A stretch of 64,000 nt of DNA from Bradyrhizobium lupini (GTDB lineage: Bacteria > Pseudomonadota > Alphaproteobacteria > Rhizobiales > Xanthobacteraceae). The number at the start of each line of letters is the position of its first letter. Position 1 is the stretch's first letter. The notes under the pieces are model-generated. The model ran no database searches. It saw nothing but the letters and a program-made list of their open reading frames with translations, and was not told where the DNA came from. The DNA lies in assembly GCF_040939785.1 (NCBI RefSeq), contig NZ_CP162553.1, positions 6,033,001 to 6,097,000 of the forward strand. Reading direction: 5' to 3'. This document shows, in pieces, positions 1-64,000 of this stretch. A program made the translations under genes and the position numbers.

Positions 1-119
1 ATCTCGCCGACTGTGTGGGATACGTCCGTCGCTGCGTCGATGGCGCGCTCGGCCATGCCGGGATGCGAGGTAGATTGCGGGATCTCCGTGCTCAAGTGCG
101 CGACCTCCGGGCTGATCAT
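1..119 (-). CDS. Possible partial small ORF running off the left edge
   Basis: An open frame reads from an ATG at 119 down to the window edge, about 39 codons beginning MISPEVAHLSTEIP. I do not recognise it and see no Shine-Dalgarno sequence ahead of the ATG. It may be the start of a longer gene outside the window or a chance frame. Confidence 0.2.
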   Translation of the reverse strand, partial: MISPEVAHLSTEIPQSTSHPGMAERAIDAATDVSHTVGE

Positions 120-135
120 GTGACGGAGGCCGATA

Positions 136-199
136 CCTTTGGCTATCCGCGCGAGCGCTCGTTCTGAACAGCGGGTCGCTTGACCTTTGGCTATCCGCG
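136..199. repeat. Pair of 16-bp direct repeats
   Basis: CCTTTGGCTATCCGCG occurs at 136-151 and again at 184-199, a 48-bp period. The 120-363 stretch otherwise holds no gene that I can see and forms the upstream region of the arginase gene. The role of the repeats is unknown. Confidence 0.5.
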
Positions 200-363
200 A
201 CAGGCGCCGTGGTTTTTACGGCGGGTACCGGCCTTGAATGAGCAATTCGGCGCGCGGGCTTTTGTTCCGAGACGATGCGCCCCTGCGCGGACCGCCCCCC
301 GTGAAACGACGGATGCGAATCTCTGTTAGGCTGGCTCAATCTTGCTGATCTCAGGAGACAGCT

Positions 364-1341
364 GTGACCGACCCGACCACGACGGATCGAGCCCGGCGTA
401 TCGCCTTGCTCGGCGCTCCCATCGACATGGGGGCTTCGCAGCGCGGTACCCTGATGGGCCCTGCGGCGCTCCGCACCGCCGGCCTTGCGACGCTGCTCGA
501 GAGCCTGGATTTCGAGGTCGTCGATTACGGCGATCTCTCCGTGGCGGAGCTCCGGGACCTCGCAGACAGGCCGCCCGACAAAGCCAATCACTACCGCGAA
601 ATCCAGCGCTGGACGCGCGTGCTGAGTCACAGAGGCTACGAGATCGCGAAAACCGGCGCGCTGCCGATTTTTCTCGGCGGCGATCACACGTTGTCGATGG
701 GATCGGTGAATGCCATGGCCCGTCACTGGCAGGAGCGCGGACGCGAGCTGTTCGTGCTCTGGCTCGATGCACATGCCGACTACAACACGCCCGAGACGAC
801 GATCACCGCCAACATGCACGGCATGTCGGCGGCATTCCTTTGCGGCGAACCCGGCCTCGACGGATTGCTCGGCGATGATCCCCGTGCCCCGATCGGTCCC
901 GATCGGCTTGACCTGTTCGGCGCGCGCTCAATCGATAAGCTCGAAAAGGAGTTGATCCGCACGCGCCGGATTAGGGTTGTCGACATGCGCCAGATCGATG
1001 AGTTCGGCGTCGCCGTGCTGATCCGCCGCGTCATCGAGCGCGTCAGGGCCAGCAACGGCGTGCTGCATGTCAGCTTCGATGTCGATTTTCTCGACCCCTG
1101 CGTCGCACCCGGAGTGGGCACGACGGTGCCGGGCGGCGCGACCTATCGTGAGGCGCATCTGATCATGGAGCTTCTGCATGATTCCGGCGTGGTCGGATCA
1201 GTCGACATCGTCGAGCTCAATCCGTTCCTCGACGAGCGTGGCCGCACCGCGCGCACCGCGGTCGAACTGATAGGCAGCCTGTTCGGCCAACAGATCGCCG
1301 ACCGTCCGACCCCGAGCAATGCGATCGCGCCGGGCGAGTGA
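364..1341 (+). CDS. rocF: Arginase (ureohydrolase family)
   Basis: It hydrolyses L-arginine to ornithine and urea using a binuclear Mn centre in the cytoplasm. The family metal-binding signatures are all present: GGDHTLSMG near residue 104, DAHADYNTPET near 135 and SFDVDFLDP near 238. The length of 325 residues is normal for arginases. The start is GTG at 364, chosen because AGGAG lies about eight bases upstream and the protein begins at the usual distance before the first beta strand (LLGAPIDMG). It stands alone; the next gene on the same strand is a sulfite dehydrogenase and no functional link is evident. Agmatinase or formimidoglutamase are less likely because the DAHxDxNTPxT form is arginase-like. 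Confidence 0.93.
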   Translation: MTDPTTTDRARRIALLGAPIDMGASQRGTLMGPAALRTAGLATLLESLDFEVVDYGDLSVAELRDLADRPPDKANHYREIQRWTRVLSHRGYEIAKTGALPIFLGGDHTLSMGSVNAMARHWQERGRELFVLWLDAHADYNTPETTITANMHGMSAAFLCGEPGLDGLLGDDPRAPIGPDRLDLFGARSIDKLEKELIRTRRIRVVDMRQIDEFGVAVLIRRVIERVRASNGVLHVSFDVDFLDPCVAPGVGTTVPGGATYREAHLIMELLHDSGVVGSVDIVELNPFLDERGRTARTAVELIGSLFGQQIADRPTPSNAIAPGE

Positions 1342-1502
1342 CGGACGAGCCGTTTGTGCATTGCGAAGAAGAGAACTGCCGTCGCCGCCACCGGATGTAG
1401 ATAAGTCCAGATGGAAATCGCCCGTTTTTGAAACAGGTGCGAATTGCAAATGCTCGTCGCAGAATGTTTCATGCGGGTCGCGCTTCAGCCGAGGATCCGC
1501 AA

Positions 1503-2765
1503 ATGAGCAGAACATTCGACAAACCCGCGGGGACGACTCGCCGCCGCTTTCTGCGCGGCGGTGCTGCGGTGGCGGGTGGTACCGTCCTGGGCGCCCGCGC
1601 ATCGGTTGCCGCCGAGACCGACAACCTTCCACCCAACATTCCCGAATGGATGAAGGCGCCCGGCGAACCGATGGGAAGCCAGCCCTACGGCGCGCCGTCA
1701 CCGTTCGAAAAGGGCGTCGTCAAGAACATCTCGAAGACGCTCAAGCAGTACATCTCGGCCTCCAGCCGGACGCCATTGCAGGAGCTCGATGGCATCATCA
1801 CGCCGAACGGACTGTTCTACGAGCGTCATCATGGTGGCGTTCCGACCATCGATCCGGCCCAGCACCGGTTGATGCTGCACGGGCTGGTCGAGCGCCCGCT
1901 GATTTTTACTATGGACGATCTCAGGCGTTTCCCGTCGGAATCGCGCGTCCACTTTCTCGAATGCTCCGGCAATCCCGGCTACAGCAAGCCTTACGGCAAG
2001 ACCGCGTCGGACCTTGTAGGTCTGGTCAGTTGTGCAGAATGGACCGGCGTCAGCCTCAAGCTGGTGCTCCAGGAGGCCGGATTGAAGCCGGATGCCAAAT
2101 GGATCGTCGCCGAAGGTGCCGACGCGGCTGCGCTGACGCGCAGCATCCCGATCGAGAAATGCCTCGAGGACGCCATGCTGGTCTACAGCCAGAACGGGGA
2201 GCGGCTGCGTCCGCAGCAGGGCTATCCGCTGCGGCTGTTCCTGCCGGGCTTCGAGGGCAATATGAGTGTGAAGTGGCTGCGGCGCCTGCATGTGACTGCG
2301 GAGCCGGTTTACTCGCGCGAGGAGACCTCGAAATACACAGACCTGCTGCCGGACGGCACCGCGCGTGAATTTTCGTTCTACATGGAGGCGAAGTCGATTA
2401 TCACGAGGCCCTCCGGCGGCCAACGCCTGGGCGCGCCAGGCTTCCACGAGATCACGGGCATCGCCTGGAGCGGGCATGGCAAGATCGCGCGCGTCGGAGT
2501 GTCCGTCGACGAGGGAAAGAGTTGGCAAAGCGCGCAATTGCAGGAGCCGGTGCTGACGCGTGCGTTGACACGCTTTCGCTTGCCCTGGCAGTGGGACGGA
2601 AAGCCTGCCGTGATCCAGAGCCGTGCCATTGACGAAACCGGCTATGTGCAGCCGACTCTGGCCGAGCTGCTCGCGGTGCGCGGCGAGAACTATTTCTACC
2701 ACAATAACGCGATCTGGCCCTGGCGCATCGCGGCTGACGGCGAGGTGACCAATGCGCTGGCGTGA
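1503..2765 (+). CDS. soxC: Sulfite dehydrogenase molybdopterin subunit (SoxC/SorA type)
   Basis: Periplasmic sulfite oxidase-family enzyme that passes electrons from sulfite or a sulfur intermediate to a c-type cytochrome. A twin-arginine signal (TRRRFLRGGAAVAGG) starts near residue 11, consistent with folded export of a molybdenum-cofactor protein. The Mo-ligating cysteine is visible in HFLECSGNPGYS near residue 154. The C-terminal half is the Mo-co dimerisation domain. I chose ATG 1503 because it places the Tat motif at the N terminus; an in-frame TTG at 1428 would add 25 unlikely residues. It overlaps the downstream cytochrome gene by 14 bases. No soxXYZAB genes lie nearby, so a stand-alone SorAB-like role in sulfite detoxification is as likely as thiosulfate oxidation. 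Confidence 0.9.
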   Translation: MSRTFDKPAGTTRRRFLRGGAAVAGGTVLGARASVAAETDNLPPNIPEWMKAPGEPMGSQPYGAPSPFEKGVVKNISKTLKQYISASSRTPLQELDGIITPNGLFYERHHGGVPTIDPAQHRLMLHGLVERPLIFTMDDLRRFPSESRVHFLECSGNPGYSKPYGKTASDLVGLVSCAEWTGVSLKLVLQEAGLKPDAKWIVAEGADAAALTRSIPIEKCLEDAMLVYSQNGERLRPQQGYPLRLFLPGFEGNMSVKWLRRLHVTAEPVYSREETSKYTDLLPDGTAREFSFYMEAKSIITRPSGGQRLGAPGFHEITGIAWSGHGKIARVGVSVDEGKSWQSAQLQEPVLTRALTRFRLPWQWDGKPAVIQSRAIDETGYVQPTLAELLAVRGENYFYHNNAIWPWRIAADGEVTNALA

Positions 2766-3294
2766 GACTTGCGGCATTGCTGTCGTCATTGTGCTGTGTA
2801 CGTTTCCGAGCGGAGCGCAGGCGCAGACCTCGTACGGCCTCGGACGGCCCGCGACGGCTGCGGAGATTGCGGGCTGGAATATCGATATCGGACGCGACGG
2901 CAGCAATCTGCCGAAGGGAAGCGGCTCGGTGAGCCAAGGGCGCGAGGTGTTCGCCCAGCAATGTGCATCATGCCATGGCGACAAAGGCGAGGGCGGGCTC
3001 GGTGACCGGCTCGTCGGTGGGCAGGGCACGATCGCAACGCCAAAGCCGATCCGTACGGTCGGCAGCTATTGGCCGTATGCGCCGACGCTGTTCGACTACA
3101 TCCGCCGCGCGATGCCGCAGAACGCGCCGCAATCGTTGAGCGATGAAGAGGTTTATGCGGTGTCCGCCTACATCCTGAACCTGAATGGACTGGTCGGAGC
3201 GGATGCGACGCTCGATGCCAAATCGCTTGCAGCGGTCAAGATGCCGAACCGCGACCGGTTCGTCGGCGACGCGCGGCCGGATGTGAAACACTGA
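2752..3294 (+). CDS. soxD: Cytochrome c subunit partner of sulfite dehydrogenase (SoxD/SorB-like)
   Basis: Monohaem c-type cytochrome of 180 residues with a cleavable signal peptide ending around AQA at residue 24. One haem site, CASCH, is seen near residues 70-74, and a likely distal Met ligand is in RRAMPQNAP. The gene starts inside the end of soxC (14-base overlap), which implies translational coupling and a heterodimer. Classical SoxD of Paracoccus is longer with two haem domains; this one-haem short form is closer to SorB or to the short SoxD seen next to SoxC in many Bradyrhizobium strains. Confidence 0.88.
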   Translation: MRWRETCGIAVVIVLCTFPSGAQAQTSYGLGRPATAAEIAGWNIDIGRDGSNLPKGSGSVSQGREVFAQQCASCHGDKGEGGLGDRLVGGQGTIATPKPIRTVGSYWPYAPTLFDYIRRAMPQNAPQSLSDEEVYAVSAYILNLNGLVGADATLDAKSLAAVKMPNRDRFVGDARPDVKH

Positions 3295-3350
3295 GCGCCT
3301 TGGGGCGACCAGGTTCCCGTATCCGCTTGGAACTTGCCTTGGCCAAGGGC

Positions 3351-3375
3351 GGAACTCGCAGGACGCGATTGCATT
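3351..3375 (+). promoter_or_regulatory. Candidate EcfG-type promoter, GGAAC-N16-CATT
   Basis: GGAAC at 3351-3355 and CATT at 3372-3375 are separated by 16 bases. The site lies about 20 bases ahead of the small membrane-protein gene at 3397. The known alphaproteobacterial EcfG consensus is GGAAC-N16/17-CGTT, so the -10 element differs at one base. The same CATT variant recurs at three other places in this window. Confidence 0.5.
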
Positions 3376-3396
3376 AACCTGTGAGAGGAAAAGCCT

Positions 3397-3693
3397 ATGG
3401 ATTCCACGATGGCAACGGATCGCTTCGCAAACTCCATGTCCTCAGCGCTTCGCCATCCCGGCGTAATCGCGTTGATTGTGGCCGCGTTGACGATTGCTGC
3501 GATGCTCATCGTCGATCACGGACCATGGAATCGGGCCAAAACGCAGCCCGCCCATGTTGCGATGTACGCAACCACGGGTGAAGCCGCGCGGGCCGCAGGT
3601 GCCAAAATTCTCCCGACCGAACCGCACTCCCCGATCGAGCCGGAGCGGGCGGGGCCGAAGACGTCCCCAACCGTCAATCCAGTGACGCCGTAA
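3397..3693 (+). CDS. Small single-pass membrane protein, unknown function
   Basis: A 98-residue protein with one clear transmembrane segment near residues 22-40 (VIALIVAALTIAAMLIV) and a Pro/Ala-rich, probably periplasmic tail. The start is supported by GAGAGGAAAAG upstream and by a candidate stress-sigma promoter. It is followed convergently by the enolase-superfamily gene. I do not recognise a named family. Confidence 0.65.
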   Translation: MDSTMATDRFANSMSSALRHPGVIALIVAALTIAAMLIVDHGPWNRAKTQPAHVAMYATTGEAARAAGAKILPTEPHSPIEPERAGPKTSPTVNPVTP

Positions 3694-3699
3694 GACGCT

Positions 3700-4914
3700 C
3701 TAGCCCTTGCGGCCGTAGTTGAGCAATCCGCCGGTGGTCTTCGGCGGATGCGCGCGCAGGGCTTCCTCGTTCGGATCGGTGCCCCAGCCGGGCCGGTCCG
3801 GAATGACCAGATGGCCGTTCTGAATGTCGGGCTCATGCGTGAACAGTTCGCGGTCCCACGCCAGGCGATCGATGTCGATCTCCATGATGCGCAGGTTCGG
3901 CACGGCGGCGCAGAAATGCGCGTTCATCATCGAACAGAGATGGCCGTAGAAATTGTGCGGGGCAACGTTGACTTCGAACGCTTCCGCGGCGGCTGCGATC
4001 TTCATCGACTGCCAGACGCCGTTCCAGGGCGTGTCGATGATCGCGACGTCCATGGCCTGCTCGCGAAAATAGGGCAGGAATTCCCGCAAGCCCAATAGCG
4101 TCTCGCAGGACGAGATCGGATGCGGGCTTTGCCTGCGGATGTAACCGAGCGCTTCCGGATTGAAACTGTCGATCTCGATCCAGAACATGTCGAGGTCCGC
4201 GATAGTGCGCAGGATCTCCAGATAGCCCTCCGTCTTGGCGTTGAAGTTGCAGTCAAGCAAGATGTCGACGTCGGGGCCTGCACCGTCCCGGATCGCTTCC
4301 AGATGCATGCGCAGATCGCGCAGGATCTTGCGATCGACGTTGATCTCGGGAGCGAAGGGCGAGCCGAAGCCCGGTCGCCAACCGGTCGGTTTGCCGTCAT
4401 CATAGGAGAAGATGTTGGTTTTGAGCGCGGTGAACTTCTTCTCGCGGACCTCGCGTCCGATTGCCTTGACGCCGTCGAGGTTCTCGATCGGCGGCTTGTA
4501 CCAGGACGGGTGATTGATCCGCCACGTTGCGCAATGCGACCAATAGACCCTGACATGGTCGCGGATCTTGCCGCCGAGCAGTTCGTAGCAGGGCACACCA
4601 AGACATTTCGCCTTGGCATCGAGCAGCGCATTCTCGATCGCCCCGAGCGCCTGCGCCACCACGCCGCCGGCGGCGGGACGCGTGGCCGCGAACAGTTCGG
4701 CGTAGATGCGCTCGTGCCGGAAAACGTTCTGCCCGACGACGCGGGCAGACAGGCGCTGGATCGCAGCACCGACGCCGGGCGAGCCGAAGCCCTCGTCGAA
4801 CTCGCTCCAGCCGACGATGCCGTCCTCGGTCGTCAGCTTGACGAAGTGGTAGTTTCTCCAGCCGGCGTCGCAGGCGAGAATTTCGAGACTTGTTGCTTTC
4901 GACGATTTGGTCAT
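3700..4914 (-). CDS. Enolase-superfamily enzyme (mandelate racemase/muconate lactonising type)
   Basis: A 404-residue protein with an N-terminal capping domain and a C-terminal TIM barrel. Acidic metal ligands are visible in series: DILLDCNFN near residue 220, then WIEIDSFN near 247 and SSCETLLG near 271. These correspond to the D-E-E triad of the superfamily. A late HNFYGHL motif near residue 319 could hold the catalytic His on the barrel. Such enzymes abstract a proton alpha to a carboxylate, typically dehydrating sugar acids. The exact substrate cannot be read from the sequence and there is no transporter or aldolase nearby to guide the choice. Confidence 0.82.
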   Translation of the reverse strand: MTKSSKATSLEILACDAGWRNYHFVKLTTEDGIVGWSEFDEGFGSPGVGAAIQRLSARVVGQNVFRHERIYAELFAATRPAAGGVVAQALGAIENALLDAKAKCLGVPCYELLGGKIRDHVRVYWSHCATWRINHPSWYKPPIENLDGVKAIGREVREKKFTALKTNIFSYDDGKPTGWRPGFGSPFAPEINVDRKILRDLRMHLEAIRDGAGPDVDILLDCNFNAKTEGYLEILRTIADLDMFWIEIDSFNPEALGYIRRQSPHPISSCETLLGLREFLPYFREQAMDVAIIDTPWNGVWQSMKIAAAAEAFEVNVAPHNFYGHLCSMMNAHFCAAVPNLRIMEIDIDRLAWDRELFTHEPDIQNGHLVIPDRPGWGTDPNEEALRAHPPKTTGGLLNYGRKG

Positions 4915-5158
4915 GTCGCTCCCTGTTGCCCGGCTGGGCTTTTTTCTTTGGCGGGCGCAAGCCCGGGTCCAGCCACGATTGTTAGGCTAACGGCCTTGCG
5001 CAGTGAAGCCTGGCGAGGTGTGCAGGGAAGCCCTTCCGAACGTTCTATTGGAAAACGCGGGGAATCCGGTGGGGACAGCCATGATCTTGCCCGGGATCGT
5101 CCTGAAAAGGCGCTATGCTCTGACGTTTTTCGCCACAATCGGGATCGACCTTCCGGCC

Positions 5159-5269
5159 ATGAGATTTCTGGCTGTGATTTCGATCCTGGCGCTGCTCACG
5201 ATGAGTGGAGCCGCCATTTCAGATCAGTTTCTGACGGCCGATCAGCACGTCGCGCACGGGGTGGAATAG
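5159..5269 (+). CDS. Possible very small secreted or membrane peptide
   Basis: ATG at 5159 opens a 36-codon frame beginning with a basic residue then a hydrophobic stretch (FLAVISILALLTMSGAA) resembling a signal peptide. No strong ribosome-binding site is visible. It lies in the divergent gap between the enolase-superfamily gene and the NRAMP gene. It could be spurious. Confidence 0.3.
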   Translation: MRFLAVISILALLTMSGAAISDQFLTADQHVAHGVE

Positions 5270-5307
5270 CGCGGCGGGCGTATCGTTTTGTCTTGGGGGA
5301 GACAGCG

Positions 5308-5409
5308 ATGCTTTCGATAGACCAATTCCTGCGCTTCATCAGCGTGCCGGCTGTGTTTGCGGCCTTCATCATCGCCTCGCAGATCTCGGCAGTCTTGTCG
5401 CAAGGCTAG
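5308..5409 (+). CDS. 33-residue hydrophobic small protein
   Basis: ATG 5308 is preceded by TTGGGGGAGACAGCG, a good Shine-Dalgarno match, and the frame encodes one hydrophobic helix (VFAAFIIASQISAVL). It ends 11 bases before the convergent NRAMP gene stop. Its size is typical of single-helix small proteins, but no family is recognised. Confidence 0.45.
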   Translation: MLSIDQFLRFISVPAVFAAFIIASQISAVLSQG

Positions 5410-5420
5410 TCAAAGGCTAG

Positions 5421-6707
5421 TCAGCCCATCAATGACGAGCCGAGCAGGGCGAGCACAGCCAGCGCCATCAGCGCGGTGCCGAGCCAGCCCAGCGCGACGA
5501 GCCATGACCGGCCCTTGAAGCGACCCATGATCGCCTTGCTCGAGACGATCAGCATCATCATGGCCATGATCGGAACGGCCACGATGCCGTTGAGCACGGC
5601 GCTCCAGACCAGCATGTGGATCGAGTCGATGCCGGTGAACCCCAGACCGAAGCCGATGATGGTGGCGGCGGCGATGATGGTGTAGAAGCCGACCGCTTCG
5701 TCGGGCTTCGCCTCCAGCGTCGCGCGCCAGCCGAAGATCTCCGCCACGCCGTAAGCGGCCGAGCCCGCCAGCACCGGAATTGCGAGCAGGCCGGTGCCGA
5801 TGATGCCGATCGCGAACAGGGCGAAGGTGAAGTCGCCGGCGAGCGGCCGCAGCGCCTCGGCGGCCTCGGTCGCCGAGTTGATGTTGGTGACGCCATTCGC
5901 GTGCAGCACCGAGGCGGTGGTGAGGATGATGAAGAAGGCGATGCCGTTGGAGAGCAGCATGCCGGAGAGGGTGTCGGCCCGGATGCGCGCCAGCTCGAGA
6001 CTGCCGCCGCGCTTCAGCTCGCGCAGCGGCTTGTCGCGCTTGCCCTGGTTCATCTCCTCGACCTCCTGCGAGGCCTGCCAGAAGAACAAATACGGGCTGA
6101 TCGTGGTGCCGAGCACGGCGACGACCATCATGAAATAGTCGGCGCTGACATTCGTCTTCGGCCACACCGCCGCGAGCAGCGCCGTGCTCCACGGAATCTT
6201 GACGGTAAAGGCGGTCGCGACATAGGCGAACAGCGCCAAGGTGAGAAATTTCAGCACCGGCGAATAGCGCCGATAGGGCAGGAACACCTGCAGCAGGGTC
6301 GAGCCCGCCGCGAAGATCAGCGCGTGCTCGTGGTTGAGGCCGCCGATCACCAGCGAGAGCGCCTCCGCCATCGCGGCGATGTCGGCGGCGATGTTGAAGG
6401 TGTTGGCGGCGACCAGCATGGCGACGAGCGAGAGCACCGCCCAGCGCGGCGCGATCTGCATGACGTTGGCGGCCAGCCCCTTGCCGGTGACGCGGCCGAT
6501 CCGGGCGCTGACGAGCTGGATCGCGATCATGAATGGCGTGGTCAGAAATACCGTCCAGAGCAGTCCGTAACCGAATTGCGCGCCGGCCTGCGAATAGGTG
6601 GCGATGCCGGACGGATCGTCGTCGGCGGCCCCGGTGACGAGACCCGGCCCCAGCCTCTGCAACAGCGACGGTGCGGATTTCGTGGGGCTGACGGCATCGT
6701 CGGTCAT
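5421..6707 (-). CDS. NRAMP-family divalent cation transporter, variant metal site
   Basis: A 428-residue polytopic membrane protein with around eleven hydrophobic segments and the LeuT-like NRAMP pattern. In TM1 the canonical DPGN metal motif reads DDDPSGIATY near residues 28-37, so the aspartate is kept but the asparagine is lost. In TM6 the usual Met-Pro-His stretch reads TTISPYLFFWQ near residues 208-218. These changes match the NRAMP-like subgroup that departs from classical MntH. Transport of a divalent ion such as Mg, Mn or Fe is likely, but the specificity is open. A candidate EcfG-type promoter lies just upstream. Confidence 0.85.
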   Translation of the reverse strand: MTDDAVSPTKSAPSLLQRLGPGLVTGAADDDPSGIATYSQAGAQFGYGLLWTVFLTTPFMIAIQLVSARIGRVTGKGLAANVMQIAPRWAVLSLVAMLVAANTFNIAADIAAMAEALSLVIGGLNHEHALIFAAGSTLLQVFLPYRRYSPVLKFLTLALFAYVATAFTVKIPWSTALLAAVWPKTNVSADYFMMVVAVLGTTISPYLFFWQASQEVEEMNQGKRDKPLRELKRGGSLELARIRADTLSGMLLSNGIAFFIILTTASVLHANGVTNINSATEAAEALRPLAGDFTFALFAIGIIGTGLLAIPVLAGSAAYGVAEIFGWRATLEAKPDEAVGFYTIIAAATIIGFGLGFTGIDSIHMLVWSAVLNGIVAVPIMAMMMLIVSSKAIMGRFKGRSWLVALGWLGTALMALAVLALLGSSLMG

Positions 6708-6742
6708 GGCAGGAGGGTCTCGGTCGGGGCGCGTCCTTCACA

Positions 6743-6767
6743 AATGCTAATGAGGGAACAAGGTTCC
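6743..6767 (-). promoter_or_regulatory. Candidate EcfG-type promoter for the NRAMP-family gene
   Basis: On the minus strand GGAAC (6767-6763) is followed after 16 bases by CATT (6746-6743). This places transcription start about 30 bases ahead of the ATG at 6707. The -35 element is half of a palindrome, GGGAAC-AAG-GTTCCC, at 6754-6768. Confidence 0.4.
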
Positions 6768-6989
6768 CGGGCTGCGGGTAAGGCGCGCCTCGTTGATTTC
6801 TGATAAAGCTAATTTCGTTTGACTCGTCGGGCAAAACACCTGTATAAGTGCATCATCGGAGAATACCTGGTGCAGCGTTTGCACGCATTCCGAGCGCGAC
6901 CGGACTGCGATGGCCCGGCGTTCGCGCAGTGCGCAACCCGCGCAGGGACACCGGCGAGATGTTTATCTCCTGAGCGCGTGCGGTCGGGA

Positions 6990-7175
6990 CTATTTGATGC
7001 TGACGAACATGCCCCAGGCGCCGGCCAGCGCGGCGCCGGCAAAGACGATCAGCGGGTTGTTGCAGAACGCACTGCCATAGGTGCACATGGTGACGCCGAA
7101 CGAGCCGATCTCGTGATGGCTCGCGGAGTAGAACAGTCCCGACAGTACCAGCAGCGCGGCGGCGACGTAATACAT
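6990..7175 (-). CDS. Small two-helix membrane protein
   Basis: A 61-residue protein starting MYYVAAALLVLSGLFYS with two hydrophobic helices separated by a short loop containing two cysteines (TMCTYGSAFCNN). The ATG at 7175 was preferred over an upstream frame start at 7223 because GGAGAG lies eight bases ahead of it. The function is unknown; proteins of this kind are common in Bradyrhizobium. Confidence 0.65.
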   Translation of the reverse strand: MYYVAAALLVLSGLFYSASHHEIGSFGVTMCTYGSAFCNNPLIVFAGAALAGAWGMFVSIK

Positions 7176-7360
7176 CGATGATCTCTCCGGCCCTTTCCCG
7201 ATTGCGTTGGTCGCAGGGGACATTGTCCAGCATGGCGCGAACCAATTGCATCCTGGCGAACCCGCCCTGCTGCATTTGAACTAAAGTCGACCAATCCAGG
7301 GAGATGCTGTCCCAGCGGGCCGCAATCTGGACGTGTGATCGGGGCCAGAACATCTGCGCG

Positions 7361-7385
7361 GGAACTGTTGGACGCGCTCTCCATT
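7361..7385 (+). promoter_or_regulatory. Candidate EcfG-type promoter, GGAAC-N16-CATT
   Basis: GGAAC at 7361-7365, a 16-base spacer, and CATT at 7382-7385. The next start codon is at 7422. The element has the same form as those at 3351 and 6743. Confidence 0.5.
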
Positions 7386-7421
7386 AACGAACACGAACAG
7401 TCCAATCGAGGGGAGGGGCCC

Positions 7422-7709
7422 ATGGGCACCGAGCGGATGCACCCTCCGCGCTACTGGCGGATGCGGGCGGAAGAATTTCGCACCAAGGCGGACAATTGCG
7501 AGTACCCCGAGACGCGGGACGTGCTGCGCAAGGTGGCGCAAAACTACGACGAACTGGCCCGCCGCGCAGCGCGCATCTGCACCGTCGAGAGCCTGGACGA
7601 ACTGCGGGGGGGGGCGCCAACAGCAAGCCGGTTTGATCGTTCAGGGCAAACCCGCTTGATGGTTCAGGACGAAGCCGATGATCCGCGGGCGCGATCATGG
7701 GGCGTCTAG
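7422..7709 (+). CDS. Conserved small helical protein, unknown function
   Basis: A 95-residue protein starting MGTERMHPPRYWRMRAEE. The first 60 residues form an amphipathic, charged helical stretch of a kind found in many short rhizobial proteins. ATG 7422 is preceded by GAGGGGAGGG. A run of nine G residues at 7606-7614 sits inside the coding region; past it the sequence becomes low in conservation-like features, so the C terminus may be altered by slippage. A stress-sigma promoter candidate precedes it. Confidence 0.65.
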   Translation: MGTERMHPPRYWRMRAEEFRTKADNCEYPETRDVLRKVAQNYDELARRAARICTVESLDELRGGAPTASRFDRSGQTRLMVQDEADDPRARSWGV

Positions 7710-7799
7710 GCCCTCGCTTCCATCAGAAGCGCCACCCGCGTGATAGGAACGAATGTCCACTTTGGCACTTTGGAACTCAATCCTCCAACGAGGGATGAG

Positions 7800-7979
7800 A
7801 TGAGCAGTGAACAGCAAGCAGGCCCGGCAACGCGGCCGGATCAATATTACGAGCCGGGGCCGGCGTGCCCCAAATGCGAGAGGGGCACGCGCTGCCTGAC
7901 CTCGATCTTCGACGTGAGGCGCGAACGCTCGGTCCTGATCTATCGGTGCGATTCGTGCCGCGAGGACGTCTGGATCTGA
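7800..7979 (+). CDS. Small zinc-ribbon protein
   Basis: A 59-residue protein with two CxxC knuckles: CPKC near residue 23 and CDSC near residue 50. This is consistent with a structural zinc ribbon. The ATG at 7800 follows GAGGGATGAG. It resembles three other small zinc-ribbon genes in this window (8637, 24721, 30210). The role is unknown. Confidence 0.65.
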   Translation: MSSEQQAGPATRPDQYYEPGPACPKCERGTRCLTSIFDVRRERSVLIYRCDSCREDVWI

Positions 7980-8128
7980 GCGAGGCACGTCCTCGGGGTC
8001 GGCCCGCTTGCGGGATGGCGCGCTGTAGATCTCATGGAAACAACGCATAAGAATGTCGGACAGGAACTTTGCCTGTTTCGCTCGCTTGTCGCCTGCATCG
8101 ATCACGCAAGGCGAGACAGCTTCCGACC

Positions 8129-8320
8129 ATGCAATCACGCTACCCGTTGTTGAAGAAGTGGACAGCGGAAGAGCACGAGCGGCTGAAGGCGTTGGCCGAA
8201 GCCGGTTGGCGGCCGGACGAGATCGCGGGCGAACTTGGTCGCAGTGAAGCCGCGGTGAGGGTGCGCGCGTGGCAGCACAGTATCGCGCTGCGCCTCGTCA
8301 CGCAGAAGCGCGGACCCTGA
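8129..8320 (+). CDS. Small helix-turn-helix (SANT/GcrA-like) protein
   Basis: A 63-residue protein with WTAEEHERLKALAEAGW followed by DEIAGELGRSEAAVRVRA. This is a compact three-helix DNA-binding fold of the kind seen in GcrA N termini and in Myb/SANT-like domains. There is no further domain. The start at 8129 was chosen because the domain begins a few residues later; an upstream in-frame start exists at 8069. Regulation of a target is inferred only from the fold. Confidence 0.6.
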   Translation: MQSRYPLLKKWTAEEHERLKALAEAGWRPDEIAGELGRSEAAVRVRAWQHSIALRLVTQKRGP

Positions 8321-8427
8321 AGACCGGCTGGGTCGAAGGCGGGCATCCCGCCCTGTGTTCACTTGTGAACGGTCCGCAATCGTCTCTCGACGTACTCTGC
8401 GAATGGGCAGCAACACGGGAGCTTGTC

Positions 8428-8604
8428 ATGCTCACCCGCGAGGACTTCGAGACGGATCTCGACCGGCAGAAAATGCACCAGCTCGATGCAAGCCAAACGA
8501 CACGACAATTGCTGCGCCGTTCGCGGGAGCAGATCGCGGCATCGATCTCACTGCTTGAGCAGCAAGTTCCGAAGATCTGGCACCCTGAACCTCCAGAACG
8601 ATAG
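8428..8604 (+). CDS. Small helical hypothetical protein
   Basis: A 58-residue protein starting MLTREDFETDLDRQK and predicted to be mostly alpha-helical with a Leu-rich second half. The ATG at 8428 lies after a weak GGGAGC site. No family is recognised. It sits in a run of small plus-strand genes. Confidence 0.45.
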   Translation: MLTREDFETDLDRQKMHQLDASQTTRQLLRRSREQIAASISLLEQQVPKIWHPEPPER

Positions 8605-8636
8605 AAACCTCTGCCGCCGTTCCCGCGTTTGCGCGC

Positions 8637-8846
8637 ATGGCGGATCAAGACACCAGGCAGCGGCCGATTTGTGCTGCGTGCAACAAACCCATGACGTTCA
8701 TCGACGCGGTGAGTTCACCGGACGGCGCGATGGCCATCTTTCGGTGCTCCCAGTGCAACAAGCTGTTCTGGGAGACGCCCGGGCGAGACCAAAACCAAAA
8801 CCAAAGCCAAAGCCAAAGCCAAAGCCAAAGCCAAAGCCGAAACTAA
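8637..8846 (+). CDS. Small zinc-ribbon protein with repeat-encoded Gln/Ser tail
   Basis: A 69-residue protein with CAAC near residue 12 and CSQC near residue 37 forming a zinc ribbon, followed by LFWETP. The last 19 residues are encoded by the hexanucleotide array at 8789-8842 and read as QN and QS dipeptides. The normal protein probably ended near the start of the array, so copy-number change alters the tail without disturbing the ribbon. Confidence 0.6.
   Translation: MADQDTRQRPICAACNKPMTFIDAVSSPDGAMAIFRCSQCNKLFWETPGRDQNQNQSQSQSQSQSQSRN
8789..8842. repeat. Hexanucleotide microsatellite, nine units
   Basis: Two CCAAAA units, six perfect CCAAAG units and one CCGAAA unit run without interruption. 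Because the unit is six bases, length change keeps the reading frame of the zinc-ribbon gene and adds or removes two residues at a time. Confidence 0.9.
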
Positions 8847-8860
8847 GGCGTCGAAAAGAA

Positions 8861-8893
8861 ACGGCCCCAGCCCGGGGGGCGAGCTGAGGCCGT
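8861..8893 (+). terminator. Possible hairpin after the zinc-ribbon gene
   Basis: ACGGCCCCAGC and GCTGAGGCCGT form an 11-base stem with one mismatch around a G-rich loop, 14 bases after the stop codon. There is no T run, so an intrinsic terminator is uncertain. Confidence 0.3.
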
Positions 8894-9078
8894 GGGGGCG
8901 CCGGTCGTGCATCCGGACCGACGCGCGAATAACTTTTTGATCCCAGAAGCTGTTCCTACTTCAGGCGAGCGTGGACATCGCGCGACGCGACGAAACACGC
9001 CTGAAACAGTGCTGAAACCCGATTGTCTCGAACGCCCCGCCCGTTGCGCCCGACCAACCTAGCGAAAAGGAGATCATC

Positions 9079-9180
9079 ATGATCCAGGTTGGCTCGAAGG
9101 AAGAAGTCGCGTTTTTGCTCGCTCTGTTCGGCACCCACACCCAGCCGGTGAAGCGGCCGGCGAAATCGCGGCAGGCGTGA
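9079..9180 (+). CDS. 33-residue small protein with strong ribosome-binding site
   Basis: AAAAGGAGATCATC immediately precedes ATG 9079, the best Shine-Dalgarno match in this region. The frame encodes a short acidic/hydrophobic N half (EEVAFLLALFG) and a basic tail ending at 9180. The gene for an 82-residue protein follows 11 bases later, so the two may form an operon. The function is unknown. Confidence 0.55.
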   Translation: MIQVGSKEEVAFLLALFGTHTQPVKRPAKSRQA

Positions 9181-9191
9181 GGCGCTGATCC

Positions 9192-9440
9192 ATGCCAGGC
9201 TTGGCCGAATGCCAGAGCCTCTTGCGGCTTCTGATCGCAAGGGGCGACCCGAAGGCCATCCCGCTCGCGACCGGCGCCATCGATCAATATCTGAACACCG
9301 CGCCGGTGTGCATGCGCGGCCGTGGCCTGCGCGTGCTCCAGCGCGACGCGCTCGACCAGCATGGCACTGCGGTCGGCGTGCAGCGCTCGTTCGCGGAAAC
9401 GGTGGGTGCCTACATCGTCGGGAAGCTTGCGGAGGAGTGA
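9192..9440 (+). CDS. Small hypothetical protein
   Basis: An 82-residue protein beginning MPGLAECQSLLRLLIARGD, helical, with two cysteines and no recognised domain. It follows the 33-residue gene by 11 bases. The start codon lacks a clear Shine-Dalgarno sequence, so translation may be coupled. Confidence 0.45.
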   Translation: MPGLAECQSLLRLLIARGDPKAIPLATGAIDQYLNTAPVCMRGRGLRVLQRDALDQHGTAVGVQRSFAETVGAYIVGKLAEE

Positions 9441-9606
9441 GGGGGCCGAATGTCGTTTCGCCCTGTCGCTTTCGGCTTCCTGAAGAGGCACGAACGCGGC
9501 AGGAGGGAACCGCGAAGTTCCCGGAACCCATTGATCCCCATAGATTTTTTCACGGCTTCCGGAAACCTTTGTCCGCTTCGGACCTATTAGGGCAAAGGAT
9601 GTTGCA

Positions 9607-9876
9607 ATGCCCCGATATTATTTCGACCTGCGCGACGACACCGGTGTAGCGCTCGACGAGGAAGGCTTGGAGCTGGCCAGCTGGCGCGCCGTTCAGGCGG
9701 AGGCCGCCAAGTCGGTCGCGGACATGGCGCGCGATGCCATCCTCTCCGCGCCTGCCGCGGGCGGCAGGCAGACCATGGCGATCGACGTTCGCGATGCCAG
9801 GGGTCCCGTGATGCAGGTCAAGTTCTCGTTCGCGATCGAGACCTTCAGGACGCCTGCGGCATCACGCGATCATTGA
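9607..9876 (+). CDS. DUF6894-family small protein
   Basis: An 89-residue protein opening with MPRYYFDLRDDTGVALDEEG, the hallmark start of a small alpha/beta family widespread in Bradyrhizobium and Methylobacterium. A central segment carries alternating Ala and charged residues, followed by a beta strand (VKFSFAIET). ATG 9607 follows AAAGGATGTTGC. The function is unknown. The last seven bases overlap the convergent gene at 9870. Confidence 0.75.
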   Translation: MPRYYFDLRDDTGVALDEEGLELASWRAVQAEAAKSVADMARDAILSAPAAGGRQTMAIDVRDARGPVMQVKFSFAIETFRTPAASRDH

Positions 9877-10076
9877 CGCGTGAGAACGCCGGGCGGGGAT
9901 TGCTCGGGCTCGAGCACGGCGATCTTGCGGCCGAGCTGCCAGACCTCGACCTTGCCGAGCCGCGTGAACTGCTGCGCGAAGGTGAGGGCGATCGCATCCG
10001 ACGCGGCCTCGAACGCTTCGGCGGAGCGGAAGACGCCGTTGTCGCCGACCAGGTAAGCGCGATATTGCTGGGTCAT
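9870..10076 (-). CDS. Small conserved hypothetical protein
   Basis: A 68-residue protein starting MTQQYRAYLVGDNGVFRSAEAF with a beta-alpha-beta pattern, similar in character to short DUF6894-like rhizobial proteins. It overlaps the preceding minus-strand gene by four bases (ATGA at 10073-10076), so the pair is translationally coupled. The function is unknown. Confidence 0.65.
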   Translation of the reverse strand: MTQQYRAYLVGDNGVFRSAEAFEAASDAIALTFAQQFTRLGKVEVWQLGRKIAVLEPEQSPPGVLTRQ

Positions 10077-10273
10077 GTCGGCGGCCTCAGCCCTGGCGAT
10101 TGCAGCCAGGCGGCAATATGCATGGCGGTCTCGTCCTGCCGCGCCTGGCGCAGCAGCATCTCGCGGCGGCGCCCCGGCGCGAGCGTGCGCGCCTCCTCGC
10201 GCAGCCGCGCGGCCTCCGCGGCGAGCCGTTCGTCGAGTGTCGTGGTCTGCTTGAATCGTCGTCGCTTCTGCAT
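10073..10273 (-). CDS. Small basic helical protein, first gene of a two-gene operon
   Basis: A 66-residue, Arg-rich helical protein (TLDERLAAEAARLREEAR) of a kind often found singly in Bradyrhizobium. It is upstream of, and overlaps by four bases, the 68-residue gene. No catalytic motif is visible. Confidence 0.65.
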   Translation of the reverse strand: MQKRRRFKQTTTLDERLAAEAARLREEARTLAPGRRREMLLRQARQDETAMHIAAWLQSPGLRPPT

Positions 10274-10770
10274 GCACGTCTCCCTCGTTCTTATGGGGCG
10301 GGAGCAATTTCGGCGGTCTCATCACCGGGTCGATGCCAACTGCCTTGCGGTGATGGATCAATCCTCGCGCTTCTGGTGGCGAGAGGAAATATCATATGAT
10401 ATGTTGGCGGATTTAATTGCGCGAGCAAATTCAGCGACTTGAGCGCGTTACTCATCTTGAGTGCTTGTGAGCAATGTGCACTTTTGGACAGAGGCGAGCT
10501 CAGCTCGCGCGGGACGGGACGCGCCGGATGATCAGCGCGGGATGTGTGGTCTCTGCGCCGGCTCGAGCGCTGCCCAGCTCAACGCAGCAAAGCCGATGAC
10601 ATCATCACGCGCGAGAAGATTTCAGAACAACGTGCGTGTGGCCCGCCACCCAACGCGGGCGAGAGGATATTGACAGTGTTCGCGTTGTTCTAGGAAATTA
10701 AAAATTCAACCTGTGGGCGAATGACAAAAGTGTATCTGATCTCGTTCCCAAAATTTGTGCGGGGTAGCCG
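10274..10770. other. Gene-poor interval
   Basis: About 500 bases with no convincing gene. A 70-codon plus-strand frame at 10461 has composition unlike its neighbours and no ribosome-binding site, so I do not call it. AT content rises at 10385-10430 and 10675-10720, which may mark promoters. Confidence 0.4.
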
Positions 10771-11043
10771 ATGAGCAATTCACTGCTCGCTTTGGTCCTG
10801 TTGGACACGCCGGCAACGCCGGACATGTCGGCGCTTGCGAAGGCCCTCCGCGCTCGACATCCTGAACTGGCAACTGAGGTTGCAGAGAATGGAGACGCGC
10901 AACAGGCTCAGGCAAACTCGCCGCCGGCGATACGTTTGGTCGCGACTCGCGCGAGCGCTTCTCGGCTCGTTATCAGGCCTCCGATCGATTCGAAGGCTTG
11001 CCCGTTCTTTTCTGTGCCGATGGCTCGGCATAATCAGCGTTAA
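10771..11043 (+). CDS. Hypothetical protein, possibly the truncated N terminus of a larger gene
   Basis: The first 40 residues (starting [19 protein letters not shown]) look like a real folded N terminus with a beta strand and a helix. The second half is low-complexity Ala/Arg/Ser. It ends where the yedK relic begins. It may be a gene start joined to unrelated sequence when the neighbouring rearrangement took place. No named family can be given safely. Confidence 0.4.
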
Positions 11044-11727
11044 CCCAGCTCGCCCGATCTTACGGCTGTAGCAGTGGTGAACGCATCTTCCTTCTCGATG
11101 CCGCGCGCAACAATCTTCAAGCTTTCATCCGGCAGCGGCCGTTGCAGTGCTTTGGCTTCATCCCACGGCGCCCTCAGCCAAATCTCTCGCTCTTCCGCTG
11201 TAGTCAGGATCACCGGCATTGCCTTCGGATGGATTGGCTCCACGACCGCATTCGGCGTCGTGGTAAGAAAACCGTACACCTGATGCGGTCCGGGGATCGG
11301 CTTCGACTTGGTGCCGCGATCACCATTGAAAGTCGTCCAGATCCCGGCGAACGCGAACAGCGGCCGGGCGTCCGGCGAGCGCAAACCACACGATGTCTTT
11401 CTTCTTCGTCTCCGGGTTGGGCTCCGGCGCGTATTCGGCAAAGCTGTTGAGTGGCACGAGGCAGCGGTGCTCCGGCTTGAGCCACGCGCGCCAGTGCGGC
11501 GACGAGGTGTTGCGAATGTTCGTGACGGGCGGGCCGCCGGTACGCGGAGGGGGCGGCATGCCCCAGCGCATCAGCACCATCTCTCGCTCGCCGCCCGCAT
11601 CGCGAATGATTGGCGCGGGGTAATCCGGAAACACACCCGGCATTGGCGCCAAATTGCCGACTTACCGGTTGACGACCCGGAACAGCGCGCTGATGGCGGC
11701 CTGGTTGGTGGTGATGGAGTACAGGTT
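11040..11727 (-). pseudogene. yedK: Decayed yedK/SRAP (abasic-site shield) gene, left copy
   Basis: Reading leftward from the RIT element, the minus strand encodes NLYSITTNQAAISALF and then the SRAP core ([43 protein letters not shown], and [12 protein letters not shown] in another frame). It has three lesions. Met1 and the catalytic Cys2 are missing because the element abuts codon 3. A TAA replaces the Tyr codon present in the right copy after VVNR. A frameshift near 11360 splits the C-terminal third into another frame. SRAP proteins bind abasic sites in single-stranded DNA through Cys2, so this copy is inactive. It is a paralogue of the right copy, not an identical duplicate. Confidence 0.85.
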
Positions 11728-11835
11728 ATGCCGACGTCGGCATAATCTCTACTATGCCGACCTCGGGATTATGCCGACCATTGGCTCTGAACGGGCTCTG
11801 GCGGCGGCGATCGCTGCGTTAGAGTCGGCATAATC
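11726..11835. repeat. Left terminal inverted repeat of the RIT element
   Basis: 110 bp matching the reverse complement of 15017-15126 with about three mismatches. It starts with the palindrome TTATGCCGACGTCGGCATAA (11726-11745). The half-site TATGCCGAC or its complement recurs at about 11752, 11770 and 11824, giving five copies per end. These are probably recombinase-binding sites. Confidence 0.9.
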
Positions 11836-11888
11836 CGATTGGTCTCACAGCGTACAGTCTCCCCCTTGCCAATTGAAGGGAGGCTTTC

Positions 11889-13112
11889 ATGTTGATTGAT
11901 CTGTCACGAGTTGGGGTTTCGGGTCCGCTTTCGGCATTCGCGACTGGGTTTGCCGACCACATGACACGACAAGGCTATAACCCACACCAGACCCGCCTGC
12001 ACTTATTGCTGCTAAACCACCTGAGCAATTGGCTTGCGAGCGAGGGGCTCGTTGTAGGGGAACTGCGCACAAAGGAAGTAGAGCGGTTTCAGCTCAGCCG
12101 TGATGAAGCGGGTTACAGCTTTCTTCGCTCTATCAGAGCGATGCAGCCGATCCTCGGTTACCTGCGCGGTCTTGGGATCGCACCGCCGGCCTCGTCACCT
12201 CCGGTCAGCGGAGTGCTTGAAGCGGCCCTGGCGCGATACCGAGGTTACTTGATACTTGAACGTGGCATCAGGAATGCGTCAGCGTCCCGGTATATTGAAC
12301 TGATGCGTCCCTTCCTTCAAACCAAGGTCTCGCCGGACGGCCTTACTCTGGACCTTCGAAGCCTGACGGCGGCTGACGTCATTTCCTTTGTGGTGACAAA
12401 CTGCCCTCGCCTCAGCCCTGGGACGGCCGGGTTGACAGTGTCGGCCCTTCGATCACTACTCGGTTTTCTTTACGTCGACGGCGTTATCGATCGGTCACTC
12501 GTGTCTGCGGTACCGACCGTTCCCGGTCGGCGATTAACCGGATTGCCGAAGGGATTGGCCGCTGACCAAGTGCAGCGCCTTCTGGCGTCCTGCGACACCA
12601 GCACCCGAAGTGGCTGTCGTGACTTCGCGGTCCTGACCATGCTTGTTCGCCTGGGCTTGCGGGCAGGCGAAGTCGCCAAACTGCAGCTTGAGCATATCGA
12701 TTGGCGAGGCGGCGAGATCGTGATTGCCCACAGCAAAGGCAATCGCACCGAACGACTGCCATTGCCTGCAGACGTCGGCGAAGCAATCGCGGCTTACTTG
12801 CATCACAGCCGTCCCGCAAGCACGCAAGGCCGAATGGTGTTTGCACGGATCACAGCTCCGCATCACGCTCTCACCACTGGCGCGGTAACGCAGATTGTTC
12901 GCCACGCTGGCGAACGGTGCGGCTTTGAACCGATCCATGCTCACCGGCTGCGTCACACCGCAGCGACTCTGATGCTACGCGGCGGTGCATCGCTGCCCGA
13001 GATCGGACAACTCCTGCGCCACCGCAACGCCATTACGACATCGATCTATGCCAAGGTCGATCGCGATGCTCTGCGGTCGATCGCTCGCCCCTGGCCGGGT
13101 GTCGTCGCATGA
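11889..13112 (+). CDS. RIT tyrosine recombinase A
   Basis: A 407-residue integrase-family enzyme. An N-terminal SAM-like core-binding domain is followed by a catalytic domain. The first catalytic Arg is in RLGLRAGEVAKLQ near residue 257, the HxxR box is HAHRLRHTAATLML near 350, and the nucleophile Tyr is in TSIYAKVD near 387. ATG 11889 follows GAAGGGAGGC. It is the first of three co-transcribed recombinases and its stop overlaps the next start by four bases. In known RIT elements all three act together on the terminal repeats. Confidence 0.92.
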   Translation: MLIDLSRVGVSGPLSAFATGFADHMTRQGYNPHQTRLHLLLLNHLSNWLASEGLVVGELRTKEVERFQLSRDEAGYSFLRSIRAMQPILGYLRGLGIAPPASSPPVSGVLEAALARYRGYLILERGIRNASASRYIELMRPFLQTKVSPDGLTLDLRSLTAADVISFVVTNCPRLSPGTAGLTVSALRSLLGFLYVDGVIDRSLVSAVPTVPGRRLTGLPKGLAADQVQRLLASCDTSTRSGCRDFAVLTMLVRLGLRAGEVAKLQLEHIDWRGGEIVIAHSKGNRTERLPLPADVGEAIAAYLHHSRPASTQGRMVFARITAPHHALTTGAVTQIVRHAGERCGFEPIHAHRLRHTAATLMLRGGASLPEIGQLLRHRNAITTSIYAKVDRDALRSIARPWPGVVA

Positions 13113-14032
13113 ACGCTCTCCGCAAGGCTCTCGCAGACTACTTTGTGGTTCGCCGCGCCCTCGGCTTTAAGCTCTATCGAGCCGAGAAGCTCCTCGGTCA
13201 GTTTCTCACCTTCGTCGAGGATCGCGGCGAAGATCATCTGACAACCGAGGCGGCGCTCGCTTGGGCGACGCTTCCTAAGCGCGGTCGAACCTGGGCATTT
13301 GCCCGGCTTTCCGTTGTTCGCCGCTTCGCTAAACACCTGCGCGGGATCGACCCCGCGACCGAGGTGCCCCCGACCCACTTGCTGGTGCAGCAAAAGGGCC
13401 GAGCAACGCCCTACCTATATTCGGAGTCGGATATCGCGGCCCTCATCGCCGCGGCCGGGACGCTGCGGACACCGCACCGAGTGGCGACATTTCGGACATT
13501 GATCGCCTTGCTTGCAGTGACCGGAATGCGGGTTGGGGAAGCGATCGGCCTCGACCGCGACGATTTTGACTCCGTCATTGGACTACTCACTATCCGGAAC
13601 GCAAAGTTCGGCAAGTCTCGCCAATTACCGCTGCATCCGAGCACGGTGGCTGCACTGGTTGATTATCTGCGTCGAGACGACCGTCCGACAAACTCGTCGA
13701 ATACGCCGGCACTGCTGGTCACTACGGTTGGCACCAGATTCCACTACATGGGTATCCAGCCCGTCTTTCGTCAAATTGTGGATGTCGCCGGCCTGAAGCC
13801 GCGCTCTGCCTCATGCCGTCCGAGGCTGCATGATCTGCGGCATGGATTTGCCGTCAATACCATCCTTGACGGATATCGAGATGGCAGGGAGCCGGGGAAC
13901 CGGATCGCGTTGCTGTCGACCTACCTCGGCCACGTCGATCCTGTCAGCACATATTGGTATCTTTCAGATGCGCCGGAGTTGCTGACGCTGGTTGGTGATC
14001 GTTTGGAGCGGCACCTCGGAGGTGCCGCATGA
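13109..14032 (+). CDS. RIT tyrosine recombinase B
   Basis: A 307-residue integrase-family protein. Catalytic Arg lies in TGMRVGEAIGLD near residue 141, LHDLRHGFAVNT near 240, a histidine in YLGHVDPVS near 274 and Tyr in STYWYLSD near 283. The insertion between the HxxR box and the second histidine (ILDGYRDGREPGNRIALL) is longer than in its two neighbours and typical of the middle RIT protein. It starts with ATGA overlapping recombinase A and ends with ATGA overlapping recombinase C. Confidence 0.9.
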   Translation: MNALRKALADYFVVRRALGFKLYRAEKLLGQFLTFVEDRGEDHLTTEAALAWATLPKRGRTWAFARLSVVRRFAKHLRGIDPATEVPPTHLLVQQKGRATPYLYSESDIAALIAAAGTLRTPHRVATFRTLIALLAVTGMRVGEAIGLDRDDFDSVIGLLTIRNAKFGKSRQLPLHPSTVAALVDYLRRDDRPTNSSNTPALLVTTVGTRFHYMGIQPVFRQIVDVAGLKPRSASCRPRLHDLRHGFAVNTILDGYRDGREPGNRIALLSTYLGHVDPVSTYWYLSDAPELLTLVGDRLERHLGGAA

Positions 14033-15126
14033 CCGCACTTGCCCCAACCCTGCAAGCGTTCTTCACGGAACGCCTCATCCGCCAGCGCCAGGCTAGTCTC
14101 CATACACTTGCAGCCTACCGGGACACGCTGCGGCTGCTGCTGATTTTCGCGTCCGCGAGGAAGGACGTCGAACCATCGAAGCTGGACATCCACGATCTTG
14201 ATGCGCCGCTCATCGGCGCCTTCCTCGACCATCTTGAGAAGCAGCGCGAGAATAGTGCGCGCACCCGCAATGCTCGACTTGCCGCCGTCCGTTCGCTGTT
14301 CCGGTACGCAGCGCTTCGACATCCCGAGCATGCCGCCGTAATCGAGCGGGTGCTTGCCATTCCACGCAAGCGTTTCGACCGAAGGCTCGTCACTTTCCTG
14401 ATCGAACCTGAACTCGATGCGCTGTTCCGCGCACCCGACCGCTCGACCTGGACCGGGCGGCGCGACCATACCCTGCTTACGCTCGCGGCCCAAACGGGCC
14501 TGCGCGCGTCAGAATTGATCGGCCTTCGCATCAGCGATGTTCATCTCGGCACTGGCGCCCATATCAGTTGCATGGGGAAAGGACGGAAGTTGCGGATCAC
14601 ACCGATTACCGCGGGTATGGTCGCCCTCCTGCGTGTTTGGCTCGCCGAGCGCGCGGGTCTTCCGGCGGAGCCACTTTTCGTCACCCGATCGGGAACGTCA
14701 CTCAGCCGTGACGCCCTCGAACATCGGCTCGCCAAATACGTTCAGATCGCAACCCCCGCCTGTCCGTCGTTGGGACAGAAATCCATCAGCATGCATGTGT
14801 TGCGTCATAGCGCCGCGATGCGACTGCTGCGGGCAGGAATTGAGACCTCGGTGATAGCACTTTGGCTCGGCCACGAGCAGGTCGAAACCACCCACATCTA
14901 CCTACACGCTGATATGGGAATCAAGGAACGCGCACTGGCCGCGACAGCTCCAGCGGTAGCCACCCCCGGTCGTTTTCGACCGAATGACAAGCTTCTCGCA
15001 TTTCTGGAGGCGCTGAGATTATGCCGACTCCAACGCAGCGATCGCCGCCGCCAGAGCCCGTTCAGAGGCAATGGTCGGCATAATCCCGAGGTCGGCATAG
15101 TACAGATTATGCCGACGTCGGCATAA
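14029..15126 (+). CDS. RIT tyrosine recombinase C, C terminus encoded in the terminal repeat
   Basis: A 365-residue integrase-family enzyme with Arg in TGLRASELIGLR near 158, HVLRHSAAMRLL near 259, WLGHEQVETT near 281 and Tyr in HIYLHAD near 290. The enzyme fold ends near KLLAFLEAL. The last 37 residues are encoded by the right inverted repeat, and the stop codon TAA is the final base triplet of the palindrome. Tail sequence and element end are therefore the same DNA, so the tail is probably not under normal protein selection. Confidence 0.9.
   Translation: MTALAPTLQAFFTERLIRQRQASLHTLAAYRDTLRLLLIFASARKDVEPSKLDIHDLDAPLIGAFLDHLEKQRENSARTRNARLAAVRSLFRYAALRHPEHAAVIERVLAIPRKRFDRRLVTFLIEPELDALFRAPDRSTWTGRRDHTLLTLAAQTGLRASELIGLRISDVHLGTGAHISCMGKGRKLRITPITAGMVALLRVWLAERAGLPAEPLFVTRSGTSLSRDALEHRLAKYVQIATPACPSLGQKSISMHVLRHSAAMRLLRAGIETSVIALWLGHEQVETTHIYLHADMGIKERALAATAPAVATPGRFRPNDKLLAFLEALRLCRLQRSDRRRQSPFRGNGRHNPEVGIVQIMPTSA
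15017..15126. repeat. Right terminal inverted repeat of the RIT element
   Basis: 110 bp, the reverse complement of 11726-11835 with about three mismatches (for example C for T near 15031 and G for C near 15067). It ends in the same 20-bp palindrome. It also encodes the tail of recombinase C. Confidence 0.9.
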
Positions 15127-15844
15127 TCTCTATTCGATCACCACCAACCAGGCCGCCATCAGCGCGCTGTTCCGCGTCGTCAACCGGTACGTCGGCAACC
15201 TGGCGCCGATGCCCGGCGTCTTTCCGGACTACAAGGCGCCGATCGTCCGGACGGGCCCCGATGGCCGCGAGCTGGCTACCGCGCGCTGGGGCATGCCGTC
15301 GTCATCGAAAGCTCTGATGGACGCCACCAAGAAGCGCGCCGAGAAACTGCAAGCGAAGGGCAAGACCGTCGACTTCAAGGAATTGCTCCGGATGGAGCCG
15401 GATTCTGGAACGACCAACATCCGCAACGTGAAGAGCAAACACTGGACGCGCTGGCTCGGCGTCGAAAATCGCTGCGCGGTGCCGTTCAACTCGTTCAGCG
15501 AGTTCAACAAGGCCGAGGGCGGCGACGTCTGGTTCGCGCTCGACGAAAGCCGACCGCTACTCTGCTTTGCTGGCATCTGGACCAACTGGACGTCGGTCCG
15601 GAAGGTCAAGGAGGGAGAGACTACGAACGACCTCTACGCTTTCCTGACGACGGAGCCTAACGCGGAGGTCGGCGCGATCCACCCGAAGGCCATGCCGGTG
15701 ATCCTCACGACGCCGGAAGAGGTCGAGACCTGGATGACCGCGCCTCCGGACGAGGCGCTGAAGCTGCAGCGGCCTCTTCCGGACGGAGCGCTCCGGATCG
15801 TGGCACGGGGTCTGAAGGAAGATACCCCGGCTTCGCCTTCCTGA
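15125..15844 (+). pseudogene. yedK: yedK/SRAP gene lacking Met1-Cys2, right copy
   Basis: An open frame reads NLYSITTNQAAISALF directly from the RIT end and continues through an intact SRAP domain: [58 protein letters not shown] and GALRIVARG. A 35-residue insertion around residue 65 is absent from the left copy. Going upstream in frame there is no start codon before a TAG within the repeat, so translation could begin only at the internal Met codon at 15209. The product would lack Cys2, which forms the thiazolidine crosslink to abasic DNA. The body is otherwise undamaged, so loss of the start looks recent. Confidence 0.85.
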
Positions 15845-15956
15845 CTTCGCGGACACCGAGCGATCGGCGAGTAGGCAGCTGGAGCCCGAGGCACTTGACT
15901 TCACTCACAGCATTCGAACAAAAATAGAACAAACGATTCCAGCCGCGAAGGTCCGC

Positions 15957-18110
15957 TTGGCCAAACTGCCGCAACTGCCTGTTTACTATTATCTCAACCA
16001 TTTCGCCGAAATGCTCGGGTTCGTGCAGAGGACGTACGAACCCGTTCTTGGCCCTGATCATCACGCTTTCATAGCGCGCTTCGAGGGCCTTTCGAGAGAT
16101 GCCCGATGCCTGTTGATCCGCATGATCAACCGGCGTGGTGCGATATTCAATCGGTCCCTGTTCGACTACCCCGAGATCGACGATATCGAGCAGGCCACGT
16201 CGGATCTGATGATGGCCGGTCATGCCCGGGTGCTCGGCGAAGTCGACTATCCCGGGTTCGTCGCGTGTCTTCCCAAAGATGTCCTCTTCACCGGAGCACA
16301 GGCGGCTGGGCGCAAAGACGTCCGCAAGTCCTGGGCCAAAGCCAAGTTCATCGACTATTATATCGAACAGATCCCATTCTCGACGGCCGCGCAGCACTGC
16401 GGCGCCCGGAAATTCATCGCTCTCGACGGCACGCGGCCAATCGAATTCCTGCTCTATCTCTACTTCGGCAAGACCGAGGTGAACCTCAAGAACTTCGCGC
16501 TGCGGGACCTGGGCATCCTCCACACCAACCGCGAGACCGCGTTCAGCGCACGTTTCACCGATGCCGAGGAGGCGCTTGCCTCGTTCCACTACAACCAGAT
16601 TCTCGACAGCCTTGAGGACGGATCGGAGCCTGTCCACAGGCGGGCCGCCATCGACGTGCTGTCCGGGCCTGCCTGCGGGACACAGTACGCCAACAACCTC
16701 CGCAGCCGAGCGGCTCATCAGACCGGACTTTTCTTCGAGAAAGCGGGTGAGAGCGATCTTGCGCGGCAGCTCTACCGCGCGGGGTGCTCGCCGGAGTGCA
16801 ACGAGCGTCTGGTCCGCCTGCTTTACAATACCGGGGATCGCACCGGAGCCGAAGACCTGCTGCAGCGGATGATCGATGATCCCGCCAGCGACGGGGAGCA
16901 CGTTTTCGCAACTGACTATTACGCTCGCAAGTTCGGAGGGAGGCGCACAGGCGTCTGCACCGAACTGCTGCGGTCCGGGCGAACGATCACCGTCGACGAT
17001 ACCCATCGCGGCAATCCAGAAGCAGGCGTCGCCGGCGTTCTGCGGCGTGAGGGCACCAAGGTTTTCTTCACCGAGAATGTGCTGTGGCACACCCTGTTCG
17101 GCCTTCTCTTCTGGGACGAACTCTTCGAGAGCACCCGAATGCCCAGCGGGTTCGACTGGCTACCGCATTGCCTGAAGGACCGAAGCTTCCGTCGGCTCTT
17201 CGCGGTGCAGATCGATGAGAAGCTGGCCGCCGTCGCGTCCGGAGCTTCTCTTCCGTTGATCCTACGCACCGTCGCAGCAAAATGGGGCCGCCCGAATGGG
17301 ATCTTCAACTGGGATCATGTGCAAGTGGAGGCGCTCCGCGCGCTCCTCGAAGGACTCGATGCCCCCGCCATAGCCAGCATCGTCCGCAGCATGTGCGACG
17401 ATTTCCGCGGCATGCGGGACGGTTTCCCCGACCTGATGCTGGTGCAGGACGGCAAAGCGTCCTTCATGGAGGTGAAGGCGGAGGGGGACGTGATCCGCCG
17501 CAACCAGCTGACCCGCCTCCGCCAGCTCGGCGCCGCCGGCATCATCGCTGAGATCGGTCGGGTGGACTATCGTTTCGACCCCGAGCAGGATTACGTGGTG
17601 GTCGATATCGAGACGACCGGCTCCTGGTCGAATGGCGATCGCATCACCGAGATCGGCGCGGTGAAGGTTCGCAATCACTGTGTCGTCGACGAGTGGCATT
17701 CTCTCATCAATCCTCAGCGTTCCATTCCCGCAAAGATCGTTCAGCTGACCGGCATCACAAACGAAATGGTTCGGGATGCACCTTTGTTCGCGGAGGTAGC
17801 GGACCGTTTCATGGAGTTCATGGGGGACGGCATTTTCGTCGCCCATAATGTCAGCTTCGACTACGGTTTCATGGTCTACGAATTCGATAGGATCGCGCGG
17901 CGCTTCAAATTCCCGAAGCTCTGTACGTGCGCCGGAATGCGGCGGCGGTATCCGGGACACAAGTCCTACGGACTTGGGAAGCTTTGCGAGATATATGGCA
18001 TCTCGCTCGATAATCATCATCGAGCCTTATGCGATGCGCGGGCCTCGGCGCAGTTGTTGAATCTCATCAACAAGAAGCGGAGCGAGGAGGGGTACCGCGA
18101 GGCAGCGTAG
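15957..18110 (+). CDS. FAN1-like VRR-NUC nuclease fused to a DEDDh 3'-5' exonuclease
   Basis: A 717-residue protein. Residues 1 to about 420 are a helical region resembling the bacterial FAN1 N-terminal and TPR parts. The VRR-NUC motif follows: FPDLMLV near 490 and FMEVKAEGD near 502, giving the PD...EVK catalytic set. The C-terminal 170 residues are a DnaQ-type exonuclease with VVVDIETTG near 548, AHNVSFDYGF near 630 and HHRALCDARAS near 688. FAN1 enzymes cut flapped and crosslinked DNA, and the added proofreading-type exonuclease could trim the product. The start is a TTG at 15957; no better upstream start is seen. It stands downstream of the yedK relic in the repair-rich region. Confidence 0.82.
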   Translation: MAKLPQLPVYYYLNHFAEMLGFVQRTYEPVLGPDHHAFIARFEGLSRDARCLLIRMINRRGAIFNRSLFDYPEIDDIEQATSDLMMAGHARVLGEVDYPGFVACLPKDVLFTGAQAAGRKDVRKSWAKAKFIDYYIEQIPFSTAAQHCGARKFIALDGTRPIEFLLYLYFGKTEVNLKNFALRDLGILHTNRETAFSARFTDAEEALASFHYNQILDSLEDGSEPVHRRAAIDVLSGPACGTQYANNLRSRAAHQTGLFFEKAGESDLARQLYRAGCSPECNERLVRLLYNTGDRTGAEDLLQRMIDDPASDGEHVFATDYYARKFGGRRTGVCTELLRSGRTITVDDTHRGNPEAGVAGVLRREGTKVFFTENVLWHTLFGLLFWDELFESTRMPSGFDWLPHCLKDRSFRRLFAVQIDEKLAAVASGASLPLILRTVAAKWGRPNGIFNWDHVQVEALRALLEGLDAPAIASIVRSMCDDFRGMRDGFPDLMLVQDGKASFMEVKAEGDVIRRNQLTRLRQLGAAGIIAEIGRVDYRFDPEQDYVVVDIETTGSWSNGDRITEIGAVKVRNHCVVDEWHSLINPQRSIPAKIVQLTGITNEMVRDAPLFAEVADRFMEFMGDGIFVAHNVSFDYGFMVYEFDRIARRFKFPKLCTCAGMRRRYPGHKSYGLGKLCEIYGISLDNHHRALCDARASAQLLNLINKKRSEEGYREAA

Positions 18111-18411
18111 CAATTCATAACCGAGCAGATGCCTGGAAGGGCTGAGCTATCGGTCGCATCTGAGAATTCAGTCGGTTCTAACAACGGTTCTCCGCCATGT
18201 GATCCAATTCCAGAGCGCCGCGGTCGGGATGGCAATGCCGAACAGCCTGCAGGGCACTGGCGCCTCATCCCGGCACCGGAAGGTGTCGTTGTGCACAGCG
18301 CGCGGAACACGGGGACAAACTCAGCCCTGCCGATTGCGAATCCCTGCTGCATGCTAACCGCCCGGAACGAGAAGACGGGCGAGGGGATTCGTCCCGGCAG
18401 GAGCAAGCTCG
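18111..18411. other. Intergenic interval
   Basis: 300 bases with no gene that I can support. Two GGAAC sequences occur on the plus strand (18306 and 18363), but neither has a matching -10 at 16-17 bases. Confidence 0.35.
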
Positions 18412-18675
18412 ATGCTGATGACCAAGGAAAAACGGCCGCCGATCAGAACGCTGCGCGGATGGGCGCTCGGTGTGCTGCAGGAGGCGGGCGCCGTCCACGA
18501 ATGCGAGGAGCATGGCTGGGCAAAGGAGCGGGCCGACCCTCACGCCCGGGAGCGCGCGTTGGACATCGCGAGGCAGGAGCCTCCGGACGGCTTGTCTCCG
18601 GACCAGGCTGTCGCCGAGGTCCGCGGAGTGCTGGATTCGATCGGCGATACCTGCCCTGAATGCCCGCCCGACTGA
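18412..18675 (+). CDS. Small conserved hypothetical protein
   Basis: An 87-residue protein starting MLMTKEKRPPIRTLRGWAL and ending in a Cys/Pro-rich tail (DTCPECPPD). The middle is helical and charged (ARERALDIARQEPPDGLS). ATG 18412 follows AGGAGCAAGCTC. Short proteins with the same style are frequent in Bradyrhizobium. The function is unknown. Confidence 0.6.
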   Translation: MLMTKEKRPPIRTLRGWALGVLQEAGAVHECEEHGWAKERADPHARERALDIARQEPPDGLSPDQAVAEVRGVLDSIGDTCPECPPD

Positions 18676-18715
18676 AGCGCACCAACAACCCACGGTCCGA
18701 TGCCGCTGTCGATGA

Positions 18716-19726
18716 TCAAGGGATCAGGGGCGCTGCCGTGGTGCCAAGATGCTCAGCAGCGGCACGCACCCGCCCAGCGTGCTTTCGCCGCTGCTCAGCG
18801 AACTTCGCTGCGTCCACCGACGAACGCACCTTGTAGCCAGCCGCCGTCAAGCGGGCGCACACCCGCGGAACTGCCGCAGCAGTGGTATCGTCAGATTTGG
18901 CCTCAAGGCCGATCAGTCCATTCAGATCGTCGATCAGGCGCAATCCTTCGCTTCGGAGCAGGATCGCAGGCGCTCGACTCGCGGGGTCCTCGATCAGCAG
19001 TTCGAACATCAGTGCGAGGTCCATCATGGCTCCGAGCGTTGCAGGCCAGCCCGAGCCCACGCCGACCGATCGGAAGTAGATCAGCGATGGATGGGAAGCA
19101 TGGCTCTGCAGGACGGTGGCGCACCAATCCCGTCCCCTGTAAAGCACGCGCCTGATCTCCTCCGGAGAGTCGAGGTCGGCATAACGCTCCAGCAGTCCGA
19201 GAGCCGAGGGCGGCTGACCCGCAGCCGTCGTAAGTTTGAGAATTCCAGCATCGCGGCGGGAAATGCCTTCTTGCACCTGGAGCAGGTATGTGACGGCCAT
19301 CGTTAGGACCGAAAGGCCCGAAAGGCCGGCTAAGACCAGGGCCCAGCGGGCCGGACCGTGGGCCTCGATGCCGCTCAGCCCCACCGTGCACAACGCGCTT
19401 CCGACGATGAAGAGCGCCTCCTGGAAATCGGCCGCTGGAGAGAACCAGTCCCCTAACGCATGCGCGATGAGCCCATACCCGAGCAAGAGAAGCGCCATCC
19501 AGATCAGGAAGGAGCCCATGAGGATGGACGGCGCGAAGCTGGTCGACACCCCACTCTTGCCGCGGCGGGCCCACTTCCAAATCGGGAGCGCGACGGTCAG
19601 GAGCCGCCGGGCCACGCGCAGCGCGCCCCTACTCTCGCCCGGAACCACCACCGTGTCGAATACATCGCGTAGTGCGAAGACGACCAGGACCATTCCGGCA
19701 GCGATCTCGATGGTCTGCACGATCAT
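18716..19726 (-). CDS. Ion-channel-like integral membrane protein
   Basis: A 336-residue protein with a first hydrophobic helix at residues 3-22, then two or three more between 65 and 170. A pore-loop-like stretch, FIVGSALCTVGLSGIE near residues 104-119, resembles the TVGYG selectivity filter of two-helix potassium channels but is not an exact match. The rest is a soluble helical domain. The family is probably an ion channel 2 (Ion_trans_2) relative. Ion specificity cannot be judged. Confidence 0.6.
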   Translation of the reverse strand: MIVQTIEIAAGMVLVVFALRDVFDTVVVPGESRGALRVARRLLTVALPIWKWARRGKSGVSTSFAPSILMGSFLIWMALLLLGYGLIAHALGDWFSPAADFQEALFIVGSALCTVGLSGIEAHGPARWALVLAGLSGLSVLTMAVTYLLQVQEGISRRDAGILKLTTAAGQPPSALGLLERYADLDSPEEIRRVLYRGRDWCATVLQSHASHPSLIYFRSVGVGSGWPATLGAMMDLALMFELLIEDPASRAPAILLRSEGLRLIDDLNGLIGLEAKSDDTTAAAVPRVCARLTAAGYKVRSSVDAAKFAEQRRKHAGRVRAAAEHLGTTAAPLIP

Positions 19727-19768
19727 AACGGAATGCCAGCGGCGCAGGGCGAACTCCGCCCGAACACG

Positions 19769-19882
19769 TCACGTCCCCGAACGCGTAGCGAAATGCACCG
19801 CGGCCATGACGACCAACACAGCGAGCAGGAAGGTTCCCGCGGAGATCGATCTCCGTCCATGTGACTGGCGGGCCAGATGCAT
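19769..19882 (-). CDS. 37-residue single-helix membrane protein
   Basis: ATG at 19882 (MHLARQSHGRRSISAG) opens a short frame with a basic N terminus and one hydrophobic helix (FLLAVLVVMAAVHFA). GGAG lies eight bases upstream, and a candidate EcfG-type promoter lies 26 bases ahead of the start. The promoter supports its being a real stress-induced gene. Confidence 0.5.
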   Translation of the reverse strand: MHLARQSHGRRSISAGTFLLAVLVVMAAVHFATRSGT

Positions 19883-19907
19883 CGGAGCACTCCGATTATC
19901 GGCGACC

Positions 19908-19932
19908 AACCCGGCTGAGTTGCGTTCGTTCC
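19908..19932 (-). promoter_or_regulatory. Candidate EcfG-type promoter, GGAAC-N16-GGTT
   Basis: On the minus strand GGAAC (19932-19928) precedes GGTT (19911-19908) by 16 bases, one mismatch from the consensus CGTT. It is placed correctly for the small membrane-protein gene starting at 19882. Confidence 0.4.
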
Positions 19933-20068
19933 GAAGCGGCCGACGGCCCGTGTCGAGGGGGACCCTAGCGCCGACGCGCCACCCAACCCAATACTTTGTC
20001 GTAGGAGGAACCTGTCCGGCTCGTCCCGATTGGCTTGTCGCACCAGAACTCTGACGAACGGCGCGGCC

Positions 20069-22060
20069 ATGGTCGAATTCGCACAGCTTCGCGACCGCAT
20101 GGTCCAGGTTCAACTTGCACGCCGCGGCATCCGCGATCGGCGCGTTCTGGATGCGATGGCACAGGTCCCTCGAGAGCGGTTCGTGGAAACCGGTTTCGAG
20201 GAATTCGCCTACGAGGACGGCGCGCTGCCGATCGCGAACGCGCAGACCATCTCGCAGCCTTACATCGTCGCGCTGATGACGGAGGCGGCCGAGCTGAAGC
20301 CCGCGGACAAGGTGCTCGAGGTCGGAACCGGTTCGGGCTATGCGGCGGCGGTCGCATCGCGGCTCGCCAGAACGGTTCACACCGTCGAGCGCCATCGCGC
20401 CCTAGCCACGACCGCCGCCGAGCGGCTTGCGGCGCTCGGCTATGACAATTGCGTCGTCCATACAGGCGACGGCACCGGCGGATTGCCGGAAGAGGCGCCG
20501 TTCGATTCGATTCTCGTCGCGGCCGGCGGTCCGGAAGTACCGGACGCGCTCAAGGGCCAATTGGCCATTGGGGGGCGTCTCGTCATCCCAATCGGCGATT
20601 TGGAGCACGAACAATCGCTGCTGCGGATCACGCGCCGGAGCGACACCCAATACGACGAAGAAGCCTTCGGGGCCGTTCGCTTCGTGCCCCTGATCGGAGA
20701 GCACGGATGGGCCGAGGACGGCACGCGCTCCGCCAGCAATCACGTCCCTGGGCGTACGCGCTTCCGCTCGCTCACCGACATGATCGGCGCCGCCCTCGAA
20801 CCGCTGCCGGCTTTCGACGATCCCGCCTTCGGCGCCTTCTTCGATCGCTTTGCGCAGTCCCGGGTCGTGCTGCTGGGCGAAGCCAGCCACGGCACGTCGG
20901 AGTTCTACGGGGCGCGCGCTGCGATCACGCGGCGCCTGATCGAGAAGCACGGGTTCACGACCGTCGCGGTGGAAGCCGATTGGCCGGACGCCGCGGCGGT
21001 CGACCGCTACGTTCGCCACCGGTCGTCACGCGGTTCGGGCGAGAAGCCGTTCGAACGCTTCCCGACCTGGATGTGGCGAAACACCGACGTCGCCGCTTTC
21101 GTCGACTGGATGCGCGAGCACAACGAAAGCAAGCCGGCAGGCGAGCGGGCCGGATTCTTCGGGCTCGACATCTACAACATGCGGAGCTCGATCGCGGCCG
21201 TTCTCGCCTACCTAGATGGTGTAGATCCACAAGCCGCGGCCGTGGCGCGCGAGCGCTACGGATGCCTAACCCCTTGGCAGCGCGAACCTTCGACCTACGG
21301 CCGTGCCGTCCTGACCGAAGCCTATCGGAAATGCGAGGCGGAGGTGGTTCGCCAGTGCCAGGACATCCTGGGAAAGCAACTCGACTACGCCGCGAACGAC
21401 CCGGACAGCTTCCTGGACGCTGCGCAGAACGCGCGGTTGATCGCCTCCGCCGAGCGCTACTACCGGATCATGTACTATGGCGGGGCCGAATCCTGGAACC
21501 TGCGCGACACGCACATGTTCGAAACCTTGGGCCATATCTTGGACGCCCAGGGGCCGCGATCCAAGGCGGTGGTCTGGGCGCATAATTCTCATATCGGCGA
21601 CGCACGCTTCACCGAGATTGGGGCGGTCCGCAAGGAGCTCAACATCGGTCAGCTTTGTCGAGAGAAGTTCGCCGAGGCGGCGTCCCTGGTCGGCTTCGGC
21701 ACCCATACCGGCACCGTGGCCGCCGCGTCGGACTGGGACGGCGAGATGGAAGTGATGCAGGTGCGGCCCTCTCGACCGGACAGCTACGAGCGGCAGTTCC
21801 ACGACGCTGGTGTGCCGCGCGGCCTGCTCGAATTCCGCCGGGACGAGAGCCTTCGGCGTCGCTTGCTCGGGCCGCGCCTCGAACGGTTCATCGGCGTCAT
21901 CTACCGGCCGAACACCGAACTGCAAAGCCATTACGCCGAAGCGTCGCTGCCTCAGCAGTTTGATGCATTCTTGTGGTTTGATGAGACGAAGGCAGTCAGG
22001 CCCTTGGGACCGGAACATCGCCGCGCCGGCGTCCCGGATACCTATCCGTTCGGACTCTGA
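20069..22060 (+). CDS. Protein-L-isoaspartate methyltransferase fused to erythromycin-esterase-type hydrolase
   Basis: A 663-residue two-domain protein. Residues 1-220 are a PCMT (SAM-dependent, repairs isoaspartyl residues), with VPRERFVETGFEEFAYED, TISQPYIVALMTE and the SAM motif VLEVGTGSGYAAAVAS. Residues 245-655 are an erythromycin-esterase-like domain with LLGEASHGTSEFY near 275, VAVEADWPDA near 305 and VWAHNSHIGD near 505, which carry the expected catalytic Glu and His residues. The start ATG 20069 gives the standard PCMT N terminus; an in-frame TTG at 20030 is possible. This family is not restricted to macrolide resistance, so antibiotic inactivation should not be assumed. Confidence 0.85.
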   Translation: MVEFAQLRDRMVQVQLARRGIRDRRVLDAMAQVPRERFVETGFEEFAYEDGALPIANAQTISQPYIVALMTEAAELKPADKVLEVGTGSGYAAAVASRLARTVHTVERHRALATTAAERLAALGYDNCVVHTGDGTGGLPEEAPFDSILVAAGGPEVPDALKGQLAIGGRLVIPIGDLEHEQSLLRITRRSDTQYDEEAFGAVRFVPLIGEHGWAEDGTRSASNHVPGRTRFRSLTDMIGAALEPLPAFDDPAFGAFFDRFAQSRVVLLGEASHGTSEFYGARAAITRRLIEKHGFTTVAVEADWPDAAAVDRYVRHRSSRGSGEKPFERFPTWMWRNTDVAAFVDWMREHNESKPAGERAGFFGLDIYNMRSSIAAVLAYLDGVDPQAAAVARERYGCLTPWQREPSTYGRAVLTEAYRKCEAEVVRQCQDILGKQLDYAANDPDSFLDAAQNARLIASAERYYRIMYYGGAESWNLRDTHMFETLGHILDAQGPRSKAVVWAHNSHIGDARFTEIGAVRKELNIGQLCREKFAEAASLVGFGTHTGTVAAASDWDGEMEVMQVRPSRPDSYERQFHDAGVPRGLLEFRRDESLRRRLLGPRLERFIGVIYRPNTELQSHYAEASLPQQFDAFLWFDETKAVRPLGPEHRRAGVPDTYPFGL

Positions 22061-22179
22061 CGGTGAGGTCTCCGACCAGCGAGTGCCCTCGGAACTCAGG
22101 AACCGCCCTCAGACGTGCCGAGATGCACTGCGACCACAAGGTCAAGCCCGCGACCAGGCGGGCACTGCCGGCGAAAGGT

Positions 22180-22428
22180 CTAGCGCCGGCGCGCGACCCA
22201 TACACCGAGCAGGAACGCTACGCACAGCGACTGCAGCGGCGCCTTCAAGGTCACCTCGCGAAGTTTGTCGACCCAGCGCATCGCGGCATCCCGCGACGTC
22301 GGCCGCAGCGGGCGCCGGCTCGTTTCCGCCTCGGCGCGCAATCTCGCCGCGGACACATGATCGACGCCGTCCTGTTCGTTCGTCAGGCCGGACGCTTCCG
22401 TCATTGCCGAGGCTTCTTTCATATCCAT
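22180..22428 (-). CDS. Small membrane-anchored stress-type protein (DUF883-like character)
   Basis: An 82-residue protein with a charged helical N half and one C-terminal hydrophobic segment (LCVAFLLGVWVARRR) ending in arginines. This layout is typical of ElaB/YqjD-like (DUF883) proteins. It is separated by 16 bases from the upstream Ku gene on the same strand and may be co-transcribed with it. Confidence 0.55.
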   Translation of the reverse strand: MDMKEASAMTEASGLTNEQDGVDHVSAARLRAEAETSRRPLRPTSRDAAMRWVDKLREVTLKAPLQSLCVAFLLGVWVARRR

Positions 22429-22444
22429 GCGGCTCTCCTATTTG

Positions 22445-23362
22445 TCAGGCGGACTTCCGCTGCGACCTGGCCGCCGGCTTCTTCGCCCCCGCCTCCTTCG
22501 CGGGCTTCTTGCCGGCGATCGGCATCAGCATCTCCTTCTGGCCTGCAGCAGCCTTCCGTGGCTTCTTGGCGGCCTTCGCCGGCGCGGCCTCCTGACCTAC
22601 GCTCCGCCGCAGCGCCTCCATCAGGTTGACCACGTTGGTCGCGGCGGGCTTTTCCTTGGGCGTGATCGGCTTGCCGGCGCGCTTCTGGTTGATGAGCTCG
22701 ATCAGCGCGGTCTCGTAGTGGTCCTCGAACTTCTCCGGCTCGAAGTTGCCCGCCTTCTGGTTCACGATGTGCCTCGCGAGATCGAGCATGTCCTTGGTCA
22801 CCTTCACGTCCTGGATCTCGTCGAAATACTCCTGCTCGGAGCGCACTTCGTAGGGATAGCGCAGCAGCGTGCCGACGAGACCCTTGTCCATCGGTTCGAG
22901 CGCGATGATGTGCTCGCGGTTGGTCAGCACCACCCGCCCGATCGCGACCTTGTCCATCTCCCGGATAGTCTCGCGGATCACGGCGAAGGCGTCATGGCCG
23001 ACCTTGCCGTCCGGACGGATGTAGTAGGGCCGGATGAGGTATCGCGGGTCGATGTCGGACTTGTCGACGAACTCGTCGATCTCGATGGTGCGCGTGGACT
23101 CAAGCGCAATCTCCTCGAGCTCCTCCTTCGTGACCTCGATGAACTGATCCTTCTCGAGCTGGTAGCCCTTGACGATGTCCTCGTTTGGCACCTCGTCGCC
23201 CGTGTCGGCGTCGACCTTGAGGTACTTGATGCGGTGGCCGGTCTGCCGGTTGAGCTGGTTGAACGAGATCTTCTCGCTCTCCGACGTCGCCGGATAGAGC
23301 GCGACCGGGCAGGTGACGAGGGACAGACGCAGGAAGCCTTTCCAGTTTGCTCGCGGGGCCAT
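22445..23362 (-). CDS. ku: Non-homologous end-joining protein Ku
   Basis: A 305-residue bacterial Ku homologue that binds double-strand ends and recruits LigD. It opens with MAPRANWKGFLRLSLVTCPV, the typical Ku start, followed by the beta-barrel core (HRIKYLKVDADTGDEV, DPRYLIRPYYIRPD). A Lys/Ala-rich C-terminal tail (KKPRKAAAGQK) is as expected for DNA binding. A LigD-type ligase-polymerase lies 1.6 kb away on the opposite strand, so the two-component NHEJ set is present. Confidence 0.95.
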   Translation of the reverse strand: MAPRANWKGFLRLSLVTCPVALYPATSESEKISFNQLNRQTGHRIKYLKVDADTGDEVPNEDIVKGYQLEKDQFIEVTKEELEEIALESTRTIEIDEFVDKSDIDPRYLIRPYYIRPDGKVGHDAFAVIRETIREMDKVAIGRVVLTNREHIIALEPMDKGLVGTLLRYPYEVRSEQEYFDEIQDVKVTKDMLDLARHIVNQKAGNFEPEKFEDHYETALIELINQKRAGKPITPKEKPAATNVVNLMEALRRSVGQEAAPAKAAKKPRKAAAGQKEMLMPIAGKKPAKEAGAKKPAARSQRKSA

Positions 23363-23531
23363 GGTTACGCAACGCTCCAGGTAAGGGTACTTGGATCAAG
23401 ACGAACGGCGCGACACAGTTCCGACACTGCTCGCTGGCGTCCACCGCCAAATTGAGGGCACGCCCGGTCAAGCGCCTGGCAGACGTGGCGGGCGCGCTTG
23501 ACTCTTACGAACAAAATGAGAACATGCACCG

Positions 23532-23756
23532 ATGACCCAACCCATGGCATCCGAACCGGCCAGCTTCGACTTGGAGGACGCCGCCGACCAGGCGATTGCG
23601 GCCTGTGGGGGCGACGCTCGGGAAGCTCTCAAGGCGCTCATCATCGCGAATGGCTTCCTGGAGACGCAGGTGGAAGAGCTGCGGGCTTCGATTTCTGCCG
23701 GCTATTCGCGCGGCCGGTTCGACGTACCGCGCGACCGGAAGGATTGGTACGACTGA
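23532..23756 (+). CDS. Small conserved hypothetical protein
   Basis: A 74-residue acidic helical protein (EDAADQAIAACGGDAREAL) ending in an aromatic C terminus (RDRKDWYD). The pattern is common in rhizobial genomes. It is divergent from ku and immediately followed (TGACATG) by the frameshifted gene at 23758. Confidence 0.65.
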   Translation: MTQPMASEPASFDLEDAADQAIAACGGDAREALKALIIANGFLETQVEELRASISAGYSRGRFDVPRDRKDWYD

Positions 23757-23757
23757 C

Positions 23758-24005
23758 ATGCCTGCGGTGACCTACTATGTGGCTCTGCCGTTCCTTCCTT
23801 CGGATGACGGTATCGCTGCCGGCGAAGCCGTCGAATGCTTCAATCCCAAGCCGCCGTGATGAAGGCCGAGGCGCCTTCGCGAAAGCCTGGCATTGTTGGC
23901 GCAGTGGCCTTCAGCCGCAGCGGGGATCCGGCTACAGGCGAATTCGGAGACGCAACCGTGATCCGCAAGTTCGGCGACGTGCCGGAAGACCTGAGCACCT
24001 TGTGA
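23758..24005 (+). pseudogene. Small conserved gene split by a one-base deletion
   Basis: Frame 1 (23758-23859) reads MPAVTYYVALPFLPSDDG and ends CFNPKPP-stop. A second frame beginning at 23859 reads MKAEAPSRKPGIVGAVAFS and runs to a stop at 24005. Adding one base near 23849 (CCC-AA-GCC) joins them into one protein of about 80 residues of a type common in Bradyrhizobium. The function is unknown. It could be a true mutation or a sequencing slip. Confidence 0.6.
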
Positions 24006-24043
24006 AAGGGACGCGCGGAGATGTTCTGCGCGAGCCCCGGCAA

Positions 24044-24508
24044 TTACCTCCCGCTGAGCGATAGGCTCATACGAGTGACGGTGTTGTCCCAGGCGCGCTC
24101 CTCTTCTGCGGGATAGTTGATCAGGAGGCAATGGATCAGCCGCCCCGAGAAGTTGCAGCGGTTGTACCAGACCTTGTCGCCCCTGTAGCTGGAGACCGCA
24201 AAGAACCGTGGTGTCACTCGCTTGTACTGAATGCGTGAAGGCGGATGTTTTTTGGCGAGAAAGGCCGCGGGTGAATCGTTCTCGACGTTGGGCGCAGCCT
24301 GGATCGTGATGTCGGCCCGCCCGTCGGCGGTTCGGAACCGTTGCCCGTAGCCGTCGGGTCGGCCAGCTTCTTCCGTGAAGACCGAAGATGGGAAATCCAT
24401 CGAGGTGCCGGTCTGGGGAATGGTGTACTTGGTCCATCGCACCGGCTGCGCCGACGCCGTCGCTGTCGAGACGACAAGTGCCAATGCGAGAGCGCTCGTC
24501 GATTTCAT
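24044..24508 (-). CDS. Secreted hypothetical protein
   Basis: A 154-residue protein with a clear signal peptide (STSALALALVVSTATASA, cleavage near residue 21). The mature part has a beta-rich pattern (WTKYTIPQTGTSMDFPSSVF) and two cysteines near positions 118 and 127 that could pair in the periplasm. No enzyme motif is seen. Confidence 0.7.
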   Translation of the reverse strand: MKSTSALALALVVSTATASAQPVRWTKYTIPQTGTSMDFPSSVFTEEAGRPDGYGQRFRTADGRADITIQAAPNVENDSPAAFLAKKHPPSRIQYKRVTPRFFAVSSYRGDKVWYNRCNFSGRLIHCLLINYPAEEERAWDNTVTRMSLSLSGR

Positions 24509-24720
24509 CGCACTTCCCTCCGACTACCACGGAGCAAAAAGCCGGAACGTCAATTACGTTCCAGACGCCTGTTGCTATGGATTGGCAGCGCGCGAGCTAC
24601 TCGCCTTCCTCGTGGGGACCTTGGGATCGAGCCTGGTCAGCCTAGTCAGCCCGCCGGGCGAGAACCCGGCACCTCGAAAGGCGACGGTGATAGCGCCTCC
24701 GATGCTTTGGGCGCGCGGTG

Positions 24721-24897
24721 TCAGGCAGCGCGCAACGGGGACGTTGGACGACGGAGCCGGCCGATTTCCTCCGCCTGGCACCTCGGACACCTGAACTGGA
24801 TTTCGCGTTGCGCGGAAGCGGACTTTTGGATGTTCGCCGCCATAGGCCATGCGCCGCATTGGGGACATTTCTCCAGCAGAGTCTCCGATTCTATCAT
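24721..24897 (-). CDS. Small zinc-ribbon protein under a stress-type promoter
   Basis: A 58-residue protein starting MIESETLLEKCPQCGAWPM with CPQC near residue 11 and CPRC near residue 37. The ATG at 24897 is preceded by AAGGAGCGAGTGCG, and a perfect EcfG-type promoter lies 33 bases ahead. The function is unknown. Confidence 0.7.
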   Translation of the reverse strand: MIESETLLEKCPQCGAWPMAANIQKSASAQREIQFRCPRCQAEEIGRLRRPTSPLRAA

Positions 24898-24930
24898 CGC
24901 ACTCGCTCCTTCCCGCGCCCACGGCCCGCC

Positions 24931-24955
24931 AACGCTCGGAGACAAACCGCGTTCC
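24931..24955 (-). promoter_or_regulatory. EcfG-type promoter, GGAAC-N16-CGTT
   Basis: On the minus strand GGAAC (24955-24951), 16-base spacer, CGTT (24934-24931). This is an exact match to the known general stress response consensus, positioned 33 bases ahead of the zinc-ribbon start codon. Confidence 0.7.
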
Positions 24956-25008
24956 GGACGAGCCTAGGCGAGACACGGAACGAATCAGGGCGACGGCGTT
25001 GAATCGGC

Positions 25009-26826
25009 ATGTGTGCCGTGGCGTTGCGTCAGTCTCGTTTGGGAGTATCGCGTGTCCATGGCGCCATCAGAGCTGCTATTCCAGGTTACATCGAGCCGTG
25101 TGATCCCACGTTGCGTGAAAAGCCGCCGCGCGGCGAAGACTGGGTCTACGAGATCAAGGCCGACGGTTACCGCGCACAACTGCACTTGGAAGAGGGCGAC
25201 ATCAAAGTTTACTCGCGCACGGGCCTTGACTGGACGGAGCAGTTCTCCTCGATCGCAGCGAGCGCCCACCTGCTCAAGGCAAACAGCGCGATCATGGACG
25301 GCGAGGCCGTGGTGTACGGCAGTGGCGGCCTGCCGGATTTCCAGCAGCTCAGGCGGGAGCTCGGCCCGAGGCAAAGCGAGCGCGTGCGTTACCACGCCTT
25401 CGATCTCCTGTACCTCGACGGCTACGACCTGCGGGGCGTCGTGTACGAGGAGCGCAAGCGTTTGCTGCAGCGGCTCCTGAAGGGCGCGCCTGAAACCTTC
25501 ATCTATGTCGAAGGGATTCGGGCGAACGGCAAGCAGATTTTCGAAAACGCTTGTAAGATGGGGCTTGAAGGTCTCGTCGCCAAGCGACTCGGCGAGCCCT
25601 ATCGCTCGGGGCGGCAGGACAGCTGGGTCAAGCTCAAGTGCAAGAAGAGCGAGACCTTTCCGATTGTCGCGTTCGTCGAGAAGCTGGATGCGCGCCCCCG
25701 CAAGGTGGCGTCCCTCTATGTCGGGCGCCACGACCATGGCAAGCTGCTCTACGCCGGCAAGGTGCGTACGGGCTACACCGAGACGACGGCATGCGAATTG
25801 CGCGAGCGGCTGGATCCGTTGATTCGGAAGACTTCGCCGCTCGATGTCGCCGTCAAAAAGCCCAAGGCGACGTGGGTCGAGCCTACCCTAGAAATCGAGG
25901 TCCAGTATGGCGCGCTGACCGATGATGGTCTGCTTCGCGAAGCCGTGTTCAAGGGTTTTCGAGACGATCTTGCGCTACGCAAGGTCAAGGCGCCGCGGCT
26001 GGTGCCGTCCGCAGCCGGCCGGCCGAAGCTGGGTGTCCCCCGAGAGAACATCCTGCAGCTTCTGCCCGACGCCGTTGTGCCGTCAAAAGAAGAACTCGCC
26101 GACTACTGGCGCAGGGTGTGGAAGAAAGCCCTCCCGCACCTCGGCCATCGCCCGCTCAAGCTGGTGCGTCGCGTGCACGGCACCACCTTCTACCACAAGG
26201 GGCCGCTGCCGAAGGACATTCCGGCCGCCGTGCACCAGCTCCGGATTCAGAAACGCGAGGGCGGCGAAGGCACGCGCCTGTGGGTTGACAGCCTGGAAGG
26301 CTTTCTGGGCCTTGTCGAGATCGGGGCGGTCGAGCTGCACCCGTGGAATGCGACTGTCGAGGACTTCGAGCATGCCGACCGCATCGTCATCGATCTCGAT
26401 CCCGGGGAGGGCGTCGACTGGGATGCCGTCGTGGAGACTGCGCTCGCTCTGCGCACACTGATGAAACGCGAGGGCTTCGAGACCTGGCCCAAGCTCACCG
26501 GCGGCAAAGGAATCCATCTGATGGCGCCGCTGGATCAGCCGGTGCTGCACGATAAGGCGCATCGGGTGGCGCATCAGCTGGTGGCCGCTTTCGCAGCGCG
26601 CCATCCACACCGCTACCTCTTGTCTGCGCAGGCAAAGCGTCGCGATCGCATCTTCCTCGATTATCTGCGAAATGGCCGCGGTACCACGGCCATCGGCACC
26701 TATTCCCCGCGAGCCCGGGAGGGATTTCCGATCGCAGCGCCCGTGACCTGGAAGCGGATCGAGGGCGGGATCGCGCCGGACGCCTTCACCATGGACAGTC
26801 CATTCCGCGCCAAGTCGAGAAGGTAA
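25009..26826 (+). CDS. ligD: LigD-type ATP-dependent DNA ligase with C-terminal polymerase (primase) domain
   Basis: A 605-residue NHEJ enzyme. The N-terminal ligase has the nucleotidyl-transfer motif YEIKADGYR with Lys near residue 50, MDGEAVVYG near 97 and KLKCKK near 210. After residue 350 comes an AEP-type polymerase domain with RIVIDLDPGEGVDW near 458 and LTGGKGIHLMAPL near 495. There is no phosphoesterase (PE) domain, so the order is LIG-POL, unlike Pseudomonas LigD. The start ATG 25009 is provisional; the N terminus before GYIEPCDPTL is short and lacks a clear Shine-Dalgarno. With Ku it forms a minimal end-joining pair. Confidence 0.92.
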   Translation: MCAVALRQSRLGVSRVHGAIRAAIPGYIEPCDPTLREKPPRGEDWVYEIKADGYRAQLHLEEGDIKVYSRTGLDWTEQFSSIAASAHLLKANSAIMDGEAVVYGSGGLPDFQQLRRELGPRQSERVRYHAFDLLYLDGYDLRGVVYEERKRLLQRLLKGAPETFIYVEGIRANGKQIFENACKMGLEGLVAKRLGEPYRSGRQDSWVKLKCKKSETFPIVAFVEKLDARPRKVASLYVGRHDHGKLLYAGKVRTGYTETTACELRERLDPLIRKTSPLDVAVKKPKATWVEPTLEIEVQYGALTDDGLLREAVFKGFRDDLALRKVKAPRLVPSAAGRPKLGVPRENILQLLPDAVVPSKEELADYWRRVWKKALPHLGHRPLKLVRRVHGTTFYHKGPLPKDIPAAVHQLRIQKREGGEGTRLWVDSLEGFLGLVEIGAVELHPWNATVEDFEHADRIVIDLDPGEGVDWDAVVETALALRTLMKREGFETWPKLTGGKGIHLMAPLDQPVLHDKAHRVAHQLVAAFAARHPHRYLLSAQAKRRDRIFLDYLRNGRGTTAIGTYSPRAREGFPIAAPVTWKRIEGGIAPDAFTMDSPFRAKSRR

Positions 26827-26831
26827 GCCAT

Positions 26832-27347
26832 ATGTCAGATGCATTCGATCAATGGGTGGAATGGCGCCACAAACCTCGCCGTGACAGGCGCAACATTCCT
26901 GCCGAACTGTACGCCGCGGTGATGTCGCTGCCTGAGGCCGATCGCTCCGACCGGCAAAGGGTGAACGAGGTGGTTCGCAGCCATGATGAAGCTCGCCGCG
27001 AGGGCAGAACCGTATGGCTCTACCTCGATTACCACGACCGCGCACCGCGCACGATTGAGGATTCCGGCTTGGTGAAGGTGTTTGCATCGGCCGACGTCGC
27101 CGAAAGGTGGCTCAAGGAAAACGACCCCGAAGGCGTAGCCTGGGAGTACGAAGTGGAAGGCGGTCGGGCGCGAGGATCGGTTTGGCTCCACTCGCACGAT
27201 CCGGAGTCCACAGACATTGGCGACGTCGATTGGGGCAGGCTCTTTGCCTCGCAAGCGTGTGCGGAAAAGTGGGTTGAGCAGAACGATCCGACGGCAAAAT
27301 TTGGGAGCATCCGGTTCAGGAGTGACGCCCATGAGCGCCTTCGTTGA
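26832..27347 (+). CDS. Hypothetical protein with two short internal repeats
   Basis: A 171-residue protein immediately downstream of ligD (five bases apart). A motif repeats: FASADVAERWLKENDPEG near residue 85 and FASQACAEKWVEQNDPTA near residue 138. Each is joined to a beta strand, which suggests a duplicated small alpha/beta fold. No catalytic signature is recognised. Its 3' end overlaps the PIN-toxin remnant start at 27331. Confidence 0.65.
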   Translation: MSDAFDQWVEWRHKPRRDRRNIPAELYAAVMSLPEADRSDRQRVNEVVRSHDEARREGRTVWLYLDYHDRAPRTIEDSGLVKVFASADVAERWLKENDPEGVAWEYEVEGGRARGSVWLHSHDPESTDIGDVDWGRLFASQACAEKWVEQNDPTAKFGSIRFRSDAHERLR

Positions 27348-27372
27348 CACGTCGGTATGGTTCGCCGCGCTA
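27331..27372 (+). pseudogene. N-terminal stub of a PIN-domain (VapC-type) toxin gene
   Basis: ATG 27331 begins MSAFVDTSVWFAAL, the diagnostic first strand of PIN-domain ribonucleases with its metal-binding Asp. The match stops after 14 codons, where IS110-type sequence begins on the other strand. The rest of the toxin gene is gone. It overlapped the end of the upstream gene, as toxin genes in operons often do. Confidence 0.6.
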
Positions 27373-27645
27373 GGGACGAACATATTTGGCCGGCATCAAC
27401 CTGGCATCATGACCAAGCGATGCGAGTTTGCGGCTCAGGTGATGTGCACCGACGCAGGCTTCCATGCCGATGAGGCAAAGGTGTGTTGGCGGGCCGCACT
27501 TCCACTTGGCCAACGCGACCACTTTTGCCCGCAGCACGATGGCGCCGCGTGCATTGTGGCCTACGACGTGGAACCAATTCTTGGCGATATCGATTCCGAT
27601 CACGGCGATCGCGGTATTGGGTGTCTGGCACATGGCGACCTCCAT
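27370..27645 (-). mobile_element. IS110-family transposase N-terminal fragment
   Basis: The frame encodes about 90 residues of a DEDD transposase N terminus: IAVIGIDIAKNWFHVVG near the start, LIGMEACVGAHHLSRKL, and DARLMPAKYVRP at the break. A full IS110 transposase is about 340 residues. The stop codon at 27370 is created at the junction with the PIN-toxin stub. There is no terminal structure on either side, so this is an inactive remnant. Confidence 0.8.
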
Positions 27646-27735
27646 GTCCTTGTCGCCCCTGGCCAGCTTATCGCTGGCGGGACAGGAGCACGGCCGGACC
27701 ATCTCATTAGTAGAAGTGACAGTCTCGCAGCCAGC

Positions 27736-29571
27736 CTACTCCTCCGGCACACCTGACAAACGTAGGCCCTCGTAGATGCGCTCGCGCTGCGCCAGGAAAA
27801 TCGGGTTTTCACTGCGGCGTTCATTGCGAAATCTAGCGACAGTGAAGTTCGGGTCGAGCCGGAGGCCGGCATTCCGCGCTTCTCGCGCCTCCGTCGAGCG
27901 GCCGCTGAGTGCTGAGGCCGCCGCCAGAAAGAAATGAGGCATGCCTACATTAGGATTCAACCCGACTGATTTACGTAGCCGGTCCAGGGCAGAGTCGAGC
28001 CGGCCGAGGAACAGATCGGCAATCCCAAGCAGGGCGTGCCAGCGATCCAGTCCGGGATCGCGCGGGCTGAGTCGGATTGCGTTTGTGAGACTAGCTTCTG
28101 CCTCTTCCGCGCGCCCGAGTAGCACCTTCATGAAGCCTGCGTCGGCGTGCGCCCAGGCAAGATTGTGATCAAGCCCGATCGCGAACTCAAGCTCGCTGAG
28201 CGCTCGTTCCGTCGCGCCCGAGACATGCAGGACGTTGGCGTGGACAAAATGGGCAAGAGCGTTGCTAGGGGCCAGCGTCAGTGCCTGAGTGATCGCGGTA
28301 AGCGCGATTCGTAGTTGCTCGTCCCGATTGATCGAGGCGAAGGTGCGAAGTTCGTTGCCATGATAGAACGCAACACCGATCAACGCCTCTACGTTTTGGG
28401 CGTCCAACTTGAGCGCTTCGTCAAACAGGTCACACGCCGCACGGTCGCGGCGCAGCGACAAGGGTTGGTTGAGGATCGCCCAACCGCGCATGGCTAGATC
28501 TACGGCATCCATGTTGTTTGGCCGTTCGCGCTCGGCCCGGCGGCCTTCGGCAGCAACGAGCTCGATGCCAACAGTCCGAGCGAGCCGCGTGGTGATCTCA
28601 TCTTGCATGTCGAAAATGTCGGCGCGCGGCTTGTCGAAACGTTCGGCCCAAAGGTGTGCGCCGGTTTCTGTGTCGATGAGCTGTGCGTTGACGCGAACGC
28701 GGTCGGCGCCGCCCTGCACGCTCCCTTCCATCACGTATCGAACCCCAAGTTCGCGGCCGATCACCCGGACGTCCACTGGCTTGCTTTTGAAGGTGAAGGC
28801 CGTGTTGCGAGCTATTACGAAAGCTCCAGGAATGCGGGATAGGTCGGTTGTCAGACTTTCCGTTACACCATCGACGAAGTAGTCCTGCGCGCTGTCGCCA
28901 TTGAGGTTGACGAAGGGCAGGACGACGATAGAGAGCCGCGGTGCGATGGCGTTGTCCGGCGCCGTTGCTAACGAGCGGGTAGGCGATAGCGTATAGACTT
29001 GGACTGGCCCGGCGATATTCTTCAATTTGTGGCGGCCGCGATCTTGCGCCGCGATATCGATCTTGCCACGTACCTGGTCATAGGCGGCACTGGACAGGCA
29101 AATACCGCCAGGCTCGGCAATCCCCTCCAATCGCGCCGCCACATTGACCGCATCTCCCATGAGATCGCCGTCTTCCTCCACGACCACGTCACCAACATTG
29201 ATGCCGATGCGGAATTCAATGCGCTTATCCGGCGCTAGGTCGGCGTTGCTCCCGGCCAAGGCCCGCTGCACATCGATCGCCGTACGAACCGCATCCACAA
29301 CCGACGCGAACTCGGCCAGCAAACCGTCTCCAGTAGTTTTGACGATGCGACCTCGATGGGCAGTGATGGCGGGATCGATCAAGTCCTTGCGAAGGTCCCG
29401 GAGGCGATCGAGCGTACCTTCCTCGTCACTGCCCACAAGCCGACTGTAGCCGACTGCATCGGCCGCCAGGATCGTGGTCAACCGTCGGATTTGCCGGTCG
29501 ATCGCCAAGTCGCCCTCCTGGATGATCGAGGCCAGTCTACGCAGTTGGCTGTGGGTGCCAAGGAATTTCAC
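27736..29571 (-). CDS. Class III adenylate cyclase with TolB-like domain and TPR repeats
   Basis: A 611-residue protein with an N-terminal class III cyclase domain: TILAADAVGYSRLVGSDEEG near 32, VKTTGDGLLAEF near 77 and MGDAVNVAARLEG near 137, so both metal aspartates and the transition-state Asn/Arg are present. A FlgO/TolB-like domain (VVLPFVNLNGDSAQDYFVDG) follows, then TPR-like helices from about residue 350 to the end. Proteins of this layout are numerous in Bradyrhizobium and make cAMP from ATP. The activating signal is unknown. Confidence 0.9.
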   Translation of the reverse strand: MKFLGTHSQLRRLASIIQEGDLAIDRQIRRLTTILAADAVGYSRLVGSDEEGTLDRLRDLRKDLIDPAITAHRGRIVKTTGDGLLAEFASVVDAVRTAIDVQRALAGSNADLAPDKRIEFRIGINVGDVVVEEDGDLMGDAVNVAARLEGIAEPGGICLSSAAYDQVRGKIDIAAQDRGRHKLKNIAGPVQVYTLSPTRSLATAPDNAIAPRLSIVVLPFVNLNGDSAQDYFVDGVTESLTTDLSRIPGAFVIARNTAFTFKSKPVDVRVIGRELGVRYVMEGSVQGGADRVRVNAQLIDTETGAHLWAERFDKPRADIFDMQDEITTRLARTVGIELVAAEGRRAERERPNNMDAVDLAMRGWAILNQPLSLRRDRAACDLFDEALKLDAQNVEALIGVAFYHGNELRTFASINRDEQLRIALTAITQALTLAPSNALAHFVHANVLHVSGATERALSELEFAIGLDHNLAWAHADAGFMKVLLGRAEEAEASLTNAIRLSPRDPGLDRWHALLGIADLFLGRLDSALDRLRKSVGLNPNVGMPHFFLAAASALSGRSTEAREARNAGLRLDPNFTVARFRNERRSENPIFLAQRERIYEGLRLSGVPEE

Positions 29572-29762
29572 ATCTTGGACGAACTTCGAGGTGGCCGGTC
29601 GGGACCTAAGTCTGACCTCTGGTGAGATGCCGCCGGATATCAGAGGCAGAGCGGACGTCGTAGCGCCCTGAGTCAGCGGAGATTTTTGACTGACACCGTA
29701 GTATGGTGGCGCCGGGGGCGCTTCTTGCGGCCTATGACGAACCTCGGCTCGGAGGGAGCAGG

Positions 29763-29963
29763 TTAGTTCCGCAGGATCGGCGCCTCGCGAAGTGCACTCC
29801 TGCCGATCTGCTTCAGCCCGTCGACCGATGTCTCGCCCTTGCTGGCGGCTTCGAGGATCATGGAGGCGACGTGGGTGCGGGCAGAGGTCTCATAGCGTGA
29901 CACGCTCTCGCACACTTCGTCGAGGACCGCGCGCAAAAGCGCGGTGGTTTCAGAATCGAACAT
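29763..29963 (-). CDS. Small conserved protein, copy 1 of 3 (MFDxETTALLRAVL family)
   Basis: A 66-residue helical protein starting MFDSETTALLRAVLDEV and continuing ARTHVASMILEAASKGE. Two more copies are at 40886 (frameshifted) and 60799. All three share a similar leader sequence. The function is unknown; it is helical with no cysteine pairs or DNA-binding signature. Confidence 0.7.
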   Translation of the reverse strand: MFDSETTALLRAVLDEVCESVSRYETSARTHVASMILEAASKGETSVDGLKQIGRSALREAPILRN

Positions 29964-30209
29964 TGGAGGTCTCCCCAGCGAAAGCGGGATCTTGCATGAA
30001 CCCGCCCAGACTGGGATTCACGCAAGTTAGTGATGACGAAAAATTCTGCGGGAGGACGAGGAGGAATGAGCGTGGCCTCGCCTTTTGGGGGCTGGGGGGC
30101 TTGGGGGCGGAGCCACGCAGGCCATGCATTCGCGCGGGCCCACCACATCAACGGTATCCGGCCGAGCCCGTTCCATGTTCGACACCAAGACCACGCGCGG
30201 CTCGAACGC

Positions 30210-30392
30210 CTACGGCTCCGGAGGGCGCAGCGGGCCGTCCGCCCACTTGCGGGCGGCGGGGTCGCGTAGCGGGTCATCGTTGCAATTGGTGCAGACGTAC
30301 CGCGGCGGCCGTTCTGAAGCTTCGTCGGACATAGCTTTCATCGGCTTGCCGCACGTCGGGCACGCCTTCCGGATCGGATGGAGCATGGCCAT
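30210..30392 (-). CDS. Small zinc-ribbon protein
   Basis: A 60-residue protein with CPTC near residue 11 and CTNC near residue 34, spaced like the other small ribbons in this window, and a Pro/Arg tail. ATG at 30392 (MAMLHPIRKACPTCGKPM). The function is unknown. The 246 bases to its right-hand neighbour copy at 29963 hold no gene apart from a short MFDTKTT-like relic near 30175. Confidence 0.65.
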   Translation of the reverse strand: MAMLHPIRKACPTCGKPMKAMSDEASERPPRYVCTNCNDDPLRDPAARKWADGPLRPPEP

Positions 30393-30547
30393 CTATTTTT
30401 CCCCTGCGATGGCACTCTAGTTCAGCCGAGATCGCGAGCTCAAGCTGGCCGATAAAAATTAGGTCGGGTTCACGCACTGTTGCGCGCCTTCTTGACTCCG
30501 CCGCCGCACAGCACTCAACTCTGGGCAGTGATGTTGAGGGGCGTGTC

Positions 30548-30760
30548 ATGGAGCAGGAGTTCTACCGAGGTCTGGCCCAAAGGGTCCGAGGTATGGCGGA
30601 GAAAGCCGATCCGTTCACCCGGCGTCGTCTCCTAGATCTCGCCAAACGGTATGACAGCAGGGGCGGTCAGCCCTCGGCATCCGGGCCGACCGAGCGGCCG
30701 CTGCCGGCGTCTCGCACGCCGCCGCCTGCAGCGACTTTCTCTGGACCCAGTGAGGCCTGA
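30548..30760 (+). CDS. Small hypothetical protein
   Basis: A 70-residue protein starting MEQEFYRGLAQRVRGMAEK with a helical charged N half like the gene at 7422 and a Pro/Ser-rich tail. ATG follows GGGGCGTGTC, so the ribosome-binding site is weak. The function is unknown. Confidence 0.5.
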   Translation: MEQEFYRGLAQRVRGMAEKADPFTRRRLLDLAKRYDSRGGQPSASGPTERPLPASRTPPPAATFSGPSEA

Positions 30761-31185
30761 CGCCCACACCCGTGTCGTTCTTGATGGTGCCGCACCGCGC
30801 ACCCGATGAAGCCTGGCGCCGCAGCGCGCGAGAGATCTGCCGACAGACGCTTCCCCAGGGCCAAGCTCACGTACCCAGCCGGTGGTCCTGGCCTCACCGG
30901 CGAGGATTTGATGCCGTGAGCGGGTGGTGCGGCATCGCGTTGCCCTCTGAACTCGCTGCTAGCGCCTTGGAGGGGGGCCCGGAAGGCGCGGCGCCTTGCC
31001 TCGGTAACGAGCTGCCGCGTAGGCCACCCTTCCGGCACGTTGTGCTCGGCAGCCCCGCGTAGGCGAGTGAGCTCCGACCACGCCAGGGCGGCGGTGATCC
31101 ATCTCTGCGGTTCTAGCCCATCGGCTTCGGCGGCAAACTTCATCGCCGCGGCGGCCTCGCGCTTGGGGTCGTACTCGAGATCCAT
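30667..31185 (-). CDS. Doubtful ORF with a plausible N terminus, probably degraded
   Basis: The first 50 residues (MDLEYDPKREAAAAMKFAA and following helix RWITAALAWSELTRLRG) look like a genuine short helical protein. After about residue 55 the sequence becomes basic and disordered and overlaps the gene at 30548. I suspect a real small gene starting at 31185 whose end was lost by a frameshift near 31030. Confidence 0.3.
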   Translation of the reverse strand: MDLEYDPKREAAAAMKFAAEADGLEPQRWITAALAWSELTRLRGAAEHNVPEGWPTRQLVTEARRRAFRAPLQGASSEFRGQRDAAPPAHGIKSSPVRPGPPAGYVSLALGKRLSADLSRAAAPGFIGCAVRHHQERHGCGRQASLGPEKVAAGGGVRDAGSGRSVGPDAEG

Positions 31186-31490
31186 AGATACAAATATAGC
31201 TGCAGATCGTAAACGATCACGCACCAGTGGGACCGTAGCAATCCGGGGTCGGCACGATAGGCGGACGCCTGTCTAGCCTTTGGAGCTGCTCCGCCGATCC
31301 GCCCGTTCATAGCGCGGACCTCTGGAGCGCTCGCGCTTGAAGCCCTGCGCGAGCGTCCCGCAAGGGGACCCAACTGCACCGACTCTCCCGAAAACCCCGT
31401 GAATTGCTTGTCTTTCAGATATCTCGCGCCGAGCGGTCCCGATATTGTGGGGCCTGACGGGACTACCTCATCGGCTCACCACGAGAAGAG
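31186..31490. other. Intergenic interval
   Basis: About 300 bases with no supported gene. A 79-codon minus-strand frame at 31140-31379 has no start context and mixed composition and is not called. Confidence 0.35.
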
Positions 31491-32390
31491 ATGTTTCAAG
31501 ACGCATCGGATCTGGCCGCGATGGCCGAGGTACTAGGGCGATCGAGCGACTACCGGGTGCTCCGGCGCCTGGTGCCGCGGCCGAGGTCGATGGGGGTCTC
31601 CGGACACGAAATGAGGATCGGCATCCTGCTCGACACCGAGACCACCGGCCTCGACCACCGCAAAGATGAAGTCATCGAACTCGGCATGGTCAAGTTCGGC
31701 TACACGCCGGACGGGCGCATCATTGATGTCAGGGACACGTTCTCCGCCTTCAATGAGCCGTCCGAGCCGATCCCGGCCGAGATCACGGCGCTTACCGGCA
31801 TCACCCACGAAATGGTGGCCGGCCACAGGATCGACGAGGCCGCCGTGAACGCCTTCGTCGATGATTCCGTGGTCCTGGTCATCGCGCATAACAGTGGATT
31901 CGATCGGAAGTTTTCCGAACGCTACTGGCCCGTCTTCGAGCGGAAGGCGTGGGCATGCTCCGCGACCGAGGTCCAGTGGCGGCAGCACGGCTTCGATGGA
32001 GCGAAGCTCGGCTACCTTCTGAATGGCGCCGGCTATTTTCACCAGGCGCACCGCGCGGTTGACGACTGTCACGCGCTGCTCGAGATCTTGGACTTCGACC
32101 TACCAACGACCGGCGCGCCCGCGCTCGCCGTCCTGCTCGAGACCGCACGACAGAAGACCATCCGGATCTGGGCCGAACAGTCGCCGTTCGAACTCAAGGA
32201 TTCGCTGAAGCGGCGCGGCTATCGCTGGAGCGACGGCACGGACGGTCGGCCAAAGTCCTGGTACGTCGACGTCTGCGAGTCGGCGCTGGACACCGAGCTC
32301 GCGTTTCTCCGGACCGAGATCTACCTGCGCGACGTGGAGCCGCGCCTGCAGACGCTGACCGCCTTCACCCGCTTCTCCTGCAGGATCTGA
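31491..32390 (+). CDS. DnaQ-type 3'-5' exonuclease
   Basis: A 299-residue protein with a DEDDh exonuclease domain. ILLDTETTGLD is near residue 45, ALTGITHEMV near 103, IAHNSGFDRKF near 131 and HRAVDDCHALLE near 186, giving all four acidic residues and the His. The 100 residues after it contain RRGYRWSDG...KSWYVDV, an extra domain also found in other rhizobial exonucleases. It probably acts in repair rather than as the replicative epsilon subunit. A start at the internal Met (MGVSGHEMRI) is also possible. Confidence 0.88.
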   Translation: MFQDASDLAAMAEVLGRSSDYRVLRRLVPRPRSMGVSGHEMRIGILLDTETTGLDHRKDEVIELGMVKFGYTPDGRIIDVRDTFSAFNEPSEPIPAEITALTGITHEMVAGHRIDEAAVNAFVDDSVVLVIAHNSGFDRKFSERYWPVFERKAWACSATEVQWRQHGFDGAKLGYLLNGAGYFHQAHRAVDDCHALLEILDFDLPTTGAPALAVLLETARQKTIRIWAEQSPFELKDSLKRRGYRWSDGTDGRPKSWYVDVCESALDTELAFLRTEIYLRDVEPRLQTLTAFTRFSCRI

Positions 32391-32428
32391 TGGCCGCCAA
32401 CGGCCATGCTACGCGCGCGAACCTGCCC

Positions 32429-32614
32429 TCAGCGGCCGAGACGTTTCTCGACCCGCTTGCGGCTGTTGCCGACCTTCTTCACGGCCTTCTTCACCGCCGA
32501 GACCGAGCGGCCAGTCTTCTTTGCTTCGTACCGCAATTCGTAGTCCTGGCCTTCAGCCACGCGGGCGCGATCCTGTTTGCGTCCCCGTGCGGTCTTCTTC
32601 TTCTTCCCTGCCAT
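32429..32614 (-). CDS. DUF3606-family small basic protein
   Basis: A 61-residue Lys/Arg-rich protein whose core (YELRYEAKKTGRSVSAVKKAVKKVG) matches the DUF3606 pattern. It is common and multicopy in Rhizobiales. A perfect EcfG-type promoter lies 34 bases upstream, so it is probably a general stress gene. The function is unknown; DNA binding is possible because of its charge. Confidence 0.75.
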   Translation of the reverse strand: MAGKKKKTARGRKQDRARVAEGQDYELRYEAKKTGRSVSAVKKAVKKVGNSRKRVEKRLGR

Positions 32615-32647
32615 CTGCTCCTCCGTCTGCGAAACTGATGGCAGTGC

Positions 32648-32673
32648 AACGCTTCAAGGAATCGCGGGGTTCC
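32648..32673 (-). promoter_or_regulatory. EcfG-type promoter, GGAAC-N17-CGTT
   Basis: On the minus strand GGAAC (32673-32669), 17-base spacer, CGTT (32651-32648). This exactly matches the known consensus and is positioned for the DUF3606 gene starting at 32614. The rest of 32674-32940 shows no gene. Confidence 0.7.
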
Positions 32674-32947
32674 CTCAAAGAAGCTGTTGCGGGCTGAAGC
32701 CGAATGAGCGCCGGCAGCATCTCGGCTTCACCCTTGTTGGCCTTTCCATTTCGTTTGCTCGACCGCCTGCACGAAGGCTTCGTCGCACCGCATGACTACA
32801 GCGGCCCTTTGGCGTACGTCGCCCGGGTTGGCCAGCTCCGAACGCTCCGCCCGAATGACCTTGAAGTACGCGCCCTGAGCCCGCTCCCGTTTTCTTGCAG
32901 ATCCTTTTCTACATCCTCCATTCCAAACCCACGGACCGGGAAAACTT

Positions 32948-32972
32948 GGAACTTCTCAGTCCAGCGCATGTT
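32948..32972 (+). promoter_or_regulatory. Candidate EcfG-type promoter, GGAAC-N16-TGTT
   Basis: GGAAC at 32948-32952 and TGTT at 32969-32972 with a 16-base spacer, one mismatch in the -10. It lies 27 bases ahead of the start codon at 33000 and would drive the 33000-33970 pair. Confidence 0.6.
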
Positions 32973-32999
32973 TGTGCCGTGCCACTTCTGGAGGATGAC

Positions 33000-33320
33000 A
33001 TGAACAAGAGACTGCTTCTTCTGCTAACGGCTGCTTCGCTTCTGGCGGGTCCGTCGTTTGCGCAAAACCCGCCGGCCACTGATCGGCCCAACAATAACGC
33101 GGTCAACAGTACCGGTCAGAACAATTCCAACAAGCCGGTCGCAGGGGCCAACAGCTTCACCGAGAGTCAGGCCAAATCGAAGATTGAGGACGCGGGCTAC
33201 ACCAACGTTACATCCCTGAAGAAGGACGACAACGGCGTCTGGCGCGGAAAGGCCAGCAAAGGCGGCGCCTCGACCGATGTGAGTCTGGATTTCCAAGGCA
33301 ACGTGAACGCGGCGAAATAA
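33000..33320 (+). CDS. Secreted PepSY/YpeB-like small protein
   Basis: A 106-residue protein with a signal peptide (NKRLLLLLTAASLLAGPSFA, cleaved near 21), an Asn-rich linker, then a compact alpha/beta fold (FTESQAKSKIEDAGYTNV, GVWRGKASKGG, DVSLDFQGNV) of the PepSY type. ATG 33000 follows TGGAGGATGAC. It lies 29 bases ahead of the 17M-like gene and is behind a candidate stress promoter. It is probably periplasmic. Confidence 0.75.
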   Translation: MNKRLLLLLTAASLLAGPSFAQNPPATDRPNNNAVNSTGQNNSNKPVAGANSFTESQAKSKIEDAGYTNVTSLKKDDNGVWRGKASKGGASTDVSLDFQGNVNAAK

Positions 33321-33349
33321 CCTGCGCCCAACAAATTGAGGGATTCAAG

Positions 33350-33970
33350 ATGACCGTCACGATTTCACGTCTCTACGATAACTACTCCGATGCGCAGCGC
33401 GCGGTGACGAGCCTGGAGGCTGCGGGCGTGCCGCATTCGGATTTGAGCATCGTCGCGAACAATTCCGACAACTGGTACAGCACCGACAAGAAGGTCGATC
33501 GAGATCGAGATGGGGTTGATGATCGGGCTGAAGGTGCGGCCACGGGAGCGGGCGTCGGCGCAGGCCTCGGTGGCGCGGCCGGCTTGCTCGCGGGCCTTGG
33601 CTTGTTGGCGATACCTGGCTTGGGTCCGGTCGTGGCGGCCGGATGGCTCGCATCGACCGCGCTCGGTGCCGTTGCCGGCGGCGCGACGGGCGGGGTCGTG
33701 GGAGCGTTGACGCAGGCCGGCGTATCCGATGAGGAAGCACCACTCTACGCCGAAGGTGTTAGGCGCGGCGGCACCCTGGTTTCGGCTCGTGTACCTGATG
33801 CGGACCGCGCGCGCTACGAAGCGATCCTGAACCAGTCCGCCGTCAATCTCCGCGAACGGAGCGCAGCCTGGCAGAAGGCCGGGTGGAAGAGCTACGATCC
33901 CTCCGCCCAGCCTTATGGCGCGGACGAGGTCCGCAGAGAGCGCCAACTTTACGGCACCGGAGTGCGATGA
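33350..33970 (+). CDS. General stress protein 17M-like domain protein
   Basis: A 206-residue protein. The N-terminal 40 residues (ISRLYDNYSDAQRAVTSLEAAGVPHSDL) form a GSP17M-type ferredoxin-like fold. A long Gly/Ala-rich hydrophobic hairpin follows at residues 65-125 (glycine-zipper style). A second half-domain follows (GGTLVSARVPDADRARYEAIL). Proteins of this layout are induced by general stress sigma factors in other bacteria. A strong terminator follows the stop. Confidence 0.8.
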   Translation: MTVTISRLYDNYSDAQRAVTSLEAAGVPHSDLSIVANNSDNWYSTDKKVDRDRDGVDDRAEGAATGAGVGAGLGGAAGLLAGLGLLAIPGLGPVVAAGWLASTALGAVAGGATGGVVGALTQAGVSDEEAPLYAEGVRRGGTLVSARVPDADRARYEAILNQSAVNLRERSAAWQKAGWKSYDPSAQPYGADEVRRERQLYGTGVR

Positions 33971-33977
33971 ATTAGCC

Positions 33978-34008
33978 GGCGGCCCGCCCTAGGCGGGCCG
34001 CCCTTTTC
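33978..34008 (+). terminator. Intrinsic terminator after the 33000-33970 pair
   Basis: GGCGGCCCGCC and GGCGGGCCGCC form a perfect 11-bp stem with a CTA loop (33978-34002), followed by CTTTTCTT. It lies eight bases past the stop codon at 33970. Confidence 0.85.
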
Positions 34009-34044
34009 TTGCACGTTACTAATGATCGAACTGAGGAGCCGAAT

Positions 34045-34503
34045 ATGAGCCGCGGAATGCCATCGATGACCGCCCTCTTGGGTATGCTCGCAATCGCCGG
34101 TTACCAGAATCGTGACAAGTTGGCCGACATGTTTCGCAGTGCGACCTCCGGTCAGCCGGCGGGTGCCAAGGATTCCCTGAGCGGCATGCTCGGCAACCTT
34201 GGTGGCCTTGTGGGGGGCGGCGGCGTGGGTTCGCTCCTGAACGGCGGGATCGGCGAGTTGCTCGAGCACTTCAAGCAGAACGGACAGGGCGAGGCGGCTC
34301 AATCCTGGATCAATCAGGGGCCAAACCGGGAAGTCACCCCGCCCGAACTCCAGCAGGCTATCGGTCCGGACGTCCTTCAAAAGCTGGAGCAGCAGACCGG
34401 CCTGTCGCAGCAGGAGATCCTCGACCGATTGTCCCGAGAGCTTCCGACGGCCGTGGACAAATACACGCCTGATGGACGTCTTCCGGCTCCATCGGCGGGA
34501 TAA
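34045..34503 (+). CDS. yidB: YidB-family (DUF937) protein
   Basis: A 152-residue protein with the DUF937 signature: a Gly-rich linker ([17 protein letters not shown]), [18 protein letters not shown], then [19 protein letters not shown] and [24 protein letters not shown]. The start ATG 34045 follows GAGGAGCCGAAT. It is separated from the upstream genes by a terminator, so it has its own promoter. The function is unknown; it is a conserved cytoplasmic protein. Confidence 0.85.
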
Positions 34504-34523
34504 TCACAGCGATAGAGAGAGAC

Positions 34524-34787
34524 ATGGGCATTATCTGGACGATCATCATTGGCTTCATCGCAGGCATCATCGCGAAGTTCATCATGCCCGGCGATAACGA
34601 GCCGTCGGGCTTCATCCTGACCACAATCCTGGGAATAGTAGGGGCGTTCGTTGCGACCTATCTTGGTCAGGCTCTCGGCTGGTACCGGCCAGGACAAGGC
34701 GCGGGGCTAGTGGGGGCAGTGGTAGGCGCCATCATCGTGCTTTTCATCTACGGTTTTGTGGCCGGTCGCAGCCGTCGGGCCATCTAA
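34524..34787 (+). CDS. GlsB/YeaQ/YmgE-family stress membrane protein
   Basis: An 87-residue protein with three hydrophobic helices and the family pattern GIIWTIIIGFIAGIIAKF, PGDNEPSGFILTTILGIVGA and GLVGAVVGAIIVLFIYG. It is a transglycosylase-associated or general stress small membrane protein. It follows yidB by 20 bases, probably in one operon. Confidence 0.88.
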   Translation: MGIIWTIIIGFIAGIIAKFIMPGDNEPSGFILTTILGIVGAFVATYLGQALGWYRPGQGAGLVGAVVGAIIVLFIYGFVAGRSRRAI

Positions 34788-34849
34788 CCACAGCGAGCGG
34801 AATTCTGCGGGTTAGCGGAGAATTCGCCCGGCGCGAAAGGCGAAGCAAG

Positions 34850-35188
34850 ATGAAATGGATGCTCGTTGTGCTGGCGGGAGGGATGACACCGGTTAACACC
34901 GACCTGGTCTTCGACAAGTTTGCCGATTGCCTCGCCGCCGAGGAGCAGATGCGAAAGCACTATACGGACGCTTTCGAGGCCTGGGACAGATGGGCCGCGG
35001 CCAATATCGAGCGACGGCGCGAATACTCGAAGGTCCGCGATCTCCAGGCCAAACGCCTGCTCAGCAACATCGGTACGTGCGTTCCTCATGCGGGCGGCGC
35101 CGCCGTAGCACCTCAGCAGCAGAGTAATCCCGCACCTTCTCAGCCTCCCCAAGGTCTTCCCACTCCGCAGCCAAGTCCCAAAACGTGA
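34850..35188 (+). CDS. Small hypothetical protein
   Basis: A 112-residue protein starting MKWMLVVLAGGMTPVNTDL with a short hydrophobic start that may be a weak signal peptide. Two cysteines (residues 28 and 77) bracket a helical, charged middle, and the C terminus is Pro/Gln-rich. ATG 34850 follows AAAGGCGAAGCAAG. No family is recognised. Confidence 0.6.
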   Translation: MKWMLVVLAGGMTPVNTDLVFDKFADCLAAEEQMRKHYTDAFEAWDRWAAANIERRREYSKVRDLQAKRLLSNIGTCVPHAGGAAVAPQQQSNPAPSQPPQGLPTPQPSPKT

Positions 35189-35389
35189 CGTCCGAACGTT
35201 TCGAACAGGCCCGGCCGCAAACGAAGGTCGCAGCCGCGCTTTCATCGCCCCTGCCTTGATTGTTCTCGCCACGCGCTGAGCTGTAGCCTGCTGACGATTA
35301 TAGGTGCACGCCAAATGTCGCCCATAACGGTCCTGCGGGGCTGACTATGTCGACCGAACTATAGGCCAGAATGGGCGTTTACCCAGACC

Positions 35390-35668
35390 ATGTCTGACGC
35401 CTTTGATTACTTCCGCGCCTACGCCGTCCGGGCTCTTTGCAAAGCCCGATCGCTGCCGCGCGGCAGAATGAAGCATCTGCAGCTCGTTGCGGGGCGAATT
35501 TACAATCTCCTCAAGAAGGAGGCCGCTTACAGCCCGAACACGCAGCACCTTGAGGACTTCCGGGCAGCGCAAAAACTTGAGGCATCTCTCGATCGCCGCG
35601 ATCACGGCCCACCCGCTAAAGGAGCGTTTGCTCCGGTGAGGCCGGGCGCGGAACGGGAGGCTCGTTGA
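35390..35668 (+). CDS. Small hypothetical protein upstream of the PolX-like gene
   Basis: A 92-residue basic helical protein (FRAYAVRALCKARSLPRGRMKHL). Its stop codon is directly followed by the GTG start of the polX-like gene, indicating co-translation. The function is unknown. Confidence 0.6.
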   Translation: MSDAFDYFRAYAVRALCKARSLPRGRMKHLQLVAGRIYNLLKKEAAYSPNTQHLEDFRAAQKLEASLDRRDHGPPAKGAFAPVRPGAEREAR

Positions 35669-37351
35669 GTGGCTTCCGTTGACTTACGCACCATCGTCAG
35701 TCTCCTGCGAGAATACGCACAGCGGACGGCGTTGCGTGGCGGCAACCCGTACAGGGCGAAAGCCTACACGCGGGCCGCAGACAGCCTGGCGGCCCTTGCC
35801 GTCCCTCTGGACGTGCTCATCGCCGAAGACCGGCTCACCGAGATTCCCGGCGTCGGAGATGCGATCGCCGACATCATCACCAAGCTTCACAAGACGGGCT
35901 CTCATCCGAGCCTTGAGAAGCTCCGGAAGGAGATACCCGAGGGCGTGCTCGAGATGCTCGCCGTTCCCGGCCTCCGCCCCGAGAAGGTGCTGCGGCTCTA
36001 CAAGGATCTCGGCATCACCTCGCTCGCCGAGTTGGAGGCCGCCGCCAAGGACGACCGTATCAAGAAGGCCAAAGGCCTCGGCGCCGCGCTGCAGACCAAG
36101 ATCCTGCAAAACCTGGCCATCGCCAAAAGTGGAGAAGGTCGCCTCCATCTGCACCGTGCCGCCGCCCTGCTCGCGCACGCCAAGGATCCGCTCCGCAAGG
36201 CTCGGCCGGAGCTCAAGCGCGTGACGATCGCAGGCGACTTCCGCCGCGGCTGCGAACTCGTCGGCGACCTCACGATCGTTGCGGAGGCTGCCAAGATCGA
36301 GAAGGCGGCGAATGCTTCGGCGACCGACGGACTGCAAATCCGCTTGTCCGACCGCAACCACTTCGGCGCCGCCCTTCTTTTCGGCACCGGCTCAGCCGCT
36401 CACATCGAGAGGCTCCAGGCTTTGGCCGCGGAGAAAGGAATGCGGCTGGAGAGCGACGGGCTGCACAAGGGCCGCACCCTGATCGCCGGCGACGAGGTCC
36501 AGATCTATAGTGCCCTCGGTCTGCCGTTCATCGATCCTGAACTCCGTGAGGGCCGCGGCGAGGTCGAGCTCGCCCTGAAGGGCAAGTTGCCGAAGCTCGT
36601 CACCGACAAGGACCTGCGCGGAATCCTTCATTGCCACACCGATGCCTCCGACGGCACGGAGAGATTGGACACGATGGCCAAGGCCACGCGCCAGCGCGGC
36701 TTCGAGTATTTCGGCGTCGCCGACCACTCCAAGTCCGCGCACTACGCGGGCGGCCTCTCGGAGGAAGAGATCAGGCAGCAGCACCGGGACGCCGACCGGT
36801 TGAACAAGCGCTTCGGCAAGGATTTCCGGATCCTGAAAGGCATCGAGTCCGACATTCTGGCCGACGGCTCGCTCGACTATGCGGACGACGTGCTGCAGCG
36901 CTTCGACTTCGTGGTCGCGAGCGTCCACGGCCGATTCAAACTCGACCCCAAGGCGCAGACGCAGCGCCTGCTTCGTGCGATCTCCGATCCCCACACCACC
37001 ATCATAGGCCATATGACCGGGCGGCAGCTGCAGCGGCGGCCGGGCTACGAAATCGACATCGAGAAGGTGTTGCGGGCATGCGCTAGGCATGACGTCGTCG
37101 TCGAGATCAATGCCCACCCTTGGCGGCTCGACCTGGATTGGCGCTGGCATCAGGCCGCCCTCGAGTTCGGCTGCATGATGAGCATCAATCCGGACGCGCA
37201 CTCGATCCCCGAGCTCGACCACATGCACTGGGGCGTCGAGATGGCCCGGAAGGGCGGCGTCCCTGCCGACCGGGTCCTGAACGCGATGGCCCTTCCGGAG
37301 ATCACGCGCTACCTCCGCCAGAAGCGGCGCTCGGTCGCCCGGGCGGCCTGA
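35669..37351 (+). CDS. polX: PolX-like protein: degenerate polymerase domain with an intact PHP phosphoesterase
   Basis: A 560-residue protein. Residues 1-160 are the HhH region (YRAKAYTRAADSLAAL, LTEIPGVGDAIADII). The polymerase palm reads VTIAGDFRRGCELVGDLTIV near residue 190. The canonical GDxD has become GDLT, and the third Asp strand reads LQIRLS, so two of three catalytic aspartates are lost and the palm is shortened. From about 310 a PHP domain is intact: LHCHTDASDGTERL, GVADHSKSAH, GIESDIL, SVHGRF, IIGHMTGR and NPDAHS. It should act as a 3'-5' exonuclease or phosphoesterase, not a polymerase. GTG start at 35669 abuts the upstream stop. It precedes the MOSC gene with a one-base overlap. 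Confidence 0.85.
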   Translation: MASVDLRTIVSLLREYAQRTALRGGNPYRAKAYTRAADSLAALAVPLDVLIAEDRLTEIPGVGDAIADIITKLHKTGSHPSLEKLRKEIPEGVLEMLAVPGLRPEKVLRLYKDLGITSLAELEAAAKDDRIKKAKGLGAALQTKILQNLAIAKSGEGRLHLHRAAALLAHAKDPLRKARPELKRVTIAGDFRRGCELVGDLTIVAEAAKIEKAANASATDGLQIRLSDRNHFGAALLFGTGSAAHIERLQALAAEKGMRLESDGLHKGRTLIAGDEVQIYSALGLPFIDPELREGRGEVELALKGKLPKLVTDKDLRGILHCHTDASDGTERLDTMAKATRQRGFEYFGVADHSKSAHYAGGLSEEEIRQQHRDADRLNKRFGKDFRILKGIESDILADGSLDYADDVLQRFDFVVASVHGRFKLDPKAQTQRLLRAISDPHTTIIGHMTGRQLQRRPGYEIDIEKVLRACARHDVVVEINAHPWRLDLDWRWHQAALEFGCMMSINPDAHSIPELDHMHWGVEMARKGGVPADRVLNAMALPEITRYLRQKRRSVARAA

Positions 37352-37914
37352 TGCCGCAGGCGCACGATCTCTCGCTGCAGGGAAGGGTGGTGGCGGTCGC
37401 CGCCGACCCGGGGCACAACTTCAGCAAACCGCTCCAGGACGAGATCGTGCTGGTGGAAGGCTATGGGGTCGAAGGCGATGCCCACGCCGGCCCATTCGTC
37501 CGGCACCGCTATCTCGCCCGCCGCCAGCGGCACCTGCCCAATCTCCGGCAGGTCCACCTGATCCCGTCCGAGCTCTTTGCCTCCCTCTCGGACGCGGGCT
37601 TCGAGGTACGACCGGGAGAGCTCGGCGAGAACATCACCACTGCCGGTCTGGACCTTGAGCGGATGCCGCTCGGGACGCTCATCGAGCTTGGACCAACGGC
37701 GATCGTAGAACTGACCGGCCTCCGGACGCCTTGCGTTCTGATCGACCGCTTCCACCCCGGCGTTAAGCAACAGGTGCTCTCGTCGGCGGAAACGGGCCCT
37801 CCGTTCAAATCTGGGGTGCTGGGTGTGGTACGGGCCGGCGGGATGGTCGCGGCTGGTGATACCGCGCGGGCTCGCCCTCCGTCCTCCTCGTTTCGGCCTC
37901 TGCCGGCCGTGTAG
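37351..37914 (+). CDS. MOSC-domain protein
   Basis: A 187-residue protein with the MOSC fold found in molybdenum-cofactor sulfurases and in YiiM-type proteins. Key stretches are VEGDAHAGPFVRHRY, VHLIPSELF, RPGELGENITTAGLDLERMP and LTGLRTPCVLID, with the conserved cysteine in RTPC. ATG 37351 overlaps the polX-like stop by one base. Degenerate copies of its 3' half are scattered at 40408, 46322 and 60195. This is the only intact copy in the window. Confidence 0.88.
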   Translation: MPQAHDLSLQGRVVAVAADPGHNFSKPLQDEIVLVEGYGVEGDAHAGPFVRHRYLARRQRHLPNLRQVHLIPSELFASLSDAGFEVRPGELGENITTAGLDLERMPLGTLIELGPTAIVELTGLRTPCVLIDRFHPGVKQQVLSSAETGPPFKSGVLGVVRAGGMVAAGDTARARPPSSSFRPLPAV

Positions 37915-37926
37915 AAAGAGCCTACC

Positions 37927-38874
37927 ATGGCCCGCAAATCGACCCTGCCTTATCGCCTGCAGCCCATGTTGGCCACGCTCACGGATGCGCCGTTCGACGA
38001 TCCCGATTGGGTTTTCGAGGACAAATTCGATGGTTTCCGCATGGTCGCGGAAATCCGGCGTGGTCGGGTCGCGCTCTACAGCCGCAACGGGAAGATCATC
38101 AGCCACTCCTATGTCGAGGTCGCGAAAGCACTTGAGGGAGTGAAGGCGGACGCCGTGATCGATGGCGAGCTCGTTGCGATCGGGAAGGACGGCGTATCCC
38201 ATTTCCAGTTGCTTCAAAACGCCCTGCGTCACGAGGCCAAGCTTTTGTACTGCGCGTTCGACCTCATGTTCGCAGCGGGCGAGGACCTGCGCGCGCTGCC
38301 GCTTCTCGAGCGCAAGAAGCGGCTCAAAGCCCTCCTGCCGCGCCACAAGCTCATCGCGTTCAGCAACCACCGCAAAGGCAGCGGCACAAAGTTCTTTGCA
38401 CAAGCCGAGCTGAGACATCTCGAAGGCATCATGGCCAAGCGCGCCGACAGCCCGTACGCGTCCGGACGCCGGACCGCCGATTGGCTGAAGGTGAAGACCG
38501 CGCAGCGTCAGGAGGTAGTGATCGCCGGCTTCACCGCGCCGAGGCGAACCCGGCCCTTCTTTGGCGCCCTCGTGCTGGCGGTACGCGACGCCGATGCATG
38601 GCGGTACATTGGCCACGTCGGCACCGGCTTCAGCTATCAAGTTCTCGAAGAGCTTCACCGCAAGCTCGTGAGGCTGAAGACAGCCAAGTCGCCCTTCCCT
38701 GGCAAGGTGAAAAATGAGCGGGTTACGACCTGGGTGCGTCCTTCCTTGGTCGCGGAAGTGAAATTCGCGGAGTGGACCAGCAAGGGCGAGCTGCGCCAGC
38801 CGGTCTATCTCGGCCTGAGGTCCGACAAAAACGCCAAGGACGTCGTTCGCGAAAAGAAGTGGTCGCGAAAATAA
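37927..38874 (+). CDS. ATP-dependent DNA ligase (LigD ligase-domain type, stand-alone)
   Basis: A 315-residue ligase with the nucleotidyl-transfer motif VFEDKFDGFRMVA (Lys33), DGELVAIGKDG near 82, FDLMFAAGED, GIMAKRADSPY near 172 and LKVKTAQRQE near 197. An OB-fold follows (YIGHVGTGFSY, WVRPSLVAEVKFAEWT). It lacks polymerase and phosphoesterase domains, like LigC-type ligases. It begins 13 bases after the MOSC gene. It is a second ligase beside LigD and may act in short-patch gap or NHEJ repair. Confidence 0.92.
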   Translation: MARKSTLPYRLQPMLATLTDAPFDDPDWVFEDKFDGFRMVAEIRRGRVALYSRNGKIISHSYVEVAKALEGVKADAVIDGELVAIGKDGVSHFQLLQNALRHEAKLLYCAFDLMFAAGEDLRALPLLERKKRLKALLPRHKLIAFSNHRKGSGTKFFAQAELRHLEGIMAKRADSPYASGRRTADWLKVKTAQRQEVVIAGFTAPRRTRPFFGALVLAVRDADAWRYIGHVGTGFSYQVLEELHRKLVRLKTAKSPFPGKVKNERVTTWVRPSLVAEVKFAEWTSKGELRQPVYLGLRSDKNAKDVVREKKWSRK

Positions 38875-38905
38875 TGCCGCCGAGACGAAACGTTCGATCT
38901 GGAGT

Positions 38906-39175
38906 TCAGATGGCGGCGCGCTCGGACGCCGAAGGCCACGGCGGTAGGGGCGGCAGCCCGAGCGCCTTGCGTACCGGTCCGAACGACCTCCGGTGAGCTG
39001 CGCATGCACCAAGCCTGGCGAGCGCCTCATAATGAGCCGGCACCGGGTAGCCCTTGTGATCCGCGAATCCGTAGCCGGGGTGACGCTCGTCGAGTGTCCG
39101 CATTCGGGTGTCGCGCTCGACTTTCGCGAGGATGGAGGCGGCCGCAACCGGACCGGCTCGCCATCTGAGGTCTCG
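38906..39175 (-). pseudogene. rnhB: C-terminal fragment of RNase HII
   Basis: On the minus strand the frame reads [16 protein letters not shown], then [14 protein letters not shown] and HRRSFGPVR before a stop at 38906. These are the conserved C-terminal blocks of RNase HII (AASILAKV, YPGYGFxxHKGYPT, HRRSFxPVR). An in-frame TAG lies a few codons upstream at 39178-39176 and the N-terminal half with the DEG catalytic motif is absent. The remnant sits between the ligase and topoisomerase genes. Confidence 0.85.
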
Positions 39176-39296
39176 CTATTCTGGAGGGCCACTGATCCAG
39201 ACCTCGCGTTCGACCTCAGAGCGGAACCAACCGGTGTCTTCATCCCTTGAGAAAGAGTGGAGCTCGATTCCCGGGTGCTTCCGAGGGGGCCGGCCC

Positions 39297-40400
39297 ATGC
39301 TCCGCCAAGCCAGCAACGAAGAAGAGGTTCTGGACCGCACCGCCGAGGTCGCGGCCACCATCGCGGAAGAAGGCCTCCGCTACGTCAGCGACTCCGCGCC
39401 GGGGTACACGCGCAAGCGGACTGGAACCAGTTTCAGCTACTACGACAAGGACGGCAAGCGCATCACCGATGCCGCCGTCATCCGACGCATCAAATCAATC
39501 GGCATCCCGCCGGCCTACGAGTCCGTGTGGATCTGCCCGTCGTCGAACGGCCACATCCAGGCAACCGGGCTCGATGCGCGGGGTCGCAAGCAGTATCGCT
39601 ACCATCCGAAGTGGCGCGAACTCCGAGACCAGAACAAGTATGAGCATATCGTCCTGTTCGCTGCCGCGCTGCCCGCGCTGCGGGAACGGGTCGCTGCCGA
39701 CATGAAGCGGGACGGACTGCCCCGCGAGAAGGTGCTGGCCACGATCGCCAGTCTTCTGGAAAAGACGTTGATCCGGGTCGGCAACGCCGAGTACGCCGAG
39801 AAAAACAAGTCCTACGGGCTCACCACCATGCGCCGCAAGCACGTCGCGGTCGGGCGCGGCGTCCTTCGTTTCGACTTCACGGGCAAGTCGGGCAAACAAT
39901 GGAAGCTTCGCGTCGAGGACAAGCGGATAGCCGCGATCGTGAAGCGCTGCGCGGAGATCCCCGGACATGAGCTCTTCAAGTACCTGGACGACGACGGACA
40001 GCCCCGCACCGTCGATTCCGGCGACGTCAACGCCTACATCAAGGACATCACGGGCGAGGACTTCAGCGCCAAGGATTTTCGGACTTGGGCGGGAACCGTT
40101 CTGGCGGCGTTGGCGCTTGCCGAATTCAAGAAGTACGACAGCCAGGCCGAGGCGAAGCGCAACGTCGTCGCCGCGATCGAAAGCGTCTCGAAGCAGCTCG
40201 GCAACACACCGGCCATCTGCCGCAAGTGCTACGTGCACCCGGAAGTCCTGAACGCCTACCTGTCAGGTGACCTCGTGAAGATGATTGAGACCAAGATCGC
40301 GCAGAAGTTCAAGCGCCAGTACGCCAAGCTCACTTCCGACGAGATCGTGGTGCTGGCATTTCTCCGGAAACGTCTCGATTCTCTGACGGAGCCCGCCTAG
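39297..40400 (+). CDS. Type IB DNA topoisomerase
   Basis: A 367-residue poxvirus-like topoisomerase that relaxes supercoils through a 3'-phosphotyrosine. It shows YTRKRTGTSFSYYDKDGKR and RIKSIGIPPAYESVWI at the N terminus. The catalytic core follows with KTLIRVGNAEYAE, YGLTTMRRKH, FRTWAGT and CRKCYVHPEVL, where Tyr is the likely nucleophile. ATG 39297 follows GAGGGGGCCGGCCC. Such enzymes cluster with Ku/LigD genes in Rhizobiales. It is intact. Confidence 0.92.
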   Translation: MLRQASNEEEVLDRTAEVAATIAEEGLRYVSDSAPGYTRKRTGTSFSYYDKDGKRITDAAVIRRIKSIGIPPAYESVWICPSSNGHIQATGLDARGRKQYRYHPKWRELRDQNKYEHIVLFAAALPALRERVAADMKRDGLPREKVLATIASLLEKTLIRVGNAEYAEKNKSYGLTTMRRKHVAVGRGVLRFDFTGKSGKQWKLRVEDKRIAAIVKRCAEIPGHELFKYLDDDGQPRTVDSGDVNAYIKDITGEDFSAKDFRTWAGTVLAALALAEFKKYDSQAEAKRNVVAAIESVSKQLGNTPAICRKCYVHPEVLNAYLSGDLVKMIETKIAQKFKRQYAKLTSDEIVVLAFLRKRLDSLTEPA

Positions 40401-40407
40401 CCAAGCC

Positions 40408-40595
40408 TACCCGGTCTCCGGACGCCTGCGTCCTCCTCGATGCCTCCAGGCACGCCTCGGCTGGGGCTCTCGTCGGCAAAAAGGGGCCTTCCATTCAAAG
40501 CCGGGATGCTGGGCGTGGTGCGGGCCGGCGGGACGGTCGTTTACCGTTCGGTTCCGCTTCCGTCCTTGCCATTCGCGGCTCTGCCGGCTGGGTAG
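40408..40595 (+). pseudogene. Relic of the MOSC gene 3' end, copy A
   Basis: The stretch matches the last third of the MOSC gene at 37351: GGTCTCCGGACGCCTGCGT, then GGGCTCTCGTCGGC, TCAAAGCCGGGATGCTGG and GTGGTGCGGGCCGGCGGGAC. It has indels and no open frame. It is followed by the same two minus-strand genes as the relic at 60195, in the same order and orientation. Confidence 0.75.
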
Positions 40596-40742
40596 ATGGA
40601 CCCGTGCACAAGTCCCCGTCCCGATACCCGAAGCAAAACCGTTCTTAGGTCGGATCGGCCTGGCCGCAAGCAACGTAAGGGCGGTGCGCTTGGGGCTGGG
40701 GAGGCGTAATGGACAGTTTGGGACTATTTCAGCCGCCGCGCC

Positions 40743-40889
40743 TACCCGCGCGGCGAGGCGCTTGGTCCGATCTGCCCATTCGCGGCCACTGGTCGCCAGG
40801 ATGGCCATGTCGCGCTTGAGGTCTTCCATGACGGCGAAGCCGTCCGGATAGCTCACCAGGATCTTCAGCACCGTGACCTGGAAATTCAC
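40743..40889 (-). pseudogene. Truncated copy of the 60360 gene (small winged-helix-like protein)
   Basis: The first 49 codons encode MNFQVTVLKILVSYPDGF and continue to TKRLAARV, almost identical to the intact gene at 60360-60782. The sequence then diverges completely at about 40742. The start overlaps the preceding gene by four bases. Confidence 0.75.
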
Positions 40890-41104
40890 GCCCGCCTCGA
40901 CCGATCAGCGCCACATCGTGGGTGCACGCGAAAGGGCATCACGGCTACCTGCCTGAGTTCGTCTAGTGATACCTCACCTTTGGTAGCAGCCTCCAGTATC
41001 TTTGAGGCGACATGGGTACGCGCTCCGATCTCGCGGTGCGAAACGCTCTCGGAAACTTCGTTTAAGACCGCGCGCAATAGCGCAGTAGTTGACGGACCGA
41101 ACAT
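40886..41104 (-). pseudogene. Small conserved protein, copy 2 of 3, frameshifted near its end
   Basis: The first 52 residues (MFGPSTTALLRAVLNEV, ARTHVASKILEAATKGE) match the copies at 29763 and 60799. Near 40943 a one-base loss changes the tail from the expected DALSRAPTMWR to VMPFRVHPRCG, although the underlying bases for the old tail remain downstream. The N-terminal part may still be made. Confidence 0.65.
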
Positions 41105-41276
41105 GAATGCCCCCAGAAGGGAAAACCTATCATAGCCAACATTTCGCGTGCCGCGATTCAAAAATGATTGCGATAGGCCAGCTGGTCTGACCGACCTTTT
41201 GGAAATTGCCTCCACGGTGGACTTGCCTTGCAAGATCAGGCAATTCGTAAGGCTATCTTCGAGATCAGGAAGTCGC

Positions 41277-42682
41277 GTGTCGAGACCCCACCGAGCCTAT
41301 AGGCAGGTCGTTCTTTCGATGTCGGTAGTCATGCTCCTGGCAGCCGGCGCCGCGGCCCAGGAGGATAAGAAGACCGACGACGACAAGCCGGCCGATCCGG
41401 ACACGGGTGAGAGCACCGTGGAGGAAAAGACGCTCGGCATTCTGCCCAATCCGCTGCAGAAGTAGGCGTGAAGTTCGCGGCCACTTACATAGGCGAGGCG
41501 TTTGGTAACGCTTCCGGCGGCCTGAAACAGGGAGCTATCTACGAAGGCCGTCTCAACCTCGCGGTGGATGTCGATCTGCAGAAGCTCGTCGAGATCGACA
41601 AGCTCACTTTTCACGCCAACATGTTCCAGATCCATGGCGACGGCCTGTCCCGGAGCAATCTTCAGAACTTCTTCGTCGTCAGCGGAATCGAGGCCCTTCC
41701 CTCAACGCGTCTCTACGAAGCGTATTTCGAGAAGCAGTGGGGCGCGAAGAGGATCTCGCTGAAAGTGGGTCAGCTCGCCGCCGACAGCGAATTCTTCAAC
41801 ACCAGATATACAGACGTGTTCACCAACGCCTCAATGGGTTGGACCGCGATCACGTCGCTTGATCTTCCCAGCGGCGGACCTTCGCCACCTTTGGCGGCTA
41901 TGGGCGCAAGGCTACTGGTCAACGTGACCGACCAGCTTTCCGTTCTGGGCGGGATCTTCGACGGCGACCAAGCCGGCCCCGGATCGGGCGACCCGCAGGA
42001 GCGCAATCGCTACGGCGTGAATTTCCGCGTCAACGATCCGCCGTTGTTACTGGGTCAGATCCAGTACGCCTGGAACAACAAGAAGGGCGATCCCAACCTG
42101 ACCGGCCAGATCAAGTTCGGCGGCTGGCGGCACTTTGGCTCTTTCGCGGATCAACAGCTCGCGTCGAACGGCGGCTCGCTCGCCGCTCCCGGTAGCAGCG
42201 GCGAGCCGCTATTGCTCGCAGGAGACATCGGTGGTTGGGCGGTCTTCGAGCAACAGATCTACCGCGTGCCTCACAGCGACAATCGCGGGATCGGTGTGTT
42301 CGCAAGGGCCGCCGGCGCGCCCGCTGATCGCAACCTGATCGATCTCTACGCTGATGCCGGCGTCGAGTTCATTGGGCTTCGTGACGGCCGGCCCGATGAC
42401 AAGTTCGGGATCGCCGCGGGCTATGCCCATCTGTCCAAACGGGCGCAGGCGCTCGACGCCGACTACCGCATGCTGGTGAATCCCAACTGGCCCTCGCGAA
42501 ACTTCGAGGGGTTGCTGACGACGGTCTACCAATACCAGATAAAGGAGGGCTGGTCGTTGCAGCCAAACTTCCAATACATCATCCACCCGGGCGGCGGCGC
42601 CACCGGGCAGGCGACGCCATTCGCCGGCAAGGCCCTCAAAAATGCGTCGGTATTCGGCCTCAGGACGACGCTCAAATTCTAG
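41277..42682 (+). pseudogene. oprB: OprB-type carbohydrate porin interrupted by one frameshift
   Basis: The first part (41277-41465, GTG start after AGGAAGTCGC) encodes a signal peptide (RQVVLSMSVVMLLAAGAAAQ) and a linker ending GILPNPLQK-stop. The second frame from 41468 continues KFAATYIGEAFGNASGGL and about 400 residues of a beta-barrel porin ending in Phe (TTLKF). Changing TAG-GC to TAN-GGC at 41463-41465 joins them as LQKYGVKFAATY, the usual OprB sequence. OprB forms sugar-selective outer-membrane channels. Either the strain has lost the porin or one base is missing from the assembly. Confidence 0.82.
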
Positions 42683-42788
42683 CCCCGTGCGCATCGCACG
42701 GACTCTGCTCAGGAAGAGCTCGTGCAGATGAACACGATGGCGCAGGTGGCATCAGAGCGCCTCCCATGTCGTCCTCCGGGCGGACATC

Positions 42789-43304
42789 TCATTGAGCCTT
42801 TTCAGCCTGCTCGCGCTCGCGCAAGCCTCGGGCAAGTTGATCAACAGACGTCTCCTGCGCCAATTCGTCTTGTTGGCAATCCTCGTCATCGACATTCAGC
42901 CGCCTGGCAAGCTTCTGCAATATTCTCAAGGACCGCGTCGCCTCCCGTTCAGAGAGCAGATTAATCTGAAGTTCTAGACGATCTCGCTTCTCCAAAATGC
43001 GGTCGGTCGCATTTTGGCGAATGAGGACACAGGAGGTGAGAAGTACCGCCTCCAGCGCGAGGAATGTCCCGAGCAGCGGGAACGGGAATGGATCAAGCGC
43101 GCGATCGGGGAATACCCGGCCGAAGGCAATCCAACACACCATCGCCCCGCACTGCAGCACCACGAACTGCGGAGTGCCCGCAAACGATCCGATTGCATGA
43201 AAAACACGATGATGAAGAGCGATCTTTTCCTCATCCTGCTTTTCAAGCCGCAGGATGGCGTCGATATTTTCTACCGGTCTTTTCGATGATGTCGGCGTTG
43301 ACAT
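42789..43304 (-). CDS. DUF1003 membrane protein
   Basis: A 171-residue protein with two transmembrane helices in the centre (FVVLQCGAMVCWIAF and LGTFLALEAVLLTSCVLI) followed by RQNATDRILEKRDRLE and a long charged coiled tail. This is the DUF1003 layout. It starts two bases after the iron-permease gene stop, so it is in the same operon. The function is unknown. Confidence 0.85.
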   Translation of the reverse strand: MSTPTSSKRPVENIDAILRLEKQDEEKIALHHRVFHAIGSFAGTPQFVVLQCGAMVCWIAFGRVFPDRALDPFPFPLLGTFLALEAVLLTSCVLIRQNATDRILEKRDRLELQINLLSEREATRSLRILQKLARRLNVDDEDCQQDELAQETSVDQLARGLREREQAEKAQ

Positions 43305-43306
43305 CG

Positions 43307-43750
43307 TCAGCTGGCGATCTGCTCGGCGGCTCGCCGCGCTGACTGTCGGGTCCGGTCGAGTGTCTCATCTCCGGCTTTTTCGGCCTTGGCACGCGCTTCA
43401 CATTTTGAGCGAAGCTCCTCAATCTCATCGTCTGTGAGGTGCTCAATTCCCACGAGACTATTGCGCGCCGCACTCACGCGAATGAGTTCGTCCAGCTTTA
43501 CCTGAATGGCCGCGCTGTCACGGTTTTGCGAGTTCTGAATCAGAAATACCATAAGGAAAGTTACGATTGTGGTCCCAGTATTAATGACCAACTGCCAAGT
43601 GTCCGAGAACTGGAAGAGCGGGCCGCTTATGCCCCACACGACCACCACACCCGCAGCTAACAGGAAGGTCGAGGCGCGCCCAGCCGCAAGCGAGGTTTTG
43701 TTAGCGAAATCACCGAAGAATTTTGAGATCCGGGATGGTTCGTTTTTCAT
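43307..43750 (-). CDS. Low-affinity iron permease family protein
   Basis: A 147-residue protein with two transmembrane helices (STFLLAAGVVVVWGISG and VINTGTTIVTFLMVFLIQN) and the conserved QNSQNRDSAAIQVKLDELI that marks this family. The C terminus is charged and helical. The family name comes from yeast Fet4; transport by the bacterial members is not well proven. A candidate stress-sigma promoter lies just upstream. Confidence 0.88.
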   Translation of the reverse strand: MKNEPSRISKFFGDFANKTSLAAGRASTFLLAAGVVVVWGISGPLFQFSDTWQLVINTGTTIVTFLMVFLIQNSQNRDSAAIQVKLDELIRVSAARNSLVGIEHLTDDEIEELRSKCEARAKAEKAGDETLDRTRQSARRAAEQIAS

Positions 43751-43774
43751 GACTCAGCCTTTGCCACCAACCAC

Positions 43775-43799
43775 AATGTTGTTTCGGGGCGAAAGTTCC
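43775..43799 (-). promoter_or_regulatory. Candidate EcfG-type promoter, GGAAC-N16-CATT
   Basis: On the minus strand GGAAC (43799-43795), 16-base spacer, CATT (43778-43775), 25 bases ahead of the iron-permease start at 43750. This is the fourth example of the CATT form in the window. Confidence 0.5.
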
Positions 43800-44003
43800 G
43801 CGTCAGGAACCGACATAAATTGGCAGCAAACCGAGGCATGCTTTGCGCGGGAGCTCCCGAGAGCACGTATTGAGAGCGATCGCAGAGTACGTCCAAGCCA
43901 CGCCCGTTCGGATGCCGACCTCAACTCTAGAATTCAACTTGCTCCTGATTCGAAAACGGCATGGCCAAGGATTCCATTCACGCCAGTGCCAGCCGCGGAT
44001 CTC

Positions 44004-45044
44004 TCACCCGCAGCGTCCTCCACGAGCGATCAGGTTGCGATATCGGGTCTCGTATTCATTCGCCATCCGGCTTGCGGCGAAGCGCTCTTCGAACCGGGCG
44101 CGGACCACTCGTCTGTCCAGTCGGCCCAGTTCTTTCACCGCCCTGATCGCCTGCTCCTGACCGTCGACGATGAAGCCGGTGACGCCGTCCTCCACAACTT
44201 CAGGCACCGACCCTGATCGATAAGCGATCACGGGCGTTCCGCACGCCATCGCCTCGATCATCACCAGACCGAACGGCTCGGGCCAATCGATCGGAAATAG
44301 CAGGCCCGCTGCGTCTGCGAGGAAAGGCTGCTTCTTCGCGTCGTCGACCTCGCCGACGAGTTGAACCGTCTGGCCATCGATGTTCGGCTCGAGCTTGTTC
44401 TTGAAGTAGGCCGTCTCCGACCGAGGAATCTTGGCGGCAATTCGCAGCGGCATTCGCGCCGCGCGCGCGATGCGTATGGCGTCCTCCGGTCCCTTGTCAG
44501 CCGTCAGCCTCCCCAGAAAGGCCAGGTAGGAACCCGGTTCGTAGGACGGCCGAAACAGATCCTTCGGCAGTCCGTGCTGGATCGTCGCGATCCAGTTCGC
44601 CTCCGGAAGTGGCCGACGCTGGTCGGCGGAAATGGAGACGAATGGAGCGTCTGCAAAGATGCCGATTACCTCGGGCAGACAAGGAAGGTCTAGCCTGCCG
44701 TGCATCGTGGTCAGAAAAGGCACGCCGGTTCGGCTCAGCACCGGAAGGGGCAACCAGTCGATGTGGGAGTGGATCACGTCGAAGTCGCCTGCGCGCTCGG
44801 CGATGGCCTCGATCAGAAGCGCGCAGGCGGCATTCGGATCGGCACCCTTCCGCCCCAGGCGCAGCGCGCGCGGCCACACGGCGTGGAGCTTTCCCTTCGT
44901 CTTGGAATCCCCGCTGGCGAACAGGGTGACGTCGTGTCCGAGTTCGACCAGTTCGTCCACGAGCCAGGCGATCACACGCTCAGTGCCGCCGTAAAGCTTT
45001 GGAGGTACGCTCTCGGCCAACGGAGCAAGCTGCGCAATCCGCAT
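44004..45044 (-). CDS. Glycosyltransferase family 4
   Basis: A 346-residue GT-B fold enzyme. The N-terminal half has PPKLYGGTERVIAWLVDEL and HDVTLFASGDSKTK. The C-terminal half has YLAFLGRLTADKGPEDAI and the donor-binding EPFGLVMIEAMACGTPVIAYRSG near 255. Substrate and acceptor are not evident; related proteins in stress-gene neighbourhoods make capsular or trehalose-like glycosides. The start is ATG 45044, close behind the small membrane gene at 45048. Confidence 0.88.
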   Translation of the reverse strand: MRIAQLAPLAESVPPKLYGGTERVIAWLVDELVELGHDVTLFASGDSKTKGKLHAVWPRALRLGRKGADPNAACALLIEAIAERAGDFDVIHSHIDWLPLPVLSRTGVPFLTTMHGRLDLPCLPEVIGIFADAPFVSISADQRRPLPEANWIATIQHGLPKDLFRPSYEPGSYLAFLGRLTADKGPEDAIRIARAARMPLRIAAKIPRSETAYFKNKLEPNIDGQTVQLVGEVDDAKKQPFLADAAGLLFPIDWPEPFGLVMIEAMACGTPVIAYRSGSVPEVVEDGVTGFIVDGQEQAIRAVKELGRLDRRVVRARFEERFAASRMANEYETRYRNLIARGGRCG

Positions 45045-45047
45045 CGG

Positions 45048-45182
45048 CTAGGCTCCGAACACGAACCGCAGGACAGTCACGATCGTCGCGGAAATGAGGG
45101 CCGAAATCGCGAGCAGCGTCCAATCAGGCCTCGTGCTTCCGCGGGCCACTCGCGCTGCAAGCGTCTTCATGGCCGTCAACAT
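45048..45182 (-). CDS. Small single-helix membrane protein
   Basis: A 44-residue protein (MLTAMKTLAARVARGSTRP) with one C-terminal hydrophobic helix (LLAISALISATIVTVLRFVF). It starts inside the end of the 45176 gene and stops four bases before the glycosyltransferase start. This implies an operon of three minus-strand genes. An internal ATG at 45170 is an alternative start. Confidence 0.5.
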   Translation of the reverse strand: MLTAMKTLAARVARGSTRPDWTLLAISALISATIVTVLRFVFGA

Positions 45183-45391
45183 TCGTCTCGAGGAAGCCGC
45201 TGCAGATAGGCTATCCCGAAGCCAGCGAGTTCTTCGGTATCGCTCTCTCGCGCTTCCGACCTGCTTTGGAGGTGGCGCTCCAGCAGGCAGCGCCGGCTGT
45301 CGTGCGGATCGACCTCGGGGTGCTGCGCCCGGTACACCGTCCAGGCGGTCTCCATGGCGTTCTTCAAGACGACTTCGTCGACCATACTCAC
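45176..45391 (-). CDS. Small conserved hypothetical protein
   Basis: A 71-residue protein (MSMVDEVVLKNAMETAW, then YRAQHPEVDPHDSRRCLLERH and ELAGFGIAYLQRL) of a kind conserved across Bradyrhizobium. The ATG at 45391 follows GGAGGGAGTG on the minus strand. The function is unknown. Confidence 0.7.
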   Translation of the reverse strand: MSMVDEVVLKNAMETAWTVYRAQHPEVDPHDSRRCLLERHLQSRSEARESDTEELAGFGIAYLQRLPRDEC

Positions 45392-45714
45392 TCCCTCCGG
45401 AGACCGAACCCAGTCGCTGCCAACTCAAGGCACTCCGGAAAGTTTCCGGTTTTTCCCGCTGGCTTAGCCGCTCGAGAAGGAGCCTTTGCTCGGCTCTTTC
45501 GCGCGGTCCGACCGAGCTGCAGGCGTTGGCTTCGGCCGGACCTTCTGGATGCAAGCGGGGCGGCCGTCGCGGTCACGGCGGCGGGCTCCGTACTGGCGCA
45601 TCGCGCGCCGTCTCCGGCGGCGAGGATTCCATTGCCCGCGCCGCCCGGGCAGCTGCAACCATTGCCTCTTTTTCCCGTTATCGGTAGGGCGCGAGCAATG
45701 TGAAAGGAATCTCG
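45392..45714. other. Intergenic interval between divergent genes
   Basis: About 320 bases without a supported gene. Long frames on both strands here are GC-rich shadows. The right end carries the ribosome-binding site of the next gene (AAAGGAATCTCG). Confidence 0.35.
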
Positions 45715-46131
45715 ATGAAGAAGATCGCGATGTCGGCGCTGATGGTCGGCGCTCTTGGTCTGTCCACGGTGGCCACCACCTCTCCTGCCGAAGCCCACTG
45801 GCGAGGTGGCTGGGGACCGGGCATCGCCGGCGGTCTGTTGGCCGGCGCCGTAATCGGCGGGCTTGCCTCGTCGGCTTATGGATGGGGACCTGGCTACGGC
45901 TACTACGGTGGCCCCCGCTATTATGGAGCGGGCTATTACGGCGGACCCTACGCCTACGACTACGGCTACGACGAGCCCTATCGCTGGGGTGGTGGTTACG
46001 CCACCACGACCTACTACACGGCGCCCGTGTCTTACGGCTACCGGTACCGCCGAGCCGTGCGGCCTGCTTACGCCTATTACCGCGGATCATATCCGGTCGT
46101 GCGGCACCGCTGGCACCATCACCGCTGGTGA
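45715..46131 (+). CDS. Secreted Gly/Tyr-rich protein
   Basis: A 138-residue protein with a signal peptide (MKKIAMSALMVGALGL, cleaved near AEA at 29), a short hydrophobic glycine-rich segment (IAGGLLAGAVIGGLASSA) and then Tyr/Gly-rich repeats such as YGYYGGPRYYGAGYYGG. The C terminus is His/Arg-rich (RHRWHHHRW). The start ATG 45715 follows AAAGGAATCTCG. It is probably periplasmic or surface-associated. A terminator follows. Confidence 0.75.
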   Translation: MKKIAMSALMVGALGLSTVATTSPAEAHWRGGWGPGIAGGLLAGAVIGGLASSAYGWGPGYGYYGGPRYYGAGYYGGPYAYDYGYDEPYRWGGGYATTTYYTAPVSYGYRYRRAVRPAYAYYRGSYPVVRHRWHHHRW

Positions 46132-46148
46132 CAGGCCCCGACAGCAAC

Positions 46149-46178
46149 AAGCCGCGCTCGTCGAGGGCGCGGCTTTTC
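46149..46178 (+). terminator. Intrinsic terminator after the Gly/Tyr-rich protein gene
   Basis: AAGCCGCGC and GCGCGGCTT form a nine-base stem around a nine-base loop (46149-46175), followed by a short T-rich tail. It lies 17 bases past the stop. Confidence 0.75.
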
Positions 46179-46321
46179 CTCGATCAAGCGCTTACCACCA
46201 CTCGCCGAGAAAGGGTTCGTGTCGACCAAGGGCGGCTGACGGGCGTCCCACTTCCCCTAGCTTAAGGCCCTGCTCGTGGGCTTGTTTCGGAGTCCTTCGC
46301 CATTCCGCTCGGGAGCGGTGA

Positions 46322-46762
46322 TTGCTCGCCCGGGCCGCCTGATGCCGTCGACACAGGATCTGTTGGCCTAGCGAAAGGATTGGCTGTAGCCACGATCTCG
46401 ACCACCACATCAGCAAGCCGTCGCCGGATCAGATCGCGTCAAAGGCAACGTCCAAGCCGGCGCGTTCGTCCGGCAACGCTATCGAGCCGTCGCCAGCCTC
46501 CCTCCTCAATCTGCACCAAATCCACCTGATCCCATCCGAGCTATTCTCGTCCCTGATTGAAGCTGGCTCCGAGAGTGCGGCGGGGGCTGGGCGAGAACAT
46601 CTGCTGGTCTGGACCGCGAACGAATGCCGTCGGGACGATCATTTAGCTCGGACCCATGGCGATATCGAGCTGACCGAAATCTGGACGCCGTGTGTTCTCA
46701 ACGGCCCCTTGTTCAGAACGGCTTCAAACGACAGGTGCTCTCGTCGGCGAAGGCGATCCCCC
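46322..46762 (+). pseudogene. Relic of a polX end plus MOSC gene, copy B
   Basis: GCCCGGGCCGCCTGATGCCG matches the junction of the polX-like stop and MOSC start at 37340-37355. Further matches in order are GTCCGGCAACGCTATC, CACCTGATCCCATCCGAGCT, CTGGTCTGGACC and CAGGTGCTCTCGTCGGCG. Together they span nearly the whole MOSC gene with many indels and stops. This is the longest of the three degenerate copies and shows that the ancestral unit included the polX neighbour. No gene survives in 46179-46813. Confidence 0.7.
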
Positions 46763-46813
46763 GCAAGCCAAGAATCCTGCTGCCAGCCATCGTGCATGAA
46801 CGATCTCTGATGG

Positions 46814-47734
46814 TCAGGCGATCGACTTTACCGCACCTCTGACCGGCATTCCGTCCTGCGCGCCCTCTTTAAGGCAATTTAATGCGGCAGCCTCGCATCC
46901 AATTTCCAAAGACTTTTGCAACGGCACTATCTCACTTACCATAGACGCGAAGGCGCCGACGAAGGCATCGCCGGCCCCGGTTGTGTCGATGGGGGTGATG
47001 CAGGGAGCAGGCGCGCGGAGACGCTTGCCATCGGCGGTGAAGGCGAGTGCGCCCAGCGCGCCAGCGGTTACGATGCAGTTGAGGTCACCGGCCCTGGCAA
47101 GTTCGGCGGCTGCGGCGTCGTAATCCGGCGACGGGGCGAAGCCGATGGCCCTGGCTGCATCCAGAGCCTCATGCTCGTTGACGAGGAGATAATCGGTCAC
47201 CGAGAGAAGCTCGACCACCATCTCGCGGGTCATCAACTCCGGCACGGGTGCGAGATTCCAGATGACAGTACCGGACACGGATTTCGTCTTGCGTGCGGCC
47301 GCCAGCGCTTCTGCGAAAGGCACTTCCATTTGAAGCACCAGGATTGTGTCACGGCCGAATAGCGCGATGGGGAGGTCATCGGCGCTCGCGGTCATGTTGG
47401 CGCCGCTTGCCACCGTGATTGCATTTTCACCGGTCTGATCGACCGTGATGAAGGCACAGCCGGTCGGCTGGTCCGATCTGACGACGAGATCCGTGTCGAC
47501 GCCGTTTGCTCGGAGATTCTCTACCGCTCTGTCGCCGAATCCGTCGCGTCCGATACGGCCCGCGATTCGGACGCGTCCCGACCCGGCAATGCGCGCGGCA
47601 GCCACGGCCTGATTGGCGCCCTTGCCGCCGAAATGGGTTCGATAGGAGGGCGCGAGCACGGTGCGGCCGGGGCCCGGAATGACCGGGACATGGGCGACCA
47701 GATCGATGTTAAGCGATCCGAACACTAGGATCAT
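46814..47734 (-). CDS. rbsK: Ribokinase (PfkB family sugar kinase)
   Basis: A 306-residue PfkB carbohydrate kinase that phosphorylates a sugar at a primary hydroxyl. It starts MILVFGSLNIDLVAHVP, with GGKGANQAVAAARI near 41 and the catalytic/anion-hole motif IDTTGAGDAFVGAFAS near 250. ATG 47734 was chosen because it gives the family N terminus; the frame extends upstream through rpiB sequence. It lies 13 bases after rpiB and is the last gene of the operon. The substrate is a pentose or related sugar; D-ribose is not proven. Confidence 0.88.
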   Translation of the reverse strand: MILVFGSLNIDLVAHVPVIPGPGRTVLAPSYRTHFGGKGANQAVAAARIAGSGRVRIAGRIGRDGFGDRAVENLRANGVDTDLVVRSDQPTGCAFITVDQTGENAITVASGANMTASADDLPIALFGRDTILVLQMEVPFAEALAAARKTKSVSGTVIWNLAPVPELMTREMVVELLSVTDYLLVNEHEALDAARAIGFAPSPDYDAAAAELARAGDLNCIVTAGALGALAFTADGKRLRAPAPCITPIDTTGAGDAFVGAFASMVSEIVPLQKSLEIGCEAAALNCLKEGAQDGMPVRGAVKSIA

Positions 47735-47747
47735 GGCGGAGAAACCG

Positions 47748-48194
47748 TCAGCCTTGCTCGTCCAAGACTCGCAGCTTCTCCACGCGGCGGCGGAAATCCT
47801 CGTCGGTGGAGAACTCGGCCGAGAGATAGGACGAGACGAGATCGACGGCCAGCCACGCGCCGACGATCTGCGCGCCGATGCACATGACGTTGACGTCGTC
47901 ATGCTCAACGCTCTGATGGGCTGAATGGATGTCGTGGCAGACCGCGGCGCGAATGCCCTTCATCTTGTTGGCGGCGATCGAGGCGCCGACGCCGGTGCCG
48001 CAGACCATGATGCCACGCGTGGCTTCGCCCGAGGTCACCTTCTGAGCCACGGCGCGGGCGATGTCGGGGAAATCCACCGGCTTGTCGTCATAGGAGCCGA
48101 CGTCGACGACGTCATGCCCGAGGCTGCGGATGTGGTCGATGACGGTTTGCTTGAGCGGCCAGCCGGCGTGGTCGGATCCGATGACGAGACGCAT
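47748..48194 (-). CDS. rpiB: RpiB/LacA-LacB-family sugar-phosphate isomerase
   Basis: A 148-residue isomerase starting MRLVIGSDHAGWPLKQ. It has the catalytic Cys-containing GIMVCGTGVGASIAANK near 70 and an Asp/His cluster (CHDIHSAHQSVEHDD) near 93. It interconverts aldose and ketose phosphates, classically ribose-5-phosphate and ribulose-5-phosphate, though many paralogues act on tetrose or hexose phosphates. ATG 48194 follows AAGAAGGGC. It is separated from the upstream binding-protein gene by a large hairpin. Confidence 0.9.
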   Translation of the reverse strand: MRLVIGSDHAGWPLKQTVIDHIRSLGHDVVDVGSYDDKPVDFPDIARAVAQKVTSGEATRGIMVCGTGVGASIAANKMKGIRAAVCHDIHSAHQSVEHDDVNVMCIGAQIVGAWLAVDLVSSYLSAEFSTDEDFRRRVEKLRVLDEQG

Positions 48195-48221
48195 GTGATG
48201 CCCTTCTTGATTTTGCATGGG

Positions 48222-48247
48222 CGTGGCAGCCGCGCGCGGCTGCCACG
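48222..48247 (-). terminator. Perfect 26-bp palindrome between the binding-protein gene and rpiB
   Basis: CGTGGCAGCCGCG is followed directly by its reverse complement. No T tract follows, so it is likelier an intercistronic stem that stabilises the upstream binding-protein mRNA or reduces downstream expression than a full terminator. Confidence 0.55.
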
Positions 48248-48260
48248 ATTGTTTCCGGTC

Positions 48261-49055
48261 TTAGCTACGCATATCCGGCGGCAGCTCGACGCCGTGGAAT
48301 TTCTTGTAGATCGCGTTGAGCTTGCCGTTCTTGACGTTCTCGGTGATCCAGGTGTTGAGCTTGTCCATCAGGCGCGGCTCACCCTTCTTCAGTCCGATGG
48401 CGAGGTCGAAGGTCGCCAGCGGAATCCGGGACTCGAACACGCGCGAGGGGTTCTTCACGCCGATCTGGTTGATGATGGTCGCCGACGAGGCGACGCAGTC
48501 GACCTGACCGGACACAGCCGCCGTGACCATGGTGGCGTCGTCATCGTAACGGGAGATCTTGAGGTCCTTGTCCTTCATGTTGGACAGGGTCGTGTCCTGC
48601 GTGGTGCCGCGCGAGACGCCGATCGACTTGTCCTTGAGGTCAGGCCAGTCCTTGACCGTCGATGATTTCAGGCAGCCGACGTCGGATTGCAGCGTCGCAT
48701 AACGCTTGGTGAAATCGATCACCTTGGCGCGATCCGGCGTCACCGAGAGCGTCGAAATGATGACGTCGGCCTTGCCGGTCAGGACGTTCGGGATACGGGT
48801 TGCCCCGGTGGTCTGGATGAACTCGAGCTCGAGCCCCCAGTCCTTGGCGAGCAGCTGCGCGACTTCGACGTCGGAGCCGGTCGGCTTCATGCTCGAGTCC
48901 ATCATGCCCGAAGGCGGGATGGCGAGGTCGGTCGAGATGCGGATCTTCTTGGCCTGCGTGATATCGTCGAGTAAGTCGGCCGATGCCGGCGTCGCCGCCA
49001 TCATGACGAGGCCACACAGCGCGGCGGCAGCACCCAGCAATGTCTTGTTGGTCAT
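48261..49055 (-). CDS. ABC transporter periplasmic binding protein, polar amino-acid type
   Basis: A 264-residue family 3 solute-binding protein with a signal peptide (LLGAAAALCGLVMMAATPASA, cleaved near 27). It shows KKIRISTDLAIPPSGMMD, GSDVEVAQLLAKDWGLELEFI, LTGKADVIISTLSVTPDRAK and later LAIGLKKGEPRL. This fold is used for amino acids, opines and some sugar acids. It heads the transporter set with its ATPase 16 bases upstream. Confidence 0.88.
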   Translation of the reverse strand: MTNKTLLGAAAALCGLVMMAATPASADLLDDITQAKKIRISTDLAIPPSGMMDSSMKPTGSDVEVAQLLAKDWGLELEFIQTTGATRIPNVLTGKADVIISTLSVTPDRAKVIDFTKRYATLQSDVGCLKSSTVKDWPDLKDKSIGVSRGTTQDTTLSNMKDKDLKISRYDDDATMVTAAVSGQVDCVASSATIINQIGVKNPSRVFESRIPLATFDLAIGLKKGEPRLMDKLNTWITENVKNGKLNAIYKKFHGVELPPDMRS

Positions 49056-49071
49056 TCCTAGTTCCTCCCTA

Positions 49072-49830
49072 TTATGTTTTTAAGTTGCCCGTGCCCACGA
49101 ATTGCGTGAGTTCGGGGGTCGTCGGCGACGTCAGGATCGAGGCAGGTCCGGTTTCGTGAACCTTGCCGCGATGCATGAAGACGATCCGGTCGGCGATGCC
49201 TTTGGCAAAGCCCATCTCGTGGGTGACCATCACCATGGTCATGCCATCAGCCGCCAGCTGCTCGATCACCTTCAGCACTTCGCCGGTGAGCTCCGGATCG
49301 AGCGCGGACGTGACCTCGTCGAACAGCATCACTTTCGGCTGCATGGCGAGCGAGCGGGCGATGGCGGCGCGCTGCTGCTGGCCGCCGGAAAGCTGCTCCG
49401 GGTAGGCGTGAAGCTTCTCCTCGAGCCCGACCTGCGCCAGCACTTTTCGCGCAAGGTCTTTGGCCTGCGACGCTGTCATGCCCTTGACGGCACAGGGCGC
49501 CAGCGTGATGTTCTGCTCGATCGTGAGATGCGGAAACAAATTGTAGCTCTGGAACACGATGCCGACGTCCTGGCGCAGCGCGCGCAGGTCGACGTCGGGA
49601 CGGTCAACCCGATGTCCGCAGACGACGATCTCGCCGCCGTCGACCTTCTCGAAGCGGTCGATGCAGCGCAGCGCCGTGCTCTTGCCGGAGCCGGAGCGGC
49701 CGATCAGCGCCAGCACCTCGCCGCGCTCGACGGCAAAACTGACACCATCGAGCACCCGCAGCGAGCCAAAGCTCTTCTGCACGTCGCGGAGCAACACAAT
49801 CGGTTCGGAGGCGGAGGCGTTCTGCTGCAT
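49072..49830 (-). CDS. ABC transporter ATP-binding protein, polar amino-acid type
   Basis: A 252-residue ATPase with Walker A (GRSGSGKST), Q-loop region, signature [16 protein letters not shown] and Walker B ([14 protein letters not shown]). ATG 49830 ([18 protein letters not shown]) gives the usual length; the longer in-frame start at 49911 would overlap the permease gene. It powers the two permeases encoded just upstream. Confidence 0.9.
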
Positions 49831-49832
49831 GT

Positions 49833-50507
49833 TCAGGCCGGTGCAAGGTGAAACTTGCCACGCCCCATGCGACGTTCCAGCTTCTGGCTGAACAACGACA
49901 GGGGATAGCACATGGTGAAATAGGCGACGGCGATGATGGCGTAGATGACGAACGGCTCGAAAAGCGAGTTGTTGACGATCTGGCCCGAGCGCATCAGCTC
50001 AACAAAGCCGACGACGGAAGCGAGGGAGGTGTTCTTGATGATCTGCACCATGAAGCCGACGGTAGGCGGCGTCGCGATGCGGATCGCCTGCGGCAGGATC
50101 ACCTTCATCATGCGCTGGGTCCGGCTCAGTGCCAGGCCTTCGGCAGCCTCCCATTGCGGCTTCGGCACGGACTGGATGCAGCCACGCCAGATCTCGCCGA
50201 GATAAGCGGCGACATAGAGTGTCAGCGAGGCGCCGGCGGCCGTGAGCGAGGAGACCTTGAGGCCGATTGCGGCGAGGCCGAAATAGCCCAGGAAGAGGAT
50301 GACCAGCAGCGGTGTGCCCTGGATGAGCTGGACATAGACGCCGCTGGCGATCCGCACCGATTTGAGCGGCGAGATGCGTGCCAGCGCAATCACAAAGCCC
50401 ACGATGCTGCCGCCGATCAGCGCGATCACGGATAGACCAATGGTCCACAGCGCGCCCTGGCCGAGGAACATCAAATGGTTAATGTTGAGATGTCCGCCCA
50501 TGGTCAT
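49833..50507 (-). CDS. ABC transporter permease, polar amino-acid type (second subunit)
   Basis: A 224-residue HisM/GlnP-type permease with about five transmembrane helices. The cytoplasmic EAA loop is seen as [22 protein letters not shown] near 120, and an N-terminal [15 protein letters not shown] stretch is typical of the family. It starts one base after the other permease gene stop. Confidence 0.88.
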
Positions 50508-50508
50508 C

Positions 50509-51192
50509 TCACAACGGTGTGCCGAGCCGGCGACGGCGCGGGAACAGCACGAGGCCGAGGCCCCAGAAGCCCGCGCGCATCACCAGCGACAGGATAATGT
50601 AGAGCACGGCGACGATGATGTAGGTCTCGAACGCGCGATAGGTGTCCGACTGAATGTAGTTGGCGACGGCGGTGAGCTCTTCGGCGGAGATCTGCGAGCA
50701 GACCGAGGAGGCCAGCATCAACAGCACGAACTGGCTGGTCAGCGCTGGATAGACCTTTTCGATCGCCGGCAGCAGGATGATGTGCCAGTAGATCTGGAGG
50801 CGTGACAGCGCCAGTCCTTCGGCGGCCTCGATTTGTCCGCGTGGAACCGCCTCGAAGCCGGCGCGCATGATCTCGGCGGTGTAGGCGCCGACATTGATGG
50901 TCAGCGCGGCCACCGCCACGGTAAAGGCCGAGAGTTTCAGTCCCAGGCTGGCGAGGCCGAAATAGACCAGGAAGATCTGCACCAGCAGGGGCGTGTTGCG
51001 GATCGATTCGACGTAGACCTTGCAGGTGCCGGCGATCAGCGCGCTGTGCGAGCCGCGGCCGACGGCTGCAAGCGTGCCGAACAGGGCGCCGAGCACGGTC
51101 GCAAAAACCGCCAACTCCAGCGTCAGCGCGGCGCCGGCGAGAAAGCTCGGCCAACGCTCCAGCACTGCGGGGAAGTCGAGTTGGAGGCTCAT
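50509..51192 (-). CDS. ABC transporter permease, polar amino-acid type (first subunit)
   Basis: A 227-residue permease paralogous to the next gene, with YVESIRNTPLLVQIFLVYF near 59 and the EAA loop [22 protein letters not shown] near 118. The two permeases probably form a heterodimer. It begins 10 bases after the dehydrogenase gene stop. Confidence 0.88.
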   Translation of the reverse strand: MSLQLDFPAVLERWPSFLAGAALTLELAVFATVLGALFGTLAAVGRGSHSALIAGTCKVYVESIRNTPLLVQIFLVYFGLASLGLKLSAFTVAVAALTINVGAYTAEIMRAGFEAVPRGQIEAAEGLALSRLQIYWHIILLPAIEKVYPALTSQFVLLMLASSVCSQISAEELTAVANYIQSDTYRAFETYIIVAVLYIILSLVMRAGFWGLGLVLFPRRRRLGTPL

Positions 51193-51202
51193 TGTGTCAG
51201 GT

Positions 51203-52103
51203 TCAGCCGGTGGTCTGGTTGGTCATGCGGTCATAGACGCGGAAAAGCGCCTGGTTGCCATTGTTGCCTTCGCCATGCGCGCGCGCGTCCACATATTGGC
51301 TGGTGACGAGCGCCGTGCCCGGCAGCGGCACGCTCAGCGCCTGCGCGTGCTCCTGCACCAGGCGGAGGTCCTTCAGCTGGAGATCGATCCGGAAGCCGGC
51401 GGAGACATCACCGGCGATCATCGCGGGGCCGAGCTTGTCGAGCATCCAGGAGGCGGCGGAGCCTCCGAGCAGCACTCGGCGCAGCAAATTGAGATCGAGG
51501 CCCGAAGCGCGCCCGAGCGCGAGCGCCTCGCAGATGGCCTGGATGTTGATGCCGCAGATCAGCTGATTGCAGAGTTTGACGGTCTGCCCGGCGCCGGACG
51601 CGCCGACATGCGTGATGGTGGTGCCCATCGCGCGGAAGAACGGCTCGGCCTGCGCGAAGGCGTTCGCATCACCGCCGGCCATGATCGAGAGTGCGGCGTT
51701 CTTGGCGCCCAACGGCCCACCCGAGACCGGCGCGTCGATGAAGCTGACGCCAATTTTTTTGCAGGTCGGCATGGATGCGGCGGACCGCGACCGGCGAGAT
51801 CGTGCTCATGTCGACGATCAGCTTGCCGGGGGGCGGCGACTTCAGCAGCCCATGCTCGCTGTAAACAGTCGCCTCGACATGGGGCGTGTCGGGCAGCATG
51901 GTGATGACGATGTCGGCGCCTTGCGCAGCATCGGCCGGGTTCTTGGCCCGGGTCGCGCCTTCCTGGACGATATCGGCTAAGGCGGCCTCGTTGAGGTCGA
52001 ACGCGTGCACCGCGTGCCCCGCCTTCAGAAGGTTGCGCACCATCTCCAGGCCCATCGTACCGACTCCGATGAAGCCGACGCTGCCCTTGTCGTTCCGTCC
52101 CAT
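51203..52103 (-). pseudogene. NAD(P)-dependent beta-hydroxyacid dehydrogenase, frameshifted
   Basis: The N-terminal half (51669-52103) shows the Rossmann start GFIGVGTMGLEMVRNLLKAG and IVITMLPDTPHVEA. The C-terminal half (to 51203, another frame) shows SFIDAPVSGGPLGAKNAA, the signature of 3-hydroxyisobutyrate or tartronate-semialdehyde reductases, and VKLCNQLICGINI with the catalytic Lys. The frames meet at a run of seven T (51754-51760). With six, the protein reads DLQKIGVSFIDAP without a break. It may be inactivated, slippage-expressed, or a sequence error. Confidence 0.82.
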
Positions 52104-52134
52104 GCTATTCGTCCGTTTCTAGGTTAGTCCGCGA

Positions 52135-52875
52135 TCAGCGCGAGGCGCTGGTCTTGTCGATGTCGCCGACGACGGCCCTCCTGCGGTATTCGTCGCCAAT
52201 GGCAAAATGCTTGCGCAGTGTCGCATCCGCTCGCTCAGGGTCGCGCGCGATGATCGCGTCGAATATGCGCCGGTGGTCGTCGATGAGGTACGTCTTCATC
52301 GACGGGAAGGCCTGCACCAGCTTGCGGCGGCTGCGATGCGAATGCGTCAACAGACCCGCCAGCGACCCGTGCAGGACGGTCAGCGTCTCCGAATGCGAGG
52401 CCACGACGATTGCGCGATGGAATTCGAAGTCGGCCATGCCGCCGGCATCGGACTCGTCGATGGTGTCCCCAATTTTCGCCAGTGCACGCTGCAGCCGTTC
52501 GAAATCGGCAATGTTGGCGCGCTCGCAGGCGAGGCGGATCGCCTGGCATTCGATCGCGACGCGCGCCTGCATGACGTCGTCAAGCATGTCTGCCTGGTGG
52601 GCAAGGGCGAAGGTGAAGAAGTCGTTCAGTACCGAGACGTCCGGCCGGGCCACCACAGTGCCGATGCGGTCGCGGATCTCAACGATGCCGAGCACCGTAA
52701 GGGCACGCAGCGCCTCGCGGACGATCGGCCGGCTAACGCCAAGCAGGGTGGCGAGCTCGCGTTCCGAGACCAGGCGGTCGCCCGGCCTGAGCGAGCCCGC
52801 GAGCAGGCGTTCGCGCAGGAAGGCAAACACCTTCTCAAACCCTTTTTCGGCTTCGACCGCGCGCTTAAGCTCCAT
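52135..52875 (-). CDS. GntR-family (FadR subfamily, FCD domain) transcriptional regulator
   Basis: A 246-residue regulator. The winged helix shows RLLAGSLRPGDRLVSERELA and VSRPIVREALRALTVLGIVE near residues 25-65. The FCD effector domain follows with FEFHRAIVVASHSETL and DDHRRIFDAIIARDPERA, which keep the metal-binding His pattern. ATG 52875 is preferred over an in-frame TTG at 52920 because an operator-like palindrome lies in the stretch between. It is the first gene of the minus-strand operon and probably represses it. Confidence 0.88.
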   Translation of the reverse strand: MELKRAVEAEKGFEKVFAFLRERLLAGSLRPGDRLVSERELATLLGVSRPIVREALRALTVLGIVEIRDRIGTVVARPDVSVLNDFFTFALAHQADMLDDVMQARVAIECQAIRLACERANIADFERLQRALAKIGDTIDESDAGGMADFEFHRAIVVASHSETLTVLHGSLAGLLTHSHRSRRKLVQAFPSMKTYLIDDHRRIFDAIIARDPERADATLRKHFAIGDEYRRRAVVGDIDKTSASR

Positions 52876-52885
52876 CCCGATCTCG

Positions 52886-52909
52886 CTGGTCTGATCTTGG
52901 TCAGACCAG
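52886..52909 (-). promoter_or_regulatory. FadR-type operator next to the regulator start codon
   Basis: CTGGTCTGA and TCAGACCAG form a perfect nine-base inverted repeat with a six-base spacer. Its right half contains TGGT-CAG-ACCA at 52898-52908, the TGGTnnnACCA form bound by FadR-subfamily regulators. It lies 11 bases upstream of the ATG at 52875, so binding should block transcription or translation of the operon. Confidence 0.7.
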
Positions 52910-53291
52910 TATGACGACAAGCTGACCTCGTCAACTCTTTTGATGTGGGGCTATCCGTGGATTCCGGTTTCAGTGCAAGTCGGTCGAGGTGGGGCCGTGT
53001 AGCGCGCGGCCCCGGAATCAGGCGTGGCTTGGAAACGCGCCTCCTTCCGTTGTGCTGGACGGCTGAGACCGGGCAGCATGCGGAAGGCACCGAACCAAAT
53101 CCCTTCTTCGGCCGTTTCGAGTCCGACCCACAACTTGTTGGATTGTGGAATGGAGAAAGCCTCCCCCACTTGGCAAGAGGATCGTTTTTTGGAAATTGAC
53201 AGATCTTCGTGTTGTCCAGATCCTCGACAAACCTCGGGAGGGCTCTTGATCGAGCGGTGTGTTGGCGATGTCTTCAGGATAGTCCCCGCGC
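52910..53291. other. Promoter-bearing intergenic interval, no gene seen
   Basis: About 380 bases between the GntR operator and the end of the GH13 gene. Frames on both strands show no recognisable protein. It should contain the promoter of the sugar operon. Confidence 0.4.
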
Positions 53292-55166
53292 CTACGTCAG
53301 CGTCCAGATCCGTCCATAATGCGGCGGGATATTTAGATCTACTTGCTGAAGCGAAGGCACGTTCCTCAGGTCGAGAGCGCCGCCATGCAGCTCTTCGACG
53401 TAATCCCCGGCCATCGGAAACCAGAACGGGACGGTCCGGTCAGTCTCTCCAAAATTCACGGCGATCAAGGTGTAGCGACCACGGTCGTAGCGGGCGAAAA
53501 GAAGCACTCCGAACTGCTGATATCGGTGCCAGTCATTGAAGAAGAAATACGTGCCCTGACGAATGTGGTCGCGGTGCCGCCGGATCCGCAGCAGCTTACG
53601 CACCAGGCTTAGGGTGGGCCGTCCTGAATCATCGTAGAAGAAATCCCAGCGCATGGGCCGCAGCAGCGAGACGCGGCCCATTCCGAAATCGGGCAGAAAG
53701 TAGTTTTCGGCGAATTCCTCGCCTTGCCAAAGCATCGGAATTCCTTTGCTCATCAGCAGGCCGATCAAATAGGGCTGCAGCATGTACCAGCGTGCCCGGT
53801 CTCCCTCGGCGAACAGCGGATTGCCGGCTTCGTCGGGGTTGGAGGTGCCGAAATTGCACAGAAAGCGCTCGTGATCGTGATTCTCGATGTACTGGAGCGC
53901 GGTCTTGGGGATGTCGTCGCCGTTGACGGTCTCCCGGTCGGGGTAGCCGAAGAGGCCAAGCTGCAGGCCGAGGTCGGCGAGCCGGCCGCGATCCCCCTGG
54001 GCTACCGCGCGTGCCGCGCCATAGGTGCCGTTCTGCCACGTGCAGTTGGAATAGGTCGAGCGCAGCACGTCCTCCGGAGCTTCGAGCTGTTCGGCCATCT
54101 GCACGAGAGTCAGCGGCCTGCCGGCCGCTCCGTCGAAGCGGCTCCAGTACGGGCGACCTGCCGCGATGTTCGCCTTGGTCAGCTGGTGCGTCTCATAGAC
54201 CAGGCTCGCATAGCCCACGCCCATCGGCCCGTCCCAATAGTTCGGGACGCAGTCGTAACGGAAGCCGTCGACGTGATAGACCTCCAACCAATGGTGATTT
54301 GCCGTGTAAAAGAAGTCCCGCGTGATCGCCCGATTGAAATCCGTGCTCTTGCCGAAGTTGCTGAAGTAGTCCTTGGCAAACGGCCCCATGAACGGATTAT
54401 CGCGGTACCGCAGCCGCGTGTAGGCGTCGTAGTACGGGAAATCCACGCCCGTATGGCCATAGACGACGTCCACGATCACCGCGATCCCGTGCTGGTGGCA
54501 GATGTCGACTAGCTGCTGGAAATCCGACCGCTTGCCGAAACGCTCGTCGACGCCGAAATAGCCGATCGGCAGATAGCCCCAATCGACCGAGTTGCCGACG
54601 TTGGACAGCGGCATGATCTCGATGACGTTGATCCCGAGGTCGGCGAGGTAGGCGACCAGCCCGCGAGCGCGGTCGAGGTCGTTGCCAAACTCGGCGATGT
54701 TCACCTCATACAGGATCAGGTCTGCCGGCGCGGGCGTTCGCCATTGCGCCTCGCCGGCACTCCAGAGGTAGGGCTGGTAGCCCAGAGTGAAGGCGGATTG
54801 CCTGCCGACACCAAACTCGCGCGCAAATGGGTCGACGATCCAGTCGAGCGTTCCGACGTTCGGGTTGGTGATGGTGTAGCGATAGACATAGCGACCCGGA
54901 CTGCCCCAGGGCGAGCCCGGCACCGCGGGCGGCGTCCCGGCGACGGGGACCGTGACCGACCAGAAGTCGCCATATGGAGCACGAACGCTGTGCGCCAGCC
55001 GAAACTCCCGGGCCGGCATCTCCTGCAGGAACTGGTCCGCCTCATGGATGATCTTCACGGTGACGACGTTGCCGTCAGCCGCCGACACCCAGGGCATCCA
55101 GAGTCCGAACGTCACCGCGCCGTTGCTTTCCACGGCGCCCAAGGATCCGAGTGGCATCAGGTTCAT
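53292..55166 (-). CDS. GH13-family alpha-glycosidase/transferase
   Basis: A 624-residue protein with an N-terminal beta-sandwich (CBM48/E-set like, residues 1-110). The GH13 barrel follows: DLGINVIEIMPLSNVG near 183, AVIVDVVYGHTG near 237, EVYHVDGFRYDC near 301 (nucleophile Asp in the second D), LTLVQMAEQLEAPED near 355 (Glu acid/base) and IENHDHERFL near 433. This fits branching, trehalohydrolase or related enzymes. ATG 55166 overlaps the upstream GMC-DUF1080 gene by ATGA, so they are co-expressed. The exact bond is uncertain. Confidence 0.87.
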   Translation of the reverse strand: MNLMPLGSLGAVESNGAVTFGLWMPWVSAADGNVVTVKIIHEADQFLQEMPAREFRLAHSVRAPYGDFWSVTVPVAGTPPAVPGSPWGSPGRYVYRYTITNPNVGTLDWIVDPFAREFGVGRQSAFTLGYQPYLWSAGEAQWRTPAPADLILYEVNIAEFGNDLDRARGLVAYLADLGINVIEIMPLSNVGNSVDWGYLPIGYFGVDERFGKRSDFQQLVDICHQHGIAVIVDVVYGHTGVDFPYYDAYTRLRYRDNPFMGPFAKDYFSNFGKSTDFNRAITRDFFYTANHHWLEVYHVDGFRYDCVPNYWDGPMGVGYASLVYETHQLTKANIAAGRPYWSRFDGAAGRPLTLVQMAEQLEAPEDVLRSTYSNCTWQNGTYGAARAVAQGDRGRLADLGLQLGLFGYPDRETVNGDDIPKTALQYIENHDHERFLCNFGTSNPDEAGNPLFAEGDRARWYMLQPYLIGLLMSKGIPMLWQGEEFAENYFLPDFGMGRVSLLRPMRWDFFYDDSGRPTLSLVRKLLRIRRHRDHIRQGTYFFFNDWHRYQQFGVLLFARYDRGRYTLIAVNFGETDRTVPFWFPMAGDYVEELHGGALDLRNVPSLQQVDLNIPPHYGRIWTLT

Positions 55167-57631
55167 GCCACGAGACCCTCCAACGACTTCCACTGAATGT
55201 TGCGAAAGAGCACGCGACCCGTATGAGTTTGCAGGCCGATGAAGCGCGGGTCCTGAGCGGTGGACGGCAGCCCGCGGCGCGGGGACTGCGGATCGCCCGC
55301 GAAATGGAAAATGTTCACCGTCTGCTCGTTCAGCGCGACGGTGATGTCGGCACCATCGACGGTGATCTCATAGCTGTTCCATTCTCCCACCGGATGGACC
55401 GTCAGCGGACCGTCGGTCGGCCCCTTGAAGGAGTAGACCGCACCCGTCCTGTGGATGGGCGCATTGTCCGGCCGGGCCAGTTCGTCGATCTGAATCTCGA
55501 AGCCGAAGTTGACGCCGACATAGGCCGTGTTGTCGTAGCCCTCGTTCCGGGGGTCCGGGAAGCCGATGAAGACGCCCGAATTGTCGTCCGGCGCCGTCGT
55601 CATCCATTGCAGCCGCAAAACATAGCGAGGCGGCGTCCGGCGCTTCAGCCAGAGCAGCCCCAGATCGGTCCCCGTTCGTGCCTCGAGAACCCCGCGCCGG
55701 ACCCGGAACGAGCCAGGGTCGTCCCGGCCGGGCTGGTTGCTGATCATCGACATTGTCCAGTCCCCGAGAGAGGTGCCATCGAACAGCGTCTCGAAACCCG
55801 CCTCGGCCGCGAAGGCAGGAGGCGTCATGATCAGGTCGCCGGTGCGGCGCGAGAGCGCTATCCCGGTCAGCATCGGGTTGGGCGAACCGATGCTCGGGAA
55901 GAGCGCCGGGCCGGCCGCATACAGGTTCTCGGTGTGATGGAAGCGTCCGTTGCCGTCCGTGACGCTCGTGGTCGGATCGGTGCCCATCCAAAGTGTCCCG
56001 GCTTCATGATGGGTCGTCCCGAGCCCGTCCTGGTTGCTCTGGAGCACCTGCATGGGCTGACCGTTGGCCAAGACGGCGGCGACCTTTTGCATCGCCGCAT
56101 CCATGACGGCCCAGAGATCCTGATCGCGCTGCGTCGGTGTCAGCGCAACCGATGCACGACGAACGCCGTATTCGTCTGTCCGCGAGCTCAGATCGACGCG
56201 GCCTGGATGAGCGGCGGGATTGGCCGGATCGGCGGGCTCCATCTCTCCGAGCCCTCTGATTGCAATTGCGACATGCGTGTCGGTCGAGGTCTTCAGCTGA
56301 TCGAAAAAGCCGACGTCGGGCACCTTGCGGTAGAGCTCGTCCTCGGCGCCGCTGGTGTTGCCGCCGCCGCTCGCGGAGATCTGAAGGTGGAAGTGGCCGA
56401 TCAGATCACCATTCGGGCGCGTTGCCCGTCCCTTCACGAACAGGGCCGCAGTCTGCAGCTCGTTCACCGCCGGCGAAAGCCCGGAAATCGCCGACCGCGG
56501 CACGCGGATGACAAGGTTCGAGCGAAGGTGCGCAATCAGATTCTTGCCGATGAGCGACAGGGTCGGAAGTCCGGTGGCATCGAACGATGCGAGAGCCAGC
56601 CGCGCGTTCTCGATCGTGCCGAGCGCGATGACAACGGCACCACCGGGTGCCAGATCTATCGGACCTCGACTGGTGTCGATGCCTGAGATGCGCCAGGTCC
56701 CTGCCGCGGTGGGGACGCTGCGCAGCGTCAGCACATGCGTGTCGGGCAGCACCATGAATTCCTTGACCGAATCATTGCCGTTGGAGTCGCTCGCCGCAGT
56801 CCGAGCCGCCTTCATCAGCAGCGGAACGACGCTGAACTTGTTCAGCGGGAAGAACCCCGCGTGTGGCGGGCGCGCCTGCACAGCCAGCGGCGCTTCCAGC
56901 TTCAGCAGGTTTAGGAGGTCGTTTTGCGAAAGTCCGCCGCTCGACGACAGGCCAAGCAACTGTGCGGGGTCGGCGCCCGACTTCAGCAGCGGAGATGGCG
57001 GGAGCGCGTCGAGCGCGAACGCTCCGGGCACGCTCGACAAACTGTCGAAGAGCCGGCGACGCAGCGCATTCTGCAATTCGCCGAAAATGAAGTCGTTCGC
57101 CTCGTCGACACCGATCTGGCGAGAACTCTCATCGAAATAGCGGCTGTTCAGATCGACTACGGTGTTTGCGGGCCAACCCAACATCTCCTCGTCCAGCAGA
57201 CGAGGCGACCAACCGCCCCAATAGAGCGATCTGCCCCCGAGCGTGTACGCTAGTCCTTTGAAGGGAATAGTCGACTTCCATGGAATTCCCCAGACCTCGT
57301 TGCGTGGGGGCTCCGGCTGCGGCAGGCTTTCGTTCAAAAGGAACGGATTAGCCGGATCGGCAAACCCTTGGATCCCCGTGTTCTGAACATGCTCAGGGAC
57401 GGTGAACATCCCGGCATCGACGACCAGCGTCCTCAATCCGCCACCCGTTTGTTTCTGGCGGAACCACAAATGCTCAGCCATCGCAGAACCGAACGTCCCG
57501 CCTCCCACGATGATGAAATCGAACGGACGCCCGCCTGCGGATTTCCAGGCATCAACTTCCGCGAGATTGTTGCAGAGATAGCGGCCTTGAATGTCTTTGG
57601 TGAACGAGGTCGTTTCCGTAGTGATTGGCAT
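55163..57631 (-). CDS. GMC-type FAD sugar oxidoreductase fused to a DUF1080 (3-keto-glycoside hydrolase/lyase) domain
   Basis: An 822-residue two-domain protein. Residues 1-610 are a GMC oxidoreductase with the FAD loop FIIVGGGTFGSAMAEH near 39, RSLYWGGWSPRL near 133, and THHEAGTLWMGTDP plus GSPNPMLTGIALSRRTGD near 545-600 in the active-site region. Residues 615-822 are DUF1080: ETLFDGTSLGDW, NSGVFIGFPDPRN, FGFEIQIDELARPD, TGAVYSFKGP, GEWNSYEI and GLQTHTGRVLFRNIQW. Oxidation of a sugar C3 hydroxyl followed by cleavage of the 3-keto-glycoside is the expected combined chemistry. No signal peptide is seen. ATG 57631 follows AGGAGACGGGC. It overlaps the GH13 gene by ATGA. Confidence 0.85.
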   Translation of the reverse strand: MPITTETTSFTKDIQGRYLCNNLAEVDAWKSAGGRPFDFIIVGGGTFGSAMAEHLWFRQKQTGGGLRTLVVDAGMFTVPEHVQNTGIQGFADPANPFLLNESLPQPEPPRNEVWGIPWKSTIPFKGLAYTLGGRSLYWGGWSPRLLDEEMLGWPANTVVDLNSRYFDESSRQIGVDEANDFIFGELQNALRRRLFDSLSSVPGAFALDALPPSPLLKSGADPAQLLGLSSSGGLSQNDLLNLLKLEAPLAVQARPPHAGFFPLNKFSVVPLLMKAARTAASDSNGNDSVKEFMVLPDTHVLTLRSVPTAAGTWRISGIDTSRGPIDLAPGGAVVIALGTIENARLALASFDATGLPTLSLIGKNLIAHLRSNLVIRVPRSAISGLSPAVNELQTAALFVKGRATRPNGDLIGHFHLQISASGGGNTSGAEDELYRKVPDVGFFDQLKTSTDTHVAIAIRGLGEMEPADPANPAAHPGRVDLSSRTDEYGVRRASVALTPTQRDQDLWAVMDAAMQKVAAVLANGQPMQVLQSNQDGLGTTHHEAGTLWMGTDPTTSVTDGNGRFHHTENLYAAGPALFPSIGSPNPMLTGIALSRRTGDLIMTPPAFAAEAGFETLFDGTSLGDWTMSMISNQPGRDDPGSFRVRRGVLEARTGTDLGLLWLKRRTPPRYVLRLQWMTTAPDDNSGVFIGFPDPRNEGYDNTAYVGVNFGFEIQIDELARPDNAPIHRTGAVYSFKGPTDGPLTVHPVGEWNSYEITVDGADITVALNEQTVNIFHFAGDPQSPRRGLPSTAQDPRFIGLQTHTGRVLFRNIQWKSLEGLVA

Positions 57632-58035
57632 TGCCCGTCTCCTGGTGCAATCCTCGGACTCGCCTGAGTGTTAAGACACGGCTTCCTTCAACCTTAAATG
57701 AGCTAATTCACAGATTGCTCTTCTTTCACTGCCGAGGCCCGGTGCGACGACGGCCTCTTAGGCCGCCAAGTTCCAAATCCTCGCACAAGAGCCCGGAACC
57801 TGTTGAGTCAGAAACGCTGAAGCTCCGCCGAATTTCGCGCAAGCTGCTGGATACCGTCCACGCCCCCAGCCCTGCTCCGCTACTACGTCGCGAGCCACCG
57901 AACTGGTTGCGGCATTCGGCTTTGCCATCTCGATCACCTTGAAGGATGCGGACCAACTTTCGACCAATGGCCATATCCGGTGACGCTGTGGCGGGCTGAT
58001 GCTGTTCGCCGAAGTCCAAAAAGCTGCGCCCCGGC
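57632..58035. other. Intergenic interval
   Basis: About 400 bases with no supported gene. Overlapping minus-strand frames at 57726-58102 have shadow composition. The promoter for the GMC-DUF1080/GH13 operon should lie in its left part. Confidence 0.4.
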
Positions 58036-58257
58036 ATGCCGATCCAGACCGTGATGGACAGTACCGGCGACAGCCGTCACTTCTTCGACTCGGACGATGC
58101 ACGAGAATTAGCCAAGGCGGAGCAGCGGTTCCGCGAGCTGACGAACGTCGGCTTCACCGCTGCGGTCCGAACCGGTTCAGGTCAGGTGTCGCAGATCCGA
58201 TCGTTCGACCCCACGGCGGAAGAAACTCTTTTCTTCCCCCGGCTGGTCGGCGGCTGA
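58036..58257 (+). CDS. Small conserved hypothetical protein
   Basis: A 73-residue protein starting MPIQTVMDSTGDSRHFFDSDD with a helical charged core (ARELAKAEQRFRELTNVGF) and a C-terminal strand with DPTAEETLFFPRL. It looks like a ubiquitin-fold small protein family that is frequent in Bradyrhizobium. It precedes a frameshifted small gene. Confidence 0.65.
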   Translation: MPIQTVMDSTGDSRHFFDSDDARELAKAEQRFRELTNVGFTAAVRTGSGQVSQIRSFDPTAEETLFFPRLVGG

Positions 58258-58268
58258 ATTGCTGAGCC

Positions 58269-58692
58269 GTGTGGCTGTTCAGGCCGTCGCGGCCGGATGA
58301 ACGCTCACGGATGAGGGCTGCAAAGGCGCTGTTCATTAGACACGGCGCCGAGAGCACTCCGGAAGGACGCGCGCTGCTGCTGCTGCGGCATTACCTCTCG
58401 CCTGTCCAACGGCGGCAATTCGCGGAGAAGGGTTATTTCGAGGTAATCGGTGGCGACACGGGGCAACTGCTACAGAATCTATGCGGGAGCGGCTGCGAAT
58501 GTCTGCGAGGTCGGCGAAAACGGCCGTCCAAGGATCGGCTTGTGTTTCCTGCCCGTTGGCGACCTTCCGATTGGAGACGTCATGCTGGCCCAGAAGATCG
58601 CGCTCGAAACGTGCGAGGGCAGCGCGCTCGCAGTAGCCCGAAAGTTCACTCCCAGCGGTTTCTTGTTCAGCCGGTCCCGCCCGCTTCGGTAG
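58269..58692 (+). pseudogene. Conserved rhizobial protein gene split by a one-base insertion
   Basis: Frame 1 encodes RRQFAEKGYFEVIGGDTG, then a shift is needed at a GGGG run near 58460. In the second frame the protein continues NCYRIYAGAAANVCEV and LCFLPVGDLPIGDVMLAQKIALE. Together they give one protein of about 140 residues of a type often found as a single gene in Bradyrhizobium. It may be a genuine lesion or a sequencing slip. The function is unknown. Confidence 0.65.
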
Positions 58693-58798
58693 CGGCGGCG
58701 TTGCGTCGCGCGTCGGTGGCGTCGCGTGTTGCCCATCGCCGCTGGCAAACCGCAGCGGTAGGCCTGGAGCGATAGGTAGAGTGGAAGTCCCACTCAGG

Positions 58799-58978
58799 GG
58801 CCGACAGCCGCCTTGACCCAAGCCGGACATTCGATGCCAAACACTGGCGTTCCGCACATCTCTGCCAGGAGGTGGTTGCAACAAACATATCTCAGATCCG
58901 CATCGAGGAAGAGGATGGCCAAGCTCACCGGCGCGAGGTGAAATACCTCTGGCTCAGTCGCGGCCTTGTTGTTGGTGA
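58799..58978 (-). pseudogene. PAS-domain fragment
   Basis: The minus strand reads FHLAPVSLAILFLDADLRYV, then NHLLAEMCGTPVFGIE, a typical PAS start (APVxLALxDxDLRYxxxN...LAEMxG). About 60 residues are open, with no start codon or partner domain in reach. The remaining 800 bases between 58693 and 59490 show no gene; the fragment is probably debris of a sensor or cyclase gene. Confidence 0.5.
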
Positions 58979-59490
58979 CCTGGTGTGACGCATGAACCCC
59001 ATGGCCCTACCGCGACGTCACAGAGGCCCCAAAGATACAATGTAGGCACACACTGCTCCAGAACCTCACGCATCGCGAGAAGTCCCTTACAGAGGGGCGC
59101 GGGAACTACCTCGGGGGCCGAGAAGGCAGCATTCGCAGGATGACCGATCGGCTGCCGGTTCAAGGCCGAGCAGATGACCTCGATCGCGGTAGTCTAGTGC
59201 TCCAATCGGCACGCAGGCGACGATCCGGCGCTCGGAGAAGGAGCTGTCGAGCTCGGCTCGAATTGGATGCGCGTTCCACAACTGATCACGAAGGGAGCTG
59301 CGAGATCAGCGGTTCTCATGGAAGCATCTACATTGACCCCCTTAGAGCCGCGAGGCACGGCCACTCCAGCGGAGCCAAGGCTGGGGTGAGAACGGCATGC
59401 GTAACATCCTCAAGGGACCTCGCAACTGACCATGACGCAACCCGACACCGGAGCGGCGACCGTTACGTGAGAACAGCGCGTCCGTTCAAC

Positions 59491-59931
59491 TCACTCGCGG
59501 TAACGACAAAATTCGTCGCCGTTTTCATATTCAAAGCAGATTTTGACGCGGCGCCGCGGCCGATCCTCATCGCGGAATCGCGAGCGACGGTCCATATCTT
59601 CATCATCGCGCTGCGTCCGCCAATTGCCGCCCGTGGTGCGATGGTCCATATCTTCCATCATACGTCCCATATGCTGCTGACGCATGCGGTCCATACCCGT
59701 GCGATCCTCATCGCGCTGTGTTGTCCAGTCACGCTTAACGCGGGTATCTTCAGCGGCCTTACGCTCCCTCTCGCGCGCCTGATCGGACTGCTGCGGCGTA
59801 CGGTCCGGCTGAACAGGAGTCGTCTGGGTCTCGTTCGAGCCGGGTGCAGTCTCGGGTTGTTGAGCAAGGGCGAAGCCGGAGACTAGGAAAGAGGAGAGGA
59901 ACAGAACGGTCGCTGAAGCTGACTTACGCAT
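59491..59931 (-). CDS. Secreted highly charged protein
   Basis: A 146-residue protein with a signal peptide (RKSASATVLFLSSFLVSGFALAQ), then a very hydrophilic Arg/Asp/Gln-rich region (RDEDRTGMDRMRQQHMGRMMED). It ends with a short segment containing two cysteines (VKICFEYENGDEFCRYRE). ATG 59931 was preferred to the in-frame upstream start. It is probably periplasmic; the function is unknown. Confidence 0.6.
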   Translation of the reverse strand: MRKSASATVLFLSSFLVSGFALAQQPETAPGSNETQTTPVQPDRTPQQSDQARERERKAAEDTRVKRDWTTQRDEDRTGMDRMRQQHMGRMMEDMDHRTTGGNWRTQRDDEDMDRRSRFRDEDRPRRRVKICFEYENGDEFCRYRE

Positions 59932-60014
59932 GTCATATCCTCGTGGCAATTCTCCTCAACCGAGCGAGCGACGGATTGTTTCTGCTAAGGCCGCACTTTT
60001 TTAAGATGCGGTGC

Positions 60015-60126
60015 AAGGTGGCAAGGCGGCAAGGAAGCAAGGAAGCAAGGAAGCAAGGAAGCAAGGAAGCAAGGAAGCAAGGAAGCAAGGAAGCAAGGAA
60101 GCAAGGAAGCAAGGAAGCAAGGAAGC
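60015..60126. repeat. Octanucleotide tandem repeat, 12 perfect copies
   Basis: AAGGAAGC is repeated 12 times without error at 60031-60126, preceded by two degenerate units (AAGGTGGC, AAGGCGGC). An eight-base unit shifts the reading frame with each gain or loss. It does not lie inside a gene I trust but stands between the secreted-protein gene at 59931 and the MOSC relic. The number may vary between isolates. Confidence 0.9.
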
Positions 60127-60194
60127 GTCCGCTCAGCACAAGGCCGGCGGAAGGAGCCGCTCTCCGCCGATATTGCAGCGCGGAGCTAAACGCT

Positions 60195-60353
60195 TCCGGT
60201 TTGAAACGACAGTTGCTCTCGTGGGCGGAAACGGGCCCTCCATTCAAATGCGGGGTGCTGGGCGTGGTCAGGGCCGCCGGAGCGGTAGCGGCTGGCGATA
60301 CCGCGCGGGTTCGGGTCCCGTCCTCCTCTTTTCGCGCGTTGCCGGCGCTGTAG
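60195..60353 (+). pseudogene. Relic of the MOSC gene 3' end, copy C
   Basis: It matches the last 160 bases of the MOSC gene at 37351: CAGTTGCTCTCGTGGGCGG, GGGGTGCTGGGCGTGGTC, then ACCGCGCGGGTTCGGG and TGCCGGCGCTGTAG at the end. The copy is truncated at its 5' side just after the octamer repeat. It is followed by the two minus-strand genes as in copy A. Confidence 0.75.
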
Positions 60354-60359
60354 GACACT

Positions 60360-60782
60360 TCAGGAGGCGCTCGCCCTCGCTCGTTCGCGCGCCTCGCGCC
60401 GCCGTTCGCGACGTTCGCGGCGCCGCTTGGCACGGTCAGCGGGTTGCCGCAGCGGAGCAACCTGCGTCGCAGCGACTATCGGCGCCGGAGCCTCCTCGAC
60501 CAAAGACGCCTGGATCGGTTCGGTCGCAGCGGGGCGGGCTTCCATGAACTCGAGCACTGCCCGTCCTTTTGCCGTGATCTTCCACCCGCCACCGATCCGT
60601 TCGACCAGCCGGTGCGAAAAGATGTCGAGATCGGGCACCCGCGCGGCCAGGCGTTTGGTCCGGTCCGCCCAGTCGCGACCGCTGGTCGCCAGGATCGCCA
60701 TGTCGCGCTTGAGGTCCTCCATCACGGCGAAGCCGTCCGGATAGCTCACCAGGATCTTGAGGACCGTCACCTGGAAATTCAC
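60360..60782 (-). CDS. Small protein with winged-helix-like N terminus and Arg-rich tail
   Basis: A 140-residue protein. The N terminus (MNFQVTVLKILVSYPDGF, VMEDLKRDMAILATSG and KITAKGRAVLEFME) has the helix-strand pattern of a winged-helix domain. The tail is strongly basic (RAKRRRERRERRREARER). It is likely nucleic-acid binding. A truncated duplicate is at 40743. It lies between the MOSC relic and the 60799 gene. Confidence 0.7.
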   Translation of the reverse strand: MNFQVTVLKILVSYPDGFAVMEDLKRDMAILATSGRDWADRTKRLAARVPDLDIFSHRLVERIGGGWKITAKGRAVLEFMEARPAATEPIQASLVEEAPAPIVAATQVAPLRQPADRAKRRRERRERRREARERARASAS

Positions 60783-60798
60783 GCCCCCTCCGGATCAA

Positions 60799-60999
60799 TC
60801 AGCGCCACATCGTGGGTGCACGGGACAGCGCGTCGTGGCCGACCCGCCTTAGCCCATCGGGCGAAACCTCGCCTCTGGTGGCGGCCTCCAGGATTTTCGA
60901 AGCGACGTGAGTCCGTGCTCCAATCTCGCGGTGCGAAACGCTTTCGCAGACGTCGTCCAGGACCGCGCGCAAAAGCGCGGTTGTCTCCGTATCAAACAT
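60799..60999 (-). CDS. Small conserved protein, copy 3 of 3
   Basis: A 66-residue helical protein (MFDTETTALLRAVLDDV, HREIGARTHVASKILEA) with an intact tail DALSRAPTMWR. It is the best preserved of three copies (others at 29763 and 40886) and lies 16 bases upstream of the winged-helix-like gene, so the two are probably co-transcribed. The function is unknown. Confidence 0.72.
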   Translation of the reverse strand: MFDTETTALLRAVLDDVCESVSHREIGARTHVASKILEAATRGEVSPDGLRRVGHDALSRAPTMWR

Positions 61000-61156
61000 G
61001 AGGCGCCCCAGAGGGAAAGGGGTAGCGTAGCCCGGTTTTGCCGGCTGGGGATTCAGGCATGTTAAGCTTCCGGGAAAAATGCAGTCGAAGGTATGAGGGA
61101 GCCAAGAGTGTCGGGGGCGAGTGTGATTGCGGCTCCGGTCGGTTCTTGCCGGCGGA

Positions 61157-62584
61157 CTATCTGGTTCTCTTGCTGGAGATATCATCGGCTTCGAAGCCAA
61201 CGCGCTGCATCAGACTAGAAAGCGGTATCAACCCGAACGCCATCATCCCAGCAGAGACTGCGAAAAAGTTCAGGTCGAGACTCGCATTCCAGCGTAGCAG
61301 CAGATAACCGCCCGCAGCAGCGATCAGCGCGCGGGTCAGAGCTCCGAGCAGCGAAGGCGCGAGCCGCCGGGTGGCTTGGCCTACACAGTACAGCACAAAG
61401 CCGAGACCGAAGAACCCAAAGAAGGGGCCGACATCGTGCAGGTACTGCACGCCCGCCTGGATGGTCCCGGGGTCGTCGTTGAAAAGGCCGATCCATTGGC
61501 GCGCTAACAGCGCGCCGACGAGTCCTATTGTGGCGGTCACCGCAGCGCCTATAACCGCGCCCGTCCAGGCGGCGCGCCGCGCACGCTCGATCAGTCCGGC
61601 GCCAAGGCTGGCGCTGACTACCATGCCGACCGGGCCGCCCACACCGTAGGAGATCGGCACAAGCAGGAACTCTAGACGTGAGGCTGAGCCATACCCTGCC
61701 AAAGCAGCGATACCATGGGAGCCGACGTAAGCGGTCACAAGCGTCAGCGTTACATTGGTGCTCGCCGCGATGATGGCAGAGACGCCGCCGATCTTGAGGA
61801 TCGTCAAGGCAGGCGCGAGCGCCAGGCGCGGTGGGGTTGGCGAAGGCCGCAACAAGCCCATATGGCCCCACAGGTAGATTGCGTAGGCAAGTGTTCCGAG
61901 AGCGTAGTTGATCAACAGTGCGACGCCGCCGCCGATTGGGCCAAGCGCGGGAATGCCGAAGCCGCCGAAAATCAGAAGCGGTGATAGCGGCACCAGCAGC
62001 GTTGCGCCTGAGCACACTACAATGACCGGCACTCGCAAGTTTCCGGTGCCGCGCACCGCCGCCATCAGCAAGTTGAATGTCCAGATCAGCGTCGCTCCGC
62101 CAAAGACCACCGTCGAATATTGCAGGGAGATCTGTAGCGAAGCGCCATGCCCGCCCATCGCACGATAGATCAAGGGCCCCAGCCCATACATGAATGCGGT
62201 GGTTGCCAATCCAAGCGGCAGCGCCAACCCGATCGCGTACCAAGGGTAGGAGCTTGCCTCGGCGAATTCGCCGCGTCCTAGCGCCCGCGCCACCGAAGTG
62301 ACGATACCACCGCCTGTCGCACCCTGGGAGATCGCTACGGTAAGCGCGAGCAGCGGGAAGACCAGCGTCACTCCGGCGAGAGCGTCGAGCCCGAGCTTTG
62401 CGATGAAGTAAACCTCGAGAAGTCCCATCAGCACCTGGACGAGCATCACGGTCGAATTCGGGACCGCCAAGCGGAGGATCGTCAAGGCGACCGGATGGCC
62501 TAGCAGCGCGTCAAGTCGGTCATCGCGCAGCGCCATGCGCGCCGTGTGCGGCTTTGAATCGGCGATATTCGCGGGTCCGTTCAC
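61157..62584 (-). CDS. MATE-family efflux transporter
   Basis: A 475-residue polytopic protein with twelve predicted helices in two homologous halves, e.g. VLMGLLEVYFIAKLGLDALAG in the first half and GVGGPVGMVVSASLGAG in the second. Multidrug and toxin extrusion proteins export cationic compounds by Na or H antiport. A GTG at 62584 was chosen because AGAGGAAGTG precedes it. It is divergent from a LysR regulator, which suggests control by that protein. Confidence 0.88.
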   Translation of the reverse strand: MNGPANIADSKPHTARMALRDDRLDALLGHPVALTILRLAVPNSTVMLVQVLMGLLEVYFIAKLGLDALAGVTLVFPLLALTVAISQGATGGGIVTSVARALGRGEFAEASSYPWYAIGLALPLGLATTAFMYGLGPLIYRAMGGHGASLQISLQYSTVVFGGATLIWTFNLLMAAVRGTGNLRVPVIVVCSGATLLVPLSPLLIFGGFGIPALGPIGGGVALLINYALGTLAYAIYLWGHMGLLRPSPTPPRLALAPALTILKIGGVSAIIAASTNVTLTLVTAYVGSHGIAALAGYGSASRLEFLLVPISYGVGGPVGMVVSASLGAGLIERARRAAWTGAVIGAAVTATIGLVGALLARQWIGLFNDDPGTIQAGVQYLHDVGPFFGFFGLGFVLYCVGQATRRLAPSLLGALTRALIAAAGGYLLLRWNASLDLNFFAVSAGMMAFGLIPLSSLMQRVGFEADDISSKRTR

Positions 62585-62661
62585 GATCACTTCCTCTCGT
62601 TGCGGAGAGCGACATGACCACGGCCGCCGAACGCGGCCCAACCATATGAATTGACACGCTC

Positions 62662-62678
62662 TGTTAGCAAAACTAACA
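62662..62678. promoter_or_regulatory. Palindromic LysR-type operator candidate
   Basis: TGTTAG-CAAAA-CTAACA is a perfect six-base inverted repeat lying between the divergent MATE and LysR genes. It is AT-rich with the T-to-A dyad typical of LysR boxes. It lies 8 bases ahead of the LysR start codon, so autoregulation is possible. Confidence 0.55.
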
Positions 62679-62686
62679 ATCTAAAA

Positions 62687-63580
62687 ATGGTCCGTTTACC
62701 GCCACTCGAAGCCATGCGCGTGTTTGAAGTCGCCGCTCGTCATGGCAGCTATTCCAGAGCGGCTGAAGAACTTCACATCACTCATGGAGCGGTAAGCCAA
62801 AGGATTCGGCAGATCGAAGAGCGGGTCGGGATCAAGCTTTTCGAGCGAATGGGGCACCGAATGGTACCCACGCCGGACGGGCGACGTCTCTATGATCGAG
62901 TTGCGCGCTCGTTAGCCGAACTAACCGGGGCACTCACTTCGCTGAGATCTTCCCCCATGGATGCCGAAGTCACGGTGAGCTTGCTACCGGTGATGGCGGC
63001 CCGCTGGCTGTTGCCGCGCTTGCCCCGATTCAACGAGCATTACCCCCACATCCACGTCAACGTGAAGTCGGATCGGCAACTCGCCAATTTCAAGTCGGAC
63101 AAGGTCGATATCGCGTTACGTCTCGGCACCGGAACCTGGAAGGGGCTTCACGCCATCCGGCTGATGGACGAGGAGATCTTCCCGGTCTGCAGCCCGCGCT
63201 ACAACGGAGGGCAGTTCACGCGAGACCCGTCGGCATTCGTGAATGAGCGGTTGTTAATCGATCCGAACGTCCCCTGGTCGACCTGGTTCAAATCGCTCGG
63301 AGTGCAGATCGACCGGAAGATCGTCGGCAACTCCTTCGCCGATGCGAATCTGCTGATGGAGGCGGCGATCGACGGGCAAGGAATTGCGCTCGCGCGCCGC
63401 TCGGTCACTCGCGCCGATCTGCTCAACGGCAAATTGGTCCGGTTGTCCGACCATAACTGCCGCCTGCCATTATCGCACTTCCTCGTTCATCCGCCGTTGC
63501 TAGAGAGCAATGCGCCGGCGATGGCGTTCCGTGATTGGATGCTGGCGGAGGCCATGGAAGGCTTGGGCTTGCAGCACTAG
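62687..63580 (+). CDS. LysR-family transcriptional regulator (GcvA-like)
   Basis: A 297-residue regulator. The N-terminal HTH (LEAMRVFEVAARHGSYSRAA, LHITHGAVSQRIRQIEE) is followed by the co-inducer domain (VTVSLLPVMAARWLLPRL, DIALRLGTGTWKGL). ATG 62687 gives the standard start; an in-frame TTG at 62651 would reach into the operator. It is divergent from the MATE gene and probably controls it. Confidence 0.92.
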   Translation: MVRLPPLEAMRVFEVAARHGSYSRAAEELHITHGAVSQRIRQIEERVGIKLFERMGHRMVPTPDGRRLYDRVARSLAELTGALTSLRSSPMDAEVTVSLLPVMAARWLLPRLPRFNEHYPHIHVNVKSDRQLANFKSDKVDIALRLGTGTWKGLHAIRLMDEEIFPVCSPRYNGGQFTRDPSAFVNERLLIDPNVPWSTWFKSLGVQIDRKIVGNSFADANLLMEAAIDGQGIALARRSVTRADLLNGKLVRLSDHNCRLPLSHFLVHPPLLESNAPAMAFRDWMLAEAMEGLGLQH

Positions 63581-64000
63581 GTCCGCATTCGCCTCCAAAT
63601 CGGCCGAGATTGACGGCCGAATCGGCCGAACAGGTGGTACACACCGGTGGTCACAAAACTCGGCCGGGCTTTTTAGGAATCCTTGTTTTCCGCGGATTTT
63701 CGCGCATTGGGGGCATCGGGGAGAGATTCCCACTCTCTCCGCCGCCCGAAGCTGTGACACTAGGAGAGGCGTTCCGACCAAACGTGCCCATGCCTTGGTG
63801 GATAGCCACCTGCTAGATCGCGAGCAGACGTCATGGGGTCGTAGACCTCCGGAGCGTCGCAAACGAGCGCCATCGCGGACCACGTGAACAGCCGGAGGCT
63901 GCTCAGAACCCGAAGCCGGGCGTTGGTGTATCGGCAAAATATCGTCCGAGGGCGGCCTGATATGAGCCCTGAAAAGCAGGATTGGTAGCCGCGTCGATGA
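63581..64000. other. Right-hand gene-poor end
   Basis: 420 bases with no supported gene. A weak hairpin (GGAGAGA...TCTCTCC near 63720-63742) and repeated TCGGCCGA motifs at 63600-63640 are visible, with no T tract. A frame may continue outside the window. Confidence 0.35.

What the first reader, a model, noticed from the sequence alone, without database searches (positions are those of the whole stretch)
11040..15844. RIT element exactly between two divergent yedK genes that both lack Met1-Cys2
Both flanks begin at codon 3 (NLYSITTNQ) of a SRAP gene facing away from the element, and neither has the start codon or the catalytic cysteine. The two yedK copies are paralogues of different length, so this is not a simple target duplication. 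One explanation is that RIT copies inserted at the same conserved site in two yedK genes and then recombined, placing both gene bodies around one element. The other is that the element replaced a shared divergent promoter region. Either way the repair shield would be inactivated twice at its key residue, which suggests that RIT elements target the yedK start.
Basis: partly seen in the sequence, partly recalled or inferred. Interest (0 to 1): 0.85.

Follow-up and report, generated by a model that had tools for sequence, protein, structure and literature searches.

The report
Transposon homing to yedK's start
A small mobile element in soil bacteria was found, in every case that could be read, cutting into the DNA-repair gene yedK at the same few bases just after its essential second amino acid, and two copies of it here appear to have moved a 120,000-base block of DNA between different yedK genes.

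Summary
A RIT element (three tyrosine recombinase genes; 11753-15099) lies between the bodies of two yedK (SRAP) genes facing away from it, both without start codon and Cys2.

The match at codon 3 is not chance. In 265 Bradyrhizobium genomes, 18 close RIT copies have 28 readable ends; all 28 lie at yedK codons 2-5 (15 start sides, 13 body sides). The element has 9-bp arms around an 8-bp spacer equal to yedK codons 3-5, and a palindrome of two arms on the body side only (11 of 13). Footprint, recombinase-less and cargo-bearing versions exist. A Rhizobium rhizogenes RIT (RitA 54% identical) uses the same site; other RITs sit in transposase or recombinase genes.

The left gene's missing start lies beside the genome's second, identical RIT, 126 kb away. 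In two relatives the gene is whole there, so about 120 kb, bounded by RITs and yedK bodies, was inserted here. The right gene's upstream region was not found in this genome. A shared divergent promoter is not supported. Most likely mechanism: site-specific insertion into paralogous yedK genes, then recombination between RIT copies. Mobility itself is untested, and the main RIT paper was not readable.

The parts
11040..11726 (-). body of yedK_L (SRAP), pseudogene: no ATG-TGC, stop and frameshifts; the 41-64 bp next to the element are of K2 type
11719..11726 (-). outer spacer of yedK_L (ACCTGTAC on the gene strand, codons 3-5)
11727..11744 (.). palindrome unit TATGCCGACGTCGGCATA (two arms back to back)
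11745..11752 (+). inner spacer ATCTCTAC (yedK codon 3-5 sequence)
11753..15099 (+). RIT element proper, arm to arm, 3347 bp; identical over its whole length to copy 2
11753..11835 (.). left terminal inverted repeat with arm copies at 11753-11761 and 11770-11778
11889..13112 (+). ritA, tyrosine recombinase, 407 aa
13109..14032 (+). ritB, tyrosine recombinase, 307 aa, 4-bp overlap with ritA
14029..15126 (+). ritC, tyrosine recombinase, 365 aa; reading frame runs through the terminal repeat
15017..15099 (.). right terminal inverted repeat with arm copies at 15074-15082 and 15091-15099
15100..15107 (-). inner spacer, ATCTGTAC on the minus strand: a mixture of the two spacers found around copy 2
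15108..15125 (.). palindrome unit TATGCCGACGTCGGCATA
15126..15133 (+). outer spacer ATCTCTAT (yedK_R codons 3-5)
15126..15844 (+). body of yedK_R (SRAP), no ATG-TGC; left edge of the ~120-kb block that continues beyond the window to about genome position 6167988
15126..64000 (.). window part of the inserted ~120-kb block (genome about 6048126-6167988)

Best explanation
This is a site-specific RIT transposon whose attachment site is the DNA of yedK codons 3-5. SHOWN by sequence: (1) this RIT clade sits at that site in every readable case; (2) the junctions have a repeated anatomy: gene start - 8-bp spacer - arm - element - arm - spacer - two arms back to back (palindrome) - spacer - gene body; the palindrome is on the body side whichever way the element points (11 of 13 body ends, 0 of 15 start ends); (3) the left gene here corresponds to one whole gene in relatives, and its two halves are now the outer flanks of two identical RIT copies 126 kb apart, with about 120 kb between them bounded by two other yedK bodies. 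INFERRED: the recombinases bind the arms and exchange strands in the spacer; the mobile form is a circle whose joint holds two crossover sites in opposite directions around the palindrome, so it can enter the asymmetric yedK spacer either way round but leaves the palindrome on the body side. The two-body arrangement arose by recombination between RIT copies: RITs in two outward-facing yedK genes (R and K2) released the block between them as a circle (leaving a start-RIT-start scar, a form seen in another genome), and the circle entered the RIT already in yedK_L. A conversion tract then gave yedK_L its K2-type end.
For: Site: 18 close RIT copies in 13 of 265 genomes; of 36 ends 15 are yedK starts and 13 yedK bodies, 7 truncated or at a contig end, 1 interrupted by other DNA (L053). 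The palindrome occurs 18 times in 12 of 265 genomes, its reversed control in 0; 11 of the 18 belong to those ends, and the other seven (L087, L088, L089, L090, L092, L093, L099) also abut a yedK body (L087 by eye). R. rhizogenes pColt5.8a RIT uses the same site with the same anatomy, its palindrome having one mismatch. Palindrome side. Other clades: of 38 RIT loci given, 32 had detectable terminal repeats; 23 score one-sided, 0 two-sided, 9 neither (background 12 of 2000 windows), with exceptions told in the report. Rearrangement: in G189 and G059 yedK_L is an open gene of 228 and 226 aa that joins the window's left flank to the right flank of copy 2; the same chromosomal flanks are neighbours in G017, G209 and G102, where the gene is damaged or partly lost. 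Element identical in both copies over 3347 bp. A start-RIT-start form exists in G237 (L055). The right inner spacer ATCTGTAC is what a crossover between copy 2's two outer spacers (ATCTCTAC, ACCTGTAC) would give.
Against: No donor arrangement with yedK_R and yedK_K2 flanking the same block was found: in the three best matches to the right flank (G127, G128, G209) about 3 kb is shared without a break, then only scattered pieces (the largest 2.2 kb in G209) in the 20-40 kb looked at; among 18 genomes searched, the DNA next to K2 matched for more than 1 kb only in G017 and G189 (3.1 kb; 8 kb in G189 when extended, on what is by length the plasmid of Bradyrhizobium sp. 4). No RepC gene, and no relaxase, T4SS or replication gene in 40 of 75 listed block ORFs, so how a circle would arrive is open. 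Two body ends (L064, L065, both on plasmids) lack the palindrome. The 25-bp footprint lacks one base that simple models predict. The natural yedK site shows little resemblance to the 9-bp arms (by eye), so what the recombinases read in the target is unknown. Nothing shows that these RITs move today.
Confidence: 0.8

Rival explanations
1. Ordinary homologous recombination alone made the locus: a RIT in one yedK was copied by gene conversion into others through yedK homology, and the recombinases had no part after the first insertion.
For: yedK_L ends in a 41-64 bp tract of K2 type next to the element, and both copies are identical from 11686 to 15102, the mark of a conversion tract.
Against: Cannot easily explain the same site in yedK genes of 13 genomes in both orientations with the palindrome on the body side, nor the R. 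rhizogenes case. It may well explain the last step here.
Confidence: 0.2
2. The element replaced the shared promoter region of two divergent neighbouring yedK genes.
For: Gives the observed gene order directly.
Against: In both relatives where both genes were seen they lie on different contigs; 6-8 kb upstream of yedK_R in six relatives has no match to the window's left flank, and the upstream side of yedK_L in G189 and G059 is DNA now found 126 kb away.
Confidence: 0.02
3. The palindrome is not part of the mobile unit but the scar of an earlier insertion into which later elements went.
For: Palindrome-only yedK genes exist (L090, L092).
Against: The palindrome lies on the same side in both element orientations, with arms matching the element's own ends, also in clades with other targets. 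L090 and L092 are identical over 3018 bp, so they count as one event.
Confidence: 0.2
4. The ~120-kb block is ancestral at this place and relatives lost it.
For: Block GC (0.58-0.68 per 5 kb) is close to the 0.63 of the first 10 kb of the window.
Against: A loss would have to rebuild a whole, open yedK_L exactly at codons 3-5 in G189 and G059.
Confidence: 0.03

Closest known systems
RIT elements (ritABC; Van Houdt 2009/2012, Ricker 2013)
   Same: Three overlapping tyrosine recombinase genes in order A-B-C, about 3.5 kb, inverted repeats at the ends; RITs in IS66 tnpA and in radC already reported for Cupriavidus and Bordetella petrii (PMC2864759, passages; PMC3414803, passages)
   Different: Here a fixed target codon motif, clade by clade, and a one-sided palindrome at the junction are described. 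PMC10214605 (table passage) lists RIT target specificity and movement as not tested. Van Houdt 2009 and Ricker 2013 were not read (reference-list entries only).
GInts and strand-biased circularizing elements (SEs)
   Same: Several tyrosine recombinases, target specificity; SEs carry 6 bp of a flank in their circular intermediate (PMC10214605, passages)
   Different: They carry a fourth gene (ginD / 'Srap', a name unrelated to the SRAP domain), absent here; target and end structure differ
Tn916/Tn1549-type tyrosine transposons
   Same: Spacer of a few bases between arms that can carry over from the previous site (recalled; PMC10214605 passage compares with Tn916)
   Different: They insert at loosely specified sites with an integrase and an excisionase (recalled); no palindrome unit known to me
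Composite transposons / IS-bounded islands
   Same: Two identical copies in direct orientation bound a large block
   Different: The block is bounded by bodies of target genes; movement is proposed to use paralogous target genes and RIT-RIT recombination
YedK/SRAP genes
   Same: Target gene family; Pfam SRAP
   Different: Copies here lost Met1-Cys2 and so should not form the Cys2 crosslink (Cys2 role recalled)

Membership tests
RIT element | three adjacent tyrosine recombinase genes in one direction with short overlaps | tested here: met
   ORFs overlap by 4 bp each; Pfam Phage_integrase 108.5, 58.7 and 105.8 bits
RIT element | length about 3.5 kb and terminal inverted repeats | tested here: met
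   3347 bp; inverted repeat found
RIT element | catalytic residues in all three proteins | tested here: met
   read by eye only: R and HxxR...H...Y motifs present in all three; motif recalled
RIT element | RitA with two core-binding domains (PMC8138268, passage) | not tested
   no structure was predicted
RIT element | mobility | not testable with these tools
   indirect only: two identical copies here, four copies in G191
GInt / SE | fourth conserved gene (ginD or Srap) | tested here: not met
   only three genes between the ends
active SRAP (YedK) | catalytic Cys2 after Met1 | tested here: not met
   both flanking copies start at codon 3
integrated repABC plasmid (for the 120-kb block) | RepC | tested here: not met
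   no PF03428 match in the genome
composite element (for the 120-kb block) | two copies of the mobile element bounding a block that is absent from the same site in relatives | tested here: met
   movement as a unit not shown

The most novel reading that the evidence does not exclude
RIT elements as a whole are motif-homing transposons: each clade reads the few bases that encode a conserved, often catalytic, motif of a multicopy gene family (SRAP Met-Cys-Asn-Leu-Tyr; IS256 WQRCRVH; IS66 TAKLN region; recombinase HxxRH), carries two opposed crossover sites around a palindrome, and pairs of copies can lift blocks of more than 100 kb from one paralogue to another.
Probability: 0.5. Interest if true: 0.85.

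Novelty: new variant of a known kind. Interest (0 to 1): 0.72.

Why it matters
RIT elements have been described since 2009, but a 2023 comparison table still listed their target specificity and movement as not tested. The finding gives an exact target, an end structure, a footprint and a predicted circle joint, so the mechanism becomes directly testable. It also suggests how an element that homes to paralogous genes can rearrange a genome on a 100-kb scale, and explains a class of truncated yedK genes in Bradyrhizobium.

Tried and rejected
Shared divergent promoter: not supported; separate loci in relatives. Block as an integrated repABC plasmid: no RepC; 40 of 75 listed ORFs scanned without transfer or replication genes. 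Locating yedK_R's 5' region in this genome: not found with G127's version; the upstream region is only partly alike among relatives, and the start-codon pattern covered ATG and GTG but not the TTG that some relatives use, so a diverged remnant could be missed. Tracing the flanks of the start-RIT-start copy in G237 to an ancestral order: its flank is a mosaic in other genomes, no answer. Donor block in relatives: only short collinear pieces. The automatic palindrome test misjudged the window (its homologous flanks were taken as terminal repeat) and L058 (cargo end), and counted an unrelated hairpin in L105 and L106; several of its loci are near-identical (L075-L078, L084), so they are not independent. 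Pfam on recombinase fragments: of four tried two matched (L071, L072, below the cut-off), L066 and L069 did not; L067 and L068 were not tried; those targets rest on reading the HDLRH/HDFRH motif. Citricoccus flanks: no Pfam match.
Full report
What is there. The window lies at 6033001-6097000 of a single 7.83-Mb contig. Between 11753 and 15099 stands a RIT element: ritA, ritB, ritC, overlapping by 4 bp, each a tyrosine recombinase by Pfam. Its ends carry inverted repeats with several copies of a 9-bp arm, TATGCCGAC / GTCGGCATA. Outside each end comes an 8-bp spacer, then an 18-bp palindrome that is two arms back to back, then another 8-bp spacer which is codons 3-5 of a yedK gene, then the rest of that gene. 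Both gene bodies face away and both lack ATG-TGC. The left one is a broken short-type SRAP, the right one a longer type with an open frame.

Is the site chance? RitA was searched in all 265 genomes of the genus held (at most six candidates per genome were scored and the list of weak matches was cut). Named matches show that the genus is Bradyrhizobium. Thirteen genomes hold 18 copies close to this one (90-100% identity, 78-81% in two short N-terminal pieces). I read both ends of all 18: of 36 ends, 15 are yedK starts ([ATG]TGTG[CT]AA[CT]CTNTA), 13 are yedK bodies starting at codon 3, 7 are unreadable because the element is truncated or the contig ends, and 1 (L053, right) is broken in the spacer by other DNA, with a yedK body 2.7 kb further on. 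So 28 of 28 readable ends are at yedK. The palindrome occurs 18 times, in 12 of 265 genomes (reversed control 0). Eleven belong to the ends just counted (L100, read, is the body end of L058). The other seven also abut a yedK body: a footprint without element in two genomes (L090 and L092, identical over 3018 bp, so one event; about 25 bp inserted, frame lost), a recombinase-less miniature element of 97 bp arm to arm (L093), truncated elements (L087, where the yedK piece is too short for a database match and judged by eye, L089, L099) and a contig end (L088). Four copies in G191 carry 1261 bp of extra DNA at the right end and still use the same site.

Anatomy and rule. The palindrome is on the body side in 11 of 13 body ends and in 0 of 15 start ends, although the element points either way relative to the gene. 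The two exceptions are plasmid copies (L064, L065). The last base of the spacer at start ends follows the element end (C, or T at the divergent right end in G191), while at body ends it varies with the gene. This is what a circle with two opposed crossover sites around the palindrome would give when it enters an asymmetric spacer. That circle is inferred; it was not observed.

Beyond yedK. A RIT on R. rhizogenes plasmid pColt5.8a (RitA 54%) sits in a yedK gene with start on one side and a near-palindrome (one mismatch) plus body on the other. A Hyphomicrobiales MAG copy (L108) has palindrome plus SRAP body on the right, but its left end, at the contig edge, does not look like a yedK start. Other RITs use other genes. 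Mesorhizobium (about 60%): an IS256/Mutator transposase at WQRC[RY]VH (Pfam for L104; L105 and L106 by eye); L104 has the palindrome on the downstream side, L105 and L106 lack a readable downstream side. L074, L075 and L080: IS66 transposase (Pfam), with L079, L081 and L082 judged alike by eye. L066-L069, L071 and L072: the HxxRH region of tyrosine recombinases by eye; Pfam supports two of the four fragments tried, below its cut-off. Streptomyces L190: a serine resolvase on one side (Pfam), the other side not identified. None of the 20 loci L066-L085 (L083 holds no RIT trio) has SRAP. Automatic test: of 38 loci given, 32 have terminal repeats; 23 have a palindrome of score 8 or more at one end, none at both, 9 at neither; background 12 of 2000 windows of this genome. 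Of the 23, L105 and L106 hold an unrelated hairpin. Of the 9, L017, L052 and L056 have it at score 7, L053 and L055 should not have it, L058 and the window were misplaced by the method, and L072 and L082 have imperfect ones by eye. Published passages fit: RITs in IS66 tnpA, and in radC in two genera (PMC2864759, passages), and an overlapping palindrome near the ends (PMC3414803, passages).

How the two bodies came together. The genome holds one more complete RIT, identical over the element's 3347 bp, at about 6167989-6171370. Its left flank is the body of a third yedK (K2); its right flank is a yedK start, CATATGTGCAATCTCTAC. In relatives G189 and G059 an open yedK_L (228 and 226 aa) joins the window's left flank to exactly that right flank; in G017, G209 and G102 the same chromosomal flanks are neighbours though the gene is damaged or partly lost. 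So the left flank of copy 1 and the right flank of copy 2 were one gene, and about 126 kb now separate them: RIT, about 120 kb beginning with bodyR and ending with bodyK2, RIT. yedK_R is a separate locus, open and with a start codon in six relatives. Its upstream region was not found in this genome (G127's version only). The simplest account is that RITs in R and K2, with bodies inward, recombined and released the block as a circle bearing body-RIT-body, which then entered a RIT in yedK_L. The left-over product predicted, start-RIT-start without palindromes, exists as a form in another genome (L055 in G237), though its own history could not be traced. The right inner spacer ATCTGTAC is the mixture expected from copy 2's spacers ATCTCTAC and ACCTGTAC. 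The K2-type tract at the end of yedK_L shows that homologous exchange or conversion also took part. Against this account: no genome was found with R and K2 at the two ends of this block.

What the block is. It carries metabolic, stress and end-joining genes; part of it (16-40.9 kb of the window) resembles Bradyrhizobium plasmids, the best at 82-86% over up to 39% of the query, and its K2 end resembles a malonate decarboxylase region of plasmid p4_1. No RepC, and no transfer gene among 40 of 75 listed ORFs. Whether it came from another strain or another place in this genome is open.

Consequence for the host. Three yedK genes of the NLY type are broken here, but one canonical SRAP (MCGRF...) is intact, so a repair defect is not implied. 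The role of YedK's Cys2 is taken from general knowledge; of the papers on it only search listings were seen.

Literature. Searches for RIT, target site, palindrome, Bradyrhizobium and yedK listed no paper whose title or shown abstract says that RITs target yedK or a clade-specific codon motif, and the RIT passages that I read in PMC3414803, PMC10214605, PMC2864759 and PMC8138268 do not say so. The library lacks most subscription papers, and Ricker 2013, the main RIT paper, was not read, so novelty is provisional.

Mended: the seven further palindromes (not eight), the extent shared with relatives, reading frames of the relatives' genes, lengths of the miniature and cargo-bearing copies.

Noticed in passing
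L057-L060 (genome G191): Four RIT copies carry 1261 bp more at the right end, seemingly a MerR-like and a carboxymuconolactone decarboxylase-like ORF (by eye), followed by a second ritC-tail-like end.
   Followed up: partly
L093:1390-1520 (G190): Miniature RIT of 97 bp arm to arm, both ends without recombinases, in a yedK start.
   Followed up: partly
L090 and L092, position 1501: Palindrome-only footprint of about 25 bp in yedK, lacking one base expected from simple excision; the two loci are identical.
   Followed up: partly
L191:4400-9000 (Citricoccus plasmid): A distant RIT also lies between two similar bodies of what looks like one protein family (no Pfam match; transposase-like by recall), possibly a second body-RIT-body arrangement from another phylum.
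   Followed up: partly
window:15957-18110: Gene next to yedK_R joins FAN1_HTH, VRR_NUC and RNase_T domains; in ten loci of nine relatives the DNA of this gene's first part follows yedK_R.
   Followed up: no
window:25009-40397: Block genes for LigD, a PolX-like polymerase and topoisomerase IB, as on Bradyrhizobium plasmids, beside a repair-linked yedK.
   Followed up: no
L011 (genome 6145560-6145826): Another SRAP remnant, below the family cut-off and with two stops, inside the 120-kb block.
   Followed up: no
L051-L053, L055, L061, upstream of the yedK starts: A conserved small ORF (FVHDL.SRLRC..C motif, by eye) precedes several NLY-type yedK genes.
   Followed up: no
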